Shown here piece after piece: positions 1-51,674 of a stretch of 51,674 nt of DNA. The position numbers were made by a program, and so were the translations under genes. Below the pieces are notes generated by a model, which was not told where the DNA came from, did no database searches, and saw nothing but the letters and a program-made list of their open reading frames with translations. The stretch lies in the NCBI GenBank assembly GCA_023621995.1, contig JAMOAB010000021.1, positions 1 through 51,674 of the forward strand. The letters are read 5' to 3'. Source of the stretch: Bacillota bacterium. GTDB taxonomy: Bacteria > Bacillota > Clostridia > Caldicoprobacterales > Xylanivirgaceae. Within the stretch, counting starts at the first letter, position 1. The number at the start of each line of letters is the position of its first letter.

Positions 1-1
1 T

Positions 2-415
2 TATCTAAATAGTGCCCATAGCTGGGCTACATACGATGTATGGACTAAAGGTGGCATATTTAGCCATATAGCTAAATACGATCATGTCGACAATGCACAA
101 AAAGAATTCAATAAGCTAAACTATCAGCTAAGAGCTCTACAGAGGGAACTTTCTGATGTGAACATGGCCAGATCAGCAGAATTTCTAGGTATAGATGCTA
201 CAACAAGAGCAGTAGATTATTGGTTTGATAATATATTCACAGATTTAAATGTACGAAGTACGATTCGTGAAAATCAGGAGAAATTGAGAAGACTGGAGAG
301 AAATATAGACAATATAATTCTTAAGCTCGCAAAGTGTAAGGCACAGATCAATAGAGATATCAATAAGATTGAATACGAAAGAGGGAAATATAGGTGTTTA
401 CATTACCTTTATTGA
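2..415 (+). CDS. Coiled-coil protein of unknown function, 5' end outside window
   Basis: The frame is open from base 2, so the true start lies upstream of the window; the first in-frame ATG (158) is internal. The visible 137 residues contain a motif around SAHSWATYDVWTKGG followed by an alternation of charged and hydrophobic residues typical of a long coiled coil (LNYQLRALQRELSDV and later RENQEKLRRLERNIDNI). I recall similar clostridial and bacillar proteins of unknown function that share the AxSWGTWD...GGG...KH.h.DeAQ pattern, but I cannot assign a role. No signal peptide or membrane segment is visible in the part seen. The 3' end overlaps the next gene by 22 bases. Confidence is high that it is coding and low for any function. 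Confidence 0.7.
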   Translation, partial: YLNSAHSWATYDVWTKGGIFSHIAKYDHVDNAQKEFNKLNYQLRALQRELSDVNMARSAEFLGIDATTRAVDYWFDNIFTDLNVRSTIRENQEKLRRLERNIDNIILKLAKCKAQINRDINKIEYERGKYRCLHYLY

Positions 416-1188
416 AAGAAGGAGATACAGTCGGTATCATTGCCTGTTCTGATGGAATAGAGCATGGCGAAAGAGGGAAAGTTGAAGAGCTGATTTCCAC
501 GTTTAATGGTTGGGGATTAAAAGTAGATGAGGCTGCAACGGTATATAGGCGGGACAGTTTTTTTAGTGGCTCCCCTAAGGAGCGGGCAAGTGAGCTCAAC
601 AGGCTCTTTGCTGATGATAATGTCAAAGTAATATTTGACGTTTCAGGTGGAGATGCTGCCAATCATATGCTGCCCTATATAGATTTTGAGATGATAAAGG
701 CTAACCCCAAGCCATTTTTTGGGTTGAGTGACTTATCTGTAATATTAAATTCACTATATACTAAGAGCAACTTGAGTACATACCATTATTATATTATGAA
801 TTTAGTTCGGGAAGATAAAGATGAACAAAAGAAGAACTTTTATAATTCAATATTTGAAGGAAAGAAGGATCTATTTAACTTTGAATATCATTGGATCCAC
901 GGAGAGAAGCTCAAGGGGAAAGTTTTAGGTGGAAATTTGAGATGTTCTCTAAAGCTAGTTGGGACGGAATACTTTCCGGACTTTAGAGATAAGATCATTC
1001 TGCTTGAGAGTCTAAGTGGAAGAGCAAATAGAATAACTTCTCTTATAACCCAATGGTCACAGATTGGCTGCTTTGATCAGTGTGCAGGTATTATTCTAGG
1101 TACTTTTACAGAGCTTGAAGAACATGGGGAGTTTCCAATTGTGGAGGAGTATATACTGGAGCTAACTAAACTACAGAATATGATATAA
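394..1188 (+). CDS. Peptidase S66 (LD-carboxypeptidase/MccF-like) homologue, C-terminally truncated
   Basis: S66 serine carboxypeptidases cleave L,D bonds in murein tripeptide/tetrapeptide or microcin-type substrates with a Ser-Glu-His triad. Visible family features are the N-terminal LKEGDTVGIIACS strand, the GGDAANHMLPYID motif (about residues 85-97), the nucleophile elbow FFGLSDLS with Ser112, and a Glu-containing strand IILLES near residue 207. The protein stops at 264 residues, whereas family members are usually about 300-340 and carry the third triad residue in a C-terminal GH motif. That segment is absent, so this copy is probably inactive or has been cut short. The start is a GTG with AGAGGGA eight bases upstream, overlapping the previous gene. 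Confidence 0.75.
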   Translation: MFTLPLLKEGDTVGIIACSDGIEHGERGKVEELISTFNGWGLKVDEAATVYRRDSFFSGSPKERASELNRLFADDNVKVIFDVSGGDAANHMLPYIDFEMIKANPKPFFGLSDLSVILNSLYTKSNLSTYHYYIMNLVREDKDEQKKNFYNSIFEGKKDLFNFEYHWIHGEKLKGKVLGGNLRCSLKLVGTEYFPDFRDKIILLESLSGRANRITSLITQWSQIGCFDQCAGIILGTFTELEEHGEFPIVEEYILELTKLQNMI

Positions 1189-1254
1189 TATAAGTGATAA
1201 ATTGAGAATGGCACGAAAAATCATAACAAAAGTTTTTTAGGGAGGGGGCTCAAT

Positions 1255-2410
1255 ATGATAAAATCCGTAAGGGTTTCAGTAAAAAAGGAATATGGTATTG
1301 GGCGCTAAAAAAATCTCAAAAAATAAAGATGAGATTATTTATAAATTTCCTAAAATAGATAAATGGATTGCCGGACAGGAAAATCCTACATTTAGACAAT
1401 TAGAACAAGTAGCAAACTATTTAAAAGTGCCTTTTGGATACATGTTTTTAGAAAATCCTCCTAAATATGATGTGATGGAAGTTGAATTTCGCTCTATAAA
1501 TAACAAATTGCCTGAAATGAGCAAGAATTTAAAAGATACTATTATAGAAATGGACATCAGAAGGAAATGGGTGAGTGATTATAGAAAGGGCCTAGGATGA
1601 GGAAAAACTAGATATTATCGTCCAATTCAATGAATGTAAAAGTGGGAATATATTAAATGATGCTCTTCTTGCAAAGGAGCTACTTAACTTAGATGAATAT
1701 TGGTATGACTCTGTAAAAAGCTATGATGAAGCATATAACCTCATCAGAAACAAGCTCGAAGAAGCAGGGATTCTAGTGATGAGAAACGGTGTTGTCGGGA
1801 TTTACAATAGAAGAAAACTTGATATTAATGAGTTTAGGGCTTTTATGTTGTATGATGATGTTTCCCCTCTAGTATTTATAAATAATAATGATACTAAGGC
1901 AGGAAAAATTTTTCCTTTGGTACATGAATATATACATGTGCTATTTGAGCAGGAGGATCTATTTTTAAACCTAGATATAGATTACATGGAAGAATGTAAA
2001 AGACATATAAATAACATAACAGCAGAAAGTTTAATGCCTCAAGATCATATCTACAAGGTTTGGGACAAAAATAGTAATACATTGGATCAGATAGATGAAT
2101 TAAGTTATATGTTCAAGGTCAGTAGGTTAGCTTTAGCTGTAAAATTAAAAGATATGTCCTTGATAGATGATAAAATAGTAGAGCAAATAAGACATGAATC
2201 TATAGAAAACTTCGAAGATAGGAAGACGGGCTCCGATGGAGGAGATTTCTATAGAATATATGATTCTCGAATAAGTCCGATGTTTAAGAAACTGTAATTA
2301 GAGGAGTAGAAACGGGAGAAATTAGCTATACTTACGCCTTTAAATTGCTAGGTGGGATAAAGGGAAAAACTTATGATAAGCTAAAAAAGGAACTGATTGA
2401 TCATGGATAG
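1255..2410 (+). pseudogene. Broken XRE/ImmA-IrrE family regulator-metallopeptidase (COG2856)
   Basis: Pieces of one gene run through three reading frames. The start MIKSVRVSVK (ATG 1255, preceded by GGGAGGGGG) is followed in another frame by WYWALKKSQK, then by NKDEIIYKFPKIDKWIAGQE in a third frame as far as 1600. After a further shift near 1593 comes the peptidase half, with the zinc motif VHEYIHVLF (HExxH) near 1921-1947. A stop at 2297 interrupts the tail, but family-like sequence (GEISYTYAFKLLGG) continues to the stop at 2408-2410. Intact members combine a helix-turn-helix with a Zn-peptidase and often act as the regulator or antitoxin beside a DUF4411 toxin-like gene, exactly the neighbour seen here. 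At least three lesions make it non-functional. Confidence 0.85.
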
Positions 2411-2701
2411 CAAATATGCGTTAGATGCTAACATATTGATTAGCTCTAGCAGAACTTCATATCCCTTTGAGATAGCACCTAGTTTTTGAATCAGCTTAAA
2501 GAAAAAGGTAGCAATAAAATTGTCCTTGTAGATAAAATAAGAGATGAAATATCTCAATGGCTTGTAACATCTGAAAATTCTTTTATATTGAAAGATTCAG
2601 GTGATGAAAACATCTTTCCAAACTACTCTAAAATAATGACTTTTATTCAATCAAGAGAACAATATACAGAAGTTGCAAATGTTGCAGATTCTTGGTTATG
2701 A
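2404..2701 (+). pseudogene. Broken DUF4411 (PIN-like toxin candidate)
   Basis: ATG 2404 overlaps the end of the ImmA/IrrE remnant and gives MDSKYALDANILISSS followed by YPFEIAPSF, the typical DUF4411 opening with the first PIN acidic residue in LDAN. One missing base at about 2487 turns the expected Trp codon into TGA. The rest (NQLKEKGSNKIVLVDKIRDE and onward to VADSWL) is in the next frame. The C-terminal third expected after ADSWL is gone, because the sequence runs straight into a BrxL fragment at about 2693. DUF4411 proteins are usually about 160 residues and pair with ImmA/IrrE regulators. The frameshift, an apparent internal loss (EQYTEVA directly followed by NVADSWL) and the truncation all point to a dead gene. 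Confidence 0.78.
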
Positions 2702-3262
2702 AAGAAACTTTTGCGGAGGAGTATGTTCCAGTGCCGGAGCAAGCGGGAGGTAGCTTAATTCCAGAGGGAATGGGGAAACCAGGTCATGTATATACTGTGT
2801 CCCATGGTAAATCTGGAATGATTGGTGTATTTAAATTAGAAACTCAAATGATTGCAGGGAATGGCAAATTTGAACGGACAGGACTTGGTTCAAACTCGGC
2901 AGCTAAAGAATCTGTAGATACAGCCTACAGATATCTAAAGGCAAATAGCAAATCTATAAGTGGTAATATCAGCACCACTACAAAGGATTACCTAGTCAAT
3001 GTTCAAGACCTAAATGGCGTTGGTATGACTACAAGATTGACCTTGCCAACTGTGATTGCAATATGTTCTGTTGCGCTGGGGAAACCAGCCATTAGTAGTA
3101 TGGCTGTATTGGGGGATATCAGCATAGGTGGAACACTGATTAAGGTGGAGGAGTTAGCCAATACCTTGCAGGGACAGTGCCACCGGAATTAGTAGGAGCT
3201 TTTAATCTTATTTTTTATAGCTCTGCAGAGGATGCGGTGTTTAAGGCATTGGGGGTTGAGTA
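2692..3262 (+). pseudogene. brxL: C-terminal remnant of BREX Lon-like protease BrxL
   Basis: The fragment reproduces the conserved C-terminal Lon-like domain of BrxL: EYVPVPEQAGGSLIPEG, LETQMIAGNGKFERTGLGSN followed by SAAKE, LTLPTVIAICSVALGKPAIS and AVLGDISIGGTLIKVEELAN. The first residues (GYERNF) are in a different frame from the rest. After the coding run ends at 3192, the true family ending GTVPPELVGAFNLIFYSS followed by AEDAVFKALGVE is found in a shifted frame up to the TAA at 3260-3262. About two dozen family residues (the DAGAK..LLP segment) are missing at this shift. The whole N-terminal AAA region is absent. BrxL belongs to BREX phage-defence loci, and no other brx genes are visible here. 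Confidence 0.88.
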
Positions 3263-3473
3263 ATTTAAAAGTGAAACAAATTGATTGCCCGAATAGATCC
3301 TGTATATATAAAATATTTAAAGGGACTGATGCTATTTTAAACACACTTAATTAAGTGGACAAAGATAATAAAGAAAACATCAGAAATATACATATATTAT
3401 TTAGCTATATAAACTCCAGAAGAGCAGATACAATTGTAGAAAAAAAACATGGAAAGATGCATATCAGGGTATT

Positions 3474-3893
3474 GTGCCACAGAGCTTCCTAGATTCCCTA
3501 ACTATCGATAAATTTGTACAGAGATATAAAGAGACTATACCTACAAATATTGAACCTATGTTTGTGTTAGAAGATAAGAGTGGGAAAATAGTAGGTATGG
3601 TTTTAGGTGGTGCAGATCGTTCTGGAAAATATGATTGTGAACTTATGGCTATTTATATATTACCTGAACATCAGAAGAAGGGCTATGGTAGAGAGCTATT
3701 CTTAGAACTCGTAAAAGAGCATAAGAAGAATAACTATAGGTCTATGATAATTTGGACTTTTGAGGACAATAGGGACAGAAATTTTTATGAGAAATTAGGT
3801 GGAGTAGCGAGAGAAGAGCAGAACCTAGTACTTGCAGATAAAGAGCTAACTGTTGTAGGATATGTTTGGGATGATATTGGGACAATTATTTAA
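3474..3893 (+). CDS. GNAT family N-acetyltransferase, probably N-terminally truncated
   Basis: GNAT enzymes transfer acetyl from acetyl-CoA to amines. The core is clear: ELMAIYILPEHQKKGYGREL contains the acetyl-CoA-binding Q/RxxGxG/A signature (QKKGYG, about residues 63-68), followed by LFLELVKEH and the C-terminal NFYEKLGGV strand-helix. The called start is GTG 3474, but family-like sequence TWKDAYQGI lies directly upstream in the same frame (3447-3473) without a start codon. A possible more N-terminal piece (RRAD, about 3420-3431) is in another frame. The gene has therefore probably lost its original beginning by a frameshift in the A-run at 3440-3447. The substrate is unknown. Confidence 0.7.
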   Translation: MPQSFLDSLTIDKFVQRYKETIPTNIEPMFVLEDKSGKIVGMVLGGADRSGKYDCELMAIYILPEHQKKGYGRELFLELVKEHKKNNYRSMIIWTFEDNRDRNFYEKLGGVAREEQNLVLADKELTVVGYVWDDIGTII

Positions 3894-3907
3894 GAGGAGT
3901 CAAAAAA

Positions 3908-4594
3908 TTGAAAGAGACAAATTATAAGACATCAATACTAAAGCTAATACTTATAACAATATCCATACTATATATATCTTTCCTATATATAGACATTACC
4001 GGTGTTAAGCTTTTTATATCGTCAGATAAAATTAAGTATATATGTATAATACTCTGTTTTTTCATATCCCTCCTTATAGGGGAAGATTGTATCAACACAA
4101 GGGATAGACATCTGCTCCAATTAGGACTGTTTCTCACAGTAATTGCAGATCTATTCCTTTTAATCTATCCCCATTACACCCTAGGGGTAGCTATATTTTG
4201 CATAGCTCAGACATTTCATTCTATTCGATATGATAATGAGAATGCCTATCAAATAATTAAGGAATACATATCAATGCTACTTATTATAATTGCCATATAT
4301 TCAATAGTTAACTTCTTTATAATAGATATTGAGTTCTTATTTACAATATCATTTTTTTATGCTATTTTCTTGGTAGTAAATGTAACTAAAGCCATTCGAG
4401 CTTGTAAATATGATCTGTTCCCATCTCCAAACAAATATATGATTGCATGGGGAATGGTACTCTTTCTCCTATGTGATATAAATGTAGCCCTATTTAATAC
4501 TATTGTGAATAATAGTATTCCATTTATACTTATATGGTTTTTCTATCTTCCTTCCCAAGTGCTTTTAGCCCTGAGTGGATGGAAAAGGAGATGA
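3908..4594 (+). CDS. YhhN-like polytopic membrane protein (possible lysoplasmalogenase family)
   Basis: A 228-residue protein made almost entirely of hydrophobic segments (about seven or eight membrane helices) with short charged loops. The pattern TVIADLFLLIYPHYTLGVAI and, later, WGMVLFLLCDINVALFN places an acidic residue inside a helix twice. This resembles the two conserved Asp positions of the YhhN/TMEM86 family, whose characterised animal members hydrolyse lysoplasmalogens; the bacterial role is largely inferred. The start is TTG 3908 with AAGAGGAG nine bases upstream. It sits between two GNAT genes with 14- and 5-base gaps, so the three may be co-transcribed. The family assignment is tentative. 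Confidence 0.55.
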   Translation: MKETNYKTSILKLILITISILYISFLYIDITGVKLFISSDKIKYICIILCFFISLLIGEDCINTRDRHLLQLGLFLTVIADLFLLIYPHYTLGVAIFCIAQTFHSIRYDNENAYQIIKEYISMLLIIIAIYSIVNFFIIDIEFLFTISFFYAIFLVVNVTKAIRACKYDLFPSPNKYMIAWGMVLFLLCDINVALFNTIVNNSIPFILIWFFYLPSQVLLALSGWKRR

Positions 4595-4599
4595 TTTAA

Positions 4600-5202
4600 T
4601 TGTCAATGGATAAGACATTGCCCTATTATGGGGTAATTATGATAAAAGACGATCTAACTGACTATCCCATATATACTCTGCCTAAAGGATATTCATTTTG
4701 TACATACGAGCCAGGGGATGAAGGGGCCTGGGCAGATATTGAGGTATCTGTTGGAGAGTTTGAATGTAGGCAAGATGCACTGGACTATTTTAAAAGGGAA
4801 TTTGCTCCCTATCCCAAAGAGCTAATGAGAAGATGCGTATTTGTAAGGGATAGTAAAGGTGAATTTGTGGCCACTACTACTGGTTGGTATGGCAATCTTT
4901 TATCGGAAGAAACTATGCCGCGAATACACTGGGTTGCTGTCAAACCTGAACACCAGGGTAGGGGGCTCGCCAAAGCTCTCATGACAAAGGCGTTTGACAT
5001 ACTAAATGAGATCTATGATGGTGGGAGAGTCTATTTGACAACCCAGACTTGGAGCTATAAGGCCATAAATATGTACTTAGAGTTTGGGTTTGAACCATAT
5101 TTAGGAGCCAAGCCAGACAATTGGAAAGAGGTAAACGGAGATTTTGAGACTAATAATAAAAAGGCGTGGGAGATTATTTTTGATAGGCTTGAGAAGCTGT
5201 AA
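4600..5202 (+). CDS. GNAT family N-acetyltransferase
   Basis: A 200-residue protein of normal GNAT length. The signature WVAVKPEHQGRGLAKALMTK (about residues 109-128) contains the QGRGLA acetyl-CoA pyrophosphate loop. It is followed by YLTTQTWSYKAINMYLEFGF, the usual beta-5/alpha-4 region with Tyr and Asn where the general acid often sits. The N-terminal YSFCTYEPGDEGAWADIE matches the entry region of this subgroup. The start is TTG 4600 behind AAAGGAGATGA, five bases after the preceding gene. The acceptor is unknown. It is intact, unlike several neighbours. Confidence 0.85.
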   Translation: MSMDKTLPYYGVIMIKDDLTDYPIYTLPKGYSFCTYEPGDEGAWADIEVSVGEFECRQDALDYFKREFAPYPKELMRRCVFVRDSKGEFVATTTGWYGNLLSEETMPRIHWVAVKPEHQGRGLAKALMTKAFDILNEIYDGGRVYLTTQTWSYKAINMYLEFGFEPYLGAKPDNWKEVNGDFETNNKKAWEIIFDRLEKL

Positions 5203-5218
5203 AAGGGAGAGGAGGAAT

Positions 5219-5839
5219 ATGCCCATTAAAAGACTGATTATTTTAGTACTGTGCACTATGATGCTATTGTCTATTTCAGCTTGCAAAGGTGGAAACTTGG
5301 ATTATGTAGAGGGGACAATGTGGCCAGTAGAGCTGACTAAAGAAGAAAGGGCAATAATAGATCTAATCAGTGTCGATCAAGATTTTAATATTGTCAAATA
5401 TAAGGTTAGTGATAAAATAGACGATCTCCAAATTTGGTTAGAGGGGCACGAGATGGGCAGGAAGCCAGAAGATACGCTAATGTTTGCTTCTAGGTAATTA
5501 GATGGCAATAAGGGTAGAATAGCCATAATAGTGGATAAGGAGGGAAACTACAATTGGAAGATTGTCTTTCAGGACGAAAATGGAAAGTCAAGCTATAGCT
5601 TTAATACAGAGTCTCAATATGGAATCAGCAGCGAATATTCTCAAGGAAGTACCAAGCTGGCGGAAAAGATTGATGTTGAAAATGGCAAAGAGATTGTACT
5701 ATCTGCCACTATCTTAGGAAAGGGCGATGGGATGGTAATTTATAATCCTCAACAATATTTGGAAGATCCTACGCGACTAGAGAAATATGATTTTGTCTAT
5801 CTACTCAAATGTAAGTTTTCGGATAAGACTGCCCACTGA
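5219..5839 (+). pseudogene. Lipoprotein gene split by an in-frame stop codon
   Basis: ATG 5219 follows a strong GGAGAGGAGG site. The product starts with a lysine/arginine tip, a hydrophobic stretch and the lipobox LSISAC, with Cys22 as the lipidation site, so the intact protein would be anchored on the outer face of the membrane. The frame meets TAA at 5495-5497 after FASR. It then continues in the same frame without interruption (LDGNKGRIAIIVDKEGNYNW) to 5839, ending in a domain rich in beta-strand-like residues. No ribosome binding site or good start is seen just after the stop, so I read this as one gene of about 206 codons with a nonsense mutation rather than two genes. I do not recognise the family. 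Confidence 0.65.
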
Positions 5840-5967
5840 AAATAGGATAGCCACTAAGCCTAGTTTTAGATAAAGGGTAAATAATCAGAATATAGAGTAT
5901 GAAACCTCCGTTATTGGTTAAAGCTAAGGGAAACAGTATGCTTTAGCTAAGAAGGAGGTAGATATTT

Positions 5968-6282
5968 TTGAATATGATGAACAGTGGAAATGGGTTCTTT
6001 TTCTTGCCTCTGGCTATGCTAAGAAATCTTGAAGGAGAAGAAGGGGGCAAGATTGGCCATGATAGAGAAAATGTATATGTAAATGGGGATTATGTAGGAG
6101 ATAGAATATCGCTTACCCAAAATGATGATGGGCTTAAAGCCATAGAAGACTATCTTAAAAGTAGAAATTTTCAAGGCTACAGAGTTACTCAAGAAGGCGA
6201 TAGGATATATATTGATGTGGAAGATGAGAAGGAGGGTGAAGCTATTAAAAATCACCTTGGAATATATACCAAGATTAGATAG
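5968..6282 (+). CDS. Small hypothetical protein
   Basis: A 104-residue protein of unknown function. The TTG start at 5968 is chosen because AGGAGG lies nine bases upstream; the ATG at 5974 is the alternative. The N-terminal third is Met/Gly/Phe-rich (NSGNGFFFLPLAMLRN). The rest looks like a small alpha/beta fold with two similar charged strands (ENVYVNGDYVGDRISL and GDRIYIDVEDEKEGEAI). No signal peptide, cysteine motif or DNA-binding motif is evident. A clear terminator follows 39 bases downstream, so this ends a transcription unit. Confidence 0.6.
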   Translation: MNMMNSGNGFFFLPLAMLRNLEGEEGGKIGHDRENVYVNGDYVGDRISLTQNDDGLKAIEDYLKSRNFQGYRVTQEGDRIYIDVEDEKEGEAIKNHLGIYTKIR

Positions 6283-6321
6283 AAGATAATAGCTGAACAA
6301 ATAAAGGGCTGCAGACACGAG

Positions 6322-6368
6322 TAGAGGGATATAAACTGCATTTGCTTGATATCCCTCTATTTTATTTA
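6322..6368 (+). terminator. Rho-independent terminator
   Basis: An 11-bp perfect stem TAGAGGGATAT / ATATCCCTCTA (6322-6332 with 6349-6359) is followed by TTTTATTTAT. It ends the unit containing the small hypothetical gene and isolates the MFS gene. Confidence 0.85.
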
Positions 6369-6468
6369 TAATTGTTGAGTTCAATACTATATTATAGAAA
6401 ATATGAATAATTTGATTGAATCTATTCCATCTTTATGCTATCATTTCTTTGTATTTGTATATCATAAT

Positions 6469-7662
6469 ATGTGGGGTGGAGTTACAATAAATACTAAATA
6501 TACTAAATTTAAAATCTTCATGTTTACATATTGGGCAATGATGCTAGGTATAGCTGGTATGTATACTATGTATATTGCCGAAGTGGGTTTTACTAAAAAG
6601 CAAATTAGTATTGCAGTGACCATATTTACAATCTCTACATTTATCGGACAGAATTTCTTTGGTTATCTTGCCGATCGATTTAAATGTATAAAAAAGCTTT
6701 TAATCCTTGCAAATATTGTAGGAATAATAGTGTCAATAGCCCTTAATTTTTCAGACGAGACTTGGTTTATAGGTATACTTATATTCCTCTGGGGTTTCTT
6801 CCTATATGGAACTGTGCCTCTTTCAGATGCGTGGTATATGGGTGTGTTGGAAGCCAATGGTGACGGTAATAAATTTGGTGTAATCCGTGGCATGGGTTCT
6901 ATAGGATATGGACTATCGGGAGTATTAATGGGTCTATTACTTAAACACTATGGATGGGGAATATATAGTTGGTATATTACGGTAAGTACATTTATAACCC
7001 TAGGTATTATACTTTCAATAGATGAAGATGATGGTGGCACTATTATTCAAAGGGAAGATATCTCCATGAGGGAGGCTTTTGAACAGATAATAAAGACTAA
7101 ACCACTTAGATCTATTGTGATCATAGTGTTTATATATAATTTTGTGCTAAAAGGTATATATAGTTATCTGGGAGTCTTAGTTATGGACTTTGGAGGAGGT
7201 CCCCTAAGCCTAGGCCTTACCTATTTTTTTGATGCAACGCCGGAGCTTATTACGTTTGCCCTTACTTCAAAGTTATTAGATAGGTATGAAAATAGGGACC
7301 TAATTTTTGTGGCTTTTATTCTACAGATTATAAGATTATCCCTTATTCTAGTATTTAATAGTCCCGTGGCTATCATACTGCTTGGAACTTTGTCAGGGTT
7401 TGCATTCGGATTATTGGCCACAGCCTATAAGACCTTCATATATGAGGTGGCACCTGACAAATATAAGGTCAGCTGTCTAAGTCTTAGCGAATCTATTATT
7501 GGTCTGTCTGGAGTCATAAGTGCCCCAGTTTTTGGGTTTTTATTTGTAAAGTTTGATGGACATATGGCCATTGGTATTGGACTACTTATCTATGTATTAA
7601 TAGCCTTGAGCTTGGGAATAAGGCTGTATGGGAATAAAAAATGGAATAAAAAATCTGCTTAA
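6469..7662 (+). CDS. MFS transporter (12-helix, nucleoside/sugar symporter-like)
   Basis: A major facilitator superfamily permease of about 400 residues with twelve hydrophobic segments. The MFS loop signature between helices 2 and 3 is present as GYLADRFKCIKK, and the second half has LLDRYENRDLI. The substrate cannot be inferred. The start is uncertain. The frame is open from ATG 6403 and has ATG 6469, but the only good ribosome binding site (GGGGTGGAG, 6474-6482) lies just before an ATA codon at 6487, where the family's usual start MNxKYTKFKIF would fall. The natural start may have mutated from ATG to ATA, or ATA may be used. Terminators lie on both sides, so it is monocistronic. Confidence 0.82.
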   Translation: MWGGVTINTKYTKFKIFMFTYWAMMLGIAGMYTMYIAEVGFTKKQISIAVTIFTISTFIGQNFFGYLADRFKCIKKLLILANIVGIIVSIALNFSDETWFIGILIFLWGFFLYGTVPLSDAWYMGVLEANGDGNKFGVIRGMGSIGYGLSGVLMGLLLKHYGWGIYSWYITVSTFITLGIILSIDEDDGGTIIQREDISMREAFEQIIKTKPLRSIVIIVFIYNFVLKGIYSYLGVLVMDFGGGPLSLGLTYFFDATPELITFALTSKLLDRYENRDLIFVAFILQIIRLSLILVFNSPVAIILLGTLSGFAFGLLATAYKTFIYEVAPDKYKVSCLSLSESIIGLSGVISAPVFGFLFVKFDGHMAIGIGLLIYVLIALSLGIRLYGNKKWNKKSA

Positions 7663-7671
7663 TTGCACATT

Positions 7672-7706
7672 AAAAAAGGTATTTCCCGAAAGGGAAATAC
7701 CTTTTT
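7672..7706. terminator. Bidirectional terminator between MFS gene and csp
   Basis: A 15-bp perfect inverted repeat (AAAAAGGTATTTCCC / GGGAAATACCTTTTT, 7673-7687 and 7692-7706) with a GAAA loop. The A-run and T-run at its ends let it serve the converging MFS gene and cold-shock gene. Confidence 0.92.
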
Positions 7707-7715
7707 AGTCGTCAG

Positions 7716-7916
7716 TTACACATTACGTACAACATTGTCAGCTTGTGGTCCACGGTCGCCTTCTACTATGTCAAAGGTTACCTCTTCACCTTCATTTAAG
7801 GTCTTGAAGCCTTCACCTTGAATTGCAGAGTAATGTACGAAAACATCTCCACCTTCTTCTGACTCAATGAAACCATAGCCTTTTTCTGGACTAAACCATT
7901 TAACTTTTCCTTGCAT
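7716..7916 (-). CDS. csp: Cold-shock protein (CspA/CspB family)
   Basis: A 66-residue single cold-shock domain that binds single-stranded nucleic acid and acts as an RNA chaperone. Both RNA-binding motifs are intact: RNP1 KGYGFIE and RNP2 VFVHYSAI, after the opening [11 protein letters not shown], with the usual ending [11 protein letters not shown]. The ATG at 7916 is chosen because GGAGGT lies just upstream on the minus strand; an upstream in-frame start at 7964 has no such site. A consensus promoter about 115 bases upstream of this ATG gives the long 5' leader typical of cold-regulated csp genes. It ends in the shared bidirectional terminator. Confidence 0.97.
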
Positions 7917-8038
7917 TCTGGAACCTCCATTTAAAAATTGATTGATCAAAAAGTTTAAACCCAAATACTCTTGACCAATCCTATGGATTAGACGTCAAAA
8001 ATAAATTTGTGTTTGAAACTCTTTAATATGTACTCATT

Positions 8039-8067
8039 ATAATAACATAGTTTCTATAGAATGTAAA
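8039..8067 (-). promoter_or_regulatory. Sigma-A-type promoter of csp
   Basis: On the minus strand TTTACA (8067-8062) is separated by 17 bases from TATTAT (8044-8039). Predicted initiation near 8032 leaves a leader of about 115 nt before the csp ATG, a length that fits a thermosensing cold-shock 5' UTR. Confidence 0.7.
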
Positions 8068-8087
8068 GTTTTGTGAAAAATAAGTCA

Positions 8088-8113
8088 TGCAGCAATGGGT
8101 ACCCATTGCTGCA
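8088..8113. repeat. 26-bp perfect palindrome
   Basis: The half site TGCAGCAATGGGT is followed immediately by its exact reverse complement ACCCATTGCTGCA, without a loop. It lies 21 bases upstream of the csp -35 box and has no T-run, so it does not look like a terminator. It could be an operator for a dimeric regulator, or a scar of a mobile element. Confidence 0.75.
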
Positions 8114-8188
8114 ATGTATAAAAAATTGGAGGGGTGTGTATGAGCACTCCTGCCATGCCATAGGGAGAAAGTGGATTTTAAAGCATAA

Positions 8189-8389
8189 CAGGAGATTTCT
8201 GCCCTACATATATTAGACGAACTACTTGTAAAAAAGTTTCATAAATTAGTAAATTTTTCAGAAATTTTTATAAAAACTATAGTTGATACTAGCAACAAAA
8301 TAGCAGAAGAAGCTAGTAGAAAACTGCGGATCTATGTCTCTGTAGGATTTAAAGCTATTGAATTTTATATGTATTTCATGATATTATAA
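8189..8389 (+). other. 66-codon open stretch without a start codon; possible gene remnant
   Basis: The roughly 600 bases between csp and the SNF2 gene hold no confident gene. In frame with 8189 there is an uninterrupted run to TAA 8387-8389 that reads LHILDELLVKKFHKLVN, then FIKTIVDTSNKIAEEASRKL and a hydrophobic end. A GGAG sits right before an ATT codon (8195), but no ATG, GTG or TTG opens the frame. The composition looks protein-like rather than random, so this may be the leftover of a decayed gene. I do not recognise a family. Confidence 0.3.
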
Positions 8390-8444
8390 AACTTACAACA
8401 TTTATATAGATGATCAATATTATAAAGGTAAATTAATGTCGTTA

Positions 8445-8470
8445 TCTATGAAATTATTCACGTTCATAGA
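8445..8470 (+). promoter_or_regulatory. Inverted repeat upstream of the SNF2 gene (candidate operator or hairpin)
   Basis: TCTATGAA (8445-8452) and its perfect complement TTCATAGA (8463-8470) are separated by 10 AT-rich bases, 50 bases before the SNF2 start. There is no T-run, so it is more likely a protein-binding site or a leader hairpin than a terminator. Confidence 0.4.
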
Positions 8471-8519
8471 CCATTATCTTTGGTGTTGGGCTTGAATAAT
8501 TATAAGAAGGAGAGAAAGC

Positions 8520-11500
8520 ATGCTTATATTGCATTGTCTATGGATAGGTGAAGAATTTATCCTATGGGGAGAAGATGACACGGTTCCACTATCTATTAAG
8601 AGGAGAGGGCGTCCACCTAAAGATACTAGCAGATATGAATTTCCCTATTTAGCAGATAGTGATAAACTGAGAAATATATTAAACATACTTTATGGCAAAG
8701 ATACTCATATCCAAATGGAAGAGTTTAGTATACAACTGACAGTACCTACTGGTAAATATTTGGCTACCAATTCTCCACTATTTACAGATGAAATTGAAGA
8801 CAGCCCCTATCGCTTGTCTTCATGGTGTATAAGGGGGATTAGAGTGCCCGCGAATGTCTTTATAGAGAATATAGCAGCTAAGACAGAGCAAGATTTAGGT
8901 TTTATCTTACCAGAGGATGTGTATCTTGCAGATGATTTTTTATACTGGTTACGGTGTGGCAGGTTTTTAATAAGGCTTTTGTGCAGACAAAAATTTATAC
9001 CAGCCATAATGGTGGAGGATGGAAGGGCATATGCTGTATGGCAGCCTGTATTGGAAGATCCAGAAGATATAAAGATTATGAAAGAGCTTATAAAGTGTAT
9101 GCCGCCAGTATGTAGAGGAGTTATAACACATGGTGAAGAGGATGGTAAGTTAGAAAATGGTAAGGATCTATTGATAGGATTTTTAAAAACTTCAATGGAT
9201 CATACTATCCGTAGATGGGTAGTGAATATGGAACTTGAGGACAGCAAGGTACCAATAGAGCGGCGTTGGCTCATTGCTCTTCACAATCTAAACAATAATG
9301 TAAAGGTCTCTGCAGAGGAGCTTAAAAATTTTATAAAGCAATTTACTAGCTGGACTAAGCCCCTCATACAAAACAAGGGTGCATTTCGGACGTGCTTTAG
9401 GTTAGAGGAGCCAGAAGATCCAAATGCAGATTGGTATATATCTTTTCATCTTCAGGCGATAGACGAACCTACCCTCCTTGTATCAGCTGACGATGTATGG
9501 GCTAAAGGAGAGGCTACTACAGTCTTTCATAGCAGAAGTTTTGAATTTCCCCAAGAGAGATTGCTAGAAGACTTGGGAAAAGCAGTTGAAATATTTCCAC
9601 CATTAGAGCGGGGACTAGACACTGCAAGGCCTATCGGATGTCATGTCACTATGGAAGAGGCATATACATTTTTGATGGAGAGCTCTATTCTACTGCAGGA
9701 AAGCGGATTTGGTGTTCTGTTGCCTGATTGGTGGAGAGAGAGGAAGAGGCATGGCATAGGAGTAAATTTAAGGCTTAAGCCTATAGATGGAGACAGGGGT
9801 CAGCTAGGACTTGATTCTATAATAAAGTTTGACTGGCAAGTGGCTCTCGGTGATGAGACTATAGATTACCAACATTTTTTTGAGCTTGTGAATCTTAAAA
9901 GACCTCTAATACAGGTAAAGGATAAATGGATAGAACTCAACAACTTAGAGGTAAGACAACTTATAAGGTGGCTAAGAGAACAAGGTGATGGGGGTACTAT
10001 ACAGTTAAGGGATGCAATATATCTAATGGCCCAAGATGAAGACAATCCATATATAAATAATGTGGAGTATGAAGGATGGGTAGGGGACTTTTTTAGGTCC
10101 ACAGAGTTTCCTGATTGCTATCCCATACTTCCGCAGCCGGAGGAATTTCGTGGCAGGCTTAGACACTATCAATTGGCAGGATATTCGTGGATGGTATACT
10201 TAAAGGAAATGGGGGTTGGGTCGTGTTTAGCAGATGATATGGGGCTTGGGAAGACAGTTCAGCTAATTGCCCTTCTCCTCCACGAAAAGAGCCAGGATAA
10301 GTTTAAATATCCAACACTCCTAATTTGTCCCACATCAGTAGTTGGCAATTGGTACAGAGAGGTTAGAAAATTCGCACCTTCTCTACACGTGTTTATACAC
10401 CATGGAAGTGATAGACTCTCTGGACAAGAATTTGTAGATGAGGTATCTAATTATGACTTGGTTATAAGCACATACAGTCTCCTTCATAGGGATGAGGAGG
10501 ATTTTAAAGAAATTCCTTGGAATGGTATAGTCTTAGATGAAGCACAAAATATAAAAAATCCTTTTACAAAGCAGGTGAAGAGTGTAAAGCGTCTAAAGAG
10601 TGGTTGGCGTATTGCCTTGACAGGTACTCCTCTTGAGAATAGGTTACAGGAGCTTTGGTCCATAATGGATTTCTTGAATCCAGGGATCTTAGGTAGTCTA
10701 GATACATTTAGACAACGGTTTGTAATCCCTATAGAAAGGCATGGAGATAAGGATAGGGCAGAGGACTTAAAGAGAATTATAAGTCCGTTTATTCTAAGGC
10801 GGGTTAAGACTGATCCGAAGGTCATACAAGATCTACCTGACAAGCAGGAGATAAATGTATATTGCAACCTAACTAGAGAGCAAACGTCCCTATATGAGAT
10901 AGTAGTGCAAGATATGCTAAATAAGGTTGCCACAAGTGAGGGAATAGAGCGTAAAGGTTTGGTCTTATCGAGTATAACAAAGCTAAAACAGATATGTAAT
11001 CATCCAATATTATATACAAGAAGTGGCAGCCACTCAAAATATCGCTCAGGTAAGATGATAAGACTTACTCAAATGCTAGAGGAGATATTAGATCAAGATG
11101 AGTGCGTATTGATATTTACCCAATACGTAGATATGGGTAGGATTCTTCAGACTTATATAAGGCGTACATTCAGGGAGGAAGTATTATTTCTCCATGGTGG
11201 AGTGGTACAGAAGGAGCGTGATACCATGATACGGAGCTTCCAGAATACAGATGGTCCCCGGGTTTTTATACTCTCATTGAGAGCTGGGGGCGTTGGCCTT
11301 AATCTTATACGGGCAAATCATGTTATCCATTTTGATAGGTGGTGGAATCCAGCTATTGAAGATCAGGCTACTGATAGGGCGTTTAGAATTGGGCAGAAGC
11401 AAAATGTACAGGTATATAAATTTATATGTTCTGGCACACTAGAGGAGAGGATAGATGGATTAATTGAGAAAAAAAAGGGATTAGCCGAAACCATAATCGG

Positions 11501-11600
11501 TAGTGGAGAGACGTGGATAACAGAGTTTGATGATGATGAACTTAGGGCTCTCATAGAATTGGAGCAGGACATGTTTGTTGAAGAAGAGGGAGATGAATAG
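8520..11600 (+). CDS. ywqA: SNF2-family helicase/ATPase (YwqA-like)
   Basis: A 1026-residue double-stranded DNA translocase of the Swi2/Snf2 class. The first 540 residues form the bacterial SNF2-associated region. The ATPase core starts with RLRHYQLAGYSWM, Walker A DDMGLGKT at about residues 571-578, the DEAQ box (LDEAQNIKNP, about 672), LTGTPLENRL, and the C-terminal helicase lobe ending with QATDRAFRIGQ (motif VI). All nucleotide-binding motifs look intact. ATG 8520 has AAGGAGAG upstream. One base after its stop begins a SWIM zinc-finger gene, the same arrangement as B. subtilis ywqA-ywqB. The cellular role is not established; involvement in DNA repair or defence is possible. Confidence 0.92.
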   Translation: MLILHCLWIGEEFILWGEDDTVPLSIKRRGRPPKDTSRYEFPYLADSDKLRNILNILYGKDTHIQMEEFSIQLTVPTGKYLATNSPLFTDEIEDSPYRLSSWCIRGIRVPANVFIENIAAKTEQDLGFILPEDVYLADDFLYWLRCGRFLIRLLCRQKFIPAIMVEDGRAYAVWQPVLEDPEDIKIMKELIKCMPPVCRGVITHGEEDGKLENGKDLLIGFLKTSMDHTIRRWVVNMELEDSKVPIERRWLIALHNLNNNVKVSAEELKNFIKQFTSWTKPLIQNKGAFRTCFRLEEPEDPNADWYISFHLQAIDEPTLLVSADDVWAKGEATTVFHSRSFEFPQERLLEDLGKAVEIFPPLERGLDTARPIGCHVTMEEAYTFLMESSILLQESGFGVLLPDWWRERKRHGIGVNLRLKPIDGDRGQLGLDSIIKFDWQVALGDETIDYQHFFELVNLKRPLIQVKDKWIELNNLEVRQLIRWLREQGDGGTIQLRDAIYLMAQDEDNPYINNVEYEGWVGDFFRSTEFPDCYPILPQPEEFRGRLRHYQLAGYSWMVYLKEMGVGSCLADDMGLGKTVQLIALLLHEKSQDKFKYPTLLICPTSVVGNWYREVRKFAPSLHVFIHHGSDRLSGQEFVDEVSNYDLVISTYSLLHRDEEDFKEIPWNGIVLDEAQNIKNPFTKQVKSVKRLKSGWRIALTGTPLENRLQELWSIMDFLNPGILGSLDTFRQRFVIPIERHGDKDRAEDLKRIISPFILRRVKTDPKVIQDLPDKQEINVYCNLTREQTSLYEIVVQDMLNKVATSEGIERKGLVLSSITKLKQICNHPILYTRSGSHSKYRSGKMIRLTQMLEEILDQDECVLIFTQYVDMGRILQTYIRRTFREEVLFLHGGVVQKERDTMIRSFQNTDGPRVFILSLRAGGVGLNLIRANHVIHFDRWWNPAIEDQATDRAFRIGQKQNVQVYKFICSGTLEERIDGLIEKKKGLAETIIGSGETWITEFDDDELRALIELEQDMFVEEEGDE

Positions 11601-11601
11601 G

Positions 11602-12423
11602 ATGACGAGGCAAACAAGGCGTGCCTTTGGTAGTACATGGTGGGGAAAAAGATGGATAGAGGTGTTAGAGTCCTTCGATTGGGATAATCGACTTACTAGG
11701 GGTCGGACATATGCTAGGAAGGGGAATGTACTGTCTATCCACATACATCCTGGGTTAGTCAAGGCAAAGGTTATAGGGAGGGAAAAGATCCCCTATAATG
11801 TGAAGATAGGACTTGCCACATTCAAAGAAGAGGCATGGGATGAGATACTTGACCATATGGCAGATAGGGCTATATATACAGCAAAACTCCTTGCAGGTGA
11901 GATGCCAGAGGAGATAGGAGAGGTATTTAAAAGTGTCCAATTATCATTATTCCCCGAGAATTTAAACGATCTATATACAAGTTGTTCATGTCCTGACATG
12001 GCAAGTCCCTGTAGGCATATTGCTGCCGTATACTATGTATTGGCTGCAGAATTGGATAAAGACCCATTTTTACTCTTTGAACTTCGTGGCATTACTAGAG
12101 AAAAGTTGGTGAGTGGGCTTAGAAGACGGCGGACAGTGTCAAACGTTGGAAGTAATGTGGAAGACCATACTACTAATCAGGAAGAACCTATGGACGATCA
12201 TACTACGTACGATGTGGATGATATAATGAACAGATATTGGGATATGTTAGGGGAGGATGATATCCCTATAATAATAGAACCACCTGTAATAAACGAATCC
12301 ATATTAAAACGGCTAGGTGAGCCTACCTTTATGAAGAATAAGCGAGATATGATAAGGCAAATAGAATCTAGCTATAAGAGAATCATGCTGAGGGCGTTAA
12401 ATATTGGTTCTGATGACTCTTGA
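11602..12423 (+). CDS. ywqB: SWIM zinc-finger protein (YwqB-like)
   Basis: A 273-residue partner of the SNF2 helicase. It opens with RRAFGSTWWGKRWIEVLE, the conserved start of the family. It carries the SWIM zinc motif CxCx(6)CxH as CSCPDMASPCRH at about residues 127-138. SWIM domains bind DNA or protein and in bacteria are mostly coupled to SNF2 ATPases. ATG 11602 is preferred over ATG 11593 because AGAGGGAG (11585-11592) then has proper spacing; the start is one base after the helicase stop, which indicates translational coupling. The C-terminal third is acidic and low in complexity (DDHTTYDVDDIM), followed by a conserved-looking basic tail. Confidence 0.9.
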   Translation: MTRQTRRAFGSTWWGKRWIEVLESFDWDNRLTRGRTYARKGNVLSIHIHPGLVKAKVIGREKIPYNVKIGLATFKEEAWDEILDHMADRAIYTAKLLAGEMPEEIGEVFKSVQLSLFPENLNDLYTSCSCPDMASPCRHIAAVYYVLAAELDKDPFLLFELRGITREKLVSGLRRRRTVSNVGSNVEDHTTNQEEPMDDHTTYDVDDIMNRYWDMLGEDDIPIIIEPPVINESILKRLGEPTFMKNKRDMIRQIESSYKRIMLRALNIGSDDS

Positions 12424-12498
12424 CAATATATCCCACTGTGTTATCATGTAATTAAAGGGATATATCTATATCCAAAACATATAGGGAGATGAAAGCAT

Positions 12499-12789
12499 AT
12501 GGATGTTTCCATGAAGAATCTTCTATTAGCAGGTATAGGGGCTGTATATCATACCTACGAGTTAGCAGCAGAGGCCCTTAATGAGATGGTGAAAAAAGGT
12601 CAACTCACAGTAGATCAGGCCAAAGAATTGAATGAAGAATTGAAAAAGAAGGCTAAGGCCGAAGAATCATCTGATAGTGATTCTATAGATGCAGATACTC
12701 TAAAGGGTATACTCCAGGATTTGAATCTTGCAACTAAGGATGATATTGAAGAGTTAAAAGCACGAATAGAGATGTTAGAGAATAATTAA
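12499..12789 (+). CDS. Phasin-family-like small helical protein
   Basis: A 96-residue protein, nearly all helical. It starts with MKNLLLAGIGAVYHTYELAA, then KKGQLTVDQAKELNEELKKK, and finishes with a short coiled coil (DDIEELKARIEMLENN) after an acidic linker. The arrangement 'short hydrophobic helix, KGxLTxxxAkeLaeEL, linker, coiled coil' is that of the proteins annotated as phasin/PhaI superfamily, often found directly before a UbiB kinase gene as here. A true polyhydroxyalkanoate granule role is doubtful, since no PHA genes are visible. GGGAGATGA precedes the ATG. An attenuator-like terminator separates it from the kinase gene by 49 bases. Confidence 0.75.
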   Translation: MDVSMKNLLLAGIGAVYHTYELAAEALNEMVKKGQLTVDQAKELNEELKKKAKAEESSDSDSIDADTLKGILQDLNLATKDDIEELKARIEMLENN

Positions 12790-12797
12790 AATAATAT

Positions 12798-12824
12798 ATA
12801 CCCTGCTTTGCAGGGTATTTTTTT
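12798..12824 (+). terminator. Rho-independent terminator between phasin-like and UbiB genes
   Basis: A 9-bp stem ATACCCTGC / GCAGGGTAT with a TTT loop, followed by TTTTTT. It lies only 15 bases before the UbiB start, so read-through probably provides reduced expression of the kinase gene. Confidence 0.88.
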
Positions 12825-12838
12825 GGATGGGATAATAT

Positions 12839-14407
12839 ATGAAAAGGGATAGGGAACGAAAACGTTCGAAAGAGATAGCTTCGGTATTGTTAAAGCATGG
12901 TCTTTCTAACCCAGCAGAGGTAAGAATGGCTTTAGAAGAACTAGGTCCTACCTTTGTCAAAATGGGCCAGATGTTATCTACCCGTCCTGACATAATACCA
13001 GAGGCATATATATGGGAGTTTCAAAAGCTACAGGACGATGTTAAGCCTGAAGATTATGATACGATAAGTGCTGTAATAGAAAGGGATTTGAAGGCACCAG
13101 TTGAAGAGGTGTTTGCTCATTTTCAGAGGGAGCCTATTGCCAGTGCTTCTCTGGCACAGGTTCATCGTGCCCTTTTAATTACAGGCGAAGAGGTCATAGT
13201 AAAGGTGCAAAGACCAGGGGCACGCGAAGCAATGATGAAGGATCTTGCCCTATTAAAAAAAGTGACCCGTCTTGCAAAGTTTGCTCCTAAGACTAGTATA
13301 TTCGATTTAGAGGGATTAGTGGATGAACTTATGTATGCAAGTCAGAAAGAACTTAACTTCCTCGAAGAGGCGAATAATATAAAGACATTCTACGAAAATA
13401 ATAAAGATGTGAAATTTATAACTTGTCCCAAGGTATATGATGAATACACCACATCAAATATCATAGTTATGGACTTTATAGATGGGATAAAAATAGGACT
13501 TATAGAAGAGCTAGAGAGTGAGGGCTATGATCTTGAAGATATGGCCATAAAACTTACAAACAATTACTTAAAACAGATATTTCAAGATGGTTTTTTCCAC
13601 GGAGATCCCCATCCAGGTAATATATTGATATCGGATACCAAGATTGCCTATATTGATTTTGGCATAATGGGGACCTTAAACAAATCTTTAAAACAGAAAT
13701 TTAACGATTTTTTATATGGTGTTGCAACTAGAAATGTAGAACTTATGACTACTTCAGTTTTAAAGATAGGTATAAAGAAGGGACCAATAAATAATAAAAA
13801 GCTCTATTCAGATATAGAAGAGCTCTATAATACGTACATAGAGATGTCCCTATATGATATAAACATTCCCCAATTTATGGATGAGATGATGAGTACGTGT
13901 AGAGATAATAATATACTAATACCCCGTGAGCTGACAATGCTTGCAAAGGGTATAATGACCATAGAGGGAGTAATTACAAAATTAGCTCCCCATATTAATA
14001 TAATGGACATAATGATACCTTACATAAAGACCCATATGGTAACTGAACGTGATCTTAAAAAGGATATAAAAGAACAGCTGGAAAACATATACAATTTTTG
14101 GCAGTATGGACTTAAGATACCAGTAAGGTTTTTAGAGCTTATAAATAGTGCATTAGCAGGTAAGTTAAAAGTACAGCTAGAGCATGATAATTTAGAAAAG
14201 GGCCTAAATATCATAAATCAGATGGTGAATAGACTTGTATTTGGAATTATAGTAGGTTCCCTTGTCATCGGTTCATCAATTGTGTTAAATGCTGACGTTG
14301 GGCCTAAATTATATGGTATTCCTGTCATAGGATTTATAGGATATGCAGGAGCTGCCATTATGGGAATATGGCTTCTCATATCGATGCTGAGATCAGGTAA
14401 GATGTAA
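12839..14407 (+). CDS. ubiB: ABC1/UbiB (AarF) family atypical kinase, membrane-anchored
   Basis: A 522-residue protein-kinase-like ATPase. Family landmarks are the KxGQ helix (FVKMGQMLSTRPDIIP), the A-rich loop ASASLAQVHRA that replaces the glycine-rich loop, the lysine in VIVKVQRPG, ELNFLEEANN, the catalytic loop GDPHPGNILI and the DFG-equivalent YIDFGIMG. The C-terminus has two hydrophobic helices (VFGIIVGSLVIGSSIVL and GAAIMGIWLLISML), so it is membrane anchored. In quinone-using organisms UbiB supports coenzyme Q biosynthesis. In a presumed anaerobic clostridium the substrate is unknown, and a lipid-homeostasis role is an inference. It ends in a strong terminator. Confidence 0.93.
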   Translation: MKRDRERKRSKEIASVLLKHGLSNPAEVRMALEELGPTFVKMGQMLSTRPDIIPEAYIWEFQKLQDDVKPEDYDTISAVIERDLKAPVEEVFAHFQREPIASASLAQVHRALLITGEEVIVKVQRPGAREAMMKDLALLKKVTRLAKFAPKTSIFDLEGLVDELMYASQKELNFLEEANNIKTFYENNKDVKFITCPKVYDEYTTSNIIVMDFIDGIKIGLIEELESEGYDLEDMAIKLTNNYLKQIFQDGFFHGDPHPGNILISDTKIAYIDFGIMGTLNKSLKQKFNDFLYGVATRNVELMTTSVLKIGIKKGPINNKKLYSDIEELYNTYIEMSLYDINIPQFMDEMMSTCRDNNILIPRELTMLAKGIMTIEGVITKLAPHINIMDIMIPYIKTHMVTERDLKKDIKEQLENIYNFWQYGLKIPVRFLELINSALAGKLKVQLEHDNLEKGLNIINQMVNRLVFGIIVGSLVIGSSIVLNADVGPKLYGIPVIGFIGYAGAAIMGIWLLISMLRSGKM

Positions 14408-14411
14408 AATG

Positions 14412-14440
14412 AAAAGCTATGCCAGAGGGCATAGCTTTTA
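14412..14440. terminator. Bidirectional terminator
   Basis: A 12-bp perfect stem AAAAGCTATGCC / GGCATAGCTTTT (14412-14423, 14428-14439) with an AGAG loop, between the converging UbiB and response-regulator genes. Confidence 0.9.
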
Positions 14441-14501
14441 TACCATATTATCTAAAGACTGCATTATGTTATGATTTATAATCACTTGTACTATATAGCT
14501 T

Positions 14502-15185
14502 TTATACAATGTTGTCTAAAAACTCTGTTATATTTAATGTGTATAGTACTTGCAAGAGTTCAGTTACTGTTTTTTTGTTGAATATTTCAAGGACTTCATC
14601 TACCTGTTCTACTACAGTATCTATACTTGTACCCCGAATATGGGCAATATCTTTAAAGTCGGCACCATCTATGAGTAACTTTATAATTTCAAGTTCCCAA
14701 GGTTTTAGCTGGGACACTATATTTAAAGTATACATGAAGCTGTCTTTAACATCGTTTGTAAGACTCCCCCCATGGCCATGTCTATGGGAAAAGTACTTAT
14801 AATCTGGGGATGTCATTTTATTGACGTCGTATATTGAATTTAATATTTCATCGGCGCCGGCTTCCTCCGGCAAGATATCATATACGCCCATGCTAAATAT
14901 CCTAGATACGGTATCATCATCAACGCTGCTACATATCATTATCACTTTAAAATGGGGAAATCGATTTAAGAGAGCGTTTGCAGCCAACACACCAGAAGCA
15001 GGTGATTCTAGGTTGTAGCAAAGTAATATAATATCAGGTTTTAATATGCCTGCCTCTAAAACCCCATCATATCCATTTGTTGCTACATCTATTATCTTCA
15101 TATTTTTAGCATGGCTTATAGAATACATATAGTGTTCTGCAATAGCAATATCAGTTGATATCATAAGAATTTTTATTTTGCCCAT
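14502..15185 (-). CDS. Atypical response regulator with LuxR-like C-terminus, phospho-acceptor Asp missing
   Basis: About 227 residues from ATG 15185. The N-terminal half has the receiver layout: IKILMISTD, then PDIILLCYNLESPASG where a normal receiver has an Asp in the LLDxxMPxxxG position, then KVIMICSSVDDD and a helix before an acidic linker. The phospho-acceptor position is occupied by Cys or Tyr, so ordinary phosphorylation is unlikely. A His-rich stretch (FSHRHGHGG) joins it to a C-terminal LuxR/FixJ-like helix-turn-helix (LKPWELEIIKLLIDGADFKD, then THR/SER-rich recognition part TSIDTVVEQVDEVL). The promoter at 15245-15273 places initiation near 15238, which argues for ATG 15185 over the upstream in-frame start at 15227. 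No histidine kinase is adjacent. Confidence 0.72.
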   Translation of the reverse strand: MGKIKILMISTDIAIAEHYMYSISHAKNMKIIDVATNGYDGVLEAGILKPDIILLCYNLESPASGVLAANALLNRFPHFKVIMICSSVDDDTVSRIFSMGVYDILPEEAGADEILNSIYDVNKMTSPDYKYFSHRHGHGGSLTNDVKDSFMYTLNIVSQLKPWELEIIKLLIDGADFKDIAHIRGTSIDTVVEQVDEVLEIFNKKTVTELLQVLYTLNITEFLDNIV

Positions 15186-15244
15186 ATAAAACACCCATTC
15201 CTTGAAAAAGTCTATCTTCGATTCCATACTTGTATTATAAGCTC

Positions 15245-15273
15245 ATAATATGGTATATTGTAACAATAGTCAA
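15245..15273 (-). promoter_or_regulatory. Promoter of the response-regulator gene with operator-like dyad
   Basis: On the minus strand TTGACT is separated by exactly 17 bases from TATTAT. The spacer contains the dyad ATTGT-T-ACAAT (15257-15267), well placed for a repressor or for autoregulation. Confidence 0.65.
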
Positions 15274-15318
15274 TAAACCAAATGCACAAAAAACCTATAT
15301 CCCTACTATTTATTTTTT

Positions 15319-15347
15319 TTGAAGAAACAAGGGATAATAGAGATATA
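15319..15347 (+). promoter_or_regulatory. Probable promoter of the P-type ATPase gene
   Basis: TTGAAG (15319-15324), 17 bases, then GATATA (15342-15347), about 27 bases before the TTG start; a moderate match to the sigma-A consensus. Confidence 0.42.
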
Positions 15348-15373
15348 CTTCATATTAAAGGAGATGGTTTTAG

Positions 15374-18010
15374 TTGTGGCATATGATTGATGGCACACAA
15401 GTGGAGGAAACACTATCTACATCTATAGAAGAAGGTCTATCTAGAGAGGAAGTTTTAGCACGTCTAAATAGATATGGACCAAATGAATTAATGCAGAAAA
15501 AGACTCGTTCCCCTCTACTCATGTTTTTAGACCAGTTTAAGGATTTTATGGTGTTAATACTTATAGTGGCGGCGGTAATATCTGCCTTTGTAGGAGAGTT
15601 TACAGATTGTATAATTATTCTCACAATAGTTTTCTTAAATGCCGTTTTAGGTATGGTACAGGAGTATAGGGCAGAAGAATCCCTCGCTGCTCTGAAGAAG
15701 ATGACTGCTCCCGTTGCTAAAGTTATACGAGGGGGTATGGCAGATGTCATTCCTTCTGCTGAGTTAGTACCTGGTGACGTGGTAGTATTGGAGGCAGGGG
15801 ATTTTATACCTGCCGATATAAGACTGGTTGAGACGGCCAATATGTCAGTACAGGAATCTGCCCTCACAGGTGAATCTATGCCAGTAGAGAAAGATGGCAC
15901 ATCGATTCTAGACAGTGATACCGTCCTTGGTGATAGGCGTAATATGGCATACTCTGGCACTATAGTCACCAACGGAAGGGGACTGGGCATAGTGGTGGGG
16001 ACGGGTATGGATACAGAGATTGGCTCTATTGCCGGGATGTTAAGGGATGAGACGGGAGAGAAGACCCCCCTTCAAAAGAGATTAAATGCTCTAAGTAAGA
16101 CACTGGGGCTTGCAGTTATAGGCATATGTGCCTTTATATTTATAGTGGGGCTCTTATATGGCAAAGAAGCCTTGGAGATGTTTTTAACTTCTGTGAGCCT
16201 TGCAGTAGCCGCCATACCAGAGGGACTACTTGCTATTGTTACAATAGTGTTAGCCATAGGGGTTCAGAATATGAGTAAGCGTGGTGCCATAATAAGAAAG
16301 TTACCTGCGGTTGAAACTTTAGGCAGTGCTACTGTAATATGTTCTGATAAGACGGGTACACTTACACAAAATAGAATGACGGTTAAAAAGGCATATGTGG
16401 ATGATAAACTATACGATGTGGACAACCATATAGGCCATATGACCGATCTAGATGGTGCGAATCTCCTTATGACAATAGGTATATGCTGTAATGATACAAA
16501 GGTCAAAATTGATGAAGACGACACTGAAGAGCTTATAGGTGATCCTACAGAGACTGCCCTTATAGATCTTGGAATAAAGGCAGGACTTAAAAAGGATGCA
16601 TTAGATGAGAGATATCCAAGGATAGATGAAATACCATTTGATTCAGAAAGAAAACTAATGACAACGGTACATAGGGTAGAAGGCACTACACTGGTGTTTA
16701 CTAAGGGTGCGGTAGATGAGCTCTTGGCCAAATCTACCCATATGCTATTAGATGGACAAGAGGTACCTATAGACGATACTATAGCTTCTAGTATTAGAAG
16801 GGCTAACGACAATATGGGTGAAAATGCCCTTAGGGTACTTGCCATGGCATATAAAGAGTCTCCATCGTTGGAAGAAGCTGCTCCCTTTGAATCAAACCTT
16901 GTATTTGTAGGTCTGGTAGGTATAATAGATCCACCTAGGGAAGAAGCTAAGAAGGCGGTAGAGCTATGTATAAAGGCAGGAATAAAGCCCATAATGATAA
17001 CTGGAGATCACAAGATAACTGCAATGGCAATAGCACGCCACCTAGGTATAATGGGAGAAGGAGATAGGGCAATATCAGGTTTTGAGCTAGAAGAGATGTC
17101 AGATGAGGAGCTCAAACAAAACATAAAAGATTATTCAGTATATGCCCGCGTAGCACCAGAACATAAGGTTAGGATAGTTAAAGCATGGCAAAGTCTTGGA
17201 CATGTAGTTGCCATGACAGGAGATGGAGTAAATGATGCCCCTGCTCTTAAGGCTGCTGATATTGGAGCAGCCATGGGGATGACAGGCACTGACGTTGCCA
17301 AAGAGGCATCGGACATGGTTATAACCGATGATAATTTTGCAACCATTGTGTCGGCAGTGGAAGAAGGACGAAAGGTATACGCCAATATATTAAAATGTAT
17401 CCAATATCTATTATCATGTAACGTAGGTGAGATATTATTAATATTTATTGCCACACTACTAAACTTCGATGAACCGCTACTTCCCATACACATACTATGG
17501 ATTAATTTAGTGACCGACAGTCTCCCTGCCCTTGCATTAGGCTTAGAACCAATTGCAAGTGGTATAATGGATAAGAGTCCAAGAAAGGCTGATGAGGATG
17601 TGTTCACAAAGGGACTTATAAGGCGAATATTGTATCAAGGAGCTATGATAGGTCTTTTATCCCTCAGTGCATTTATAATAGGGCATAGATGGAGTTTAGA
17701 GGTTGGAGAGACAATGACTTTTGCAACCCTTGCCTTCTCCCAGATAGTCCATGGACTCAACATCCGTTCTAACGAAGATTCCATATTTAAGATAGGCCTT
17801 TTTACAAATAAATACTATCTAGGTGCAGGTTTAATATCTATAGCATTGCAATTAATAGTTCTCAATGTATCTGTTATGATGGATCTGTTTAAGGTTGTGC
17901 CACTGAGCGGTATACAGATGTTAATTGTAACTGCTTTATCACTTATGCCCATAATAATTGTAGAGATCTTAAAACTTCTAGGTTTAAACATATCACAGGA
18001 TGAGGTATAA
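15374..18010 (+). CDS. Calcium-type cation-transporting P-type ATPase (P2A, SERCA/PMCA-like)
   Basis: An 878-residue membrane pump that exports a cation, most likely Ca2+, using an aspartyl-phosphate cycle. Landmarks in order: N-terminal cation ATPase domain (LSREEVLARLNRYGPNEL), actuator TGES, TM4 motif VAAIPEGL, phosphorylation site CSDKTGTLTQN (Asp about 325), KGA nucleotide-binding motif FTKGAVDE, MITGDH, the hinge GDGVNDAPALKAADIG, and TM6 NLVTDSLPALALG, whose N..TD pattern fits Ca2+ site residues. Length is normal for bacterial P2A pumps. The start is TTG 15374 with AAAGGAG upstream. It has its own promoter and a strong terminator, so it is monocistronic. Specificity for Ca2+ rather than Mn2+ is inferred. 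Confidence 0.93.
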   Translation: MWHMIDGTQVEETLSTSIEEGLSREEVLARLNRYGPNELMQKKTRSPLLMFLDQFKDFMVLILIVAAVISAFVGEFTDCIIILTIVFLNAVLGMVQEYRAEESLAALKKMTAPVAKVIRGGMADVIPSAELVPGDVVVLEAGDFIPADIRLVETANMSVQESALTGESMPVEKDGTSILDSDTVLGDRRNMAYSGTIVTNGRGLGIVVGTGMDTEIGSIAGMLRDETGEKTPLQKRLNALSKTLGLAVIGICAFIFIVGLLYGKEALEMFLTSVSLAVAAIPEGLLAIVTIVLAIGVQNMSKRGAIIRKLPAVETLGSATVICSDKTGTLTQNRMTVKKAYVDDKLYDVDNHIGHMTDLDGANLLMTIGICCNDTKVKIDEDDTEELIGDPTETALIDLGIKAGLKKDALDERYPRIDEIPFDSERKLMTTVHRVEGTTLVFTKGAVDELLAKSTHMLLDGQEVPIDDTIASSIRRANDNMGENALRVLAMAYKESPSLEEAAPFESNLVFVGLVGIIDPPREEAKKAVELCIKAGIKPIMITGDHKITAMAIARHLGIMGEGDRAISGFELEEMSDEELKQNIKDYSVYARVAPEHKVRIVKAWQSLGHVVAMTGDGVNDAPALKAADIGAAMGMTGTDVAKEASDMVITDDNFATIVSAVEEGRKVYANILKCIQYLLSCNVGEILLIFIATLLNFDEPLLPIHILWINLVTDSLPALALGLEPIASGIMDKSPRKADEDVFTKGLIRRILYQGAMIGLLSLSAFIIGHRWSLEVGETMTFATLAFSQIVHGLNIRSNEDSIFKIGLFTNKYYLGAGLISIALQLIVLNVSVMMDLFKVVPLSGIQMLIVTALSLMPIIIVEILKLLGLNISQDEV

Positions 18011-18024
18011 CAAAATAATATAGT

Positions 18025-18058
18025 AAAAGTTTGCAGGTTTAAACCTGCAAACTTTTTT
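18025..18058. terminator. Bidirectional terminator, 32-bp perfect palindrome
   Basis: AAAAGTTTGCAGGTTT and its exact complement AAACCTGCAAACTTTT are adjacent (18025-18040, 18041-18056). The A/T ends serve the converging ATPase and glycosyl-hydrolase-like genes. Confidence 0.92.
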
Positions 18059-18060
18059 GA

Positions 18061-19254
18061 TTACATATCTTTAAATGTGGCATAGTTGAAGAAACAAAAT
18101 CCTTCTGCTCCTGTATCCTTAAGAGCCTTCTCATATTCGTTTAATGATCTATCATCTATAGGAAATTCAGGCGATGATAGGAGTCCTGCATATATAGGTG
18201 TATCCTTTGCCTTTCTTACCTGTCTAGTAACTACCTTTTTAAAGGAGTCAGGTTTTAACCAGTAGTCCATGGGACAGAGGAAGTCTACCAAGCCCTTTTC
18301 AGTCCAATCCCACCACTTTTGCCCAAAATGTGTATATTCACTTTCGTACTCTGGAGATCTATCCACCAATTCATTTCCATATGGTGCATTATACCAAATG
18401 GCAGCTGACAGCATACTATCTTCTTTTATATCTTTCATCTGCTTTCTTATATATGCAATTAGCTCAGTTATATGGTTAGCACGAAACTCTCTCCACTTAT
18501 CAAAACAGTTGTCCAATATCCATGTTGCCTTTTGCCTTGTGTCCCGTAAATTTCCAGGGATGTTGATATTATTTTTTTTCTGGAATTTTTCTACACATTT
18601 AGGGCAAAAACAATATGTGGCCCTTCTTCTTAAAACTGTCTTATCTCCAATGGGGGGATCGTTAAATTGGTTCTTTGCACTGTCTATAAAATAGGTGATA
18701 TTGGCACCATCTTGTGTCTTTAAAATTATAGGAGAACCCTGTTTGAAAACATGTACTAGATGTCCAGCATCTTTTGTATCCATACTGACACGGCTATCAT
18801 TATAATAATAGCGTATAAAATCCAAATGTATACCTGAAAGCTCAGGATAGACTTTAAGGAGACTGCAACATAGCTTTGCTACTTCTTCTTTAACCGTTGG
18901 GTGGGCAGGATCGAGGAAATAGCCAACTCCTCCTAGAGGTTCTTCAAAGCATGAGATACCATCTGCATCTACACAGTAACAATCAGGGTTTTGAAGTTTT
19001 AGGGTCGACCTATCAGCTGTTCTTATATGTAATGCAGATATCATACCATGTACTTCTAAACCTTCCTGGTGGCATCTACTTAGCACTTTGACAAGCTGGG
19101 AATTTTCCACGTCTCTCCGATCTAAACTCCTATCGTCCATGTGTATGAGCACTTTACCCACATTCTTTTGTCTAGTCCACCACAAAAATTCTTCAAGCTC
19201 ATCATCATTCTTTACGCTATTACCTAGATATAGCCATGTAGCATTATTATTCAT
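18061..19254 (-). CDS. Glycosyl-hydrolase-like protein (GHL10-type TIM barrel)
   Basis: A 397-residue protein without signal peptide, so probably cytoplasmic. The strand-helix pattern of a TIM barrel is visible: ATWLYLGNSV, KVLIHMDDRS, LEVHGMISALHIR, YFLDPAHPTVKEEVAKLCC, SGIHLDFIRYYYND, MLSAAIWYN, FLCPMDYWLKP and PIYAGLLSS. The combination FLDPxxPxVxxE and GIHLDFIRYY is characteristic of the glycosyl-hydrolase-like 10 (GHL10/DUF187) group, where the Asp of LDFIRY is a proposed active-site residue. A pair of cysteines (FCPKC, about residue 218) might bind metal, which is unusual for the group. The substrate is unknown. It is transcribed divergently from the ECF S component. Confidence 0.75.
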   Translation of the reverse strand: MNNNATWLYLGNSVKNDDELEEFLWWTRQKNVGKVLIHMDDRSLDRRDVENSQLVKVLSRCHQEGLEVHGMISALHIRTADRSTLKLQNPDCYCVDADGISCFEEPLGGVGYFLDPAHPTVKEEVAKLCCSLLKVYPELSGIHLDFIRYYYNDSRVSMDTKDAGHLVHVFKQGSPIILKTQDGANITYFIDSAKNQFNDPPIGDKTVLRRRATYCFCPKCVEKFQKKNNINIPGNLRDTRQKATWILDNCFDKWREFRANHITELIAYIRKQMKDIKEDSMLSAAIWYNAPYGNELVDRSPEYESEYTHFGQKWWDWTEKGLVDFLCPMDYWLKPDSFKKVVTRQVRKAKDTPIYAGLLSSPEFPIDDRSLNEYEKALKDTGAEGFCFFNYATFKDM

Positions 19255-19429
19255 TGAGGAACCCTCCTTTTTAAATACGTGTATATATTATATATTCCAT
19301 GTCTTTTTATATAATCCTCTTCCCATACTATTAAGATAAAGTTATTTAACTATTTGTTTTCCTATAAGGCTATTTTAGGTTATAATTAATAGAGATATAT
19401 ATTTTCTGAATTTTAGGAGGAATAGATAG

Positions 19430-19939
19430 ATGAAGTCAATGGACAATAGAAAATTAGTAGTGACAGGTATATTAGCTGGACTTACATTTATAGTAACTAG
19501 TTTTACTAAAATACCATCTCCTTTTATACCCAAGGCCTACTACCATGCAGGTGACAGTATAATATTTTTAAGTGCCATGACAGTGGGAGCACCTATGGCT
19601 GCATTTGTGGCTGGTTTAGGTTCATTTCTTGCAGATCTGTATTTGGGTTTTCCCACATTCATGTTTGCTACTCTTATAATAAAGGGAATTATGGGCTATA
19701 TTGCAGGTAAATTTCTATATACGCCCCAAGGCCAGCCCTCAGGCATGCGTAAATTTTTAGGGATTTTGCTGTCGTCCCTTTGGATGGTATTTGGCTATTA
19801 CATATTTGAGGTATTTGTATTAGGTTATGAATGGCGAGTGGGCCTCATAGATGCGGCGGCTAACCTTGCCCAGGCTGCCATAGGTGGCGTTATATTTGTA
19901 CCCCTTTCCTATTCGGCGGCCAGGTTTAAAAAGATATAG
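19430..19939 (+). CDS. ECF transporter S component (substrate-binding membrane subunit)
   Basis: A 169-residue protein with five or six membrane helices. It contains the S-component pattern of the ECF-ribofla_trS type: YYHAGDSIIFLSAMTVGAP, then GLGSFLADLYLG and LIIKGIMGYIAGK. S components bind a vitamin or precursor and pair with a shared EcfA/A'/T energising module encoded elsewhere; none is in this window. The vitamin cannot be deduced, as no riboswitch is recognisable upstream. AGGAGG lies eight bases before ATG 19430, and TATAAT occurs at 19380-19385 without a good -35 box. Confidence 0.85.
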   Translation: MKSMDNRKLVVTGILAGLTFIVTSFTKIPSPFIPKAYYHAGDSIIFLSAMTVGAPMAAFVAGLGSFLADLYLGFPTFMFATLIIKGIMGYIAGKFLYTPQGQPSGMRKFLGILLSSLWMVFGYYIFEVFVLGYEWRVGLIDAAANLAQAAIGGVIFVPLSYSAARFKKI

Positions 19940-19945
19940 ATAATG

Positions 19946-19990
19946 AAAAGGCTATCGTCCTCTACTAAAGGGCAATAGCCTTCCAAATTT
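19946..19990. terminator. Probable bidirectional terminator
   Basis: An 8-bp stem AAGGCTAT / ATAGCCTT (19948-19955, 19975-19982) with a 19-base loop, flanked by AAAA on the left and AAATTTT on the right. It lies between the converging ECF S and L,D-transpeptidase genes and is weaker than the other terminators here. Confidence 0.55.
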
Positions 19991-21594
19991 TATTCTATCG
20001 ATATATCAATTGATCTTTCTAGTCCGTTATAGGATATACTTACTTGGGTAGTTCCCTTGGATACTCCTTTAATTACTCCTCCAACAACAGAGACTATATC
20101 AGGGTTACCCGATAGCCATTTTGCATCACTTGGATTTATCACTTCAGTGCCATCTGTCATTATGACTGTTATATCTAGTTTTTTCTCTTCGCCTATGGCC
20201 ATCTTAAGCTCACCAGATGGTGTGATTATAAGATCTTTGACTTTAGGTTCTTCGGGTTTAGGTTCTTCAGGTTTAGGTTCTTCAGGTTTGGGTTCTTCTG
20301 GCTTTTTATTGACAACTACTTTCACCTTGGCAGTTAGGCCTTTAAATTCTGCTATTATCTCGGTTTCACCGGCTGATATACCCTTTATATTACCTCTGTC
20401 TACAACTGCTATATTCTCATTGACTGTACGCCATTTGGCTTGATCACTGACTACCTGTTCTTGGCCATCGTTATATACGAGTTTAACACCTTTGACTTCT
20501 TGGATCTCTAGGGTGATATTTGCAGGTGATACAATTAAAGTTGGGTTTGGCTTTGGAGGTTCTGGCGCCGGCGCCGGGCCTACCACTATAGTCCCCTTTG
20601 TACTCATTCCACCAAAAGTAGCAGTAAAGGAAGTGGTGCCCTCCTTAAGTCCGGTAAGCATACCACCTTGTACAGTTGCTATTTGAGGATTTTCCACTGA
20701 CCATTTAGCCTCTTTGGCCACATTTTTAATTTTACCGTTGTCGTAGGTAGCATTCAGGACAAGCTCCTTCTGTTGGGTTGCTCCAATCGGTATACTGGCC
20801 GGGGTGTCGAGGGCGAGCCTTACAACAGAATGGGCAGGCATCTCAGCTTTAAGTTTCTGGGTAAGTCCAGCGTTTTTCTTTTTCTTTAGTACTTCTACTT
20901 CGGTACCTGCCGGTATATTTTCGTATAGCCATTTGGCATCTGCCACAGTAAGACGAACGCAGCCATGTGAGGCTGGCCTTCCCAGATTGTTTACAGACGT
21001 CATTGAAATGGTAGATACGTCTTGTGTCTTAAAGAGTACTGAGTGAAAGAGTATGCTACCCTTTATTCTATTCCAGTATTGGGCATATACATCAAACTTA
21101 GTGAAATACCCCCACCTTCCCTTCTGACCGGGCATTTTAAATGTTCCAAGTGGAGTTGGGGTTGAAGACGTACCAGTTGTGCAGATCATCTGCCTTACCA
21201 CATTTGTATATTTACCATTGCTGTCTCGTCCATATACAGTAACTACTTGGTTTGTTACATCTACCTCTATCCGATAGGGCAAAGGTTTAGCTTTTGTCTC
21301 TTTAGGTTTCTCATCTTCCGTCTTTTCATCTTTTTTATCGTCTTCTTTTTCATCTTTATCAAGATTTCCGTCATCGTCTAAGAATTCTACCTCTTCCTCC
21401 AATTCATCTAACTTTTCTTCATTATCTTCTGGTATAACTTCAAGTTCACACACGGAATTGGAATCTTCCTCAGTTAACTTTTCATCTTCTGTATTTACCT
21501 CTTCATTATCCTTTTTAGAAAAGGGCAAAGAGCATGCTGTGAAGGTGGTTAGTATAATAGATAAGGTTAGGATTCCAATGAGTATTTTCTTCAT
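19990..21594 (-). CDS. L,D-transpeptidase lipoprotein with Big2-like (Ig-like) domains
   Basis: A 534-residue exported enzyme predicted to cross-link or modify peptidoglycan. A signal peptide with lipobox TFTAC (Cys21) is followed by a very acidic, low-complexity spacer (about residues 30-95). The YkuD catalytic domain (about 105-235) carries the signature SHGCVRLTVADAKWLYENIP with the nucleophilic Cys. Next come three bacterial Ig-like Big2 modules (about 260-340, 350-430, 455-534; for example NPQIATVQGGMLTGLKEGTT). The last two are separated by a four-fold PKPEE repeat, a proline-rich wall-spanning linker. ATG 21594 has a GGAGG upstream on the minus strand. Acidic spacer, catalytic domain and wall linkers fit a membrane-anchored enzyme reaching through the wall. 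Confidence 0.92.
   Translation of the reverse strand: MKKILIGILTLSIILTTFTACSLPFSKKDNEEVNTEDEKLTEEDSNSVCELEVIPEDNEEKLDELEEEVEFLDDDGNLDKDEKEDDKKDEKTEDEKPKETKAKPLPYRIEVDVTNQVVTVYGRDSNGKYTNVVRQMICTTGTSSTPTPLGTFKMPGQKGRWGYFTKFDVYAQYWNRIKGSILFHSVLFKTQDVSTISMTSVNNLGRPASHGCVRLTVADAKWLYENIPAGTEVEVLKKKKNAGLTQKLKAEMPAHSVVRLALDTPASIPIGATQQKELVLNATYDNGKIKNVAKEAKWSVENPQIATVQGGMLTGLKEGTTSFTATFGGMSTKGTIVVGPAPAPEPPKPNPTLIVSPANITLEIQEVKGVKLVYNDGQEQVVSDQAKWRTVNENIAVVDRGNIKGISAGETEIIAEFKGLTAKVKVVVNKKPEEPKPEEPKPEEPKPEEPKVKDLIITPSGELKMAIGEEKKLDITVIMTDGTEVINPSDAKWLSGNPDIVSVVGGVIKGVSKGTTQVSISYNGLERSIDISIE
20245..20304. repeat. 15-bp tandem repeat encoding the PEEPK linker
   Basis: Four near-identical copies of a 15-base unit (AGGTTCTTCAGGTTT on the plus strand) lie inside the L,D-transpeptidase gene. 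Unit length is a multiple of three, so copy-number change would lengthen or shorten the Pro-Glu-Glu-Pro-Lys linker without a frameshift. Confidence 0.85.
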
Positions 21595-21862
21595 GAATAA
21601 AGCCTCCTAAAAATAAAAGTGACTGTCAAAACTATGATATCTTTATAGCTTAAAAGTGTCAACTACTTTAGAGTCCATTTAACGTATCAATTTTTTATTT
21701 AATCTATGCTTAAACAAGTTGTAAGATTTTTTTAATATAATGTCATAAAGTAGTATTATCATTGTATTGTCATAGATGATATAATGGTTCTAAGTATGAT
21801 AGCTTACAAAATATTATATACATAATTGAGGAGAATATTAGTGTGGAGTTTGGAGGTAGCAT

Positions 21863-24409
21863 ATGAAAAAGATATGTTTTATTTTATTGGTGACACTTCT
21901 TGTAACAGGGGTTATCCCATTTTCACATGTTTTAGCAGCACCTGACGATATAACTATGGAGGCAGAGGTAGGGTTTGATGGCAATTTCAAGCTCACCAAT
22001 TGGATACCGGTTAGGGTATACATTGAAAATAGAGGAGAAGATATAAAGGGCAATATAGAGATTATAGGGAATCAAGATGAATCTACTGCCATGCTCTTTA
22101 CGGCTCCTGCGGTGATTCCAAAAGGGTCGAAGAAGCGTATAGATTTATATGTGCGCATAAGCACTCTACAAAAGAATATGACTATAGACTTGACTTCAAA
22201 GGGTAAGGTATTGAAGACCATAGAAGTAGGCAACTTAATCCCCATGCCTGTAACTAATTTTATGCTAGGGGTCCTATCCGATGATAGAAGCGGTCTTAAC
22301 TATTGGTGGGAAAAGCAAAGTGGAGATAGGTTATTTACAAGGTATGAGGCTATTGCATTAGATGGGGAGGACATTCCAACTAAAAAAGAGGTCATGGACA
22401 ATTTTGCAATGGTCGTTATGGATGATTTTGATATGGGAGAACTCTCTTCTGATCAAAGGGATGTCATATTGGAGTGGGTTAATGGAGGCGGCATACTTGT
22501 AATAGGCACGGGGAGTAGCGGAGTCAAGACATTAAAGGGTGCCATGCCAGCTATTGGCTCAATAGAAGGGGAAGACACTATAAAGGTAGTAAAACCCAAG
22601 GTACTTGAAGATTTAGCCGAAACAGAAATAGTTACAGATGTTCCCTTTGAGATCATGAATTTAAAATACGACAACTCTTGGTCTGTGGTGGCAGGAGATG
22701 AATTTTCTCCGTATATAATTATGAAGCGACTTGGTAGTGGGTATATATTTATCTCTTCATTTGCCCTAGGTAAGCAGCCCATGACAGGCTGGACAGGAAG
22801 CAAGTCGCTTTGGGAGAGCGTGTTTTCCAAGAGCCTTGATGGCGATGACCTTATAAGGCTTAGAGATCCTCAAGTAGCTATAGATATGCAACGGGGGGTA
22901 GGCTATGGTATATTCGAGGTATTATCTAATATAGAGGAGATGGCACCACCTTCGGCATCAAAGCTTATTATAATACTTATAATATATCTATTAGTTGTAG
23001 GTCCCCTTAATTATATCATATTAAAGAAGATGGATAGACGGGAGCTTGCCTGGTTTACCATACCCATATTAGTTGTATTCTTCTCTATAGGGATCTATGG
23101 TATAGGTAATATGGCAAAGGGAACAGAGATTGTCTCCAACGCCATATCAGTGGCTAGGCTTTGGAATGACAATGAGAATAGGTCAGTTAACACATACAGC
23201 GGTATATTCATTCCCAAGCAAGGAGATTACATCTTTTCATCAGATGGAGGGGGCTTTTTATTACCCAATATAGAGTCTGATTTCTATTACTCAGATAGGC
23301 CAGATAGGGGTCAGGAGCGGGAGATAGTTGCAGAGATTGTTCAAGGGGGAGAACCCTCTGTAAAGATATTTAATGCCAAGATGTGGACTATGGAGACTTT
23401 TTCCACTGAGACCAGGATAGATAATATGGGGAGTATAGACGGTAGTCTCGCCTATAAAGATGGAAAGATTATAGGTACGGTAGAGAATAATACGTCCCTT
23501 CCATTAGAAGATGTGGTTGTCTTATCTAGTTTAGGATATTGTAAGGTGGGGAATTTGGCTGCCGGCGCCAAGAAGAACATTGAATTTGAGATTATGGATT
23601 ATGGTAGCCATGATCCATACGTTGCTTCGCTTAAATATGTAATGCTTGACGATGTATATCCAATGGACAATAGAAATGAAAATGTATCAAGTAGTGATAG
23701 ATTAAAATTTACTAGGCGTAGGCTACTGGAAGATAACTTTATACTACCAGAGGAACGTACAAAAACTACAAGTGCAAGTGGTAAATCTGAAGCCTCAGAA
23801 GACGGAGATAATAGGGATGGTGTAAACATAGAAGCCTTTGTATTTGGTTTTAACAATCAAAGGCTTGTAGATGATATAGAGGTACAGGGAAAGGCACCAC
23901 AAAAGAGCTATTATACAAATCTCATTATGGATAAACTTCATATAGATACTGAAGTAGATGGGAAAGTGGTAATATTGCCAGGTATAGTAAAGGCAGACAT
24001 AGACGAAGAAAAATCTAGACAGGTTGACAGATATGAAATATATGACGATCTATCTCCGGTATTTCTCTATGGTTCCAAAGAGGTCTATTTTTACTTTGAT
24101 ATGGGCAAGTTTAATTATATAGACATGGATAATCTTACCGTATATATAAAGTCTGATGAGGGCAAGGGACTAAATAGCGCCCTATTAGCAGTAGGTCTAT
24201 ATGATAAGGACGGGGAAGACTATATAGACGAAGGTGAAGGGTTTAAGATAGACATGGATACAGGAGTAATAGAGGTAGACCCTGCCTATCTTGAGAAGTA
24301 TGTAGATGATGACAACAGGCTATATATAAGAGTCGGAACAAAAGGAGACGGAGATAGGGATACTGGCGTATTTAGGCCTACAATTGGAGTGGAAGGGAGG
24401 CGGCGTTGA
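21863..24409 (+). CDS. Large exported/membrane protein, first gene of the MoxR-VWA operon
   Basis: An 848-residue protein with a signal peptide (MKKICFILLVTLLVTGVIPF, cleaved near VLAAPD). An N-terminal beta-rich domain (about 30-120) precedes a Rossmann-like, glutamine-amidotransferase-type segment (VVMDDFDMGELSSDQRDVIL, then EWVNGGGILVIGTG, about 175-215). Two membrane helices lie in the middle (LIIILIIYLLVVGPLNYIIL and AWFTIPILVVFFSIGIYGIG, about 370-415) with the short loop KKMDRRELAW between them. A large C-terminal extracytoplasmic part follows. The RRELAWFTIP element recurs in membrane proteins encoded next to ABC-2 and MoxR genes. It stops inside the ATG of the ABC ATPase (TGATG overlap), so the two are translationally coupled. 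Function is unknown beyond envelope localisation. Confidence 0.8.
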   Translation: MKKICFILLVTLLVTGVIPFSHVLAAPDDITMEAEVGFDGNFKLTNWIPVRVYIENRGEDIKGNIEIIGNQDESTAMLFTAPAVIPKGSKKRIDLYVRISTLQKNMTIDLTSKGKVLKTIEVGNLIPMPVTNFMLGVLSDDRSGLNYWWEKQSGDRLFTRYEAIALDGEDIPTKKEVMDNFAMVVMDDFDMGELSSDQRDVILEWVNGGGILVIGTGSSGVKTLKGAMPAIGSIEGEDTIKVVKPKVLEDLAETEIVTDVPFEIMNLKYDNSWSVVAGDEFSPYIIMKRLGSGYIFISSFALGKQPMTGWTGSKSLWESVFSKSLDGDDLIRLRDPQVAIDMQRGVGYGIFEVLSNIEEMAPPSASKLIIILIIYLLVVGPLNYIILKKMDRRELAWFTIPILVVFFSIGIYGIGNMAKGTEIVSNAISVARLWNDNENRSVNTYSGIFIPKQGDYIFSSDGGGFLLPNIESDFYYSDRPDRGQEREIVAEIVQGGEPSVKIFNAKMWTMETFSTETRIDNMGSIDGSLAYKDGKIIGTVENNTSLPLEDVVVLSSLGYCKVGNLAAGAKKNIEFEIMDYGSHDPYVASLKYVMLDDVYPMDNRNENVSSSDRLKFTRRRLLEDNFILPEERTKTTSASGKSEASEDGDNRDGVNIEAFVFGFNNQRLVDDIEVQGKAPQKSYYTNLIMDKLHIDTEVDGKVVILPGIVKADIDEEKSRQVDRYEIYDDLSPVFLYGSKEVYFYFDMGKFNYIDMDNLTVYIKSDEGKGLNSALLAVGLYDKDGEDYIDEGEGFKIDMDTGVIEVDPAYLEKYVDDDNRLYIRVGTKGDGDRDTGVFRPTIGVEGRRR

Positions 24410-25338
24410 TGCTTTATATAGAGGACCTTGTAAAATGCTACGGTAAGTTTACTGCGGTAGATCATTTGAGCTTGGAAGTGGGGGAGGGGGAGATATTTGG
24501 ATTTATAGGTCCCAACGGTGCAGGAAAGACTACTACAATGAAGATTGTAGCCACTCTCCTTTCACCTACCTCAGGGAATGTGCTGGTTGATGGTATAGAT
24601 GTGGTTGAGAATCCAGTTGCAGTAAGGGGCAAGATAGGATATATGCCCGATTTCTTTGGCGTATATGATAACTTAAAGGTCACGGAGTATCTAGACTTCT
24701 ATGGTAGTAGTTATGGTATTCCAAGTGGAGAGAGGAAGGAGATCTGTAAAAACTTACTCAAGCTAGTACATCTAGAGGGGAAGGAAGACATATATGTAGA
24801 TACCCTATCTCGAGGTATGAAGCAGCGTCTGTGTCTTGCAAGAAGCCTTATACACAATCCTGACCTTTTAATATTAGATGAACCGGCTTCAGGCATGGAT
24901 CCTAGGGCCAGGATAGAGATGATGGGCATATTAAAACAGTTAAAGAGTATGGGAAAGACTATTATAATAAGCTCACATATACTCCACGAGCTCACTGAGC
25001 TATGTGATGTGGTGGGTGTTATAGAAGATGGTAGACTAGTTGCCCACGGGAGTGTTGATGATATAATGGCCCGGGTTAAGGGAAGGAAAGCTCTAACCAT
25101 AAAGATGCTAGGCTCTGTAGAAAGGGCAGTAAATATACTTAAGCAGCAGCCAGTCGTGCATGGAGTAATAGCTGAGGGCAATACCTTAGAGCTATCGTAC
25201 GATTGTGGAGATGATGAACTATGGAAGATTATAAAGGTCCTGGTAGACGAAGGTATTCCAGTGATTTCATTCACTAAGGGAGAGAATAATCTAGAGAAGG
25301 TATTTTTGGAGGTGACGTATGGCTATGAAGCTAAATAA
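24409..25338 (+). CDS. ABC transporter ATP-binding protein (ABC-2 type)
   Basis: A 309-residue nucleotide-binding subunit. It shows Walker A GPNGAGKTTTMK (about residues 36-47), the ABC signature LSRGMKQRLCLARSLIHNPD (a variant of LSGGQ), Walker B LLILDEPASGMDP and the H-loop IIISSHILHEL. The C-terminal 80 residues form the extra domain typical of NatA/CcmA-like ABC-2 ATPases. ATG 24409 is used because the TTG at 24406 lacks support and the upstream stop TGA (24407-24409) overlaps the ATG. It pairs with the permease that follows with a 20-base overlap. The substrate is unknown; export or remodelling at the envelope is likely from context. Confidence 0.93.
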   Translation: MLYIEDLVKCYGKFTAVDHLSLEVGEGEIFGFIGPNGAGKTTTMKIVATLLSPTSGNVLVDGIDVVENPVAVRGKIGYMPDFFGVYDNLKVTEYLDFYGSSYGIPSGERKEICKNLLKLVHLEGKEDIYVDTLSRGMKQRLCLARSLIHNPDLLILDEPASGMDPRARIEMMGILKQLKSMGKTIIISSHILHELTELCDVVGVIEDGRLVAHGSVDDIMARVKGRKALTIKMLGSVERAVNILKQQPVVHGVIAEGNTLELSYDCGDDELWKIIKVLVDEGIPVISFTKGENNLEKVFLEVTYGYEAK

Positions 25339-26233
25339 TCCGGTGCTCAGGTCAGAGCTTAAGGTCAAGATGAGGAGTTTTAAGACAATACTTGGCATAA
25401 TAATATATGTAGGGATCCTTCTGTTCGTATCATCTATGTACTATTCAATAGTGACAGAGCAGAGAGCTTATATGGGGGCGACATCCATAAATGCCAATCA
25501 GATGATAGGGATGACCCTATATACTCTAATTGCCATATTGCAGTTTGTACTTATAATGGTGATAACACCTGCCCAGACGTCAGGCACCATAAGTGGAGAG
25601 CGTGAGAGGCAGACATTGGACCTACTTCTATGTACCAAGATGTCGGCATCAGAGATAATAATAGGAAAGCTACTATCATCTCTAGCATTCATACTTCTTC
25701 TTATAATATCGTCTCTACCCTTGTTTAGCTTGGTATTTTTATTCGGTGGTATAACACCTGGTGATATAGCTGTACTATTTCTCTTCTATATAGTTATAGC
25801 CATGGTTGTGGGAAGTATAAGTATTTTTTATTCCACAATATTTAAGAAGACTATGGTGGCCACTGTAGTATCGTATGTCACCATATTTGCATGGTATGTA
25901 CTGACATTTTTAATAGCAGTATATCTGATATCTAAACATGAAATGGGGGTTAATGCTAGTCAGACATATATACCAAGTATATTATATTTTAATCCCCTAT
26001 TTGGCCTTGGCGATATAATGTCTCGTCAGCTGGGAGGTAGTGCAAGAAATGCATTTGGAGGCATATTTGGACTTACAATTGGCACACCTTCACAGGGAGG
26101 TAGTATAAATTTGGATCCATGGATTGTAAACACCATACTCATGTGTGTTATAACAGCTATTATGCTCATCATAAGCTCAATTAGAATAAAGCCTGTGAGA
26201 ACGTGGAAATGGAATATAGGAAAAGATAGGTGA
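25319..26233 (+). CDS. ABC-2 type permease
   Basis: A 304-residue integral membrane protein with about six helices, starting NPVLRSELKVKMRSFKTILG, the usual amphipathic entry of ABC-2 permeases. It includes the diagnostic cytoplasmic stretch TSGTISGERERQTLDLLLCT followed by KMSASEIIIGKL, which contacts the ATPase. The start is ATG 25319 with GGAGG six bases upstream; ATG 25325 is possible. It overlaps the ATPase gene by 20 bases and the next gene's ribosome binding site lies within its end. It forms the transmembrane half of the exporter encoded in this operon. Confidence 0.9.
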   Translation: MAMKLNNPVLRSELKVKMRSFKTILGIIIYVGILLFVSSMYYSIVTEQRAYMGATSINANQMIGMTLYTLIAILQFVLIMVITPAQTSGTISGERERQTLDLLLCTKMSASEIIIGKLLSSLAFILLLIISSLPLFSLVFLFGGITPGDIAVLFLFYIVIAMVVGSISIFYSTIFKKTMVATVVSYVTIFAWYVLTFLIAVYLISKHEMGVNASQTYIPSILYFNPLFGLGDIMSRQLGGSARNAFGGIFGLTIGTPSQGGSINLDPWIVNTILMCVITAIMLIISSIRIKPVRTWKWNIGKDR

Positions 26234-26238
26234 TATAT

Positions 26239-27846
26239 ATGGATAGGAGCTATGAGGAAGGATGGAAACTTAAAAAGGCCCTAGCCCCATTTAAGCGAAG
26301 GGCAACAGCAGTGAATATATTCAAATATTTGTCCTTTGGTATAACGGGCATACTTTCTTTTATAGTTATATGTATGCTAGTGTCATTTGCAGTGCCATTT
26401 GTTCATATGAGGGAATATATAATAGGTGGTAGCGCCATTATACTCGTCTTATCTTTAATAGTGTCACTATTTATGAAACCTAAGTGGCAAGATATAGCCA
26501 AGCTCTTAGATAGATACGGACTAGGCGAGAGAGTTATAACTGCCCTTGAGCTTTTGGATAGGGATGATGTATATGCAAAGCTTCAGCGTAGCGATACGCT
26601 ATCCTATATAGATGGAGTTTCGCCTAAGATAATAAGAGCCAACATACCTAAGAGGCAGGTGTATGTCACCATAGTCCTCTGTATAGGTATATTGCTCCTT
26701 GCTCTTTTGCCAAATCCTAAGTGGGATATTGTAAAGCGACAGCGAGATATGGAAGAGTCCATAAAAGAGATGGCTAAAGAGTTGGAGAAAAAGGGAGAGG
26801 AAGGCCTCAAGAAGGCTGATGAACTCACAGAGGAGGAGAAGAAGGAGCTTAAAAGACTTCTATCTTCACTTTCAAAGGAATTAGAGAAAAGCAGGACATA
26901 TAAGGATGGGATTGCTAAAATTTCAAATGCCCAAGAGGAGATAGATAAGCTACTGGTAGATGAGCAGAAGAAGAAACTAAGTTTATTGAGTCAAGCTTTA
27001 AAGGACCAAGATATGACTACTTCCCTAGGGGAGGCAATGGAACGAGAAGATGTGGACAGTGTGAAAGATGAGATACAAAAGTTAGAGGAGCAGTTACAAG
27101 ACGAATCTATGCAGAAAAAACTTATGGACGCACTGGCTACTGCTTTTAGAGAGACGGCAGCAAAGCTTCCCGATGGTGTCTTTAAAGAACAATTAATGGC
27201 GCAGGCTGATGCAATATCTGGTAATATGGAAGGGGCCATAGAAGGCCTAAATATGATATGCGGAGAGGTGGCCAAGGGTATGGAGGGAAGCCCTGCCAGT
27301 GACCCTGGTGATATAAAATATCTACTTCAAGATATGAAGAATAGTATGTTAGATGGGGCAGACGCCCTAGCCCACCTAGAAGGTGCTAACTTTGCCCAGG
27401 GACAAACTTCCCAAGGAGGAGAAGGGGCCCCTATCGGACAAAGAGGCGGTGGAGCAGGAACAGATACTGGAGGCACAGGACAAAATGGTACTACTGGCCA
27501 GGGCGGTGCAGGCCAGGGAAGCATTGGTCAAGGCGGTACTGGTCAAGGTGGTGCAGGCCAGGGAAGTGGAATAGGACAGAATGGGCATAGTAATCAAGTA
27601 GGAGAGCCGAATCGTTTAGGTGATGGTAGTGGTGAGATAGGGCATGTAAAGGGTACACCCTCTAATAGCGGTAGGATAGATACCATAGAGATAGAGGGTG
27701 GTATAGGTGGAATGGCAGGGCCCGTTCCATACGATAGAGTCATAGGCACTTATAAGAAACAGGCCATGGAGGCCTTAGACAGAAAGACATTACCGAAAGG
27801 ACTAGAGGATATAGTTAAGGATTACTTTAATGGGTTGGAGGATTGA
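26239..27846 (+). CDS. Membrane-anchored coiled-coil protein with Gly/Gln repeat region
   Basis: A 535-residue protein, DUF4175-like in layout. Two N-terminal membrane helices (FGITGILSFIVICMLVSFAV and AIILVLSLIVSLF) are followed by a conserved segment (WQDIAKLLDRYGLGERVITA) and a third helix (VYVTIVLCIGILLLALL). A long charged coiled coil (about residues 170-330) precedes a Gly/Gln/Thr-rich repetitive stretch (about 385-455), and then comes a conserved C-terminus (GPVPYDRVIGTYKKQAMEAL). Such proteins accompany MoxR-DUF58-VWA genes in Clostridia. A scaffold or substrate role for the MoxR AAA+ ATPase is an inference. ATG 26239 has AGGTG six bases upstream; the GTG at 26230 is less likely. Confidence 0.75.
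   Translation: MDRSYEEGWKLKKALAPFKRRATAVNIFKYLSFGITGILSFIVICMLVSFAVPFVHMREYIIGGSAIILVLSLIVSLFMKPKWQDIAKLLDRYGLGERVITALELLDRDDVYAKLQRSDTLSYIDGVSPKIIRANIPKRQVYVTIVLCIGILLLALLPNPKWDIVKRQRDMEESIKEMAKELEKKGEEGLKKADELTEEEKKELKRLLSSLSKELEKSRTYKDGIAKISNAQEEIDKLLVDEQKKKLSLLSQALKDQDMTTSLGEAMEREDVDSVKDEIQKLEEQLQDESMQKKLMDALATAFRETAAKLPDGVFKEQLMAQADAISGNMEGAIEGLNMICGEVAKGMEGSPASDPGDIKYLLQDMKNSMLDGADALAHLEGANFAQGQTSQGGEGAPIGQRGGGAGTDTGGTGQNGTTGQGGAGQGSIGQGGTGQGGAGQGSGIGQNGHSNQVGEPNRLGDGSGEIGHVKGTPSNSGRIDTIEIEGGIGGMAGPVPYDRVIGTYKKQAMEALDRKTLPKGLEDIVKDYFNGLED
27400..27590. repeat. Imperfect tandem repeat encoding GQGG/AGQG units
   Basis: The DNA contains repeated blocks such as GGTGCAGGCCAGGGAAG and GGTCAAGGCGG, encoding Gly-Gln-Gly-Gly and Ala-Gly-Gln-Gly-Ser units in the coiled-coil membrane protein. 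The repeats are locally more GC-rich than the surrounding DNA. Confidence 0.75.
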
Positions 27847-27850
27847 TGTG

Positions 27851-28831
27851 ATGGATATTACAGTGGACAGGATTGAAAATTTCAATAAGGTTACAAAGAA
27901 AATAGAAGAGGAGATCGGTAAGGAGATAATAGGCCAGAGAAAAGTCATAAGGGAAGTACTAATAGCCATATTCTCAGGTGGCAATGTATTACTTGAAGGT
28001 GTACCGGGACTTGGAAAGACTAGGCTTGTGCGTACTATTGGCAATGTACTGGATCTAGAATTCAGTCGGATACAGTTTACCCCAGATTTAATGCCAGCAG
28101 ATATAACTGGTACCAATATAGTGGTAAAGGATGAAGGGGGAAGCCGTTTTCAGTTTCAGCCAGGACCACTATTTAGCAATGTTGTCCTTGCTGATGAGAT
28201 AAATAGGGCCACACCCAAGACCCAAAGTGCCCTTCTAGAGGCCATGCAAGAGCGGACAGTGACGGTAGGTGGGATTACTAGGGAACTTCCCAGTCCATAT
28301 TTTGTGTTAGCTACTCAAAATCCACTTGAGCAGGAGGGAACCTATCCCCTACCTGAGGCGCAACTTGATAGATTCTTTTTTAAGATAGAGGTAGATTATC
28401 CAACCCTAGATGAGCTACACAAGATAATAGACATAACCACAGTGGATAGTTCACCTACGGCAGAAAAGGTGGTTGATAGGGAAGAGATATTAACTCTTCA
28501 AAAGATAGCCATGCATGTGCCCATTGCAGATGCAGTACAGGACTATGCATTGAGGTTAGTGCTAGGAACCCATCCTGAGAGCGATAGTGCCCCTGAGGTT
28601 ACAATAAGATACATACGATATGGCTCTAGTCCAAGGGGAGCCCAGGCCATAATACAGGCAGGTAAGGTAAGGGCACTCATGGAAGGCAGATATAACGTAT
28701 CCTTTGATGATATAAGGGCAGTTGCCTATCCAGCCTTAAGACATAGAATCTTCTTAAACTTTGAAGCTATGGCAGAGGGACTGGATACCGATGGTGTAAT
28801 AGACGAGATAATAAGAGCCACTGGGGAGTAG
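27851..28831 (+). CDS. moxR: MoxR family AAA+ ATPase
   Basis: A 326-residue AAA+ chaperone-like ATPase. Landmarks are EIIGQRKVIREVLIAI, Walker A GVPGLGKTRL, IQFTPDLMPADITG, Walker B VVLADEINRATPKTQSALLE with AMQE, sensor 1 FVLATQNPLEQEGTYPLPEA with the arginine finger region QLDRF, and the C-terminal lid IRYGSSPRGAQA. MoxR proteins assemble as hexamers and activate or mature VWA-domain partners, three of which are encoded directly downstream. The ATG at 27851 is chosen; GGAGGA ends eight bases before it. Confidence 0.96.
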   Translation: MDITVDRIENFNKVTKKIEEEIGKEIIGQRKVIREVLIAIFSGGNVLLEGVPGLGKTRLVRTIGNVLDLEFSRIQFTPDLMPADITGTNIVVKDEGGSRFQFQPGPLFSNVVLADEINRATPKTQSALLEAMQERTVTVGGITRELPSPYFVLATQNPLEQEGTYPLPEAQLDRFFFKIEVDYPTLDELHKIIDITTVDSSPTAEKVVDREEILTLQKIAMHVPIADAVQDYALRLVLGTHPESDSAPEVTIRYIRYGSSPRGAQAIIQAGKVRALMEGRYNVSFDDIRAVAYPALRHRIFLNFEAMAEGLDTDGVIDEIIRATGE

Positions 28832-28835
28832 TGCT

Positions 28836-29702
28836 ATGGACAAAAACTTTTTCAGAAAGCTTGATAGACTCCTAATATCTACTAGGCGACTAGCTAAGGG
28901 GAGGGGTGGTGGTATGCGCCGCTCATCGGGAAGGGGTAGTTCTATTGAGTTTTCCGATTATAAAGAGTATACAGTTGGTGACGATTTTAGATATATAGAC
29001 TGGAATGCCTACGCAAGGTTTGATAGGCTCTTTATAAAGTTATTCATGGAAGAACAAGAGACTATGGTGACAGTATTCCTTGATACTAGTAAGTCGATGG
29101 ACTTTGGTAAACCTAATAAATCTGTGCTCACAAGAGAGTTGGCAGCTGTATTTTCATATATAGCCCTGTCGGGTCTTGATAGGCTCACTATAGCCACCTT
29201 AAAGGGTGGGAACATACAAAAGAGCAGCGTATTTTCTGGCAAACAGTCTTTTTTCAAGGTATATGATTACATAGAAAGTATAGAGTTTGGAGGAGAGACA
29301 TATATCACCCGGGCAATGAAAGATGCTCATTTTTTAGGGTCTAAGGGCGGTATATCAATAGTCATATCCGATCTATTTTCAAAGGATGGCTATGAGGATG
29401 GAATTGATTACCTCCTATATAGAGGTCAGGATGTAGTGCTTATAAATGTATTGTCTCCAGAGGAGATGAATCCAAGCCTAGATGGTAGTATAGAGCTTAT
29501 TGATTCAGAGGATGGATCTAAACTTAACATTATGGCTAATAGTTCTATAATTAAAAATTATAAGCAAAATGTGGAAAACTTTCTAAATACCAATAGGGAA
29601 TACTGTCACAGTAGGGGTGTTCACTACATACATCTTATAAGCGACATGGATATAGAAAGGATAGTATTTGATATTCTTATGGGACAGGGGATATTGAGAT
29701 GA
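28836..29702 (+). CDS. DUF58 domain protein with VWA-like fold
   Basis: A 288-residue protein. The DUF58 signature is clear: RRSSGRGSSIEFSDYKEYTV followed by GDDFRYIDWNAYARFDRLFI and KLFMEEQE. Next is a von Willebrand A-like domain with MIDAS-type TVFLDTSKSM (DxSxS, about residues 82-91). It lacks membrane segments and probably acts as a cytoplasmic partner of MoxR. It begins four bases after the moxR stop. DUF58-MoxR pairs with BatA-like proteins resemble the Bacteroides Bat operon and the MoxR-proper clusters of Firmicutes. Confidence 0.93.
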   Translation: MDKNFFRKLDRLLISTRRLAKGRGGGMRRSSGRGSSIEFSDYKEYTVGDDFRYIDWNAYARFDRLFIKLFMEEQETMVTVFLDTSKSMDFGKPNKSVLTRELAAVFSYIALSGLDRLTIATLKGGNIQKSSVFSGKQSFFKVYDYIESIEFGGETYITRAMKDAHFLGSKGGISIVISDLFSKDGYEDGIDYLLYRGQDVVLINVLSPEEMNPSLDGSIELIDSEDGSKLNIMANSSIIKNYKQNVENFLNTNREYCHSRGVHYIHLISDMDIERIVFDILMGQGILR

Positions 29703-29715
29703 GGGGGGATGGAGC

Positions 29716-31500
29716 TTGAATTTTTTAAATCCTTGGGGTCTTCTATATGCAGGATTTATAGGAGTTATAATATTTTTCTATATGCTAAAACCTAAACATA
29801 GTCAAATTGTGGTGTCATCTACTTATCTATGGGATAGGACACTTAAAGATATAGAGGCTAATAGGCCATGGCAAAAACTCAGAAGCAATATACTCATGAT
29901 ACTTCAAATAGTTATAGCCAGCCTATTTGTACTCTCTATAATGAGACCCTATGTGCAAGCTTCTTCTACTCACGGCGACATAGTAGTAGTGGTTGATTCA
30001 TCTGGAAGTATGCAGGCAGAAGATGTATCACCTACTCGTTTTGAGAGGGCAAAGGAAGATATATCAAAACTTATAGATGGTATGCTACCGGGTCAGAGGA
30101 TGGCAATTGTATCCATGGGATCTAGTGGACAGATCATAACCGAAGCAACAGAGGATAGGGCTATTCTTCAAAAGCTCATTCGAGATATGGAACCAGAAAA
30201 TGGCGGAGGAGGAGAGGATGAGGCATTGTCCATTGCAAGTGCAATTTCCTCTAGTCTTGAAGACGCTCAAATTATAATATACAGTGATACGCAGTTTAAT
30301 ATAGATGGAGACAACTATCATTCAATAGTTATAAATGGTGATGGAGAAAATATTGCGGTACTAAGTCTTACATATTCCATGCAAGATGGGCAGATAGTAG
30401 CCCTGTCTAAGATAAAGAGTTTTGGATACGATGGAGTGGCTAAGGTCGAATGTCTTGCAGATGGCAAGCTCGCAGATGTGAGAGAAGTTGAACTAGAGAA
30501 TGGTCAGGTACTAGATATATATTGGCGTGATATACCTTCTGATACAGGGATCATCGAGGTAAATATAGATACAGACGATGATTTGCTGGAGGACAATAGG
30601 GCATATACAGTTATAAAAAAAGATGAGCTATATAGGGCACTTCTCGTATCAGAGGGGAATATATTTCTAGAAAAGGCCCTAGAACAATATCCAGGCCTTG
30701 AAGTTGTACGGATGGAGAGCTCTACCGAAAGTTTGAGTGGTTACGATGTATATGTACTAGATGGTGTAGAGCTTGAGGTTATGCCAAAGGATGGACATAT
30801 AATGGTTTTAGATCCTAATGTAGATACAGATATTTTTCGCATACATGAGAGTGGTGAGTTTAAACCAGGCAAGATTGAAGTCCTAAGGTCTTCACTGGCA
30901 GATGAGCTCTTAGCCTTTACTACACTGCAGGATATCTATATAGCCGAGGCAAAGCTCCTATCTCCTTTAAACTGGGCAGAGACAGTACTCAAAAGTGGTG
31001 ACCATCCGCTATTACTTGCAGGGGAGACAGACGATAGAAAAACTGTTATCTTCCCATTTGATATACAAAGAAGTGACCTGCCCCTAAAGGCTGATTTTCC
31101 CATATTGATACAGAATATACTGGGATGGATGATTCCAGGGAGCGGTTCCCATATAGAGGCATTTTATGCAGGAGAAGAGGCTATAGTAGCCAGAAAACCT
31201 ACCGCTGACAGAGTTGATATAATAATGCCAGATGGAAAGGAATATACTGGAGGCCCTCTTAAAGATTTGGGGGTATACAAGGTTATCCAATATACGGATG
31301 GAGGAGAGTATGTGGACTATTTTGCAACAAATTTTCCCACCCATACTGAATCAGATCTAAAGCTTAGAGTGTGGGGATATGAGACTGATACTAGAGTTCC
31401 TACAGAGAATATAATGACCCGGGAGTTTTGGAAGTATATACTGTGGGCTGTCTTGACACTACTTATACTAGAATGGTGGGTGTATGCATATGGGTATTAA
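29716..31500 (+). CDS. BatA-type membrane protein with VWA domain
   Basis: A 594-residue protein. The N-terminus NFLNPWGLLYAGFIGVIIFF and a second helix (ILMILQIVIASLFVLSIMRP) form the BatA N-terminal membrane region. A VWA domain follows (about residues 90-240), opening with VVVVDSSGSM, an intact MIDAS DxSxS, then RFERAKEDISKLIDGM. The rest is extracytoplasmic, beta-rich, and ends with a C-terminal helix (FWKYILWAVLTLLILEWWVY). The VWA domain is predicted on the outside. The start is TTG 29716 because the purine-rich GGGGGGATGGAG precedes it and the family begins MNFLNPWGL. It overlaps the next ORF by about 11 bases. Confidence 0.9.
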   Translation: MNFLNPWGLLYAGFIGVIIFFYMLKPKHSQIVVSSTYLWDRTLKDIEANRPWQKLRSNILMILQIVIASLFVLSIMRPYVQASSTHGDIVVVVDSSGSMQAEDVSPTRFERAKEDISKLIDGMLPGQRMAIVSMGSSGQIITEATEDRAILQKLIRDMEPENGGGGEDEALSIASAISSSLEDAQIIIYSDTQFNIDGDNYHSIVINGDGENIAVLSLTYSMQDGQIVALSKIKSFGYDGVAKVECLADGKLADVREVELENGQVLDIYWRDIPSDTGIIEVNIDTDDDLLEDNRAYTVIKKDELYRALLVSEGNIFLEKALEQYPGLEVVRMESSTESLSGYDVYVLDGVELEVMPKDGHIMVLDPNVDTDIFRIHESGEFKPGKIEVLRSSLADELLAFTTLQDIYIAEAKLLSPLNWAETVLKSGDHPLLLAGETDDRKTVIFPFDIQRSDLPLKADFPILIQNILGWMIPGSGSHIEAFYAGEEAIVARKPTADRVDIIMPDGKEYTGGPLKDLGVYKVIQYTDGGEYVDYFATNFPTHTESDLKLRVWGYETDTRVPTENIMTREFWKYILWAVLTLLILEWWVYAYGY

Positions 31501-34153
31501 TTTTATATATGACAAAGTCCTCATACTACTTATACCAGTAATTTTTTTGATAATATGGATATATAATAGATACCGTGGTATAGTTACAAAGCGTGATAGG
31601 CTAATAGTAATTGTAAGGTGCATAATAGTGAGTCTTATTATTCTATCCCTTGCAGGCATGGAGCTTGTCAAAACGTCAAAGGAGACATCCCTTGTATATG
31701 TGGTAGATAGATCCAACAGTATAAGGGAAGAAAAGAGTAGTATAGATGAATTTATTCTAAAGAGTTTAGAGCATAAGACAGAACCCTTTAAGGTGGGGAT
31801 TGTCACGTTCGGAAAAGAAGGGCTTGTGGAACATCCACTAGATGGAGATGTATTATTCAGCAAGATAGAGACTACTCCAGAGCCTGACTTTACCAATATA
31901 GAATCGGGACTTAAGCTTGCCTATGGCCTAATGGCCCCTAATACTAATAAGAGGATAGTTCTTATAACTGATGGTGATCAAAACATTGGAGATGCCCTAT
32001 CTTATGCCAAGACACTGGCAAGGCAGGGTGTTACAATAGATGGTTATTATATATCATCCCATGGGGAAGGGGATATGCAGATAAGCAGCGTAGAGCTACC
32101 TGGCATGTTATATCAGGGTGAAGAGTACGATATACGCGTAGTAATAGATAGCACTGTGTCTATGAAGGAGGTACCCCTCAAACTCTATGCTGACAGGGAA
32201 CTCATAGGAGAGCAGCGTGTAGATGTTCGAAAGGGCGAGAACATCTTTTTATTTAAACACAGAACTGACAAGAGGGGTATCATAGGCTATGAGGCCCAGA
32301 TAGATATTGATGATGAAAACACTAACAATAACTCCATGGCAGGTTTTACTTATGTGGAAGGCAAGCCATTGATTGGCGTAGTGGAGGGCAAGAAAGGAAA
32401 TGGCTCTGAAATAAGCAGTGTATTGGACGCAGGTGGGATAGACTATAGACTAATAGATGTCAACGCATTTCCTCAAACATTGGATGATCTTAGACGATAT
32501 AGTGGACTTATATTTGTAGATGTATCGCTAGAGGATATGGATGAGAATAGGCAGATTATTGTGGAGAATTTTGTAGGCAGCCTTGGCAGGGGACTCATAG
32601 TAATAGGAGGCGACAATAGCTATGCCCTTGGTGGCTATGGTGGATCTACTTTGGAGAAGATATTACCCCTCAGTATGGATATATCAAGTAAAGCCCATAT
32701 ACCATCACTGGCACTTATGCTTGTAATAGATAGATCAGGTAGTATGATGGAGGGGCAAGGTGGCATAACCAAGTTAGATCTTGCAAAGGAGGCGGCCATA
32801 CGGTCATGGGAAGCTCTTCGTCCCATAGATACCATAGGGGTAGTTGCCTTTGATACACAAGCTTCTTGGGTGGTGGAGCCTGTAGTCGCCAAGGATAAAA
32901 AAGCTATAGAGGAAAAGATAGGCACCCTAGTCCCAGGTGGGGGAACGGATATGTATCCTGGATTAAATGAAGCATACAATGCTCTTTTAAAGACGGATGC
33001 AAAACTCAAACACATAATAGCACTCACTGATGGACAGTCCCTACCTGCCCCATATGGTGAAATTCTTGAAAAATTTGAGGATGCAGGCATTACTCTATCT
33101 GCAGTTGCAGTTGGAGAGGATGCAGATAGGGCATTCTTGCAAGATTTGGCTAGGAGGGGTAGGGGCAGATATTATTTTACAGATGAATTTAGAACTATAC
33201 CCAAGATATTTACAAAGGAGACATATATTGCAGCAGAGAGCTATGTGCAAAATAGGACATTTTCTCCTGTAGTGACATCCACATCCCCCCTACTTTCTAA
33301 TATAGATGCCCTTCCTACTCTAGACGGATATCTGACTACAACCCCTAAACCCCGGGCCGATATGGTACTTGTAAGTGATAAGGATGATCCTATACTTGCA
33401 AGTTGGCAATACGGACTAGGTAAGGTTGTTGCATGGACCAGTGATTTTGAAGGTATGTGGACAGGAGATCTGCTAGGCACAGACCAAGGTGGACGGCTTT
33501 GGCTAAATGCCCTATCGTATATACTCCCTTCATCTAATTCTGAGGACTTCAAGGTGGAGACAAGGAGGCAAGGGGATAAGGGAGAGATTCTTGTAGATCT
33601 CCAAGATAGCCAAAGTGAGATGGAAGGTAGGGCAGTAGTGGTTTCCCCCGATGGTAGTAGGCAGGAGATAGATCTTGAGGCGTTGAGACCTGGACAATAT
33701 GGTGGTGTATTTGATATTGGTCCTCAAGGTATATATGCGATAAATGTAGTTAATAGTGAGGATGGAGTAATTACAGGTTCTGTAGACACAGCCCTTCCAG
33801 TATCCTATTCCCCAGAGTATGATATAAGGGATAGACAGGGATATGCTTTCTTAGAGAGACTGACTAAGGAGGTAGGAGGGCAAATGCTGGAAGATCCATC
33901 TGATGTGTTTAGATATGAGGATGCAAAAATAAGAAGAGGGGAGAATATGACACCCTATCTTCTGCCCATTATACTCATATTATTTATATTTGATATTGGA
34001 CTCAGGCGGGTCAACCTAGGATTTAGCAAGAAAAAACGTAGACAAAAGCCTATCTTGAAGAGAAAAGATAAGGTAGAGTCTAAAAAAGATGAGACAGGTG
34101 GTGGGTTTACTGAGGCTCTTCTAAAGGCAAGGGAAGGAAGACGGAAATTTTAG
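31490..34153 (+). CDS. Large membrane protein with two VWA domains and a GATase-like domain
   Basis: An 887-residue protein, last of the operon. Two N-terminal helices (VLILLIPVIFLIIWIYNRYR and LIVIVRCIIVSLIILSL) lead into a first VWA domain with MIDAS-like VVDRSNSIRE. A beta-sandwich domain follows, then a Rossmann-like amidotransferase-type segment (YSGLIFVDVSLEDMDENRQI with GRGLIVIGGDNSYALGG). A second VWA domain has MLVIDRSGSMMEG (DxSxS) and GGGTDMYPGL. A C-terminal helix (LLPIILILFIFDIGLRRVN) precedes a strongly basic cytoplasmic tail. Both MIDAS motifs are intact. The two VWA modules face outward and could bind metal-dependently to wall or protein partners. ATG 31490 has GGTGGG nine bases upstream; ATG 31484 is the alternative. 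Confidence 0.88.
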   Translation: MGINFIYDKVLILLIPVIFLIIWIYNRYRGIVTKRDRLIVIVRCIIVSLIILSLAGMELVKTSKETSLVYVVDRSNSIREEKSSIDEFILKSLEHKTEPFKVGIVTFGKEGLVEHPLDGDVLFSKIETTPEPDFTNIESGLKLAYGLMAPNTNKRIVLITDGDQNIGDALSYAKTLARQGVTIDGYYISSHGEGDMQISSVELPGMLYQGEEYDIRVVIDSTVSMKEVPLKLYADRELIGEQRVDVRKGENIFLFKHRTDKRGIIGYEAQIDIDDENTNNNSMAGFTYVEGKPLIGVVEGKKGNGSEISSVLDAGGIDYRLIDVNAFPQTLDDLRRYSGLIFVDVSLEDMDENRQIIVENFVGSLGRGLIVIGGDNSYALGGYGGSTLEKILPLSMDISSKAHIPSLALMLVIDRSGSMMEGQGGITKLDLAKEAAIRSWEALRPIDTIGVVAFDTQASWVVEPVVAKDKKAIEEKIGTLVPGGGTDMYPGLNEAYNALLKTDAKLKHIIALTDGQSLPAPYGEILEKFEDAGITLSAVAVGEDADRAFLQDLARRGRGRYYFTDEFRTIPKIFTKETYIAAESYVQNRTFSPVVTSTSPLLSNIDALPTLDGYLTTTPKPRADMVLVSDKDDPILASWQYGLGKVVAWTSDFEGMWTGDLLGTDQGGRLWLNALSYILPSSNSEDFKVETRRQGDKGEILVDLQDSQSEMEGRAVVVSPDGSRQEIDLEALRPGQYGGVFDIGPQGIYAINVVNSEDGVITGSVDTALPVSYSPEYDIRDRQGYAFLERLTKEVGGQMLEDPSDVFRYEDAKIRRGENMTPYLLPIILILFIFDIGLRRVNLGFSKKKRRQKPILKRKDKVESKKDETGGGFTEALLKAREGRRKF

Positions 34154-34177
34154 TTAAAAAAGAAAGTAGGGAGAAGA

Positions 34178-34601
34178 GTGAAGATATGCGTAATACATGG
34201 TAGCCCAAGAAAGGGCAATACATATAGGGCAAGAAAAATATTCATGGAGGAAAAAATATGGTGATGTAGAATTTACTGAGTTTTTCTTGCCGAAGGCTAT
34301 GCCATATTTTTGTAATGGCTGTTTTAACCTAGGAGAGGATAAATGTCCAAATGCAAAGTATGTGGAGCCTATAAAAGAGGGTATGAGAGAAACGGATGGT
34401 TTAAGATTTTCTTCTCCTGTATATTTTATGAGCGAAAGCGCTCAAATTAAGGCATTGCTTGATCATTTTGGTCATATCTATATGTCACATAGACCTATGG
34501 AAGAGATGTTCTCCAAAGTTGCAATGGTTATATACACTTTGATAGATAGCAAAATCTCCTCATTCCCAATGGGAATGAGGAGATCCAGTCTGATTCCTTA
34601 A
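34178..34601 (+). pseudogene. Broken flavodoxin-like NAD(P)H-dependent FMN reductase
   Basis: GTG 34178, after GGGAGAAG, opens VKICVIHGSPRKGNTYRA, the FMN-binding N-terminus of the NADPH-dependent FMN reductase family (GSPRKGNT loop), but this frame ends at TGG-TGA within about 30 codons. The family continues in another frame: DVEFTEFFLPKAMPYFCNGC, then DGLRFSSPVYFMSESAQIKA with LLDHFGH. After MVIYTLIDS the normal C-terminal half is missing and the frame runs into a terminator hairpin. The gene therefore has a frameshift near 34230 and a 3' truncation. The redox CxxC-type region (CNGCFNLGEDKC) suggests the iron-sulphur-flavoprotein-like subgroup. Confidence 0.8.
34556..34584 (-). terminator. 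Rho-independent terminator of the cDPG synthetase-like gene
   Basis: A 13-bp perfect stem (TCTCCTCATTCCC with GGGAATGAGGAGA, loop AAT). On the minus strand it is followed by TTTTG, 25 bases past the minus-strand stop codon. It has no T-run on the plus strand. It truncates the reductase pseudogene. Confidence 0.75.
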
Positions 34602-34608
34602 GCTATAT

Positions 34609-35952
34609 TTATTTTCCAATCTTATGTTCTTTTATAAACTCATCTAATACTGTCTCAAGGTTAGGTGTTCCAACCTCATCTAATTCATAGTGGACACGTG
34701 TATAGGGTTTATCAATATTGATCACCCTAGATAGGTCAATGGGTGTTCCTATAAGTACACAGTCACAGTCGGTATTATTGATAGTCTCTTCAAGATCTTT
34801 AAGCTGTTGTTCTCCATAGCCCATTGCTGGAAGTAATTTACCAATATCTTTATAGGTATTGAAAGTTTCTATAAGTTTTCCTACTATATATGGTCTAGGA
34901 TCTACCATCTCTTTTGCGCCGAATCTTTCGGCTGCAACTGTTCCAGCTCCTATCTTCATCTCGCCATGAGTCAAGGTAGGACCATCTTCCACAACCAATA
35001 CACGTTTGTCTTTAATCATGTCTGGATCATCTACTGTAATCTTAGAGTTTGCTTTAATTACGATAGCAGAAGGATTGGCACGCTCAATATTATCTTCTAC
35101 CTGCTTTATAGACCCTGCATCAGCACTGTCTATTTTATTGATAACTGCTACGTCTGATGTTCTTAAGTTAACTTCTCCAGGATAATAGCTTAGCTCATGG
35201 CCCGGACGATGGGGATCCAGTACTGTAATGGATAGATCAGGTTCATAGAAGGAGAAGTCATTGTTTCCTCCGTCCCAGATAATCACATCACAGCCATCAG
35301 GATCATTTTCAGCAGCCCTTAGAATTTCTTCATAATCTACGCCTGCATATATGATATTGCCTCGTTCAATATGTGGCTCATACTCTTCCATCTCTTCGAT
35401 AGTACATTTGTGTTTCTTTAAGTCGTCTAACGTGGCAAACCTCTGTACCTTTTGGGCTGCCAGATCGCCATAGGGCATTGGATGCCTTACTGCAACTACT
35501 TTTAGACCATGCTCCATCAATATTTCAATGATTTTACGTGATGTTTGGCTCTTGCCACAACCTGTCCTTGTAGCACACACCGATATAACTGGTTTATTGC
35601 TCTTTAGCATGGTACTCTTTAGGCCAAGGAGCTTAAAATCGGCACCGGCCGCATTGGCGATTGCACTTATACCCATAACTGTCTCATATCTAACGTCACT
35701 GTATGCAAATACACATTCATCTACGTCAAGTTCTTTTATAAGTTCAGCTAATCGGTCCTGTGAATATATGGGTATTCCATCAGGATATAGACTACCTGCT
35801 AGCTCTGGAGGGTATTTTCGGCCATCTATATCGGGTATTTGGGCCGCTGTAAAGGCCACAACATTATAGTTATCGTTATTACGATAATATGTGTTAAAGT
35901 TATGAAAATCTCGTCCAGCTGCTCCTATAATTATTACATTTTTCTTGTCCAT
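34609..35952 (-). CDS. Cyclic 2,3-diphosphoglycerate synthetase-like GTPase (COG2403)
   Basis: A 447-residue soluble protein. The N-terminus KNVIIIGAAGRDFHNFNTYY followed by RNNDNYNVVAFTAAQIPDI is diagnostic of the family of cyclic 2,3-diphosphoglycerate synthetase. A P-loop domain follows: VISVCATRTGCGKSQTSRKI (about residues 124-143), then DVIIWDGGNNDF (Walker B) and VAVINKID as an NKxD-like guanine motif. In methanogens the enzyme makes the thermoprotectant cDPG from 2,3-bisphosphoglycerate. Bacterial members are common in anaerobes but their product is unproven. ATG 35952 is chosen since AGGAGTG lies about nine bases upstream on the minus strand; GTG 35961 is an alternative. Confidence 0.85.
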   Translation of the reverse strand: MDKKNVIIIGAAGRDFHNFNTYYRNNDNYNVVAFTAAQIPDIDGRKYPPELAGSLYPDGIPIYSQDRLAELIKELDVDECVFAYSDVRYETVMGISAIANAAGADFKLLGLKSTMLKSNKPVISVCATRTGCGKSQTSRKIIEILMEHGLKVVAVRHPMPYGDLAAQKVQRFATLDDLKKHKCTIEEMEEYEPHIERGNIIYAGVDYEEILRAAENDPDGCDVIIWDGGNNDFSFYEPDLSITVLDPHRPGHELSYYPGEVNLRTSDVAVINKIDSADAGSIKQVEDNIERANPSAIVIKANSKITVDDPDMIKDKRVLVVEDGPTLTHGEMKIGAGTVAAERFGAKEMVDPRPYIVGKLIETFNTYKDIGKLLPAMGYGEQQLKDLEETINNTDCDCVLIGTPIDLSRVINIDKPYTRVHYELDEVGTPNLETVLDEFIKEHKIGK

Positions 35953-36302
35953 TAGGTTCACTCCTATACTATATAAAATTTTGCTATATTTTAAAGTTTT
36001 TGCTTCGCTACAAAAACCTTTATTTTATAGTTAATTTTATTTTATATCATAAAGGATTGTGTGTAAAGAGAAAACTTTTATTTATACATAAAAGCAGCAT
36101 ATTTTTTCATAAAGAAATTTCATGGGAAATGCCACACAATTCATAAGAGATAAGGATAGATCAAACACTATACAGAGATATAGAATTAAACGGTGCTTTA
36201 AATTAGAAAATTATTACTTTGAGTTTTAGGGGAGCTACTAGCAGTTTGTATGATTAAATATGCAGGATTTGTAAAATGGAGAGGTGTATTTAAAAGCAAA
36301 AC
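35953..36302. other. Intergenic region between the divergent GTPase and mgtA units
   Basis: About 350 AT-rich bases with no credible gene. Near its left edge GTTTTTG (35996-36002) and CAAAAAC can form a small hairpin within the 5' leader of the minus-strand gene. The remainder shows no recognisable motif until the mgtA promoter. Confidence 0.5.
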
Positions 36303-36331
36303 TTGACAATTTTGTATTAGTTCTATATACT
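36303..36331 (+). promoter_or_regulatory. Consensus sigma-A promoter of the mgtA unit
   Basis: A perfect -35 TTGACA (36303-36308), a 17-base spacer, and TATACT (36326-36331). Initiation is predicted near 36338, just before the M-box aptamer. Confidence 0.85.
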
Positions 36332-36352
36332 GAACTTATGGAACAGAATAAA

Positions 36353-36500
36353 ACCTCGGTAGGTGAGGCTACTGCAAGGATATGGATTGCTGCCGTGAAG
36401 AGGTGGAAACACCTCAAACTGGTCAGAAGGTTCTGCCGACAAGGCTTAACCTAATGCAATTTTGATGCCTTGCAGAGCCAAAGCTTGGACGGAAAGGATA
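36353..36500 (+). promoter_or_regulatory. M-box (ykoK) magnesium riboswitch aptamer
   Basis: Conserved M-box segments occur in order: GGTAGGTGAGGCTACTGC (matching GUUAGGUGAGGCUCCU), the core TTGCTGCCGTGAAGAGG, CTGGTCAGAAGG, CCTAATGCAA, and CAGAGCCAAAGCTTGG (matching AGUGCUAAAGC). M-box RNAs fold on several Mg2+ ions and switch off Mg2+ transporter genes when Mg2+ is plentiful. The Mg2+ P-type ATPase gene lies downstream, as expected. The 3' segment GCCAAAGCTTG (36477-36487) is perfectly complementary to CAAGCTTTGGC (36524-36534), which is the loop and descending arm of the following terminator. This gives a clear antiterminator/terminator switch. Confidence 0.93.
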
Positions 36501-36507
36501 CGAATAT

Positions 36508-36553
36508 AAACCTTCGCCATGTTCAAGCTTTGGCGGAGGTTTTAAACTTTTTT
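36508..36553 (+). terminator. Riboswitch-controlled terminator (M-box expression platform)
   Basis: Stem AAACCTTCGCCA / TGGCGGAGGTTT (36508-36519, 36531-36542, one G-U pair) with an 11-base loop and a TTTTTT run at 36548-36553. Pairing of 36477-36487 with 36524-36534 would destroy this hairpin, allowing transcription when Mg2+ is low. Confidence 0.88.
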
Positions 36554-36566
36554 GGAGGTGAGAAGG

Positions 36567-36656
36567 ATGGATCCTGGGAGCAGTTGTACTAACAGTAGAT
36601 ATATAGAATATGTATATAGAGGTCATGCCTTTGGATGGAGTCCATCCTTCTATTAG
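36567..36656 (+). CDS. Unannotated 29-residue small ORF between riboswitch and mgtA
   Basis: ATG 36567 follows an excellent ribosome binding site (GGAGGTGA, 36554-36561, five bases before the ATG) right after the terminator T-run. It reads 29 codons to TAG 36654-36656; the product starts MDPGSSCTNSRYIEYVY and ends RGHAFGWSPSFY. It is soluble, aromatic-rich and has one Cys; I do not recognise it. Its last codons overlap a hairpin (GGATGG-AGT-CCATCC, 36633-36647) that competes with a larger pairing to 36662-36672. It may be a leader peptide controlling mgtA, or a small regulator of the pump. It is too short for ordinary gene callers, so coding status is unproven. Confidence 0.55.
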   Translation: MDPGSSCTNSRYIEYVYRGHAFGWSPSFY

Positions 36657-36837
36657 GATAGTCCATTGGCATAACTGATCTATGTTTCATTTCTATAAAT
36701 CTGCTGTCTTCTAAATGTAAGCATTTCTTTTACTGTTGTGGTTGTTAAACTCTATTTTTGGAAAGATATATTTAAGAGTTGGGATGAGACTATACAGATC
36801 ATCCTAGGTCAGTTATTGCTATTTGGAGGTGTTAAAA

Positions 36838-39495
36838 ATGAGAAGAGGAGTAAAAAACAGGATAGAGATAGATAGGGCAAAATCATTAAAGATAACCGAA
36901 AATCTATTTAAGATATCAGAGCAAAATATTGGGGATGTATTTCGAGATTTAAACACATCTGAAAAGGGAATTAGTAGCGAAGATGCAGAGGGCAGGCTTG
37001 AGTATTATGGTATAAATGAGGTGGCAACTGAAAAGCCAGATCCTTGGTATATTCAACTTGCCAAGGCATTTATAGATCCATTTATCCTAGTACTTTTAGC
37101 TATAGCTATTATTTCCCTTATAACCGATGTGGCACTTGTTGCACCAGAAGATAGGAGTTTTGAGACTGTAATCGTAATTACCATTATGGTAACTATTAGT
37201 GTATTCCTACGTTTCTTTCAGGAATATAGATCCAATAGGGCAGCAGATCAATTAAAAGAATTAGTCCACACGACTGCTGCTGTAGTAAGGAGTGATATGG
37301 GCAAGCGGGAGATAGATATGGATATAATAGTGCCTGGTGACATTGTGCACATTGCAGCAGGAGATATGATACCAGCAGATATGAGGATTATATCGGCAAA
37401 GGATTTATTTATAAGTGAATCGTCACTTACAGGCGAATCTATTCCTGTAGAAAAGCATGCTACAACAATGGATTGGACTGAAAGAGACAGAAATATAGCG
37501 GATATTGAAAATATCTGTTTTTTAGGCACGAATGTAATAAGTGGTTCAGCTATAGGCGTAGTCATCGGTACAGGTGACAATACTTATCTAGGCTCCATGG
37601 CAAAGTCTCTTGTGGGACAGCGTGCCCAAACCAGCTTTGATGAGGGTGTAAATAGTGTAAGTTGGCTTCTGATTAAATTTATGATGGTAATGGTGCCCAT
37701 AGTATTTCTCATAAATGGTATTACTAAAGGAGATTGGCTACAGGCTCTTTTATTTGCCATATCTATTGCTGTAGGTCTGACTCCTGAAATGCTTCCTATG
37801 ATAGTTACTAGTAATCTTGCCAAGGGTGCCATGACAATGGCAAAGAAAAAGACTGTCGTAAAACAGTTGAGTGCTATTCAAAACTTTGGTGCCATGGATA
37901 TACTATGTACAGATAAGACGGGAACCCTTACCATGGACAAGATTGTACTCGAGAGATATTTGGATGTACATGGAAATGAAGATGAGAGGATACTTAGGCA
38001 CGCTTATCTCAATAGCTACTTTCAAACAGGGCTTAAGAACCTCATGGACTTGGCGGTAATAGAATATGGAGATGAAAAGGGCTTAGATTATCTGAAAGAT
38101 GCCTACATTAAAGTTGATGAAATTCCCTTTGATTTCGAAAGGCGTAGGATGTCGGTTATACTAGAAGATAAAAATAAAAAAAGGCAGCTAGTTACAAAGG
38201 GAGCGGTAGAGGAGATGCTATCTATCTGTAGCTATGCCGAATATGAAGGGGAAGTCATCACTTTAACAGATGATATTAGAGAAAAGATAATGGAGACCAC
38301 ACAAGAACTCAATCTAGACGGAATGAGAGTTCTCGCTGTAGCCCAGAAAAATGAAATCCCCTACGATAGGGAGTTTAGTGTAGAAGATGAGAGGGATATG
38401 GTACTCATAGGCTATATAGGTTTTCTAGATCCTCCAAAGGATTCAGCTATCCACGCCATACAGGCCCTTAACGAACATGGAGTAGAGGTAAAGGTATTGA
38501 CGGGTGATAATGAGTTTGTTACACAGAAAATATGCAAGGAGGTTGGGCTACCCTTTGAGCACATTGTATTAGGACATGAAGTAGATGATATGACCGACGA
38601 AGAACTTGCATATGAGGCAGAAAACACCACCATATTTGCCAAACTATCTCCTCTGCAGAAAGCTAGAGTAATAAATGTGCTTCAAGATAGGGGGCATACA
38701 GTAGGATATCTCGGTGATGGTATAAATGATGCTGCAGCCCTTAGAGAATCGGATATTGGCATATCGGTAGATAATGCGGTAGATATTGCCAAAGAGTCTG
38801 CAGATATAATTTTATTAGAGAAGAGCCTTATGGTATTAGAAGAAGGGGTTGTAGAAGGACGCAAGATATTCGGAAATATAATAAAGTATATAAAGATGAC
38901 AGTGAGCTCTAACTTTGGTAATGTATTTAGCGTGCTGGTGGCGAGTGCATTTTTACCGTTTTTGCCCATGTTACCTATTCACTTGCTTATACAAAATTTA
39001 TTATATGATATATCTCAGATAGCTATTCCTTGGGACACTATGGATGAAGAATATCTGAGGAAGCCAAGGCAGTGGGATGCCAGTAGTATAGGGCAATTTA
39101 TGGTATATATAGGTCCAATAAGTTCAATATTTGATATTGTGACCTATCTTGTAATGTGGTTTGTATTCAAGGCAAATGCACCAGAAGTTCAAGGACTCTT
39201 TCATTCTGGTTGGTTTATAATTGGGCTTCTTACACAGACTTTGGTTGTCCATATGCTAAGGACCGAGAAGATACCCTTTATTCAGAGCAGAGCAACACTA
39301 CCTGTAATGATTATGACAGTAGTTATAATGGCAATAGGTATCTATATCCCATTTTCTCCATTGGGTGCCTCTATAGGATTTGAACCACTACCATCGTCAT
39401 ACTTTCCATGGATGATTGGTATTGTAGTTTCATATTGCGTAGTTACCCAATTTGTAAAGATGTGGTATATCAAAAAGTTTGACGAGTGGTTATAG
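36838..39495 (+). CDS. mgtA: Magnesium-importing P-type ATPase (P3B, MgtA type)
   Basis: An 885-residue membrane pump that imports Mg2+ under limitation. Landmarks are the N-terminal cation ATPase domain (GISSEDAEGRLEYYGINEV), the actuator SSLTGESIPVEK, the TM4 motif VGLTPEMLPMIV typical of MgtA/MgtB, the phosphorylation site LCTDKTGTLTMD (Asp about 359), KGAVEEM, KVLTGDN, the hinge YLGDGINDAAALRESDIGIS, and TM6 LIQNLLYDISQIAIPWD, which is the MgtA-specific ion-site sequence. ATG 36838 is chosen because TTGGAGGTG lies eight bases upstream; an upstream TTG is unsupported. The M-box riboswitch, the small ORF and a downstream terminator define its transcription unit. It is intact and of family length. 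Confidence 0.96.
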   Translation: MRRGVKNRIEIDRAKSLKITENLFKISEQNIGDVFRDLNTSEKGISSEDAEGRLEYYGINEVATEKPDPWYIQLAKAFIDPFILVLLAIAIISLITDVALVAPEDRSFETVIVITIMVTISVFLRFFQEYRSNRAADQLKELVHTTAAVVRSDMGKREIDMDIIVPGDIVHIAAGDMIPADMRIISAKDLFISESSLTGESIPVEKHATTMDWTERDRNIADIENICFLGTNVISGSAIGVVIGTGDNTYLGSMAKSLVGQRAQTSFDEGVNSVSWLLIKFMMVMVPIVFLINGITKGDWLQALLFAISIAVGLTPEMLPMIVTSNLAKGAMTMAKKKTVVKQLSAIQNFGAMDILCTDKTGTLTMDKIVLERYLDVHGNEDERILRHAYLNSYFQTGLKNLMDLAVIEYGDEKGLDYLKDAYIKVDEIPFDFERRRMSVILEDKNKKRQLVTKGAVEEMLSICSYAEYEGEVITLTDDIREKIMETTQELNLDGMRVLAVAQKNEIPYDREFSVEDERDMVLIGYIGFLDPPKDSAIHAIQALNEHGVEVKVLTGDNEFVTQKICKEVGLPFEHIVLGHEVDDMTDEELAYEAENTTIFAKLSPLQKARVINVLQDRGHTVGYLGDGINDAAALRESDIGISVDNAVDIAKESADIILLEKSLMVLEEGVVEGRKIFGNIIKYIKMTVSSNFGNVFSVLVASAFLPFLPMLPIHLLIQNLLYDISQIAIPWDTMDEEYLRKPRQWDASSIGQFMVYIGPISSIFDIVTYLVMWFVFKANAPEVQGLFHSGWFIIGLLTQTLVVHMLRTEKIPFIQSRATLPVMIMTVVIMAIGIYIPFSPLGASIGFEPLPSSYFPWMIGIVVSYCVVTQFVKMWYIKKFDEWL

Positions 39496-39586
39496 GGTGA
39501 AAGCTTTTTTGATTTTCTAAATGTAAAGGTTTAGTAAGGAGACATTGATAAAGGCTAGGGAAATACAATTGGGATAATAAGTATTA

Positions 39587-39633
39587 AGTCCTAAAGCTCA
39601 AACCTTTTATTTGAGTTTTAGGACTATTATTAT
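39587..39633 (+). terminator. Rho-independent terminator after mgtA
   Basis: A 16-bp stem AGTCCTAAAGCTCAAA / TTTGAGTTTTAGGACT (39587-39602, 39610-39625, one G-U pair), followed by ATTATTAT. It separates mgtA from the CRISPR-Cas unit. Confidence 0.8.
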
Positions 39634-39652
39634 GTAAGTTAATAGTACATGT

Positions 39653-39690
39653 ATAATGTATTGTTTGTCTGCATACATTATGTTAAAATA
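39653..39690 (+). promoter_or_regulatory. Probable cas-operon promoter with operator-like inverted repeat
   Basis: TTGTTT (39661-39666) and TAAAAT (39685-39690) are 18 bases apart, a plausible sigma-A promoter for the WYL regulator and cas genes. A perfect dyad ATAATGTA / TACATTAT (39653-39660, 39674-39681) embraces the -35 box, as expected for autoregulation by the adjacent WYL protein. Confidence 0.5.
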
Positions 39691-39706
39691 TACCCAAGGT
39701 GATGAT

Positions 39707-40690
39707 ATGGGTAAATTTTCAAATATGTTAAAAATTCTATCACTATTGCAGACTGAAGATATCCTCACTACTAACGAAATAGCAAATTACTTGAATATCA
39801 GCCAGAGAAACGTCAAAGCATATATACAGACACTTAAGGAAGCTAACATACCTATTAGAGGTATTAGCGGTCGATCGGGAGGTGTATATCTCTCTGAGGA
39901 TTATTATCTGTATCCTCCTAGGCTAGATAAAAAAGAGTATGAAGCCCTATTGTTGGCAGAAGATATTTTGACAAAGGAGAATGGCTTTGTATATGAAGGT
40001 GAATATAAGACAGCCCTATCCAAGATTAAATGGGCCATGGGTATGACGGCACCGCGTATTGGCTATTTGGGTTCAGATGCTAATATATATAGCCAGGGTC
40101 CATTTGATATTTGTGATGACTCCATGGTAAAGAATAGATTATTATATACAAGGCAGGCAATTAAAAATAGGAATAGATTGCGACTACTCTATTATACTCC
40201 TAATAAAAAAGAGCTCAAATGGCGAGATATAGATCCATATGGCATAATCAATCGCAATTTTTCATGGTATCTAGTAGGTTACTGCCATCTAAGATCTGAC
40301 ATTCGCGTCTTCAAAGTGATTAGAATTAAAGAATTACATGTCTTAGAAGATACATTTGAATATCCAGAAGATTTTTCAACAGAAAAATACATGGAAAACA
40401 TATTAGATATGATACAGGGTGCTGAATATAATGTAAAAATCAAATTTTTTCACCCAGCTTCTACGTGGGTGGAAGAGCGCATGTGGCTACCATCTCAAAA
40501 GATTACTAGAATGGAAGACGATTCTATAATATTCGAAGGAAAAGTAAAGGGTTTGACAGATATAAAAAGATGGGTGATGGGATACGGAAGATTGGCTAGG
40601 GTCATTGAGCCTAAGAAGCTCAAAGATGCCATCTTTGAGGAGGCGTCATATCTATTACAACAGTATGAGGAGAATGATGAATGCGAATAA
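39707..40690 (+). CDS. HTH/WYL-domain transcriptional regulator of the CRISPR locus
   Basis: A 327-residue regulator. The N-terminus holds a winged helix-turn-helix of the DeoR/HTH_11 type (MLKILSLLQTEDILTTNEIA then NYLNISQRNVKAYIQTLKEA). The middle and C-terminal part is a WYL domain (NRLRLLYYTPNKKELKWRDI with DPYGIINRNFSWYLVGYCHL; the WYL triad is present as WYL) followed by a WCX-like extension (HPASTWVEERMWLPSQKITR). WYL domains bind nucleic acid or nucleotide ligands, and such regulators often control CRISPR or other defence genes. ATG 39707 follows AAGGTGATG; upstream in-frame ATGs lack a ribosome binding site. It overlaps cas6 by 10 bases, so it is part of the cas operon. Confidence 0.9.
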   Translation: MGKFSNMLKILSLLQTEDILTTNEIANYLNISQRNVKAYIQTLKEANIPIRGISGRSGGVYLSEDYYLYPPRLDKKEYEALLLAEDILTKENGFVYEGEYKTALSKIKWAMGMTAPRIGYLGSDANIYSQGPFDICDDSMVKNRLLYTRQAIKNRNRLRLLYYTPNKKELKWRDIDPYGIINRNFSWYLVGYCHLRSDIRVFKVIRIKELHVLEDTFEYPEDFSTEKYMENILDMIQGAEYNVKIKFFHPASTWVEERMWLPSQKITRMEDDSIIFEGKVKGLTDIKRWVMGYGRLARVIEPKKLKDAIFEEASYLLQQYEENDECE

Positions 40691-41442
40691 TGATAAAGTT
40701 AAATTCACCGATCCCACAGCTATTGGAATACAACTACAATCACTATTTGAATGGTTTTCTATACAATATGATTGGAAAATCCAATGTTGAAATTTCCACT
40801 AAATTACATAATGAAGGTTATCAGGCTAAGGGGAAACCAATAAAGCCTTTGGTGTTTTCTAGACTATATTTTGACAATAGAAAGGCTACAAAGAGAGGTT
40901 TAATAGTAGAGGGAGAGGGAAGATGGTTTGTATCATCCCTTTATGAAGAGTTACTTTTGGCTTTCGTAAGTAGTACTGCACAGCAGTATAAAATGACTGT
41001 AGGTGATGTATCATTTTTAATTGAAGAAGTACAGATTATGCGAAAACCTAAATTCACTGAAGATATGGACTTTACCATGTTATCTCCCACCGTTGCTCCT
41101 AAGAGAATACCTGAGCAAAATAATAGACTGAAATTTTGTCATCCCATGGAAAATGAATTCTATGATATATTGAGGGACAATATCCTGCGAAAATATAGCC
41201 TTATATATGGAGTTCATTACAGTGGAGATAGGTCAATAAACTTTTCTGTCACATATCCAGAAGAGATGGATATGGAAAAGGCTGCATGCCTAATCAGATA
41301 TAGGGGACAGAATATAAAGTGCTATATGTTTCCAATAACCCTAACGGGGGATCCAAAGCTCATTGAATTATGTTATGAGCTGGGGCTTGGAAGTTACAAT
41401 ATTCAAGGTTTTGGAATGTTAGAGCATGTTGAAAGGGGGTGA
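40681..41442 (+). CDS. cas6: Cas6 crRNA-processing endoribonuclease
   Basis: A 253-residue RAMP-fold RNase that cuts the repeat RNA to make crRNAs with an 8-nt 5' handle (here predicted AUUGAAAU). The N-terminal LPQLLEYNYNHYLNGFLYNM-like segment (IPQLLEYNYNHYLNGFLYNM) is the first ferredoxin fold with the usual His region. KFTEDMDFTMLSPTVAPKRI is the middle motif ('LSP', common to Cas6). The C-terminus ends with the glycine-rich loop GLGSYNIQGFGMLE (about residues 233-247), the RNA-contacting G-loop. Cas6 active-site residues vary; His44 or nearby Lys/Tyr are possible. It starts inside the WYL gene's end. Confidence 0.95.
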   Translation: MRIMIKLNSPIPQLLEYNYNHYLNGFLYNMIGKSNVEISTKLHNEGYQAKGKPIKPLVFSRLYFDNRKATKRGLIVEGEGRWFVSSLYEELLLAFVSSTAQQYKMTVGDVSFLIEEVQIMRKPKFTEDMDFTMLSPTVAPKRIPEQNNRLKFCHPMENEFYDILRDNILRKYSLIYGVHYSGDRSINFSVTYPEEMDMEKAACLIRYRGQNIKCYMFPITLTGDPKLIELCYELGLGSYNIQGFGMLEHVERG

Positions 41443-41446
41443 GAGT

Positions 41447-43090
41447 ATGGAACTGTTGATAGAATTAACTGGCGATCCATGGTACGATAGGGGTGCTATA
41501 AACCTATATAGTAAACTGAGGGGTAGACCTGTGTTTGACAGTTCACGCTCGTATATCTTAGACAATGAGGTGTACATTGCTTTTAATGGGACTAAAGAAG
41601 AGATAGCTGACACCATCTATGGGATTCTAAAACAGAGTATAAATGATATGGCGCTATTACCTCCGGAACTAAAAATGATAGAACATACAGTTAAATATGA
41701 TGACGATGGTTTTGTTGCCTTTAAGACGGAAGTAGATATGGAGCCACATATGGAAAAGCTCAAGGAAAGGCTTTCTAATGTACCAAAGAAATCACAATAT
41801 AGTCTACTTCGCAATTATGTAGGTATAAGGCAGGATATACTGCGGTTGCGGAATAATCATGTTAAAGATGTGGACAAATTCGTAGCTTGTATTTCGGAGG
41901 ACTTTACATCGAATAAATTGTGTCCCGTATGTAATAGGCAATATAATACAAAGACTAAAGATAGTATGACACAAAATAAAAATCCTTTCTATAATCAACA
42001 CCATAATGTGCCAATACGAGGAGCATTAGGCAGTCTTGCCACAGGAGAGATGTGTGCTGTATGTAACTTGGTAAATATATTTGCTGCACTGGATCCAAAT
42101 ACACCTTATTTTATAGATAACAGATATACCAATATATTTTTACCAATTCTGCCTAGTTTCAATCTAATAGAGAAGACGAGACAAAATTTAAATACTGGGA
42201 ATAATTTGGAAGATATGCGAGCTCTACCTAAGTTGTCGTATGGTACCAATGTCGTAAGTTTAAAGCATAGAGATGTATATAATACACTTATTGCACTATA
42301 TTATAGTATGCTATATAAATATTCTCCTGAAAAGGAAGAATATATCTATTTTCCCGTTATAAACGAACTAGAACAGCGGGAGATCAGCGACTGGGTTGTG
42401 TGTCGCTATAGGAAGGGAAGAAACGTAATATTTGGACCTTTTTCGCATATAAATGTACACTCTAATATATTCAAATTAGTAGAGGAGTTACCGCTAGACG
42501 ACAATTCCATTGATACAGGGAATATATTCATAGATTTTCTAAACCAGATATACTCTGATGATTCCAATATAGTAGAAGGATTAGCAAAAGGCGTAGTGTA
42601 TAGTGATATTTACATTATTGCAAGGAATATATTTATGCTCTATAAAGAAGGTTGTAGTCGGGATAATATTACATATAGGGCTTTAAGATTTTTCTCTGTA
42701 TTTATGGAAAAATTTATGGAGGTGAATGATTTGTTAGACGCTACTTTATCAGAAGATTTGAAGGTATTTGGTAGGATGGTGGGCCAGTATTTCCCCACTG
42801 ATATTGCAACAATGACTGAGATTTCCAACGTCACAAATACAATGCAGTTTAAGAAGGCAATAAGTAATATACTCTTTAAGATGTTTAAATTATCGGCTTC
42901 AGAGGGTAATGTGCTAGATGAACAATGGATAATTGGAGAGAATAGGGTGACTAATATTTTAAATCAGGTCAACTCACAAAATCTGTCAGAGGCAAAGGAT
43001 GTATTGCTTATATATGCCTGCCTGTCTGCCATGAGAGAGAGCAAGGTTAAGCGAAGTGCTACTAAAAAAGAGGAGGTTTCAGTTAAATGA
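41447..43090 (+). CDS. cas8b1: Cas8b1/Cst1, large subunit of the type I-B Cascade
   Basis: A 547-residue protein of the CXXC-CXXC large-subunit family (Cst1/Cas8b1, Tneap variant). The two defining zinc-finger-like pairs are present: NKLCPVCNRQ and GEMCAVCNLV, about 42 residues apart. The N-terminus opens with LLIELTGDPWYDRGAINLYS. Cas8 recognises the PAM and joins Cas5/Cas7/crRNA. The C-terminal helical part (about 430-547) may serve as the small subunit. ATG 41447 is used since GGGGGTGA precedes it. It overlaps cas7 by four bases, indicating translational coupling. Confidence 0.93.
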   Translation: MELLIELTGDPWYDRGAINLYSKLRGRPVFDSSRSYILDNEVYIAFNGTKEEIADTIYGILKQSINDMALLPPELKMIEHTVKYDDDGFVAFKTEVDMEPHMEKLKERLSNVPKKSQYSLLRNYVGIRQDILRLRNNHVKDVDKFVACISEDFTSNKLCPVCNRQYNTKTKDSMTQNKNPFYNQHHNVPIRGALGSLATGEMCAVCNLVNIFAALDPNTPYFIDNRYTNIFLPILPSFNLIEKTRQNLNTGNNLEDMRALPKLSYGTNVVSLKHRDVYNTLIALYYSMLYKYSPEKEEYIYFPVINELEQREISDWVVCRYRKGRNVIFGPFSHINVHSNIFKLVEELPLDDNSIDTGNIFIDFLNQIYSDDSNIVEGLAKGVVYSDIYIIARNIFMLYKEGCSRDNITYRALRFFSVFMEKFMEVNDLLDATLSEDLKVFGRMVGQYFPTDIATMTEISNVTNTMQFKKAISNILFKMFKLSASEGNVLDEQWIIGENRVTNILNQVNSQNLSEAKDVLLIYACLSAMRESKVKRSATKKEEVSVK

Positions 43091-44004
43091 ATATAAAATG
43101 TATAACTATTACATGGCTTGCTAAGGCCGATCTATCGAGTTTAAACTCTGGCCAAGGAAGTGGTAATATAAATGAATTAAAACTATACTCCTACGGTACT
43201 AAGCCGTATGTTTCAGGGCAATCATTGAGGACGGCCCTGTTTCAGACAATGGATAGGATGAATGAAGGCGTAATAAAATGTATATCCGAGGCCCCATGTG
43301 GTGATGTAGAAAATTGTTGGGCTTGTGATCTAAGGGGATATTTAAAGCCTGAGGAGGGAACAGGTGGGACTCGCAGATGGTCACCTTTGAAGGTGAGCCC
43401 AGCATTGGGACAACTTCCAACAGAGATAGTATCAGACCTATTGACTCGCCACAGTTATATAGATAAGGGAGAGGACAAAAAATCTAAGGATCAGAGAATT
43501 GCTCATGTCCAGTTGACAGAGAACGTATACAGGGCAGGAATAGTTATAGATGTTGCAAATATAGGCAGGGTTATAGAACCTATAATAGGTTCAGGGAAAA
43601 AGAAAAATAGTATGGAAGGTTGGAAAGAGGTTATAGACATAGGCGATGAGGAGAGGCGTGTTAGGACTATAGCGGTGCTAGATAGTATATTTAACTTGAG
43701 CGGTTTTGCTAAGCAGGCACGGGCAGCTACATCTTTGGCACCCCAGTTAGTATTTGCCTCTATAAAAGATACATATAACCAAAGGGGTCTCAATGTACTT
43801 GAGATGGATGATGATGGCAATGTGAAGCTTGATGTATTAGAATCAGCACTCTATGAATCTAAGGCATTAGGAGATGAAGTGTTTATAGGCTTTACACCAG
43901 GAATAATAGAAAACGAAGAGGCATTCAAAGAAGTTGTAGAAAAAAACGGTAAAGAGGTATTACCAGTGGTAGAGGTATTCAATAGACTCAAGGCACAGTT
44001 ATAA
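43087..44004 (+). CDS. cas7: Cas7 (Cst2/DevR family), backbone of the type I-B Cascade
   Basis: A 305-residue RAMP protein that polymerises along the crRNA. The DevR/Cst2 features are visible: ITITWLAKADLSSLNSGQGS, then YSYGTKPYVSGQSLRTALFQ, and a cysteine-rich insertion (CISEAPCGDVENCWACDLRG, about residues 59-78) that may bind zinc. The C-terminal half, with AVLDSIFNLSGFAKQARAAT, is the conserved core helix. ATGA overlap with cas8b1 gives coupled translation. Stoichiometry of about six or more copies per complex is known for the family, not seen here. Confidence 0.95.
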   Translation: MNIKCITITWLAKADLSSLNSGQGSGNINELKLYSYGTKPYVSGQSLRTALFQTMDRMNEGVIKCISEAPCGDVENCWACDLRGYLKPEEGTGGTRRWSPLKVSPALGQLPTEIVSDLLTRHSYIDKGEDKKSKDQRIAHVQLTENVYRAGIVIDVANIGRVIEPIIGSGKKKNSMEGWKEVIDIGDEERRVRTIAVLDSIFNLSGFAKQARAATSLAPQLVFASIKDTYNQRGLNVLEMDDDGNVKLDVLESALYESKALGDEVFIGFTPGIIENEEAFKEVVEKNGKEVLPVVEVFNRLKAQL

Positions 44005-44017
44005 GGGGTGTATATAT

Positions 44018-44677
44018 ATGGATAAAGTTTTGTCAGCACTCTTGACAGTACCCTATTGGTGTTCATTTAGAAAATCTCATACAATCAATGTCCATATGAC
44101 ATATCCAGTGCCTCCAATTACTACTATATATGGACTTATAGCAAATGCTCTGGGTTTAGAACAAGATGATTATAGCCTCATGGACGACATGCGTATAGGG
44201 GTATCTGTAGAGAGGTGGGGAGAAGAAGTGGATAGCTACTCTAATATTTTAAAATCCACCAGATCGGGTCCTACATATTACTATTCCACTAGCGTAATGA
44301 GACAGAAGATAATAAAACCCCAATTTTATATGTATGTTCTCGCAAAAAAAGATCTTATTGAGAGAATTGAGGATGCACTTAAAGATCCAGATAGGCTCTT
44401 ATATCTAGGAGAATCTGATGATTTAGTTGAAATATCTCAAATAGAGGTACATGATGTGCAAGTGGTTATGACTAAATGCGTTGATTCTATAATTGCAAAG
44501 CCAAAAGACTTAATGCCAGTAACGCCAGGAACAAAAATTATAAGCATGCCAAAAGCATTTGCCTATGAGACGAGGAGTCCTAATGTAATAAACGAAGTGT
44601 TTTATGTAAATAAGCGTGTTGAGTTTGAAGAGAATGTTGAGGGACTTAAAGTGGGAGATAGGGTGATTGCGTTATGA
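44018..44677 (+). CDS. cas5: Cas5 (Cas5t/Cas5b type)
   Basis: A 219-residue RAMP protein that caps the crRNA 5' handle in type I Cascade. The N-terminus VLSALLTVPYWCSFRKSHTI then NVHMTYPVPPITTIYGLIAN is the typical Cas5 beginning, with 'PPITTIYGLI' as its hallmark. The glycine-rich C-terminus is short, as in Cas5t. It lies 13 bases after cas7 with GGGGTGT upstream, and overlaps cas3 by four bases. Confidence 0.94.
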   Translation: MDKVLSALLTVPYWCSFRKSHTINVHMTYPVPPITTIYGLIANALGLEQDDYSLMDDMRIGVSVERWGEEVDSYSNILKSTRSGPTYYYSTSVMRQKIIKPQFYMYVLAKKDLIERIEDALKDPDRLLYLGESDDLVEISQIEVHDVQVVMTKCVDSIIAKPKDLMPVTPGTKIISMPKAFAYETRSPNVINEVFYVNKRVEFEENVEGLKVGDRVIAL

Positions 44678-47250
44678 TATTGGGTAAGGAGAATCAGACA
44701 CTAAGGGGACATCTGCTTGATACAGCAGATGTCCTAAAACTATATATTCAATACAATGATGCCCAACTGAGAAGAAATAGCGAGAAGTTTTCCTATGACT
44801 ATGAGGAGTTCAAACAATTGTTGCTGGCAGGTGCCTATTTTCACGACCTTGGAAAGAGTTTTTGTAGATGGCAAGATGCCCTAAGACAAGGGAAAAAGCT
44901 ACCTGGTCATTCTTTCATTTCGTTTGCACTCATAGATAGAATGCTCTTTGGGGAGCTACCAAATACAAAATATGACGACTCAAAATGGGCATGTATGAGA
45001 CGCAGCCTTGCACTTGCAGTGTTGGGACATCATGGAATGTTATATGACAATGCATTTACATCGGATAATACATTGAACTTAGGAAAAATAGAGATGGATA
45101 TAGACCTTATAAACAATTTTATAGATGAGTGCATAGAAAGGGATGACTTGAGTCTAGTGGGTATACGGAAATTATCCAATCCAGTAATAGATGTCCCTTT
45201 CACAGTAAAGGCCAACTATGAGCGCTATTATAGAAAATTAACTCATATGAGACGTAAGAGGGAAGAGGATGGATTTATGGATAAAGTTCTCTATACCCAG
45301 TTCTTATCCATATTATGTCTATGTGATAATTTATCTAGTATGCTTGCCGAAAAGCTCATTCCTGAAGGCCAAATATGGGAAAATGTGATGATCAAGGAGA
45401 ACTTTGTTGCGGTAGAAGATCTTCTCATTGATAAGTATATATTTGATCCTTCAAAAATACTTAAGGAAGGATATTCGATAGTAGATGCACCTAATAAATT
45501 TCAAGAGAATATGCTTAAAGCTAAAAGTGACAATGTAATTTTAAATGCAGGTTGTGGTGAAGGAAAGACAGCGGCCGCCCTCTTGTTTGCTAAAAAATTA
45601 ATAGATGAGGGAAGGGCATCTAAAATCATTTTTACTTTGCCAACACAATTTACTTCAAACAACATGTATATTGACTTTAAAAAGAATTATAACATAGATC
45701 CAAATTATCTCGGAATATATCATGGAGAGGTGGAGAGTTTTTTAAAGAAACAGTATGAAGAAGAGAAAGAGGTTCAAGCCCACAAGTACCAGGATACTTT
45801 CTATAATAAACCTGTAACCATATCAACAGTAGACCATCTTCTCTATAGTATGGTTCATAGTTATAAGTATGCAGATAGGGCTTTCGGCAATATTTTAAAC
45901 TCTGTGGTCGTATTTGATGAAATCCATTACTATGAAAGGGATACAATAGGGCTCATAGGGGAAGCGCTGAGATTTTTGAGGTTTTTTAAAATTCCCCATG
46001 TCATAATGACTGCAACTATGCCAGCGAGTATGAGGGATTCGCTATTGCGGATAGCAGAGCAGGATGGATATGCAGATAGTTATGATTGGATAAGGGGAGA
46101 GAGTAAGGTCCCAGAGAGTAGTCAGATAAAAAAACCTTTTTATGTAGAAAAGATGGAAGCACCTATATTCAATGAAGATAATAAAATAAACAAAGAATTT
46201 GTGGAGCTTTGTAAAAGATATGGAGATGTAAGACAGATGATAGTAGTAAATCAAGTAGAAAAGGCAAAAGAGGTATATTTTGCATTAAAAGAAGAGACTA
46301 ATGTCATCTGCTACCACTCGGAGTTTACACGGATTCATAGAGATGAGAAGGAAGAGATAATACGAATTTTATTTAAACCAGCGAATAAAAGGTCAAAAAA
46401 AGAAAAAGAAACTCTTGAAAAGAGAGGATTTCAAAATACAGACAATTGTATCTTAATATGTACGCAGATCTGTGAACTCAGCCTAGATATTAGTGCAGAT
46501 GTGATGATGACTGAAGTTGCACCTGTGGACTCTATTGGGCAAAGGGGAGGCAGACTTCATCGGAATGGATATAGTCCTGAACACATCAAATGCCAATGTA
46601 GGTTATGTCAAACAAGGAACTATAGAGAAAATTTTCAATTTAAATTATATGTATTTCCCATATGTAAGGAGAGAAAAAATGATGGTCTGCCCTATGTAGA
46701 CTTTAAGGACATAGCAGATGATGAAAATATACTGCAAAAGAGTTATGATATATTGTCAAAGGAATACGATTATACAAAGCTTGTAGATATGGTTGATAAA
46801 ATATATGACGATATATCCACTGGAGATCTACAAGATGGCAAATTCTATGAATATTTTCATGAAGATATTATATTTGGCAAGAAACCCATAGAGAGATACG
46901 GAGATTACGAAACACAAAATAATGCAGGGGTATTTCAAGTACGTAAGCAGCAATATGCAACCTATACTGTCATACCATACAAATATCATAAAAAATTTTT
47001 GTCTGTGGAAGATTATTACGAGGCACTAGAACTTATAAAGAATTATTCGGTTAAGATAAATGAATTTAAATTTATACCAGCATGCTCAAATGGGAAAATA
47101 CGTCTTTACCCTTATAGCTTTAGAAAGAAACAGAAATTTACGGAACATGAATTTATAGAAGATATAGAGATATTTGTATTGCATATGGACTATGATTTTG
47201 AATCAGGCATTGACTTTAAGCGCGATGTAGTGTTTAACAATATATCATAA
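44674..47250 (+). CDS. cas3: Cas3 helicase-nuclease with N-terminal HD domain
   Basis: An 858-residue effector that unwinds and degrades DNA marked by Cascade. The HD nuclease domain shows RGHLLDTADV, YFHDLGKSFCRW (His57-Asp58) and AVLGHHGML (His119-120). The helicase domain shows Walker A LNAGCGEGKTAAALLFA (about residue 293), DEIH box VVFDEIHYYE (about 415), SAT-like motif VIMTATMPASM, and motif VI SIGQRGGRLHRNG, with ELSLDISADV before it. A Cys cluster (CQCRLCQTR) follows motif VI. All catalytic residues look intact, so interference should be functional. Confidence 0.96.
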   Translation: MILGKENQTLRGHLLDTADVLKLYIQYNDAQLRRNSEKFSYDYEEFKQLLLAGAYFHDLGKSFCRWQDALRQGKKLPGHSFISFALIDRMLFGELPNTKYDDSKWACMRRSLALAVLGHHGMLYDNAFTSDNTLNLGKIEMDIDLINNFIDECIERDDLSLVGIRKLSNPVIDVPFTVKANYERYYRKLTHMRRKREEDGFMDKVLYTQFLSILCLCDNLSSMLAEKLIPEGQIWENVMIKENFVAVEDLLIDKYIFDPSKILKEGYSIVDAPNKFQENMLKAKSDNVILNAGCGEGKTAAALLFAKKLIDEGRASKIIFTLPTQFTSNNMYIDFKKNYNIDPNYLGIYHGEVESFLKKQYEEEKEVQAHKYQDTFYNKPVTISTVDHLLYSMVHSYKYADRAFGNILNSVVVFDEIHYYERDTIGLIGEALRFLRFFKIPHVIMTATMPASMRDSLLRIAEQDGYADSYDWIRGESKVPESSQIKKPFYVEKMEAPIFNEDNKINKEFVELCKRYGDVRQMIVVNQVEKAKEVYFALKEETNVICYHSEFTRIHRDEKEEIIRILFKPANKRSKKEKETLEKRGFQNTDNCILICTQICELSLDISADVMMTEVAPVDSIGQRGGRLHRNGYSPEHIKCQCRLCQTRNYRENFQFKLYVFPICKERKNDGLPYVDFKDIADDENILQKSYDILSKEYDYTKLVDMVDKIYDDISTGDLQDGKFYEYFHEDIIFGKKPIERYGDYETQNNAGVFQVRKQQYATYTVIPYKYHKKFLSVEDYYEALELIKNYSVKINEFKFIPACSNGKIRLYPYSFRKKQKFTEHEFIEDIEIFVLHMDYDFESGIDFKRDVVFNNIS

Positions 47251-47276
47251 ATCTTATCTATTAAGGTGGCGATATC

Positions 47277-47777
47277 ATGAATATAGATCAGATCGGCGGT
47301 GTGCACATATATTACTATGTCAGCTGTAAAAGGCAATTGTGGCTATATGCCCACTATATAAATATGGAGCAGGAAAGTGATAGGGTGAAGTATGGTAGTT
47401 TGATTCATGATGGGACATATGAAAGGATGAAGAAGGAAATAGCATTTGATTCAATCAAGATAGATTTTATAGATAACAAAGGCTATATTCACGAGACAAA
47501 ATCTAGTAGATATATGAAAACTGAACATGAATGGCAACTATATTACTATATGTACTATTTAAAGAATATAAAACACATGGATATAAAAGGTGGGATTATA
47601 CACTATCCAGAGATTAACAAGACAAAGGAATTATATCTCGATAGTGAAAAAGAAAAGGAAGTAAAAGAGATGGTAATAGATATCCAAAGAATTTGTTCAT
47701 CACCTACTATTCCTTCACATAATGAGAATATAAAGCTGTGTAAGAAATGTAGCTATTATGAACTTTGCTATATATAA
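47277..47777 (+). CDS. cas4: Cas4 exonuclease (RecB-like, Fe-S) for spacer adaptation
   Basis: A 166-residue Cas4. Four cysteines positioned for an iron-sulphur cluster are present: Cys17 (YYYVSCKRQLWLY), Cys155, Cys158 and Cys164 (LCKKCSYYELCYI). RecB nuclease motifs are His in YGSLIHDGTYERM, Asp in KIDFID, ExK in HETKSS and QLYYYMYYL (the Q-Y motif). In type I systems Cas4 trims prespacers in a PAM-dependent way and sets orientation, working with Cas1-Cas2. ATG 47277 has AAGGTGG upstream. Confidence 0.94.
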   Translation: MNIDQIGGVHIYYYVSCKRQLWLYAHYINMEQESDRVKYGSLIHDGTYERMKKEIAFDSIKIDFIDNKGYIHETKSSRYMKTEHEWQLYYYMYYLKNIKHMDIKGGIIHYPEINKTKELYLDSEKEKEVKEMVIDIQRICSSPTIPSHNENIKLCKKCSYYELCYI

Positions 47778-47799
47778 GGGCTTGTTGGGAGGAAGATAG

Positions 47800-48807
47800 A
47801 TGGTCAAACAAAACTTTTATTTAATTACTGATGGTGAATTGAGAAGAAAAGATAATACTCTTTATTTCGAGAATTCTGAGGGAAAGCGGATATTACCAAT
47901 TGAAAATATAGATAGTATATATGTTTTTAGCACTTTGAGATTGAATAATAGGGCGCTAGAGTTCGCCTCTTATAATGAAGTGCCAATACATTTTTTTAAT
48001 TATTACGGAACATATGTAGGTAGTTATTATCCTAAGGAGCGACTAGTTTCAGGATACCTCTTATTGAAGCAAGTTGAGCACTATACGGATATGGATAAGA
48101 GAATTGATATTGCACGGGAATTTGTCGATGGCGCCATAAGTAATATTCAAAAGAATCTTTATACATTGCAGACAAAAATAGATAACAATAAGATACTAGA
48201 GATAAGAGAACAGATACAGGTAGGACAAAACCTATTAAAGGATATGACTACAATAGAGGAATTAATGGGACTTGAAGGAAGTATAAGAAAAAAATATTAT
48301 GAGGCAATTGACATCTATATGTTACATACAAATGGAGAATATGTAATGGATGGAAGAGTTAAACGCCCTCCTAATAATAAGATGAATTCTCTCATATCTT
48401 ATGGAAATTCTATGATGTACGCTACGGTATTGAATGAAATTTATAAGACACAGTTAAATCCTACTATTAGTTATTTGCATGAACTACAAGATAGAAGGTT
48501 TTCGTTGAGCCTAGATGTAAGTGAAATATTTAAGCCATTTATCATAGATAGAATTATATTTAGACTTATCGGTCTAAATATGCTCGATAATAGCTGTTTT
48601 GAGGAATTGGAGGGAATTTGCTATTTAAGCAATAAAGGGAAACGGAAATTTATTCAGGAATATGATGATAGGCTAAAAACTACCATAAGGCATAGGCAGC
48701 TTAATAGGAAAGTTTCATATCAGAGACTGATTAGGTTGGAACTCTACAAACTTGTAAAACACTTAATAGGGGAAACAAAATATAGAAGTTTTAAGATATG
48801 GTGGTGA
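47800..48807 (+). CDS. cas1: Cas1 integrase
   Basis: A 335-residue Cas1 of type I-B length. The metal-binding catalytic residues can be placed: Glu159 (ELMGLEGSIRKKYY), His227 (PTISYLHELQDRR) and Asp239 or Glu242 (SLSLDVSEIFKPF). The N-terminal beta domain (YLITDGELRRKDNTLYFEN) is intact. With Cas2 it forms the complex that inserts spacers at the leader end. ATG 47800 follows GGGAGGAAG. Confidence 0.96.
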   Translation: MVKQNFYLITDGELRRKDNTLYFENSEGKRILPIENIDSIYVFSTLRLNNRALEFASYNEVPIHFFNYYGTYVGSYYPKERLVSGYLLLKQVEHYTDMDKRIDIAREFVDGAISNIQKNLYTLQTKIDNNKILEIREQIQVGQNLLKDMTTIEELMGLEGSIRKKYYEAIDIYMLHTNGEYVMDGRVKRPPNNKMNSLISYGNSMMYATVLNEIYKTQLNPTISYLHELQDRRFSLSLDVSEIFKPFIIDRIIFRLIGLNMLDNSCFEELEGICYLSNKGKRKFIQEYDDRLKTTIRHRQLNRKVSYQRLIRLELYKLVKHLIGETKYRSFKIWW

Positions 48808-48811
48808 TATT

Positions 48812-49075
48812 TTGTTTGTAATAGGGGTATACGATATAGGAGAAAAACGTGTAGCCAAAGTAAAAAAACTTTTTGATCAATTTTTATTTTGGACTCAAAA
48901 TTCGGTCTTTGAGGGTGAATTGTCAAAGGCACAGCTAGCAGAGTTTAAGATGCGATTGGAAAAAATAATTGACAAGCGCTATGACAGTGTTATATTCTAT
49001 ATAGCAGGAAACAAAAAGTGGGTTACTCGAGATGTAGTAGGAGTAGATAGAGGAAACATAGGAAATATACTATAA
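48812..49075 (+). CDS. cas2: Cas2
   Basis: An 87-residue ferredoxin-fold protein with the conserved VIGVYDIGEKRVAKVKKL opening (Asp8) and the FWTQNSVFEGELSKAQLAEF motif. It dimerises and bridges two Cas1 dimers during spacer acquisition. The start is TTG 48812, with GGTGGTGA ending seven bases upstream and four bases after the cas1 stop. It is the last cas gene. Confidence 0.95.
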   Translation: MFVIGVYDIGEKRVAKVKKLFDQFLFWTQNSVFEGELSKAQLAEFKMRLEKIIDKRYDSVIFYIAGNKKWVTRDVVGVDRGNIGNIL

Positions 49076-49078
49076 AGT

Positions 49079-49107
49079 AAAAACTCCGTGAACCTATGGG
49101 GGTTTTT
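49079..49107 (+). terminator. Probable terminator of the cas operon
   Basis: AAAAACTCC (49079-49087) pairs with GGGGTTTTT (49099-49107), one G-U pair; the T-run forms part of the stem. An overlapping 13-bp dyad CCGTGAACCTATG / CATAGGTTTACGG (49086-49098, 49115-49127) offers an alternative fold. Confidence 0.5.
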
Positions 49108-49224
49108 GCACTAACATAGGTTTACGGACATTTTAGTATTTTGGAATAGCTCTAATGAGCTATATATTAAGGTTTGATTGAAGGAAATGAACTATACAAG
49201 GTCCAAGTAGGCGCCTTTTCTAAA
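49108..49224 (+). promoter_or_regulatory. CRISPR leader
   Basis: About 117 AT-rich bases between the cas operon end and the first repeat. It contains a short perfect hairpin ATAGCTC-TAAT-GAGCTAT (49146-49163) and the right half of a 13-bp dyad. Orientation is set by the repeat end GAATTGAAAT (the 8-nt crRNA handle), so new spacers should enter at 49225. Confidence 0.7.
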
Positions 49225-51537
49225 GTATAATTGCATCTATAGTAGAATTGAAATGTACAGACTTTTTAGTGCCATTTCCATATATGCCATGTATAATTGC
49301 ATCTATAGTAGAATTGAAATTCAGCTATTAAAACCAAATAAGAAATAGCTGAACATCGTATAATTGCATCTATAGTAGAATTGAAATTTATATTTAAAGT
49401 TTATATATAAAAGTCTCTATATAGTATAATTGCATCTATAGTAGAATTGAAATAAGGTAAAGGCGAGCGCAATGAGTACCAACTCATACGTATAATTGCA
49501 TCTATAGTAGAATTGAAATGAAGATATATGACCCAGTAATGGCAAGAGTAGACATAGAGTATAATTGCATCTATAGTAGAATTGAAATCATTCACAGAAG
49601 ATACAACAGACTTTGAACTATAAGGTATAATTGCATCTATAGTAGAATTGAAATGTAGATCCTGTAGCTAGATGTAGTTTATCTGGTGTCCTCGTATAAT
49701 TGCATCTATAGTAGAATTGAAATTTGAACGAATGGATAGACTAAGCGAAAGAGTGGATATAGTATAATTGCATCTATAGTAGAATTGAAATTGATGAAAA
49801 TTATCAATGGAAGGTAGCAGAAGCAAGTATAATTGCATCTATAGTAGAATTGAAATTGTTCTAGGCTCTTTTGTATGTCTTGAACAGTCGAATAGTATAA
49901 TTGCATCTATAGTAGAATTGAAATGCTTCTAATCCGTCTGGCCTTGACCTGTTTCTGTGGAGTATAATTGCATCTATAGTAGAATTGAAATCTACCCGAC
50001 AGCCGAACAGAAGAAGAAAAGCAAATGGGTATAATTGCATCTATAGTAGAATTGAAATTTAAGCAATGAGGTAGTTATGACAGTTGAAATGGACGGTATA
50101 ATTGCATCTATAGTAGAATTGAAATATAATATAATTACAACAACGGAGACGTTGCAAAACGTATAATTGCATCTATAGTAGAATTGAAATAGGGCACAAA
50201 GGCAATTAATGAAAGAAGGACAAAGTGTATAATTGCATCTATAGTAGAATTGAAATTTCTTCCTCCAATGCCTCCTTCTATACTCTCTTACCTGTATAAT
50301 TGCATCTATAGTAGAATTGAAATATATTGCGAGCATCATACGGAGATGGAACATCAAGGGTATAATTGCATCTATAGTAGAATTGAAATAATTATGGGAG
50401 CACTGAGAGATAACATGGGTGAAGTGGTATAATTGCATCTATAGTAGAATTGAAATGACTCAAGTATAAGAAAATTCCATAGTGGTTTACCTGGCGAGTA
50501 TAATTGCATCTATAGTAGAATTGAAATTGATAAAATAAGACAGCTCGAAAATGAGTTGAAAAAGTGTATAATTGCATCTATAGTAGAATTGAAATTTCTC
50601 TGCCCGCTGTTCCAATTTTGAACTCTAAATCAAGTATAATTGCATCTATAGTAGAATTGAAATTTGATACAGCTGCATGAAAATGACTTACAGGAGGAAG
50701 GTATAATTGCATCTATAGTAGAATTGAAATTTGATACAGCTGCATGAAAATGACTTACAGGAGGAGTATAATTGCATCTATAGTAGAATTGAAATTTATG
50801 TAATGAAAAGGGATATTGTTGGGCTACTAATAAGTATAATTGCATCTATAGTAGAATTGAAATGTTAAAGAAAGATGATAAGAAAAAAGGAGAGGGCAAG
50901 TAGGTATAATTGCATCTATAGTAGAATTGAAATGTCCTCAATCCTCCACTAGACCAGTTAGGGCAATCTAGTATAATTGCATCTATAGTAGAATTGAAAT
51001 ATTAGCAAGTAGGTGGTGATAGTGAGAAAACTAACGGGTATAATTGCATCTATAGTAGAATTGAAATTCATAATAAGCACCAAACTCATCAACATTTATA
51101 TAGGGTATAATTGCATCTATAGTAGAATTGAAATATAGCAATAAACGTTGAAGCTGATGGAGTGGAGGGAGTATAATTGCATCTATAGTAGAATTGAAAT
51201 GAGGGCTCATACTAAAACAATCACTATTCCTATTATAGTATAATTGCATCTATAGTAGAATTGAAATATGGTCAATGTCGCATCTACTTGGGCTCTCTTC
51301 TTCGCCGTATAATTGCATCTATAGTAGAATTGAAATGTAAAAGCCAATAGGCAATATAAAATTTCAGAAGATGTATAATTGCATCTATAGTAGAATTGAA
51401 ATCGATCATGAATATTATATTATAGCAAATGACACAGAAACGTATAATTGCATCTATAGTAGAATTGAAATAAACACTATATAAATAATCGGAATCAAGC
51501 AAGCCAAGTATAATTGCATCTATAGTAGAATTGAAAT
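49225..51537 (+). CRISPR. Type I-B CRISPR array, 35 repeats and 34 spacers
   Basis: The 30-bp repeat starts GTATAATTGC and ends GTAGAATTGAAAT. I located 35 copies from 49225-49254 to 51508-51537, all apparently identical, including the last one. Spacers are 35-41 bp (mostly 36-38). The leader lies on the left next to cas2, and the array is transcribed on the plus strand. Spacers 22 (50664-50700) and 23 (50731-50765) are the same sequence, differing only by two bases at the 3' end. The uniform repeats and the intact cas1-cas2-cas4 genes imply a recently active locus. Confidence 0.98.
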
Positions 51538-51601
51538 CTTTTTTTAATCTAATTTAATATCGTTAGTGTATAATTTTCATGGGCATTGGGTATTAGATTC
51601 C

Positions 51602-51635
51602 AAAAAGAGGAAGACCCCCACTAAGGGGGCCTTCC
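51602..51635 (-). terminator. Terminator of a minus-strand gene outside the window
   Basis: Stem GGAAG-A-CCCCC / GGGGG-C-CTTCC (51609-51619, 51625-51635) with loop ACTAA. On the minus strand it is followed by CTTTTTG, whereas the plus strand has no T-run. It therefore probably ends a gene that begins to the right of the window. The 64 bases between the last repeat and this hairpin show no gene. Confidence 0.7.
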
Positions 51636-51674
51636 ATATGCATAGTCAATCCTATATAATGTAATCAACAACGA

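Follow-up and report, generated by a model that had tools for sequence, protein, structure and literature searches.

The 29-codon open reading frame (ORF) at positions 36567-36656 of the window, that is, of the whole 51,674-nucleotide stretch of DNA analysed, is probably a translated, cis-acting regulatory leader peptide (uORF), a Bacillota counterpart of MgtL that would act in series behind the M-box of mgtA by switching between two alternative RNA helices, 1:2 and 2:3. The ORF is not an isolated case, since most Bacillota M-box loci carry a comparable one. Comparison of these loci shows the uORF, selection on its first ten residues only and both helices, whereas Mg2+-dependent ribosome drop-off, the switch direction and, for the window, the output step are inferred by analogy with known leaders.

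All window features given here lie on the forward (+) strand. Upstream of the leader, a scan against the consensus alone gives a promoter-like TTGACA-17-TATACT (36303-36331) with 11 of 12 consensus matches. The sole Rfam match in the window is a full-length M-box Mg2+ riboswitch aptamer (RF00380, 36348-36503), which cmscan scores at 116.5 bits (E 1.9e-25) against a gathering score of 44. Two further elements were read from the sequence: an intrinsic terminator (36508-36553), in which an 11-bp stem with one G-U pair (36508-36518/36532-36542) is followed by a T-rich run, and an antiterminator arm, GCCAAAGCTTGGAC (36477-36490), complementary to 36521-36534 over 14 bp with one G-U pair and mutually exclusive with the terminator. 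The terminator occupies the position of those behind other M-boxes, and aptamer and terminator are ordinary M-box parts. In M-boxes, RNA polymerase gets past the terminator at low Mg2+; as a member of the class, the M-box of the window would be expected to switch termination upon Mg2+ binding. The standard description of such elements, for example that of Bacillus subtilis mgtE/ykoK, stops at the terminator, whereas in the window a putatively translated ORF and alternative folds come after it. The Shine-Dalgarno sequence (SD) of this ORF, GGAGGTGA (36554-36561), an 8-nt anti-SD match at good spacing, starts where the U-run of the terminator stops. The ORF runs from ATG to TAG and encodes MDPGSSCTNSRYIEYVYRGHAFGWSPSFY; the mgtA ATG (36838) follows after 181 nt. 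The initial annotation had described an ORF with a near-perfect ribosome binding site at this place between terminator and mgtA, and both the position and the 8-nt SD were confirmed. The mgtA gene itself (36838-39495), preceded by the SD GGAGGTG (36825-36831, read from the sequence), encodes an 885-aa Mg2+-translocating P-type ATPase (TIGR01524; 1341 bits, cut-off 611).

How common such ORFs are was assessed with M-boxes gathered from a class-level set of 391 genomes and a phylum-level set of 398, which gave 222 M-box loci with a gene, 212 of them non-redundant (Clostridia and other Bacillota). One ORF was picked per locus by SD strength and start codon only, because picking by peptide was to be avoided. 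An SD-led small ORF lies between M-box and transporter gene in 166 of the 212 loci, including all 34 with an MgtA gene; about one fifth of the M-box loci have none, CorA and MgtE loci of some families among them. Asp or Glu occupies codon 2 in 112 of the 166 ORFs, usually followed by Pro, Gly, Ser or Asp (MDSGPLP.., MDCDPD.., MEAGSSS.. and, in the window, MDPGSSC..). Among these 112 peptides, residue 4 is Gly or Asp in 78, residue 5 is proline in 57, and 102 have Pro or a further acidic residue within residues 3-8. The corresponding counts for an acidic codon 2 in the controls are 3.4 of 61 ORFs in shuffled leaders, none of nine ORFs in SAM-riboswitch leaders (30 loci), 30 of 212 downstream transporter genes themselves and 8 of 50 mgtA loci that lack an M-box. 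The N-terminal pattern is common to leaders of the unrelated transporters MgtA, MgtE and CorA, and ORF lengths range from 14 to 67 aa; a Pfam search with five leader peptides matched no family. Many peptides of the mgtA class are rich in Gly and Ser rather than in acidic residues and Pro, which makes the destabilising chemistry uncertain. The first eight residues in the window hold one acidic residue and one proline (D2-P3), a weaker acidic/Pro content than that of the EPDP of MgtL.

The source genome comprises 3.08 Mb in 175 contigs. The collection contains a single congener, and the mgtA of the window was not found in it; the whole window leader, used as a DNA query against relatives, returned only weak M-box matches. 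Because no close relative with this mgtA leader was present among the genomes searched, selection was measured in other groups and not on the window ORF. The other readable M-boxes of the order precede mgtE, not mgtA. The search for the ORF between M-box and mgtA elsewhere, which the initial annotation had suggested, found counterparts: among 15 loci with MgtA relatives and an M-box upstream (Clostridium, Caloramator, Paenibacillus, Brevibacillus, Desulfosporosinus and others), all 15 have a small ORF behind the terminator of the M-box, and with few exceptions its SD is strong. Examples are MEVDGSSLDGED.. in C. senegalense, MEAGSSSIGSGG.. in C. cadaveris and MDSSSRSCHYH.. in Paenibacillus. M-boxes before mgtE likewise have such ORFs (MVDPGPLPSLC.., MDYPDPLPCSK..). 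Indeed, a second M-box in the genome of the window, ahead of an mgtE gene, is accompanied by an ORF beginning VGTDSDSWPKS.., and the congener has MNTDTDSWPRY.. behind its own mgtE M-box, where synonymous changes and a small number of replacements separate the two genomes. Some loci depart from the simple arrangement: L181 carries two successive uORFs of the M-box-leader kind (MESGSDSMVYGE.. and MDFDPLPSNFNEK..) before an mgtE-like gene, and L112 and L133 (G232 contig 7, 106258-108225) are two M-boxes on the same strand less than 2 kb apart.

Selection on the peptide was assessed by counting pN/pS in 15 groups of related leaders. Codons 2-10 gave 0.21 in frame, against 1.54 and 1.59 in the +1 and +2 frames, and codons 11 to the end gave 0.79, against 0.93 and 0.69, all of these figures being descriptive counts since sequence pairs are not independent. 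Because pN/pS is low in frame for codons 2-10 only, the first ten residues are kept as a peptide and the remainder is not. The synonymous-substitution comparison proposed in the initial annotation thus indicates frame-specific purifying selection on codons 2-10 in the 15 groups, to which the window ORF does not belong. The emphasis that had been placed on the aromatic C-terminus turns out to be misplaced, the conserved part of the peptide being the N-terminus.

The second half of the ORF appears to matter as RNA. The two mutually exclusive hairpins reported earlier at its 3' end are both present, namely GGATGG-AGT-CCATCC (36633-36647), within the 3' end of the ORF, and a hairpin in which ATGCC/TGGA pairs with TCCA/GGCAT (36625-36639/36662-36672) and excludes the former. 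However, the most informative pairing in the leader is a 12-bp helix between ORF start and ORF end, 1:2, in which region 1 (AGAAGGATGGAT, 36561-36572), comprising the end of the SD, the start codon and codon 2, pairs without mismatch with region 2 (GTCCATCCTTCT, 36640-36651), the last codons of the ORF; the duplex is calculated at -21.8 kcal/mol (z -2.9). Region 2 may alternatively pair within 36633-36647 or within the long hairpin 2:3 (36592-36707), in which the second half of the ORF, codon 9 to the stop, forms the 5' arm and pairs with the 50 nt past the stop codon. A helix between the SD/start region and the 3' part of the ORF recurs among the folded leaders. Over 105 loci, helix 1:2 has a mean energy of -17.2 kcal/mol, compared with -12.5 (sd 0.27) for duplexes in which region 1 came from another locus, and the excess also holds within the MgtA, MgtE and CorA classes. 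Individual differences are compensated: an A-to-G change before the ATG (window AAGGATGG vs. L259 AAGAATGG) is matched by a T-to-C change in the partner, the pairing of AGAAGGATGGA with TCCATCCTTCT in the window corresponding to that of AGAAGAATGGA with TCCATTCTTCT in L259 and L262. The region that begins at codon 9 and extends 90 nt beyond the stop folds with a z of -5.3 in the window and with a mean z of -3.75 in the MgtA class, 84% of which falls below -2. Applied to one mgtE group, RNAalifold detected a single pair with changes in both partners; with covariation this sparse, the structural case rests on the swap and shuffle controls. Helices 1:2 and 2:3 are predicted folds, well above these controls, which would depend on how far the ORF is translated. 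In L140, the leader past the uORF start contains a hairpin-like unit, read as SLEEMNCGRN in the ORF, in approximately three tandem copies.

The initial proposal of a translation-linked second control layer resembling that of mgtL is therefore supported by comparable ORFs in most Bacillota M-box loci, as well as by protein-level selection on the first ten codons and by the involvement of the rest of the ORF in alternative RNA pairings. It is reasonable to envisage the following course. At low Mg2+, RNA polymerase would pass the M-box terminator, and a ribosome initiating on the uORF would open helix 1:2. If Mg2+ remained low, this ribosome would tend to fall off or pause on the conserved N-terminus (MDPGSSC in the window), leaving the second half of the ORF free to pair past the stop codon (2:3), which would permit mgtA expression. 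With enough Mg2+, the ribosome would reach the stop codon, 2:3 would be blocked, and mgtA would be off. A peptide-conserved N-terminus followed by an RNA-conserved stretch is what would be expected if the decision fell within the first ten codons and were read out by the coverage of region 2. Conservation of the N-terminus through much of the Bacillota suggests a second Mg2+ check, made via the ribosome, before the pump is produced.

The off state might be executed in different ways: some relatives would occlude the start site, a few would use an intrinsic terminator, and the window possibly relies on Rho. Occlusion of the transporter SD by an upstream anti-SD (3:4) has a z below -2 in 62% of L138-type loci (L138 and L275 being reference-locus labels for two transporter groups) and in 36% of MgtA loci. 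In the window, occlusion of the mgtA start site and SD is not significant (z 0.1). Although a rho gene is present in the genome, no C-rich Rho loading site is apparent downstream of the window ORF, where C does not exceed G (0.14 vs. 0.18) except in one 78-nt stretch (16 C, 10 G). With no significant occlusion and no C excess, there is no support for either occlusion or Rho as the output in the window. A second intrinsic terminator between ORF and gene was also considered as a general output device and rejected, as it was found in only 2 of 112 loci and is absent between ORF and mgtA in the window; it is plain in L024 and can be discerned by eye in L018 and L077 as well as in L099 and L100, which lack an M-box. 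In L024, L018 and L077, which are mgtA leaders of Paenibacillus and Brevibacillus, this terminator stands just before mgtA, and the uORF contains a stretch (e.g., CAGGGAGAG in L024) that could pair with the 5' arm of the terminator, in the manner of an antiterminator. L099 and L100, from the order of the window and read on the reverse strand, have an ORF (MDGSPDGLCNI..) approximately 240-260 nt upstream of mgtA, with no M-box detected; it lies close behind a promoter-like TTGACC/TATAAT and is followed by an intrinsic terminator (GCCGTC..GGACGGC-TTTTTT), the 5' arm of which could pair with the first codons of the ORF (GGACGGCA). Judged from these features, the two loci possibly represent a uORF switch that operates in the absence of a riboswitch. 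A conserved element resembling CCTTAGTTT.TTRTTGYCTTTT was also seen directly before the mgtA SD, often behind a variable hairpin, when the last 60 nt before the gene were compared (L005, L006, L007, L009, L010, L011, L015, L259 and 36790-36825 of the window).

The anatomy of the ORF is that of the enterobacterial MgtL and MgtQ leaders, combined with a riboswitch in a different phylum. Like the window ORF, MgtL of E. coli and Salmonella mgtA is a short SD-led ORF upstream of mgtA in a leader with alternative folds, and the start region of E. coli mgtL also pairs with the ORF end (CTTACCGG:CCGGTAAG, overlapping the stop codon). However, no M-box precedes mgtL, the peptides differ in length and C-terminus, and the E. 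coli N-terminus, MEPDPTPLP, is acidic and Pro-rich, whereas the window peptide has a single acidic residue. Because the peptides are short and resemble each other only in the N-terminal pattern, we do not propose descent from mgtL; convergence is as likely. In MgtL, ribosomes reportedly drop off on early acidic and Pro residues, and more so at low Mg2+ (PMC11282234, PMC11552253); this literature cites Chadani 2017 for drop-off on such residues. In MgtQ, encoded by 8 codons upstream of Salmonella mgtB, drop-off on early acidic and Pro residues is likewise reported, and early D/E residues make full translation less frequent and increase transporter expression (PMC8092293). In both systems, failure to finish the ORF reportedly raises transporter expression (PMC8092293, PMC11282234, PMC11552253). 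MgtQ shares the scheme of stem-loops 1:2 and 3:4 vs. 2:3, and its start-site occlusion resembles that in several MgtE-like and mgtA loci studied here; unlike the window ORF, MgtQ is intergenic within an operon and has no riboswitch, and its 3:4 occlusion has no significant equivalent in the window. CorL, the leader ORF of enterobacterial corA, is also a uORF in a Mg2+ transporter leader, and its translation is inversely related to corA expression, with involvement of Rho (PMC11552253), but it has no M-box, few acidic or Pro residues and different hosts. The nearest earlier description is that of rv1805A/uORF2 behind the Mycobacterium tuberculosis pe20 M-box (PMC12810186, 2026), a conserved small ORF downstream of an M-box, as in Bacillota, with a conserved N-terminus, an invariant proline and Rho-dependent termination. 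That study calls the peptide mycobacteria-specific and has the M-box control the uORF via a translational platform; the Bacillota ORFs are absent from it. No earlier report of the latter was found in the open PMC literature searched, and subscription papers may have noticed them.

Other readings of the leader should be weighed. Salmonella mgtP is an example of attenuation by ribosome stalling, and the ribosome here might similarly stall under a shortage of charged tRNA (Pro, Gly or Ser) or of EF-P, without itself being a Mg2+ sensor. Proline occurs within residues 3-8 in 78 of the 112 peptides, and MgtL has been explained via its proline codons (Gall et al. 2016, as cited in PMC11552253). We nonetheless consider such attenuation unlikely: 34 of the 112 peptides, including most of the mgtA class, have no proline there, consecutive prolines are rare, and the most constant feature, D/E at residue 2, is not explained by amino-acid attenuation. 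Rather less likely is that only the act of translation matters, through shielding from Rho or RNase or through coupling, and that the peptide sequence is irrelevant. The lack of protein conservation past codon 10, the strong SD, the rho gene and the translation-coupled Rho control known for mgtA and corA (PMC11552253) would suit such a mechanism, but they leave unexplained the protein-level constraint on codons 2-10 (pN/pS 0.21) and the D/E, Pro, Gly and Ser residues common to transporter classes and genera.

The initial annotation had also offered a small pump partner like MgtR; put more broadly, the ORF would encode a small functional protein made with the pump, for instance a membrane partner of the MgtR, MgtS or MgtU type. 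Although the ORF adjoins mgtA and some C-termini are hydrophobic, this seems very improbable, as the same N-terminal pattern stands ahead of unrelated MgtA, MgtE and CorA genes. A peptide of the MgtR/MgtS type would be expected to be conserved over its full length and to have a hydrophobic helix, whereas codons 11 to the end evolve here no differently from the other frames; an MgtR-like partner was rejected on this absence of protein-level selection after codon 10, together with the length range and the lack of a Pfam match. Short ORFs are common, and one could arise by chance in a structured leader. For the ORF class this is already refuted, and for the window ORF it is the least probable reading: of 2000 dinucleotide shuffles of the leader, only 9 contained an ORF that began with ATG, reached 20 codons or more and was led by an SD of 7 nt or longer, and a single one of these also had D/E at codon 2; the frequency of D/E at codon 2 among the natural ORFs (112 of 166) and the frame-specific selection argue likewise.

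With a regulatory uORF as the preferred reading, we lean, by a little, towards a broader arrangement across Bacillota, in which two Mg2+ sensors would act serially, the M-box aptamer and then a nascent-peptide/ribosome sensor encoded by the uORF, with an mgtA subtype (M[DE]xGSSS) using Gly and Ser in place of Pro and acidic residues. An M-box is regarded as a complete switch, with the terminator as its end. If this arrangement exists, M-box and uORF would together act as an AND gate, and a ribosome-based Mg2+ sensor would be far more widespread than the enterobacterial examples suggest. If most Bacillota M-boxes precede a translated sensor, reporter studies that kept or dropped the part behind the terminator would need re-reading, a family of at least a hundred small genes would have been missed by genome annotation, and ribosome destabilisation by early nascent chains would be a general bacterial Mg2+ gauge. 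The arrangement also offers a candidate explanation for the mycobacterial M-box peptide.

Downstream of mgtA, the window holds a Cas6 gene (40681-41442, + strand; TIGR01877, 116 bits), flanked by a regulator-like ORF (39656-40690) and by a 554-aa ORF (41426-43090) that has no NCBIfam match. This neighbourhood is perhaps the edge of a CRISPR-Cas locus.

Follow-up and report, generated by a model that had tools for sequence, protein, structure and literature searches.

Spacers 22 and 23 of a predicted type I-B CRISPR array lie side by side, share one end and differ in length, and the type I-B adaptation machinery very probably captured them from one protospacer in two separate events. The array occupies positions 49225–51537 of the window, by which we mean the whole 51,674-nt stretch of DNA that was analyzed, and consists of 35 identical repeats and 34 spacers of 35–41 nt on the forward strand, as are all array and cas features given below. 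Spacer 22 (50664–50700; 37 nt) ends in GGAGGAAG, and spacer 23 (50731–50765; 35 nt) equals its first 35 nt; the two are identical from base 1 onward and differ solely in the trailing AG (50699–50700) at the 3′ end of spacer 22, which is followed by an intact repeat. Repeats 22 (50634–50663), 23 (50701–50730, separating the two spacers) and 24 (50766–50795) all match the consensus exactly. When the 34 window spacers were compared on both strands, this was the only pair sharing at least 11 nt, and the common 35-mer cannot be a product of chance. The initial annotation had described adjacent same-protospacer spacers of unequal length at 50664–50765, and its coordinates, the lengths of 37 and 35 nt and the trailing AG all proved exact.

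A predicted type I-B locus and the orientation of its array

The array follows an operon in which Cas3, Cas5, Cas6, Cas7, Cas4, Cas1 and Cas2 of the type I-B kind are encoded together, indicating by its gene content a type I-B CRISPR-Cas system. It contains cas6 (Cas6b; 40681–41442; TIGR01877, E = 2.6e-33; PADLOC Cas6b, 8.9e-55), cas7 (Cst2/DevR, type I-B; 43087–44004; TIGR02585, 8e-26), cas5 (type I-B; 44018–44677), cas3 (helicase and HD nuclease; 44674–47250; TIGR01587, 2.5e-68; TIGR01596, 2.6e-20), cas4 (47277–47777), cas1 (type I-B; 47800–48807; TIGR03641, 7.6e-133) and cas2 (48812–49075). Cas5 and Cas4 fell below some NCBIfam cut-offs: Cas5 matched TIGR01895 (7.9e-15) under the curated cut-off and TIGR02593 over it, with support from PADLOC (Cas5, 9.6e-26), and Cas4, the single Cas4 match among the nine operon ORFs scanned, lay 0.4 bits under the cut-off of TIGR00372 (9.6e-18), with support from Pfam (PF01930, 3.6e-49) and PADLOC (Cas4b, 1.4e-52). 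For cas2, scanned as 48809–49075, matches to TIGR01573 (1.6e-10) and PADLOC Cas2b (9.3e-30) were obtained, and we provisionally read its start codon as the TTG at 48812. A 554-aa ORF (41426–43090), assigned to the cas8b place by position only, had no family match in NCBIfam, Pfam or PADLOC and may be a highly divergent Cas8b or a large subunit of another kind. Directly preceding cas6 is a WYL/WCX-domain transcriptional regulator (39656–40690), which possibly controls the cas operon.

The 30-nt repeat GTATAATTGCATCTATAGTAGAATTGAAAT, identical in all 35 copies of the window array, terminates in ATTGAAAT. Type I-B repeats end in ATTGAAA(N), the crRNA 5′ handle, and we take ATTGAAAT to be this usual handle; a 30-nt repeat with such an end and spacers of 35–41 nt are as expected of type I-B. 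The array starts 149 nt past the end of cas2, and the intervening region (49076–49224) is, by its position, the putative leader. In a second array of this genome, a single repeat is degenerate, with 2 mismatches, and it comes last in the same orientation, as expected for a trailer end. Given the proximity to cas2, the handle end and the degenerate last repeat, the common end of spacers 22 and 23 was taken as the 5′, PAM-side end; the same evidence led us to take the leader-proximal spacer 22 as the newer copy, spacer 23 as the older one and the extra AG as lying at the PAM-distal end. Upstream of the first repeats, the window (49076–49224) and the second-array locus (L029, 10710–10842) shared no match longer than 8 nt, despite their identical repeats.

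Several other features of the window were recorded. Spacer 2 (49321–49357) contains an inverted repeat, TCAGCTATT ... AATAGCTGA, such that its crRNA could self-fold. An M-box (magnesium) riboswitch (36348–36503) precedes a P-type cation ATPase (36823–39495). The large ORFs at 26230–27846 and 21863–24409 had no Pfam match at E 1e-5, and the former gave weak PADLOC matches to LmuB (E 6e-4) and JetC (E 9e-4).

Identical spacer pairs vary at the 3′ end

The initial annotation had recommended looking for further same-protospacer acquisitions, and such pairs were found both in this genome and in others. The second array, with an identical repeat, lies on another contig (C116, L029) of the draft assembly, which comprises 175 contigs, and contains 119 repeats and 118 spacers. 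Two of its pairs resemble spacers 22 and 23: B40/B71 (38 and 36 nt, extra TA, 31 spacers apart) and B89/B94 (37 and 36 nt, extra G, 5 spacers apart). Because these pairs are non-adjacent, duplication of a repeat-spacer unit provides no simple explanation for them. No equal-length duplicates were found in the window array or the second array; a third array of the genome, with a different repeat (L087, 52 spacers), held two adjacent equal-length duplicates. The genome (G000) carries two further cas1 genes, on contigs C173 (L087) and C109 (L088), the former in a locus with the 52-spacer array.

Three samples of arrays were compiled. For set 1, a Cas1 search of 393 genomes of the class yielded matches at E ≤ 1e-60 in 69 genomes, this one included, and loci were taken around 74 Cas1 places in other genomes and a further two in this genome, with the window and the second-array locus added. 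Arrays were parsed with a purpose-written script; three candidates with odd repeat lengths and three small unoriented arrays were excluded, and after doubly counted spacers had been dropped, 3662 spacers in 85 arrays from 59 genomes and 68 pairs remained. Set 2 was a replication, with the prediction recorded beforehand, in 398 genomes of the phylum, of which 126 (this genome included) had a Cas1 match; its 60 loci came from the first 80 listed Cas1 places minus 8 whose array side ran up against the end of a contig, the places omitting this genome and one used before, and provided 1617 spacers in 35 arrays from 27 genomes. Set 3 consisted of 13 arrays in 11 loci (862 spacers), admitted under a looser orientation rule from 18 arrays excluded from set 2; the other five stayed out.

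In set 1, all 52 same-strand pairs that were perfectly identical over their overlap began at the same base. Sixteen of these pairs, spacers 22 and 23 among them, differed in length, and all 16 shared the 5′ end only, none the 3′ end only; they came from 11 of the 59 genomes, this one included, and 12 of the 16 were non-adjacent. The same one-sidedness was observed in set 2, where 30 of 30 perfect pairs had a common 5′ end, as did all four different-length pairs, none of them adjacent, and in set 3, where the counts were 35 of 35 and 7 of 7, two of the latter being adjacent. Counted once per protospacer across the three samples, 25 of 25 different-length sets varied at the 3′ end (P = 6e-8 if both ends were equally likely to vary), and across these natural type I-B arrays the PAM-distal end of spacers from one site varied by 1–3 nt. 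Among near-identical pairs (at most 20% mismatches in set 1), the 5′ end was common in 13 of 16 in set 1 and in 3 of 5 in set 2. An assembly or base-calling artefact could be suspected in a draft of 175 contigs; the one-sided pattern also occurs in other assemblies, four of which are single-contig (G161, G025, G491 and G670), and we regard this explanation as very improbable. Assemblers tend to collapse near-identical units, not to create them.

We also considered whether the newer copy is always the longer one. This was true of the three pairs of this genome, but among the 15 same-array different-length pairs of set 1 the newer copy was longer in eight and shorter in seven, and the split in set 2 was two to two; the rule was therefore rejected.

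Two perfect pairs were found on opposite strands, namely spacers 69 and 75 of one array (L092; one end off by 1 nt) and spacers 80 and 88 of another (L205, in G758; equal lengths). Both fit the storage of one protospacer in both orientations, through flipped integration.

Spacers in copied blocks keep their length

The initial annotation had offered two readings of spacers 22 and 23, independent acquisitions at the same PAM with different trimming or a duplication followed by a 2-base slip at the spacer-repeat border, and had argued that a plain duplication preserves length. The latter expectation held in the arrays tested: in copied blocks of at least two spacers, the paired spacers were of equal length in 19 of 19 pairs in set 1 (6 blocks), 14 of 14 in set 2 and 16 of 16 in set 3, 14 of these last 16 coming from one array (L170) in which the same spacers were copied repeatedly. 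Of 18 pairs flagged as blocks in set 3, these 16 were true multi-spacer copies, and the remaining two were supplied by a tandem triple of one spacer (L215, spacers 107, 108 and 109; 37, 37 and 36 nt). Spacers 22 and 23, at 37 versus 35 nt, lack the equal length of a tandem repeat-spacer duplication, and their identical 5′ and differing 3′ ends have the form expected of re-acquisition with variable PAM-distal trimming.

A duplication would have to be followed by a second change, in that a unit duplicated through slippage or recombination between repeats would later have lost the AG from its leader-distal copy at the spacer-repeat border. Spacers 22 and 23 are adjacent, as unit duplication would leave them, and the tandem triple of 37, 37 and 36 nt would likewise result if a copy lost 1 nt later on. 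Moreover, adjacent equal-length duplicates outside blocks are common (8 in set 1, 4 in set 2 and 4 in set 3), and in the SpacerPlacer dataset duplications dominate repeated spacers, accounting for 695 of 805 candidates (PMC11472070). Against such a history stand the complete absence of length change in the copied-block pairs, the AG itself, for which a deletion has one placement only and no tandem copy, and both the non-adjacent pairs and the 3′-only variation, which duplication with deletion leaves unexplained. Of the two readings offered initially, independent acquisition is thus the better supported, by the non-adjacent pairs and the exclusive sharing of 5′ ends; duplication with a slip is the less supported and, for spacers 22 and 23, an unlikely though not negligible origin.

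For pairs outside blocks, the number of equal-length cases was compared with that expected from independent draws of length in each array. In set 1, the 21 non-adjacent pairs (9 equal, 12 different; 6.9 equal expected, P = 0.22) were near expectation and thus look like independent captures, whereas the 12 adjacent pairs (8 equal, 4 different; 3.7 equal expected, P = 0.01) showed an excess of equal lengths, which indicates that real duplications occur as well; the adjacent pairs of this set therefore look like a mixture of captures and true duplications. In set 2, equal lengths were in excess both among adjacent pairs (4 of 4 versus 1.1 expected, P = 0.005) and among non-adjacent ones (8 of 12 versus 3.2 expected, P = 0.003), and the latter excess argues against the simple reading, since some distant pairs are then probably copies. 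The 17 such pairs of set 3 comprised 4 equal and 1 different when adjacent and 7 equal and 5 different when non-adjacent.

Different-length pairs within single arrays of set 1 were clustered, with 8 of 15 lying within 5 positions of each other (P = 0.00014 versus random placement) and 4 of 15 adjacent (P = 0.0005). This clustering was not repeated in set 2, where none of the four different-length pairs lay within 5 positions; in set 3, four of seven lay within 2 positions, two of these in the one tandem triple.

The extra bases of spacer 22 match neither repeat nor leader

The AG of spacer 22 has a single possible placement, forms no tandem copy of its neighbors and is absent from spacer 23; the repeat starts with GT and the bases before the first repeat are CTAAA, neither of which matches it. 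Had an old spacer been re-captured from the array itself, with the new fragment running on into the repeat, the extra bases should equal the start of the repeat. They did so in 4 of the 25 protospacer sets, against 3.7 expected by chance, and the mismatch of AG with GT excludes this source for spacers 22 and 23 if spacer 23 is the older, so that re-capture from the array has hardly any claim to be the explanation. Similarly, an integration off by two at the leader-repeat junction could have added bases of the leader, and two of the 16 set 1 extras, a single G each, match the bases preceding the first repeat. The other 14 differ, as does AG from CTAAA, which excludes this source for spacers 22 and 23 unless the leader has changed since; an origin in the leader is accordingly about as implausible as one in the array. 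For this comparison the sequence upstream of the first repeat identified at each locus served as the leader, and in a truncated array this need not be the genuine one. No tandem copy accounted for 11 of the 16 set 1 extras. Since repeat, leader and tandem-copy sources do not match, the invader is the likely source of the extra bases.

The protospacer was not found in the searches made, and therefore no PAM was read. Exact 22-mers of the three pairs of this genome, and exact 20-mers for five set 1 pairs of other genomes, had no match in viral_contigs. Spacer 22 searched against phages returned three records only, with E values between 2 and 6 and alignments over no more than 59% of the spacer; for both own arrays, one phage search gave three weak records, involving two other spacers only, and another gave none. 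The best phage match of B20 (31/36) had CCT upstream and that of B82 (32/38) had TTT, two cases, both imperfect. In 391 genomes of the class, the 35-mer with up to 3 mismatches was found in this genome only. The exact repeat had no match in genome_contigs, a set from which this genome is possibly excluded, nor did the repeat with up to 3 mismatches in three other genomes of the family. A search for related loci with Cas1 returned one distant archaeal locus, which was set aside.

Discussion

The preferred reading, two separate captures of one protospacer, can be framed in terms of spacer processing. Cleavage at the PAM-side (5′) end would occur at a constant position, presumably through Cas4 acting with Cas1-Cas2, while the PAM-distal (3′) end would be set loosely, so that repeat captures of one site may differ by 0–3 nt; the older capture would have yielded the 35 nt of spacer 23 and the newer the 37 nt of spacer 22. 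The PAM, the part that Cas4 plays in this system and the copying of AG from the invader are all inferred. The one-sided pattern observed across the arrays is what a precise PAM cut combined with a loose distal end predicts.

Such processing has precedents. In the type I-F system of Pectobacterium atrosepticum, inaccurate PAM-distal cutting gives rise to spacers of variant length (PMC5059440). That system is alike in its canonical PAM end and variable PAM-distal end; it is unlike in that the spacers were new acquisitions in an experiment and 32 nt was the correct length, whereas here natural type I-B arrays contain repeat captures of one site over a wider range of 35–41 nt. Within type I-B, new spacers of Clostridioides difficile, made with Cas1, Cas2 and Cas4, measure 34–40 bp with a mean of 36–37, close to the 35–41 nt of the window array; there, 96% of expression-plasmid spacers had CCN PAMs, a feature of that system, and over-represented 'hot' protospacers were taken out before length analysis (PMC8406132). 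In type I-C, cutting by Cas4-Cas1-Cas2 is precise at the PAM and not strong at non-PAM sites; how the PAM-distal end is determined when a system has one Cas4 was left as a question (PMC6519985). In the open-licence literature, at the level of titles and abstract openings, no description of same-protospacer spacers of unequal length in natural arrays was found, the nearest being PMC5059440. The mechanism is already known and the biology ordinary; the pair of spacers 22 and 23 adds one more case and provides a practical signature of re-capture.

SpacerPlacer deals with the same class of object, a spacer occurring more than once, and assigns 15 of its 805 candidates to reacquisition (8) or independent insertion (7); it differs in that the classes are set by order and tree and spacers one edit apart are merged as mutated copies (PMC11472070). 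By this merging, a trailing difference of 1 nt is hidden, and re-capture events will go unseen in any method that treats spacers one edit apart as the same. Repeated spacers within a single genome are usually taken as duplications. Where the PAM-side end is fixed and the distal end variable, a second capture could be told from a copy without strain comparisons, and the result bears on the question raised in PMC6519985, namely what sets the PAM-distal end when there is one Cas4.

More tentatively, and as a suggestion we hold to be doubtful, the PAM-distal length in type I-B systems might tag each capture event, with captures of the same site clustering in the array. The clustering, if real, would point to repeat captures within a single episode. 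Consecutive spacers could then derive from one fragment pool, with one PAM and different trimming, and one infection could write its memory twice running.
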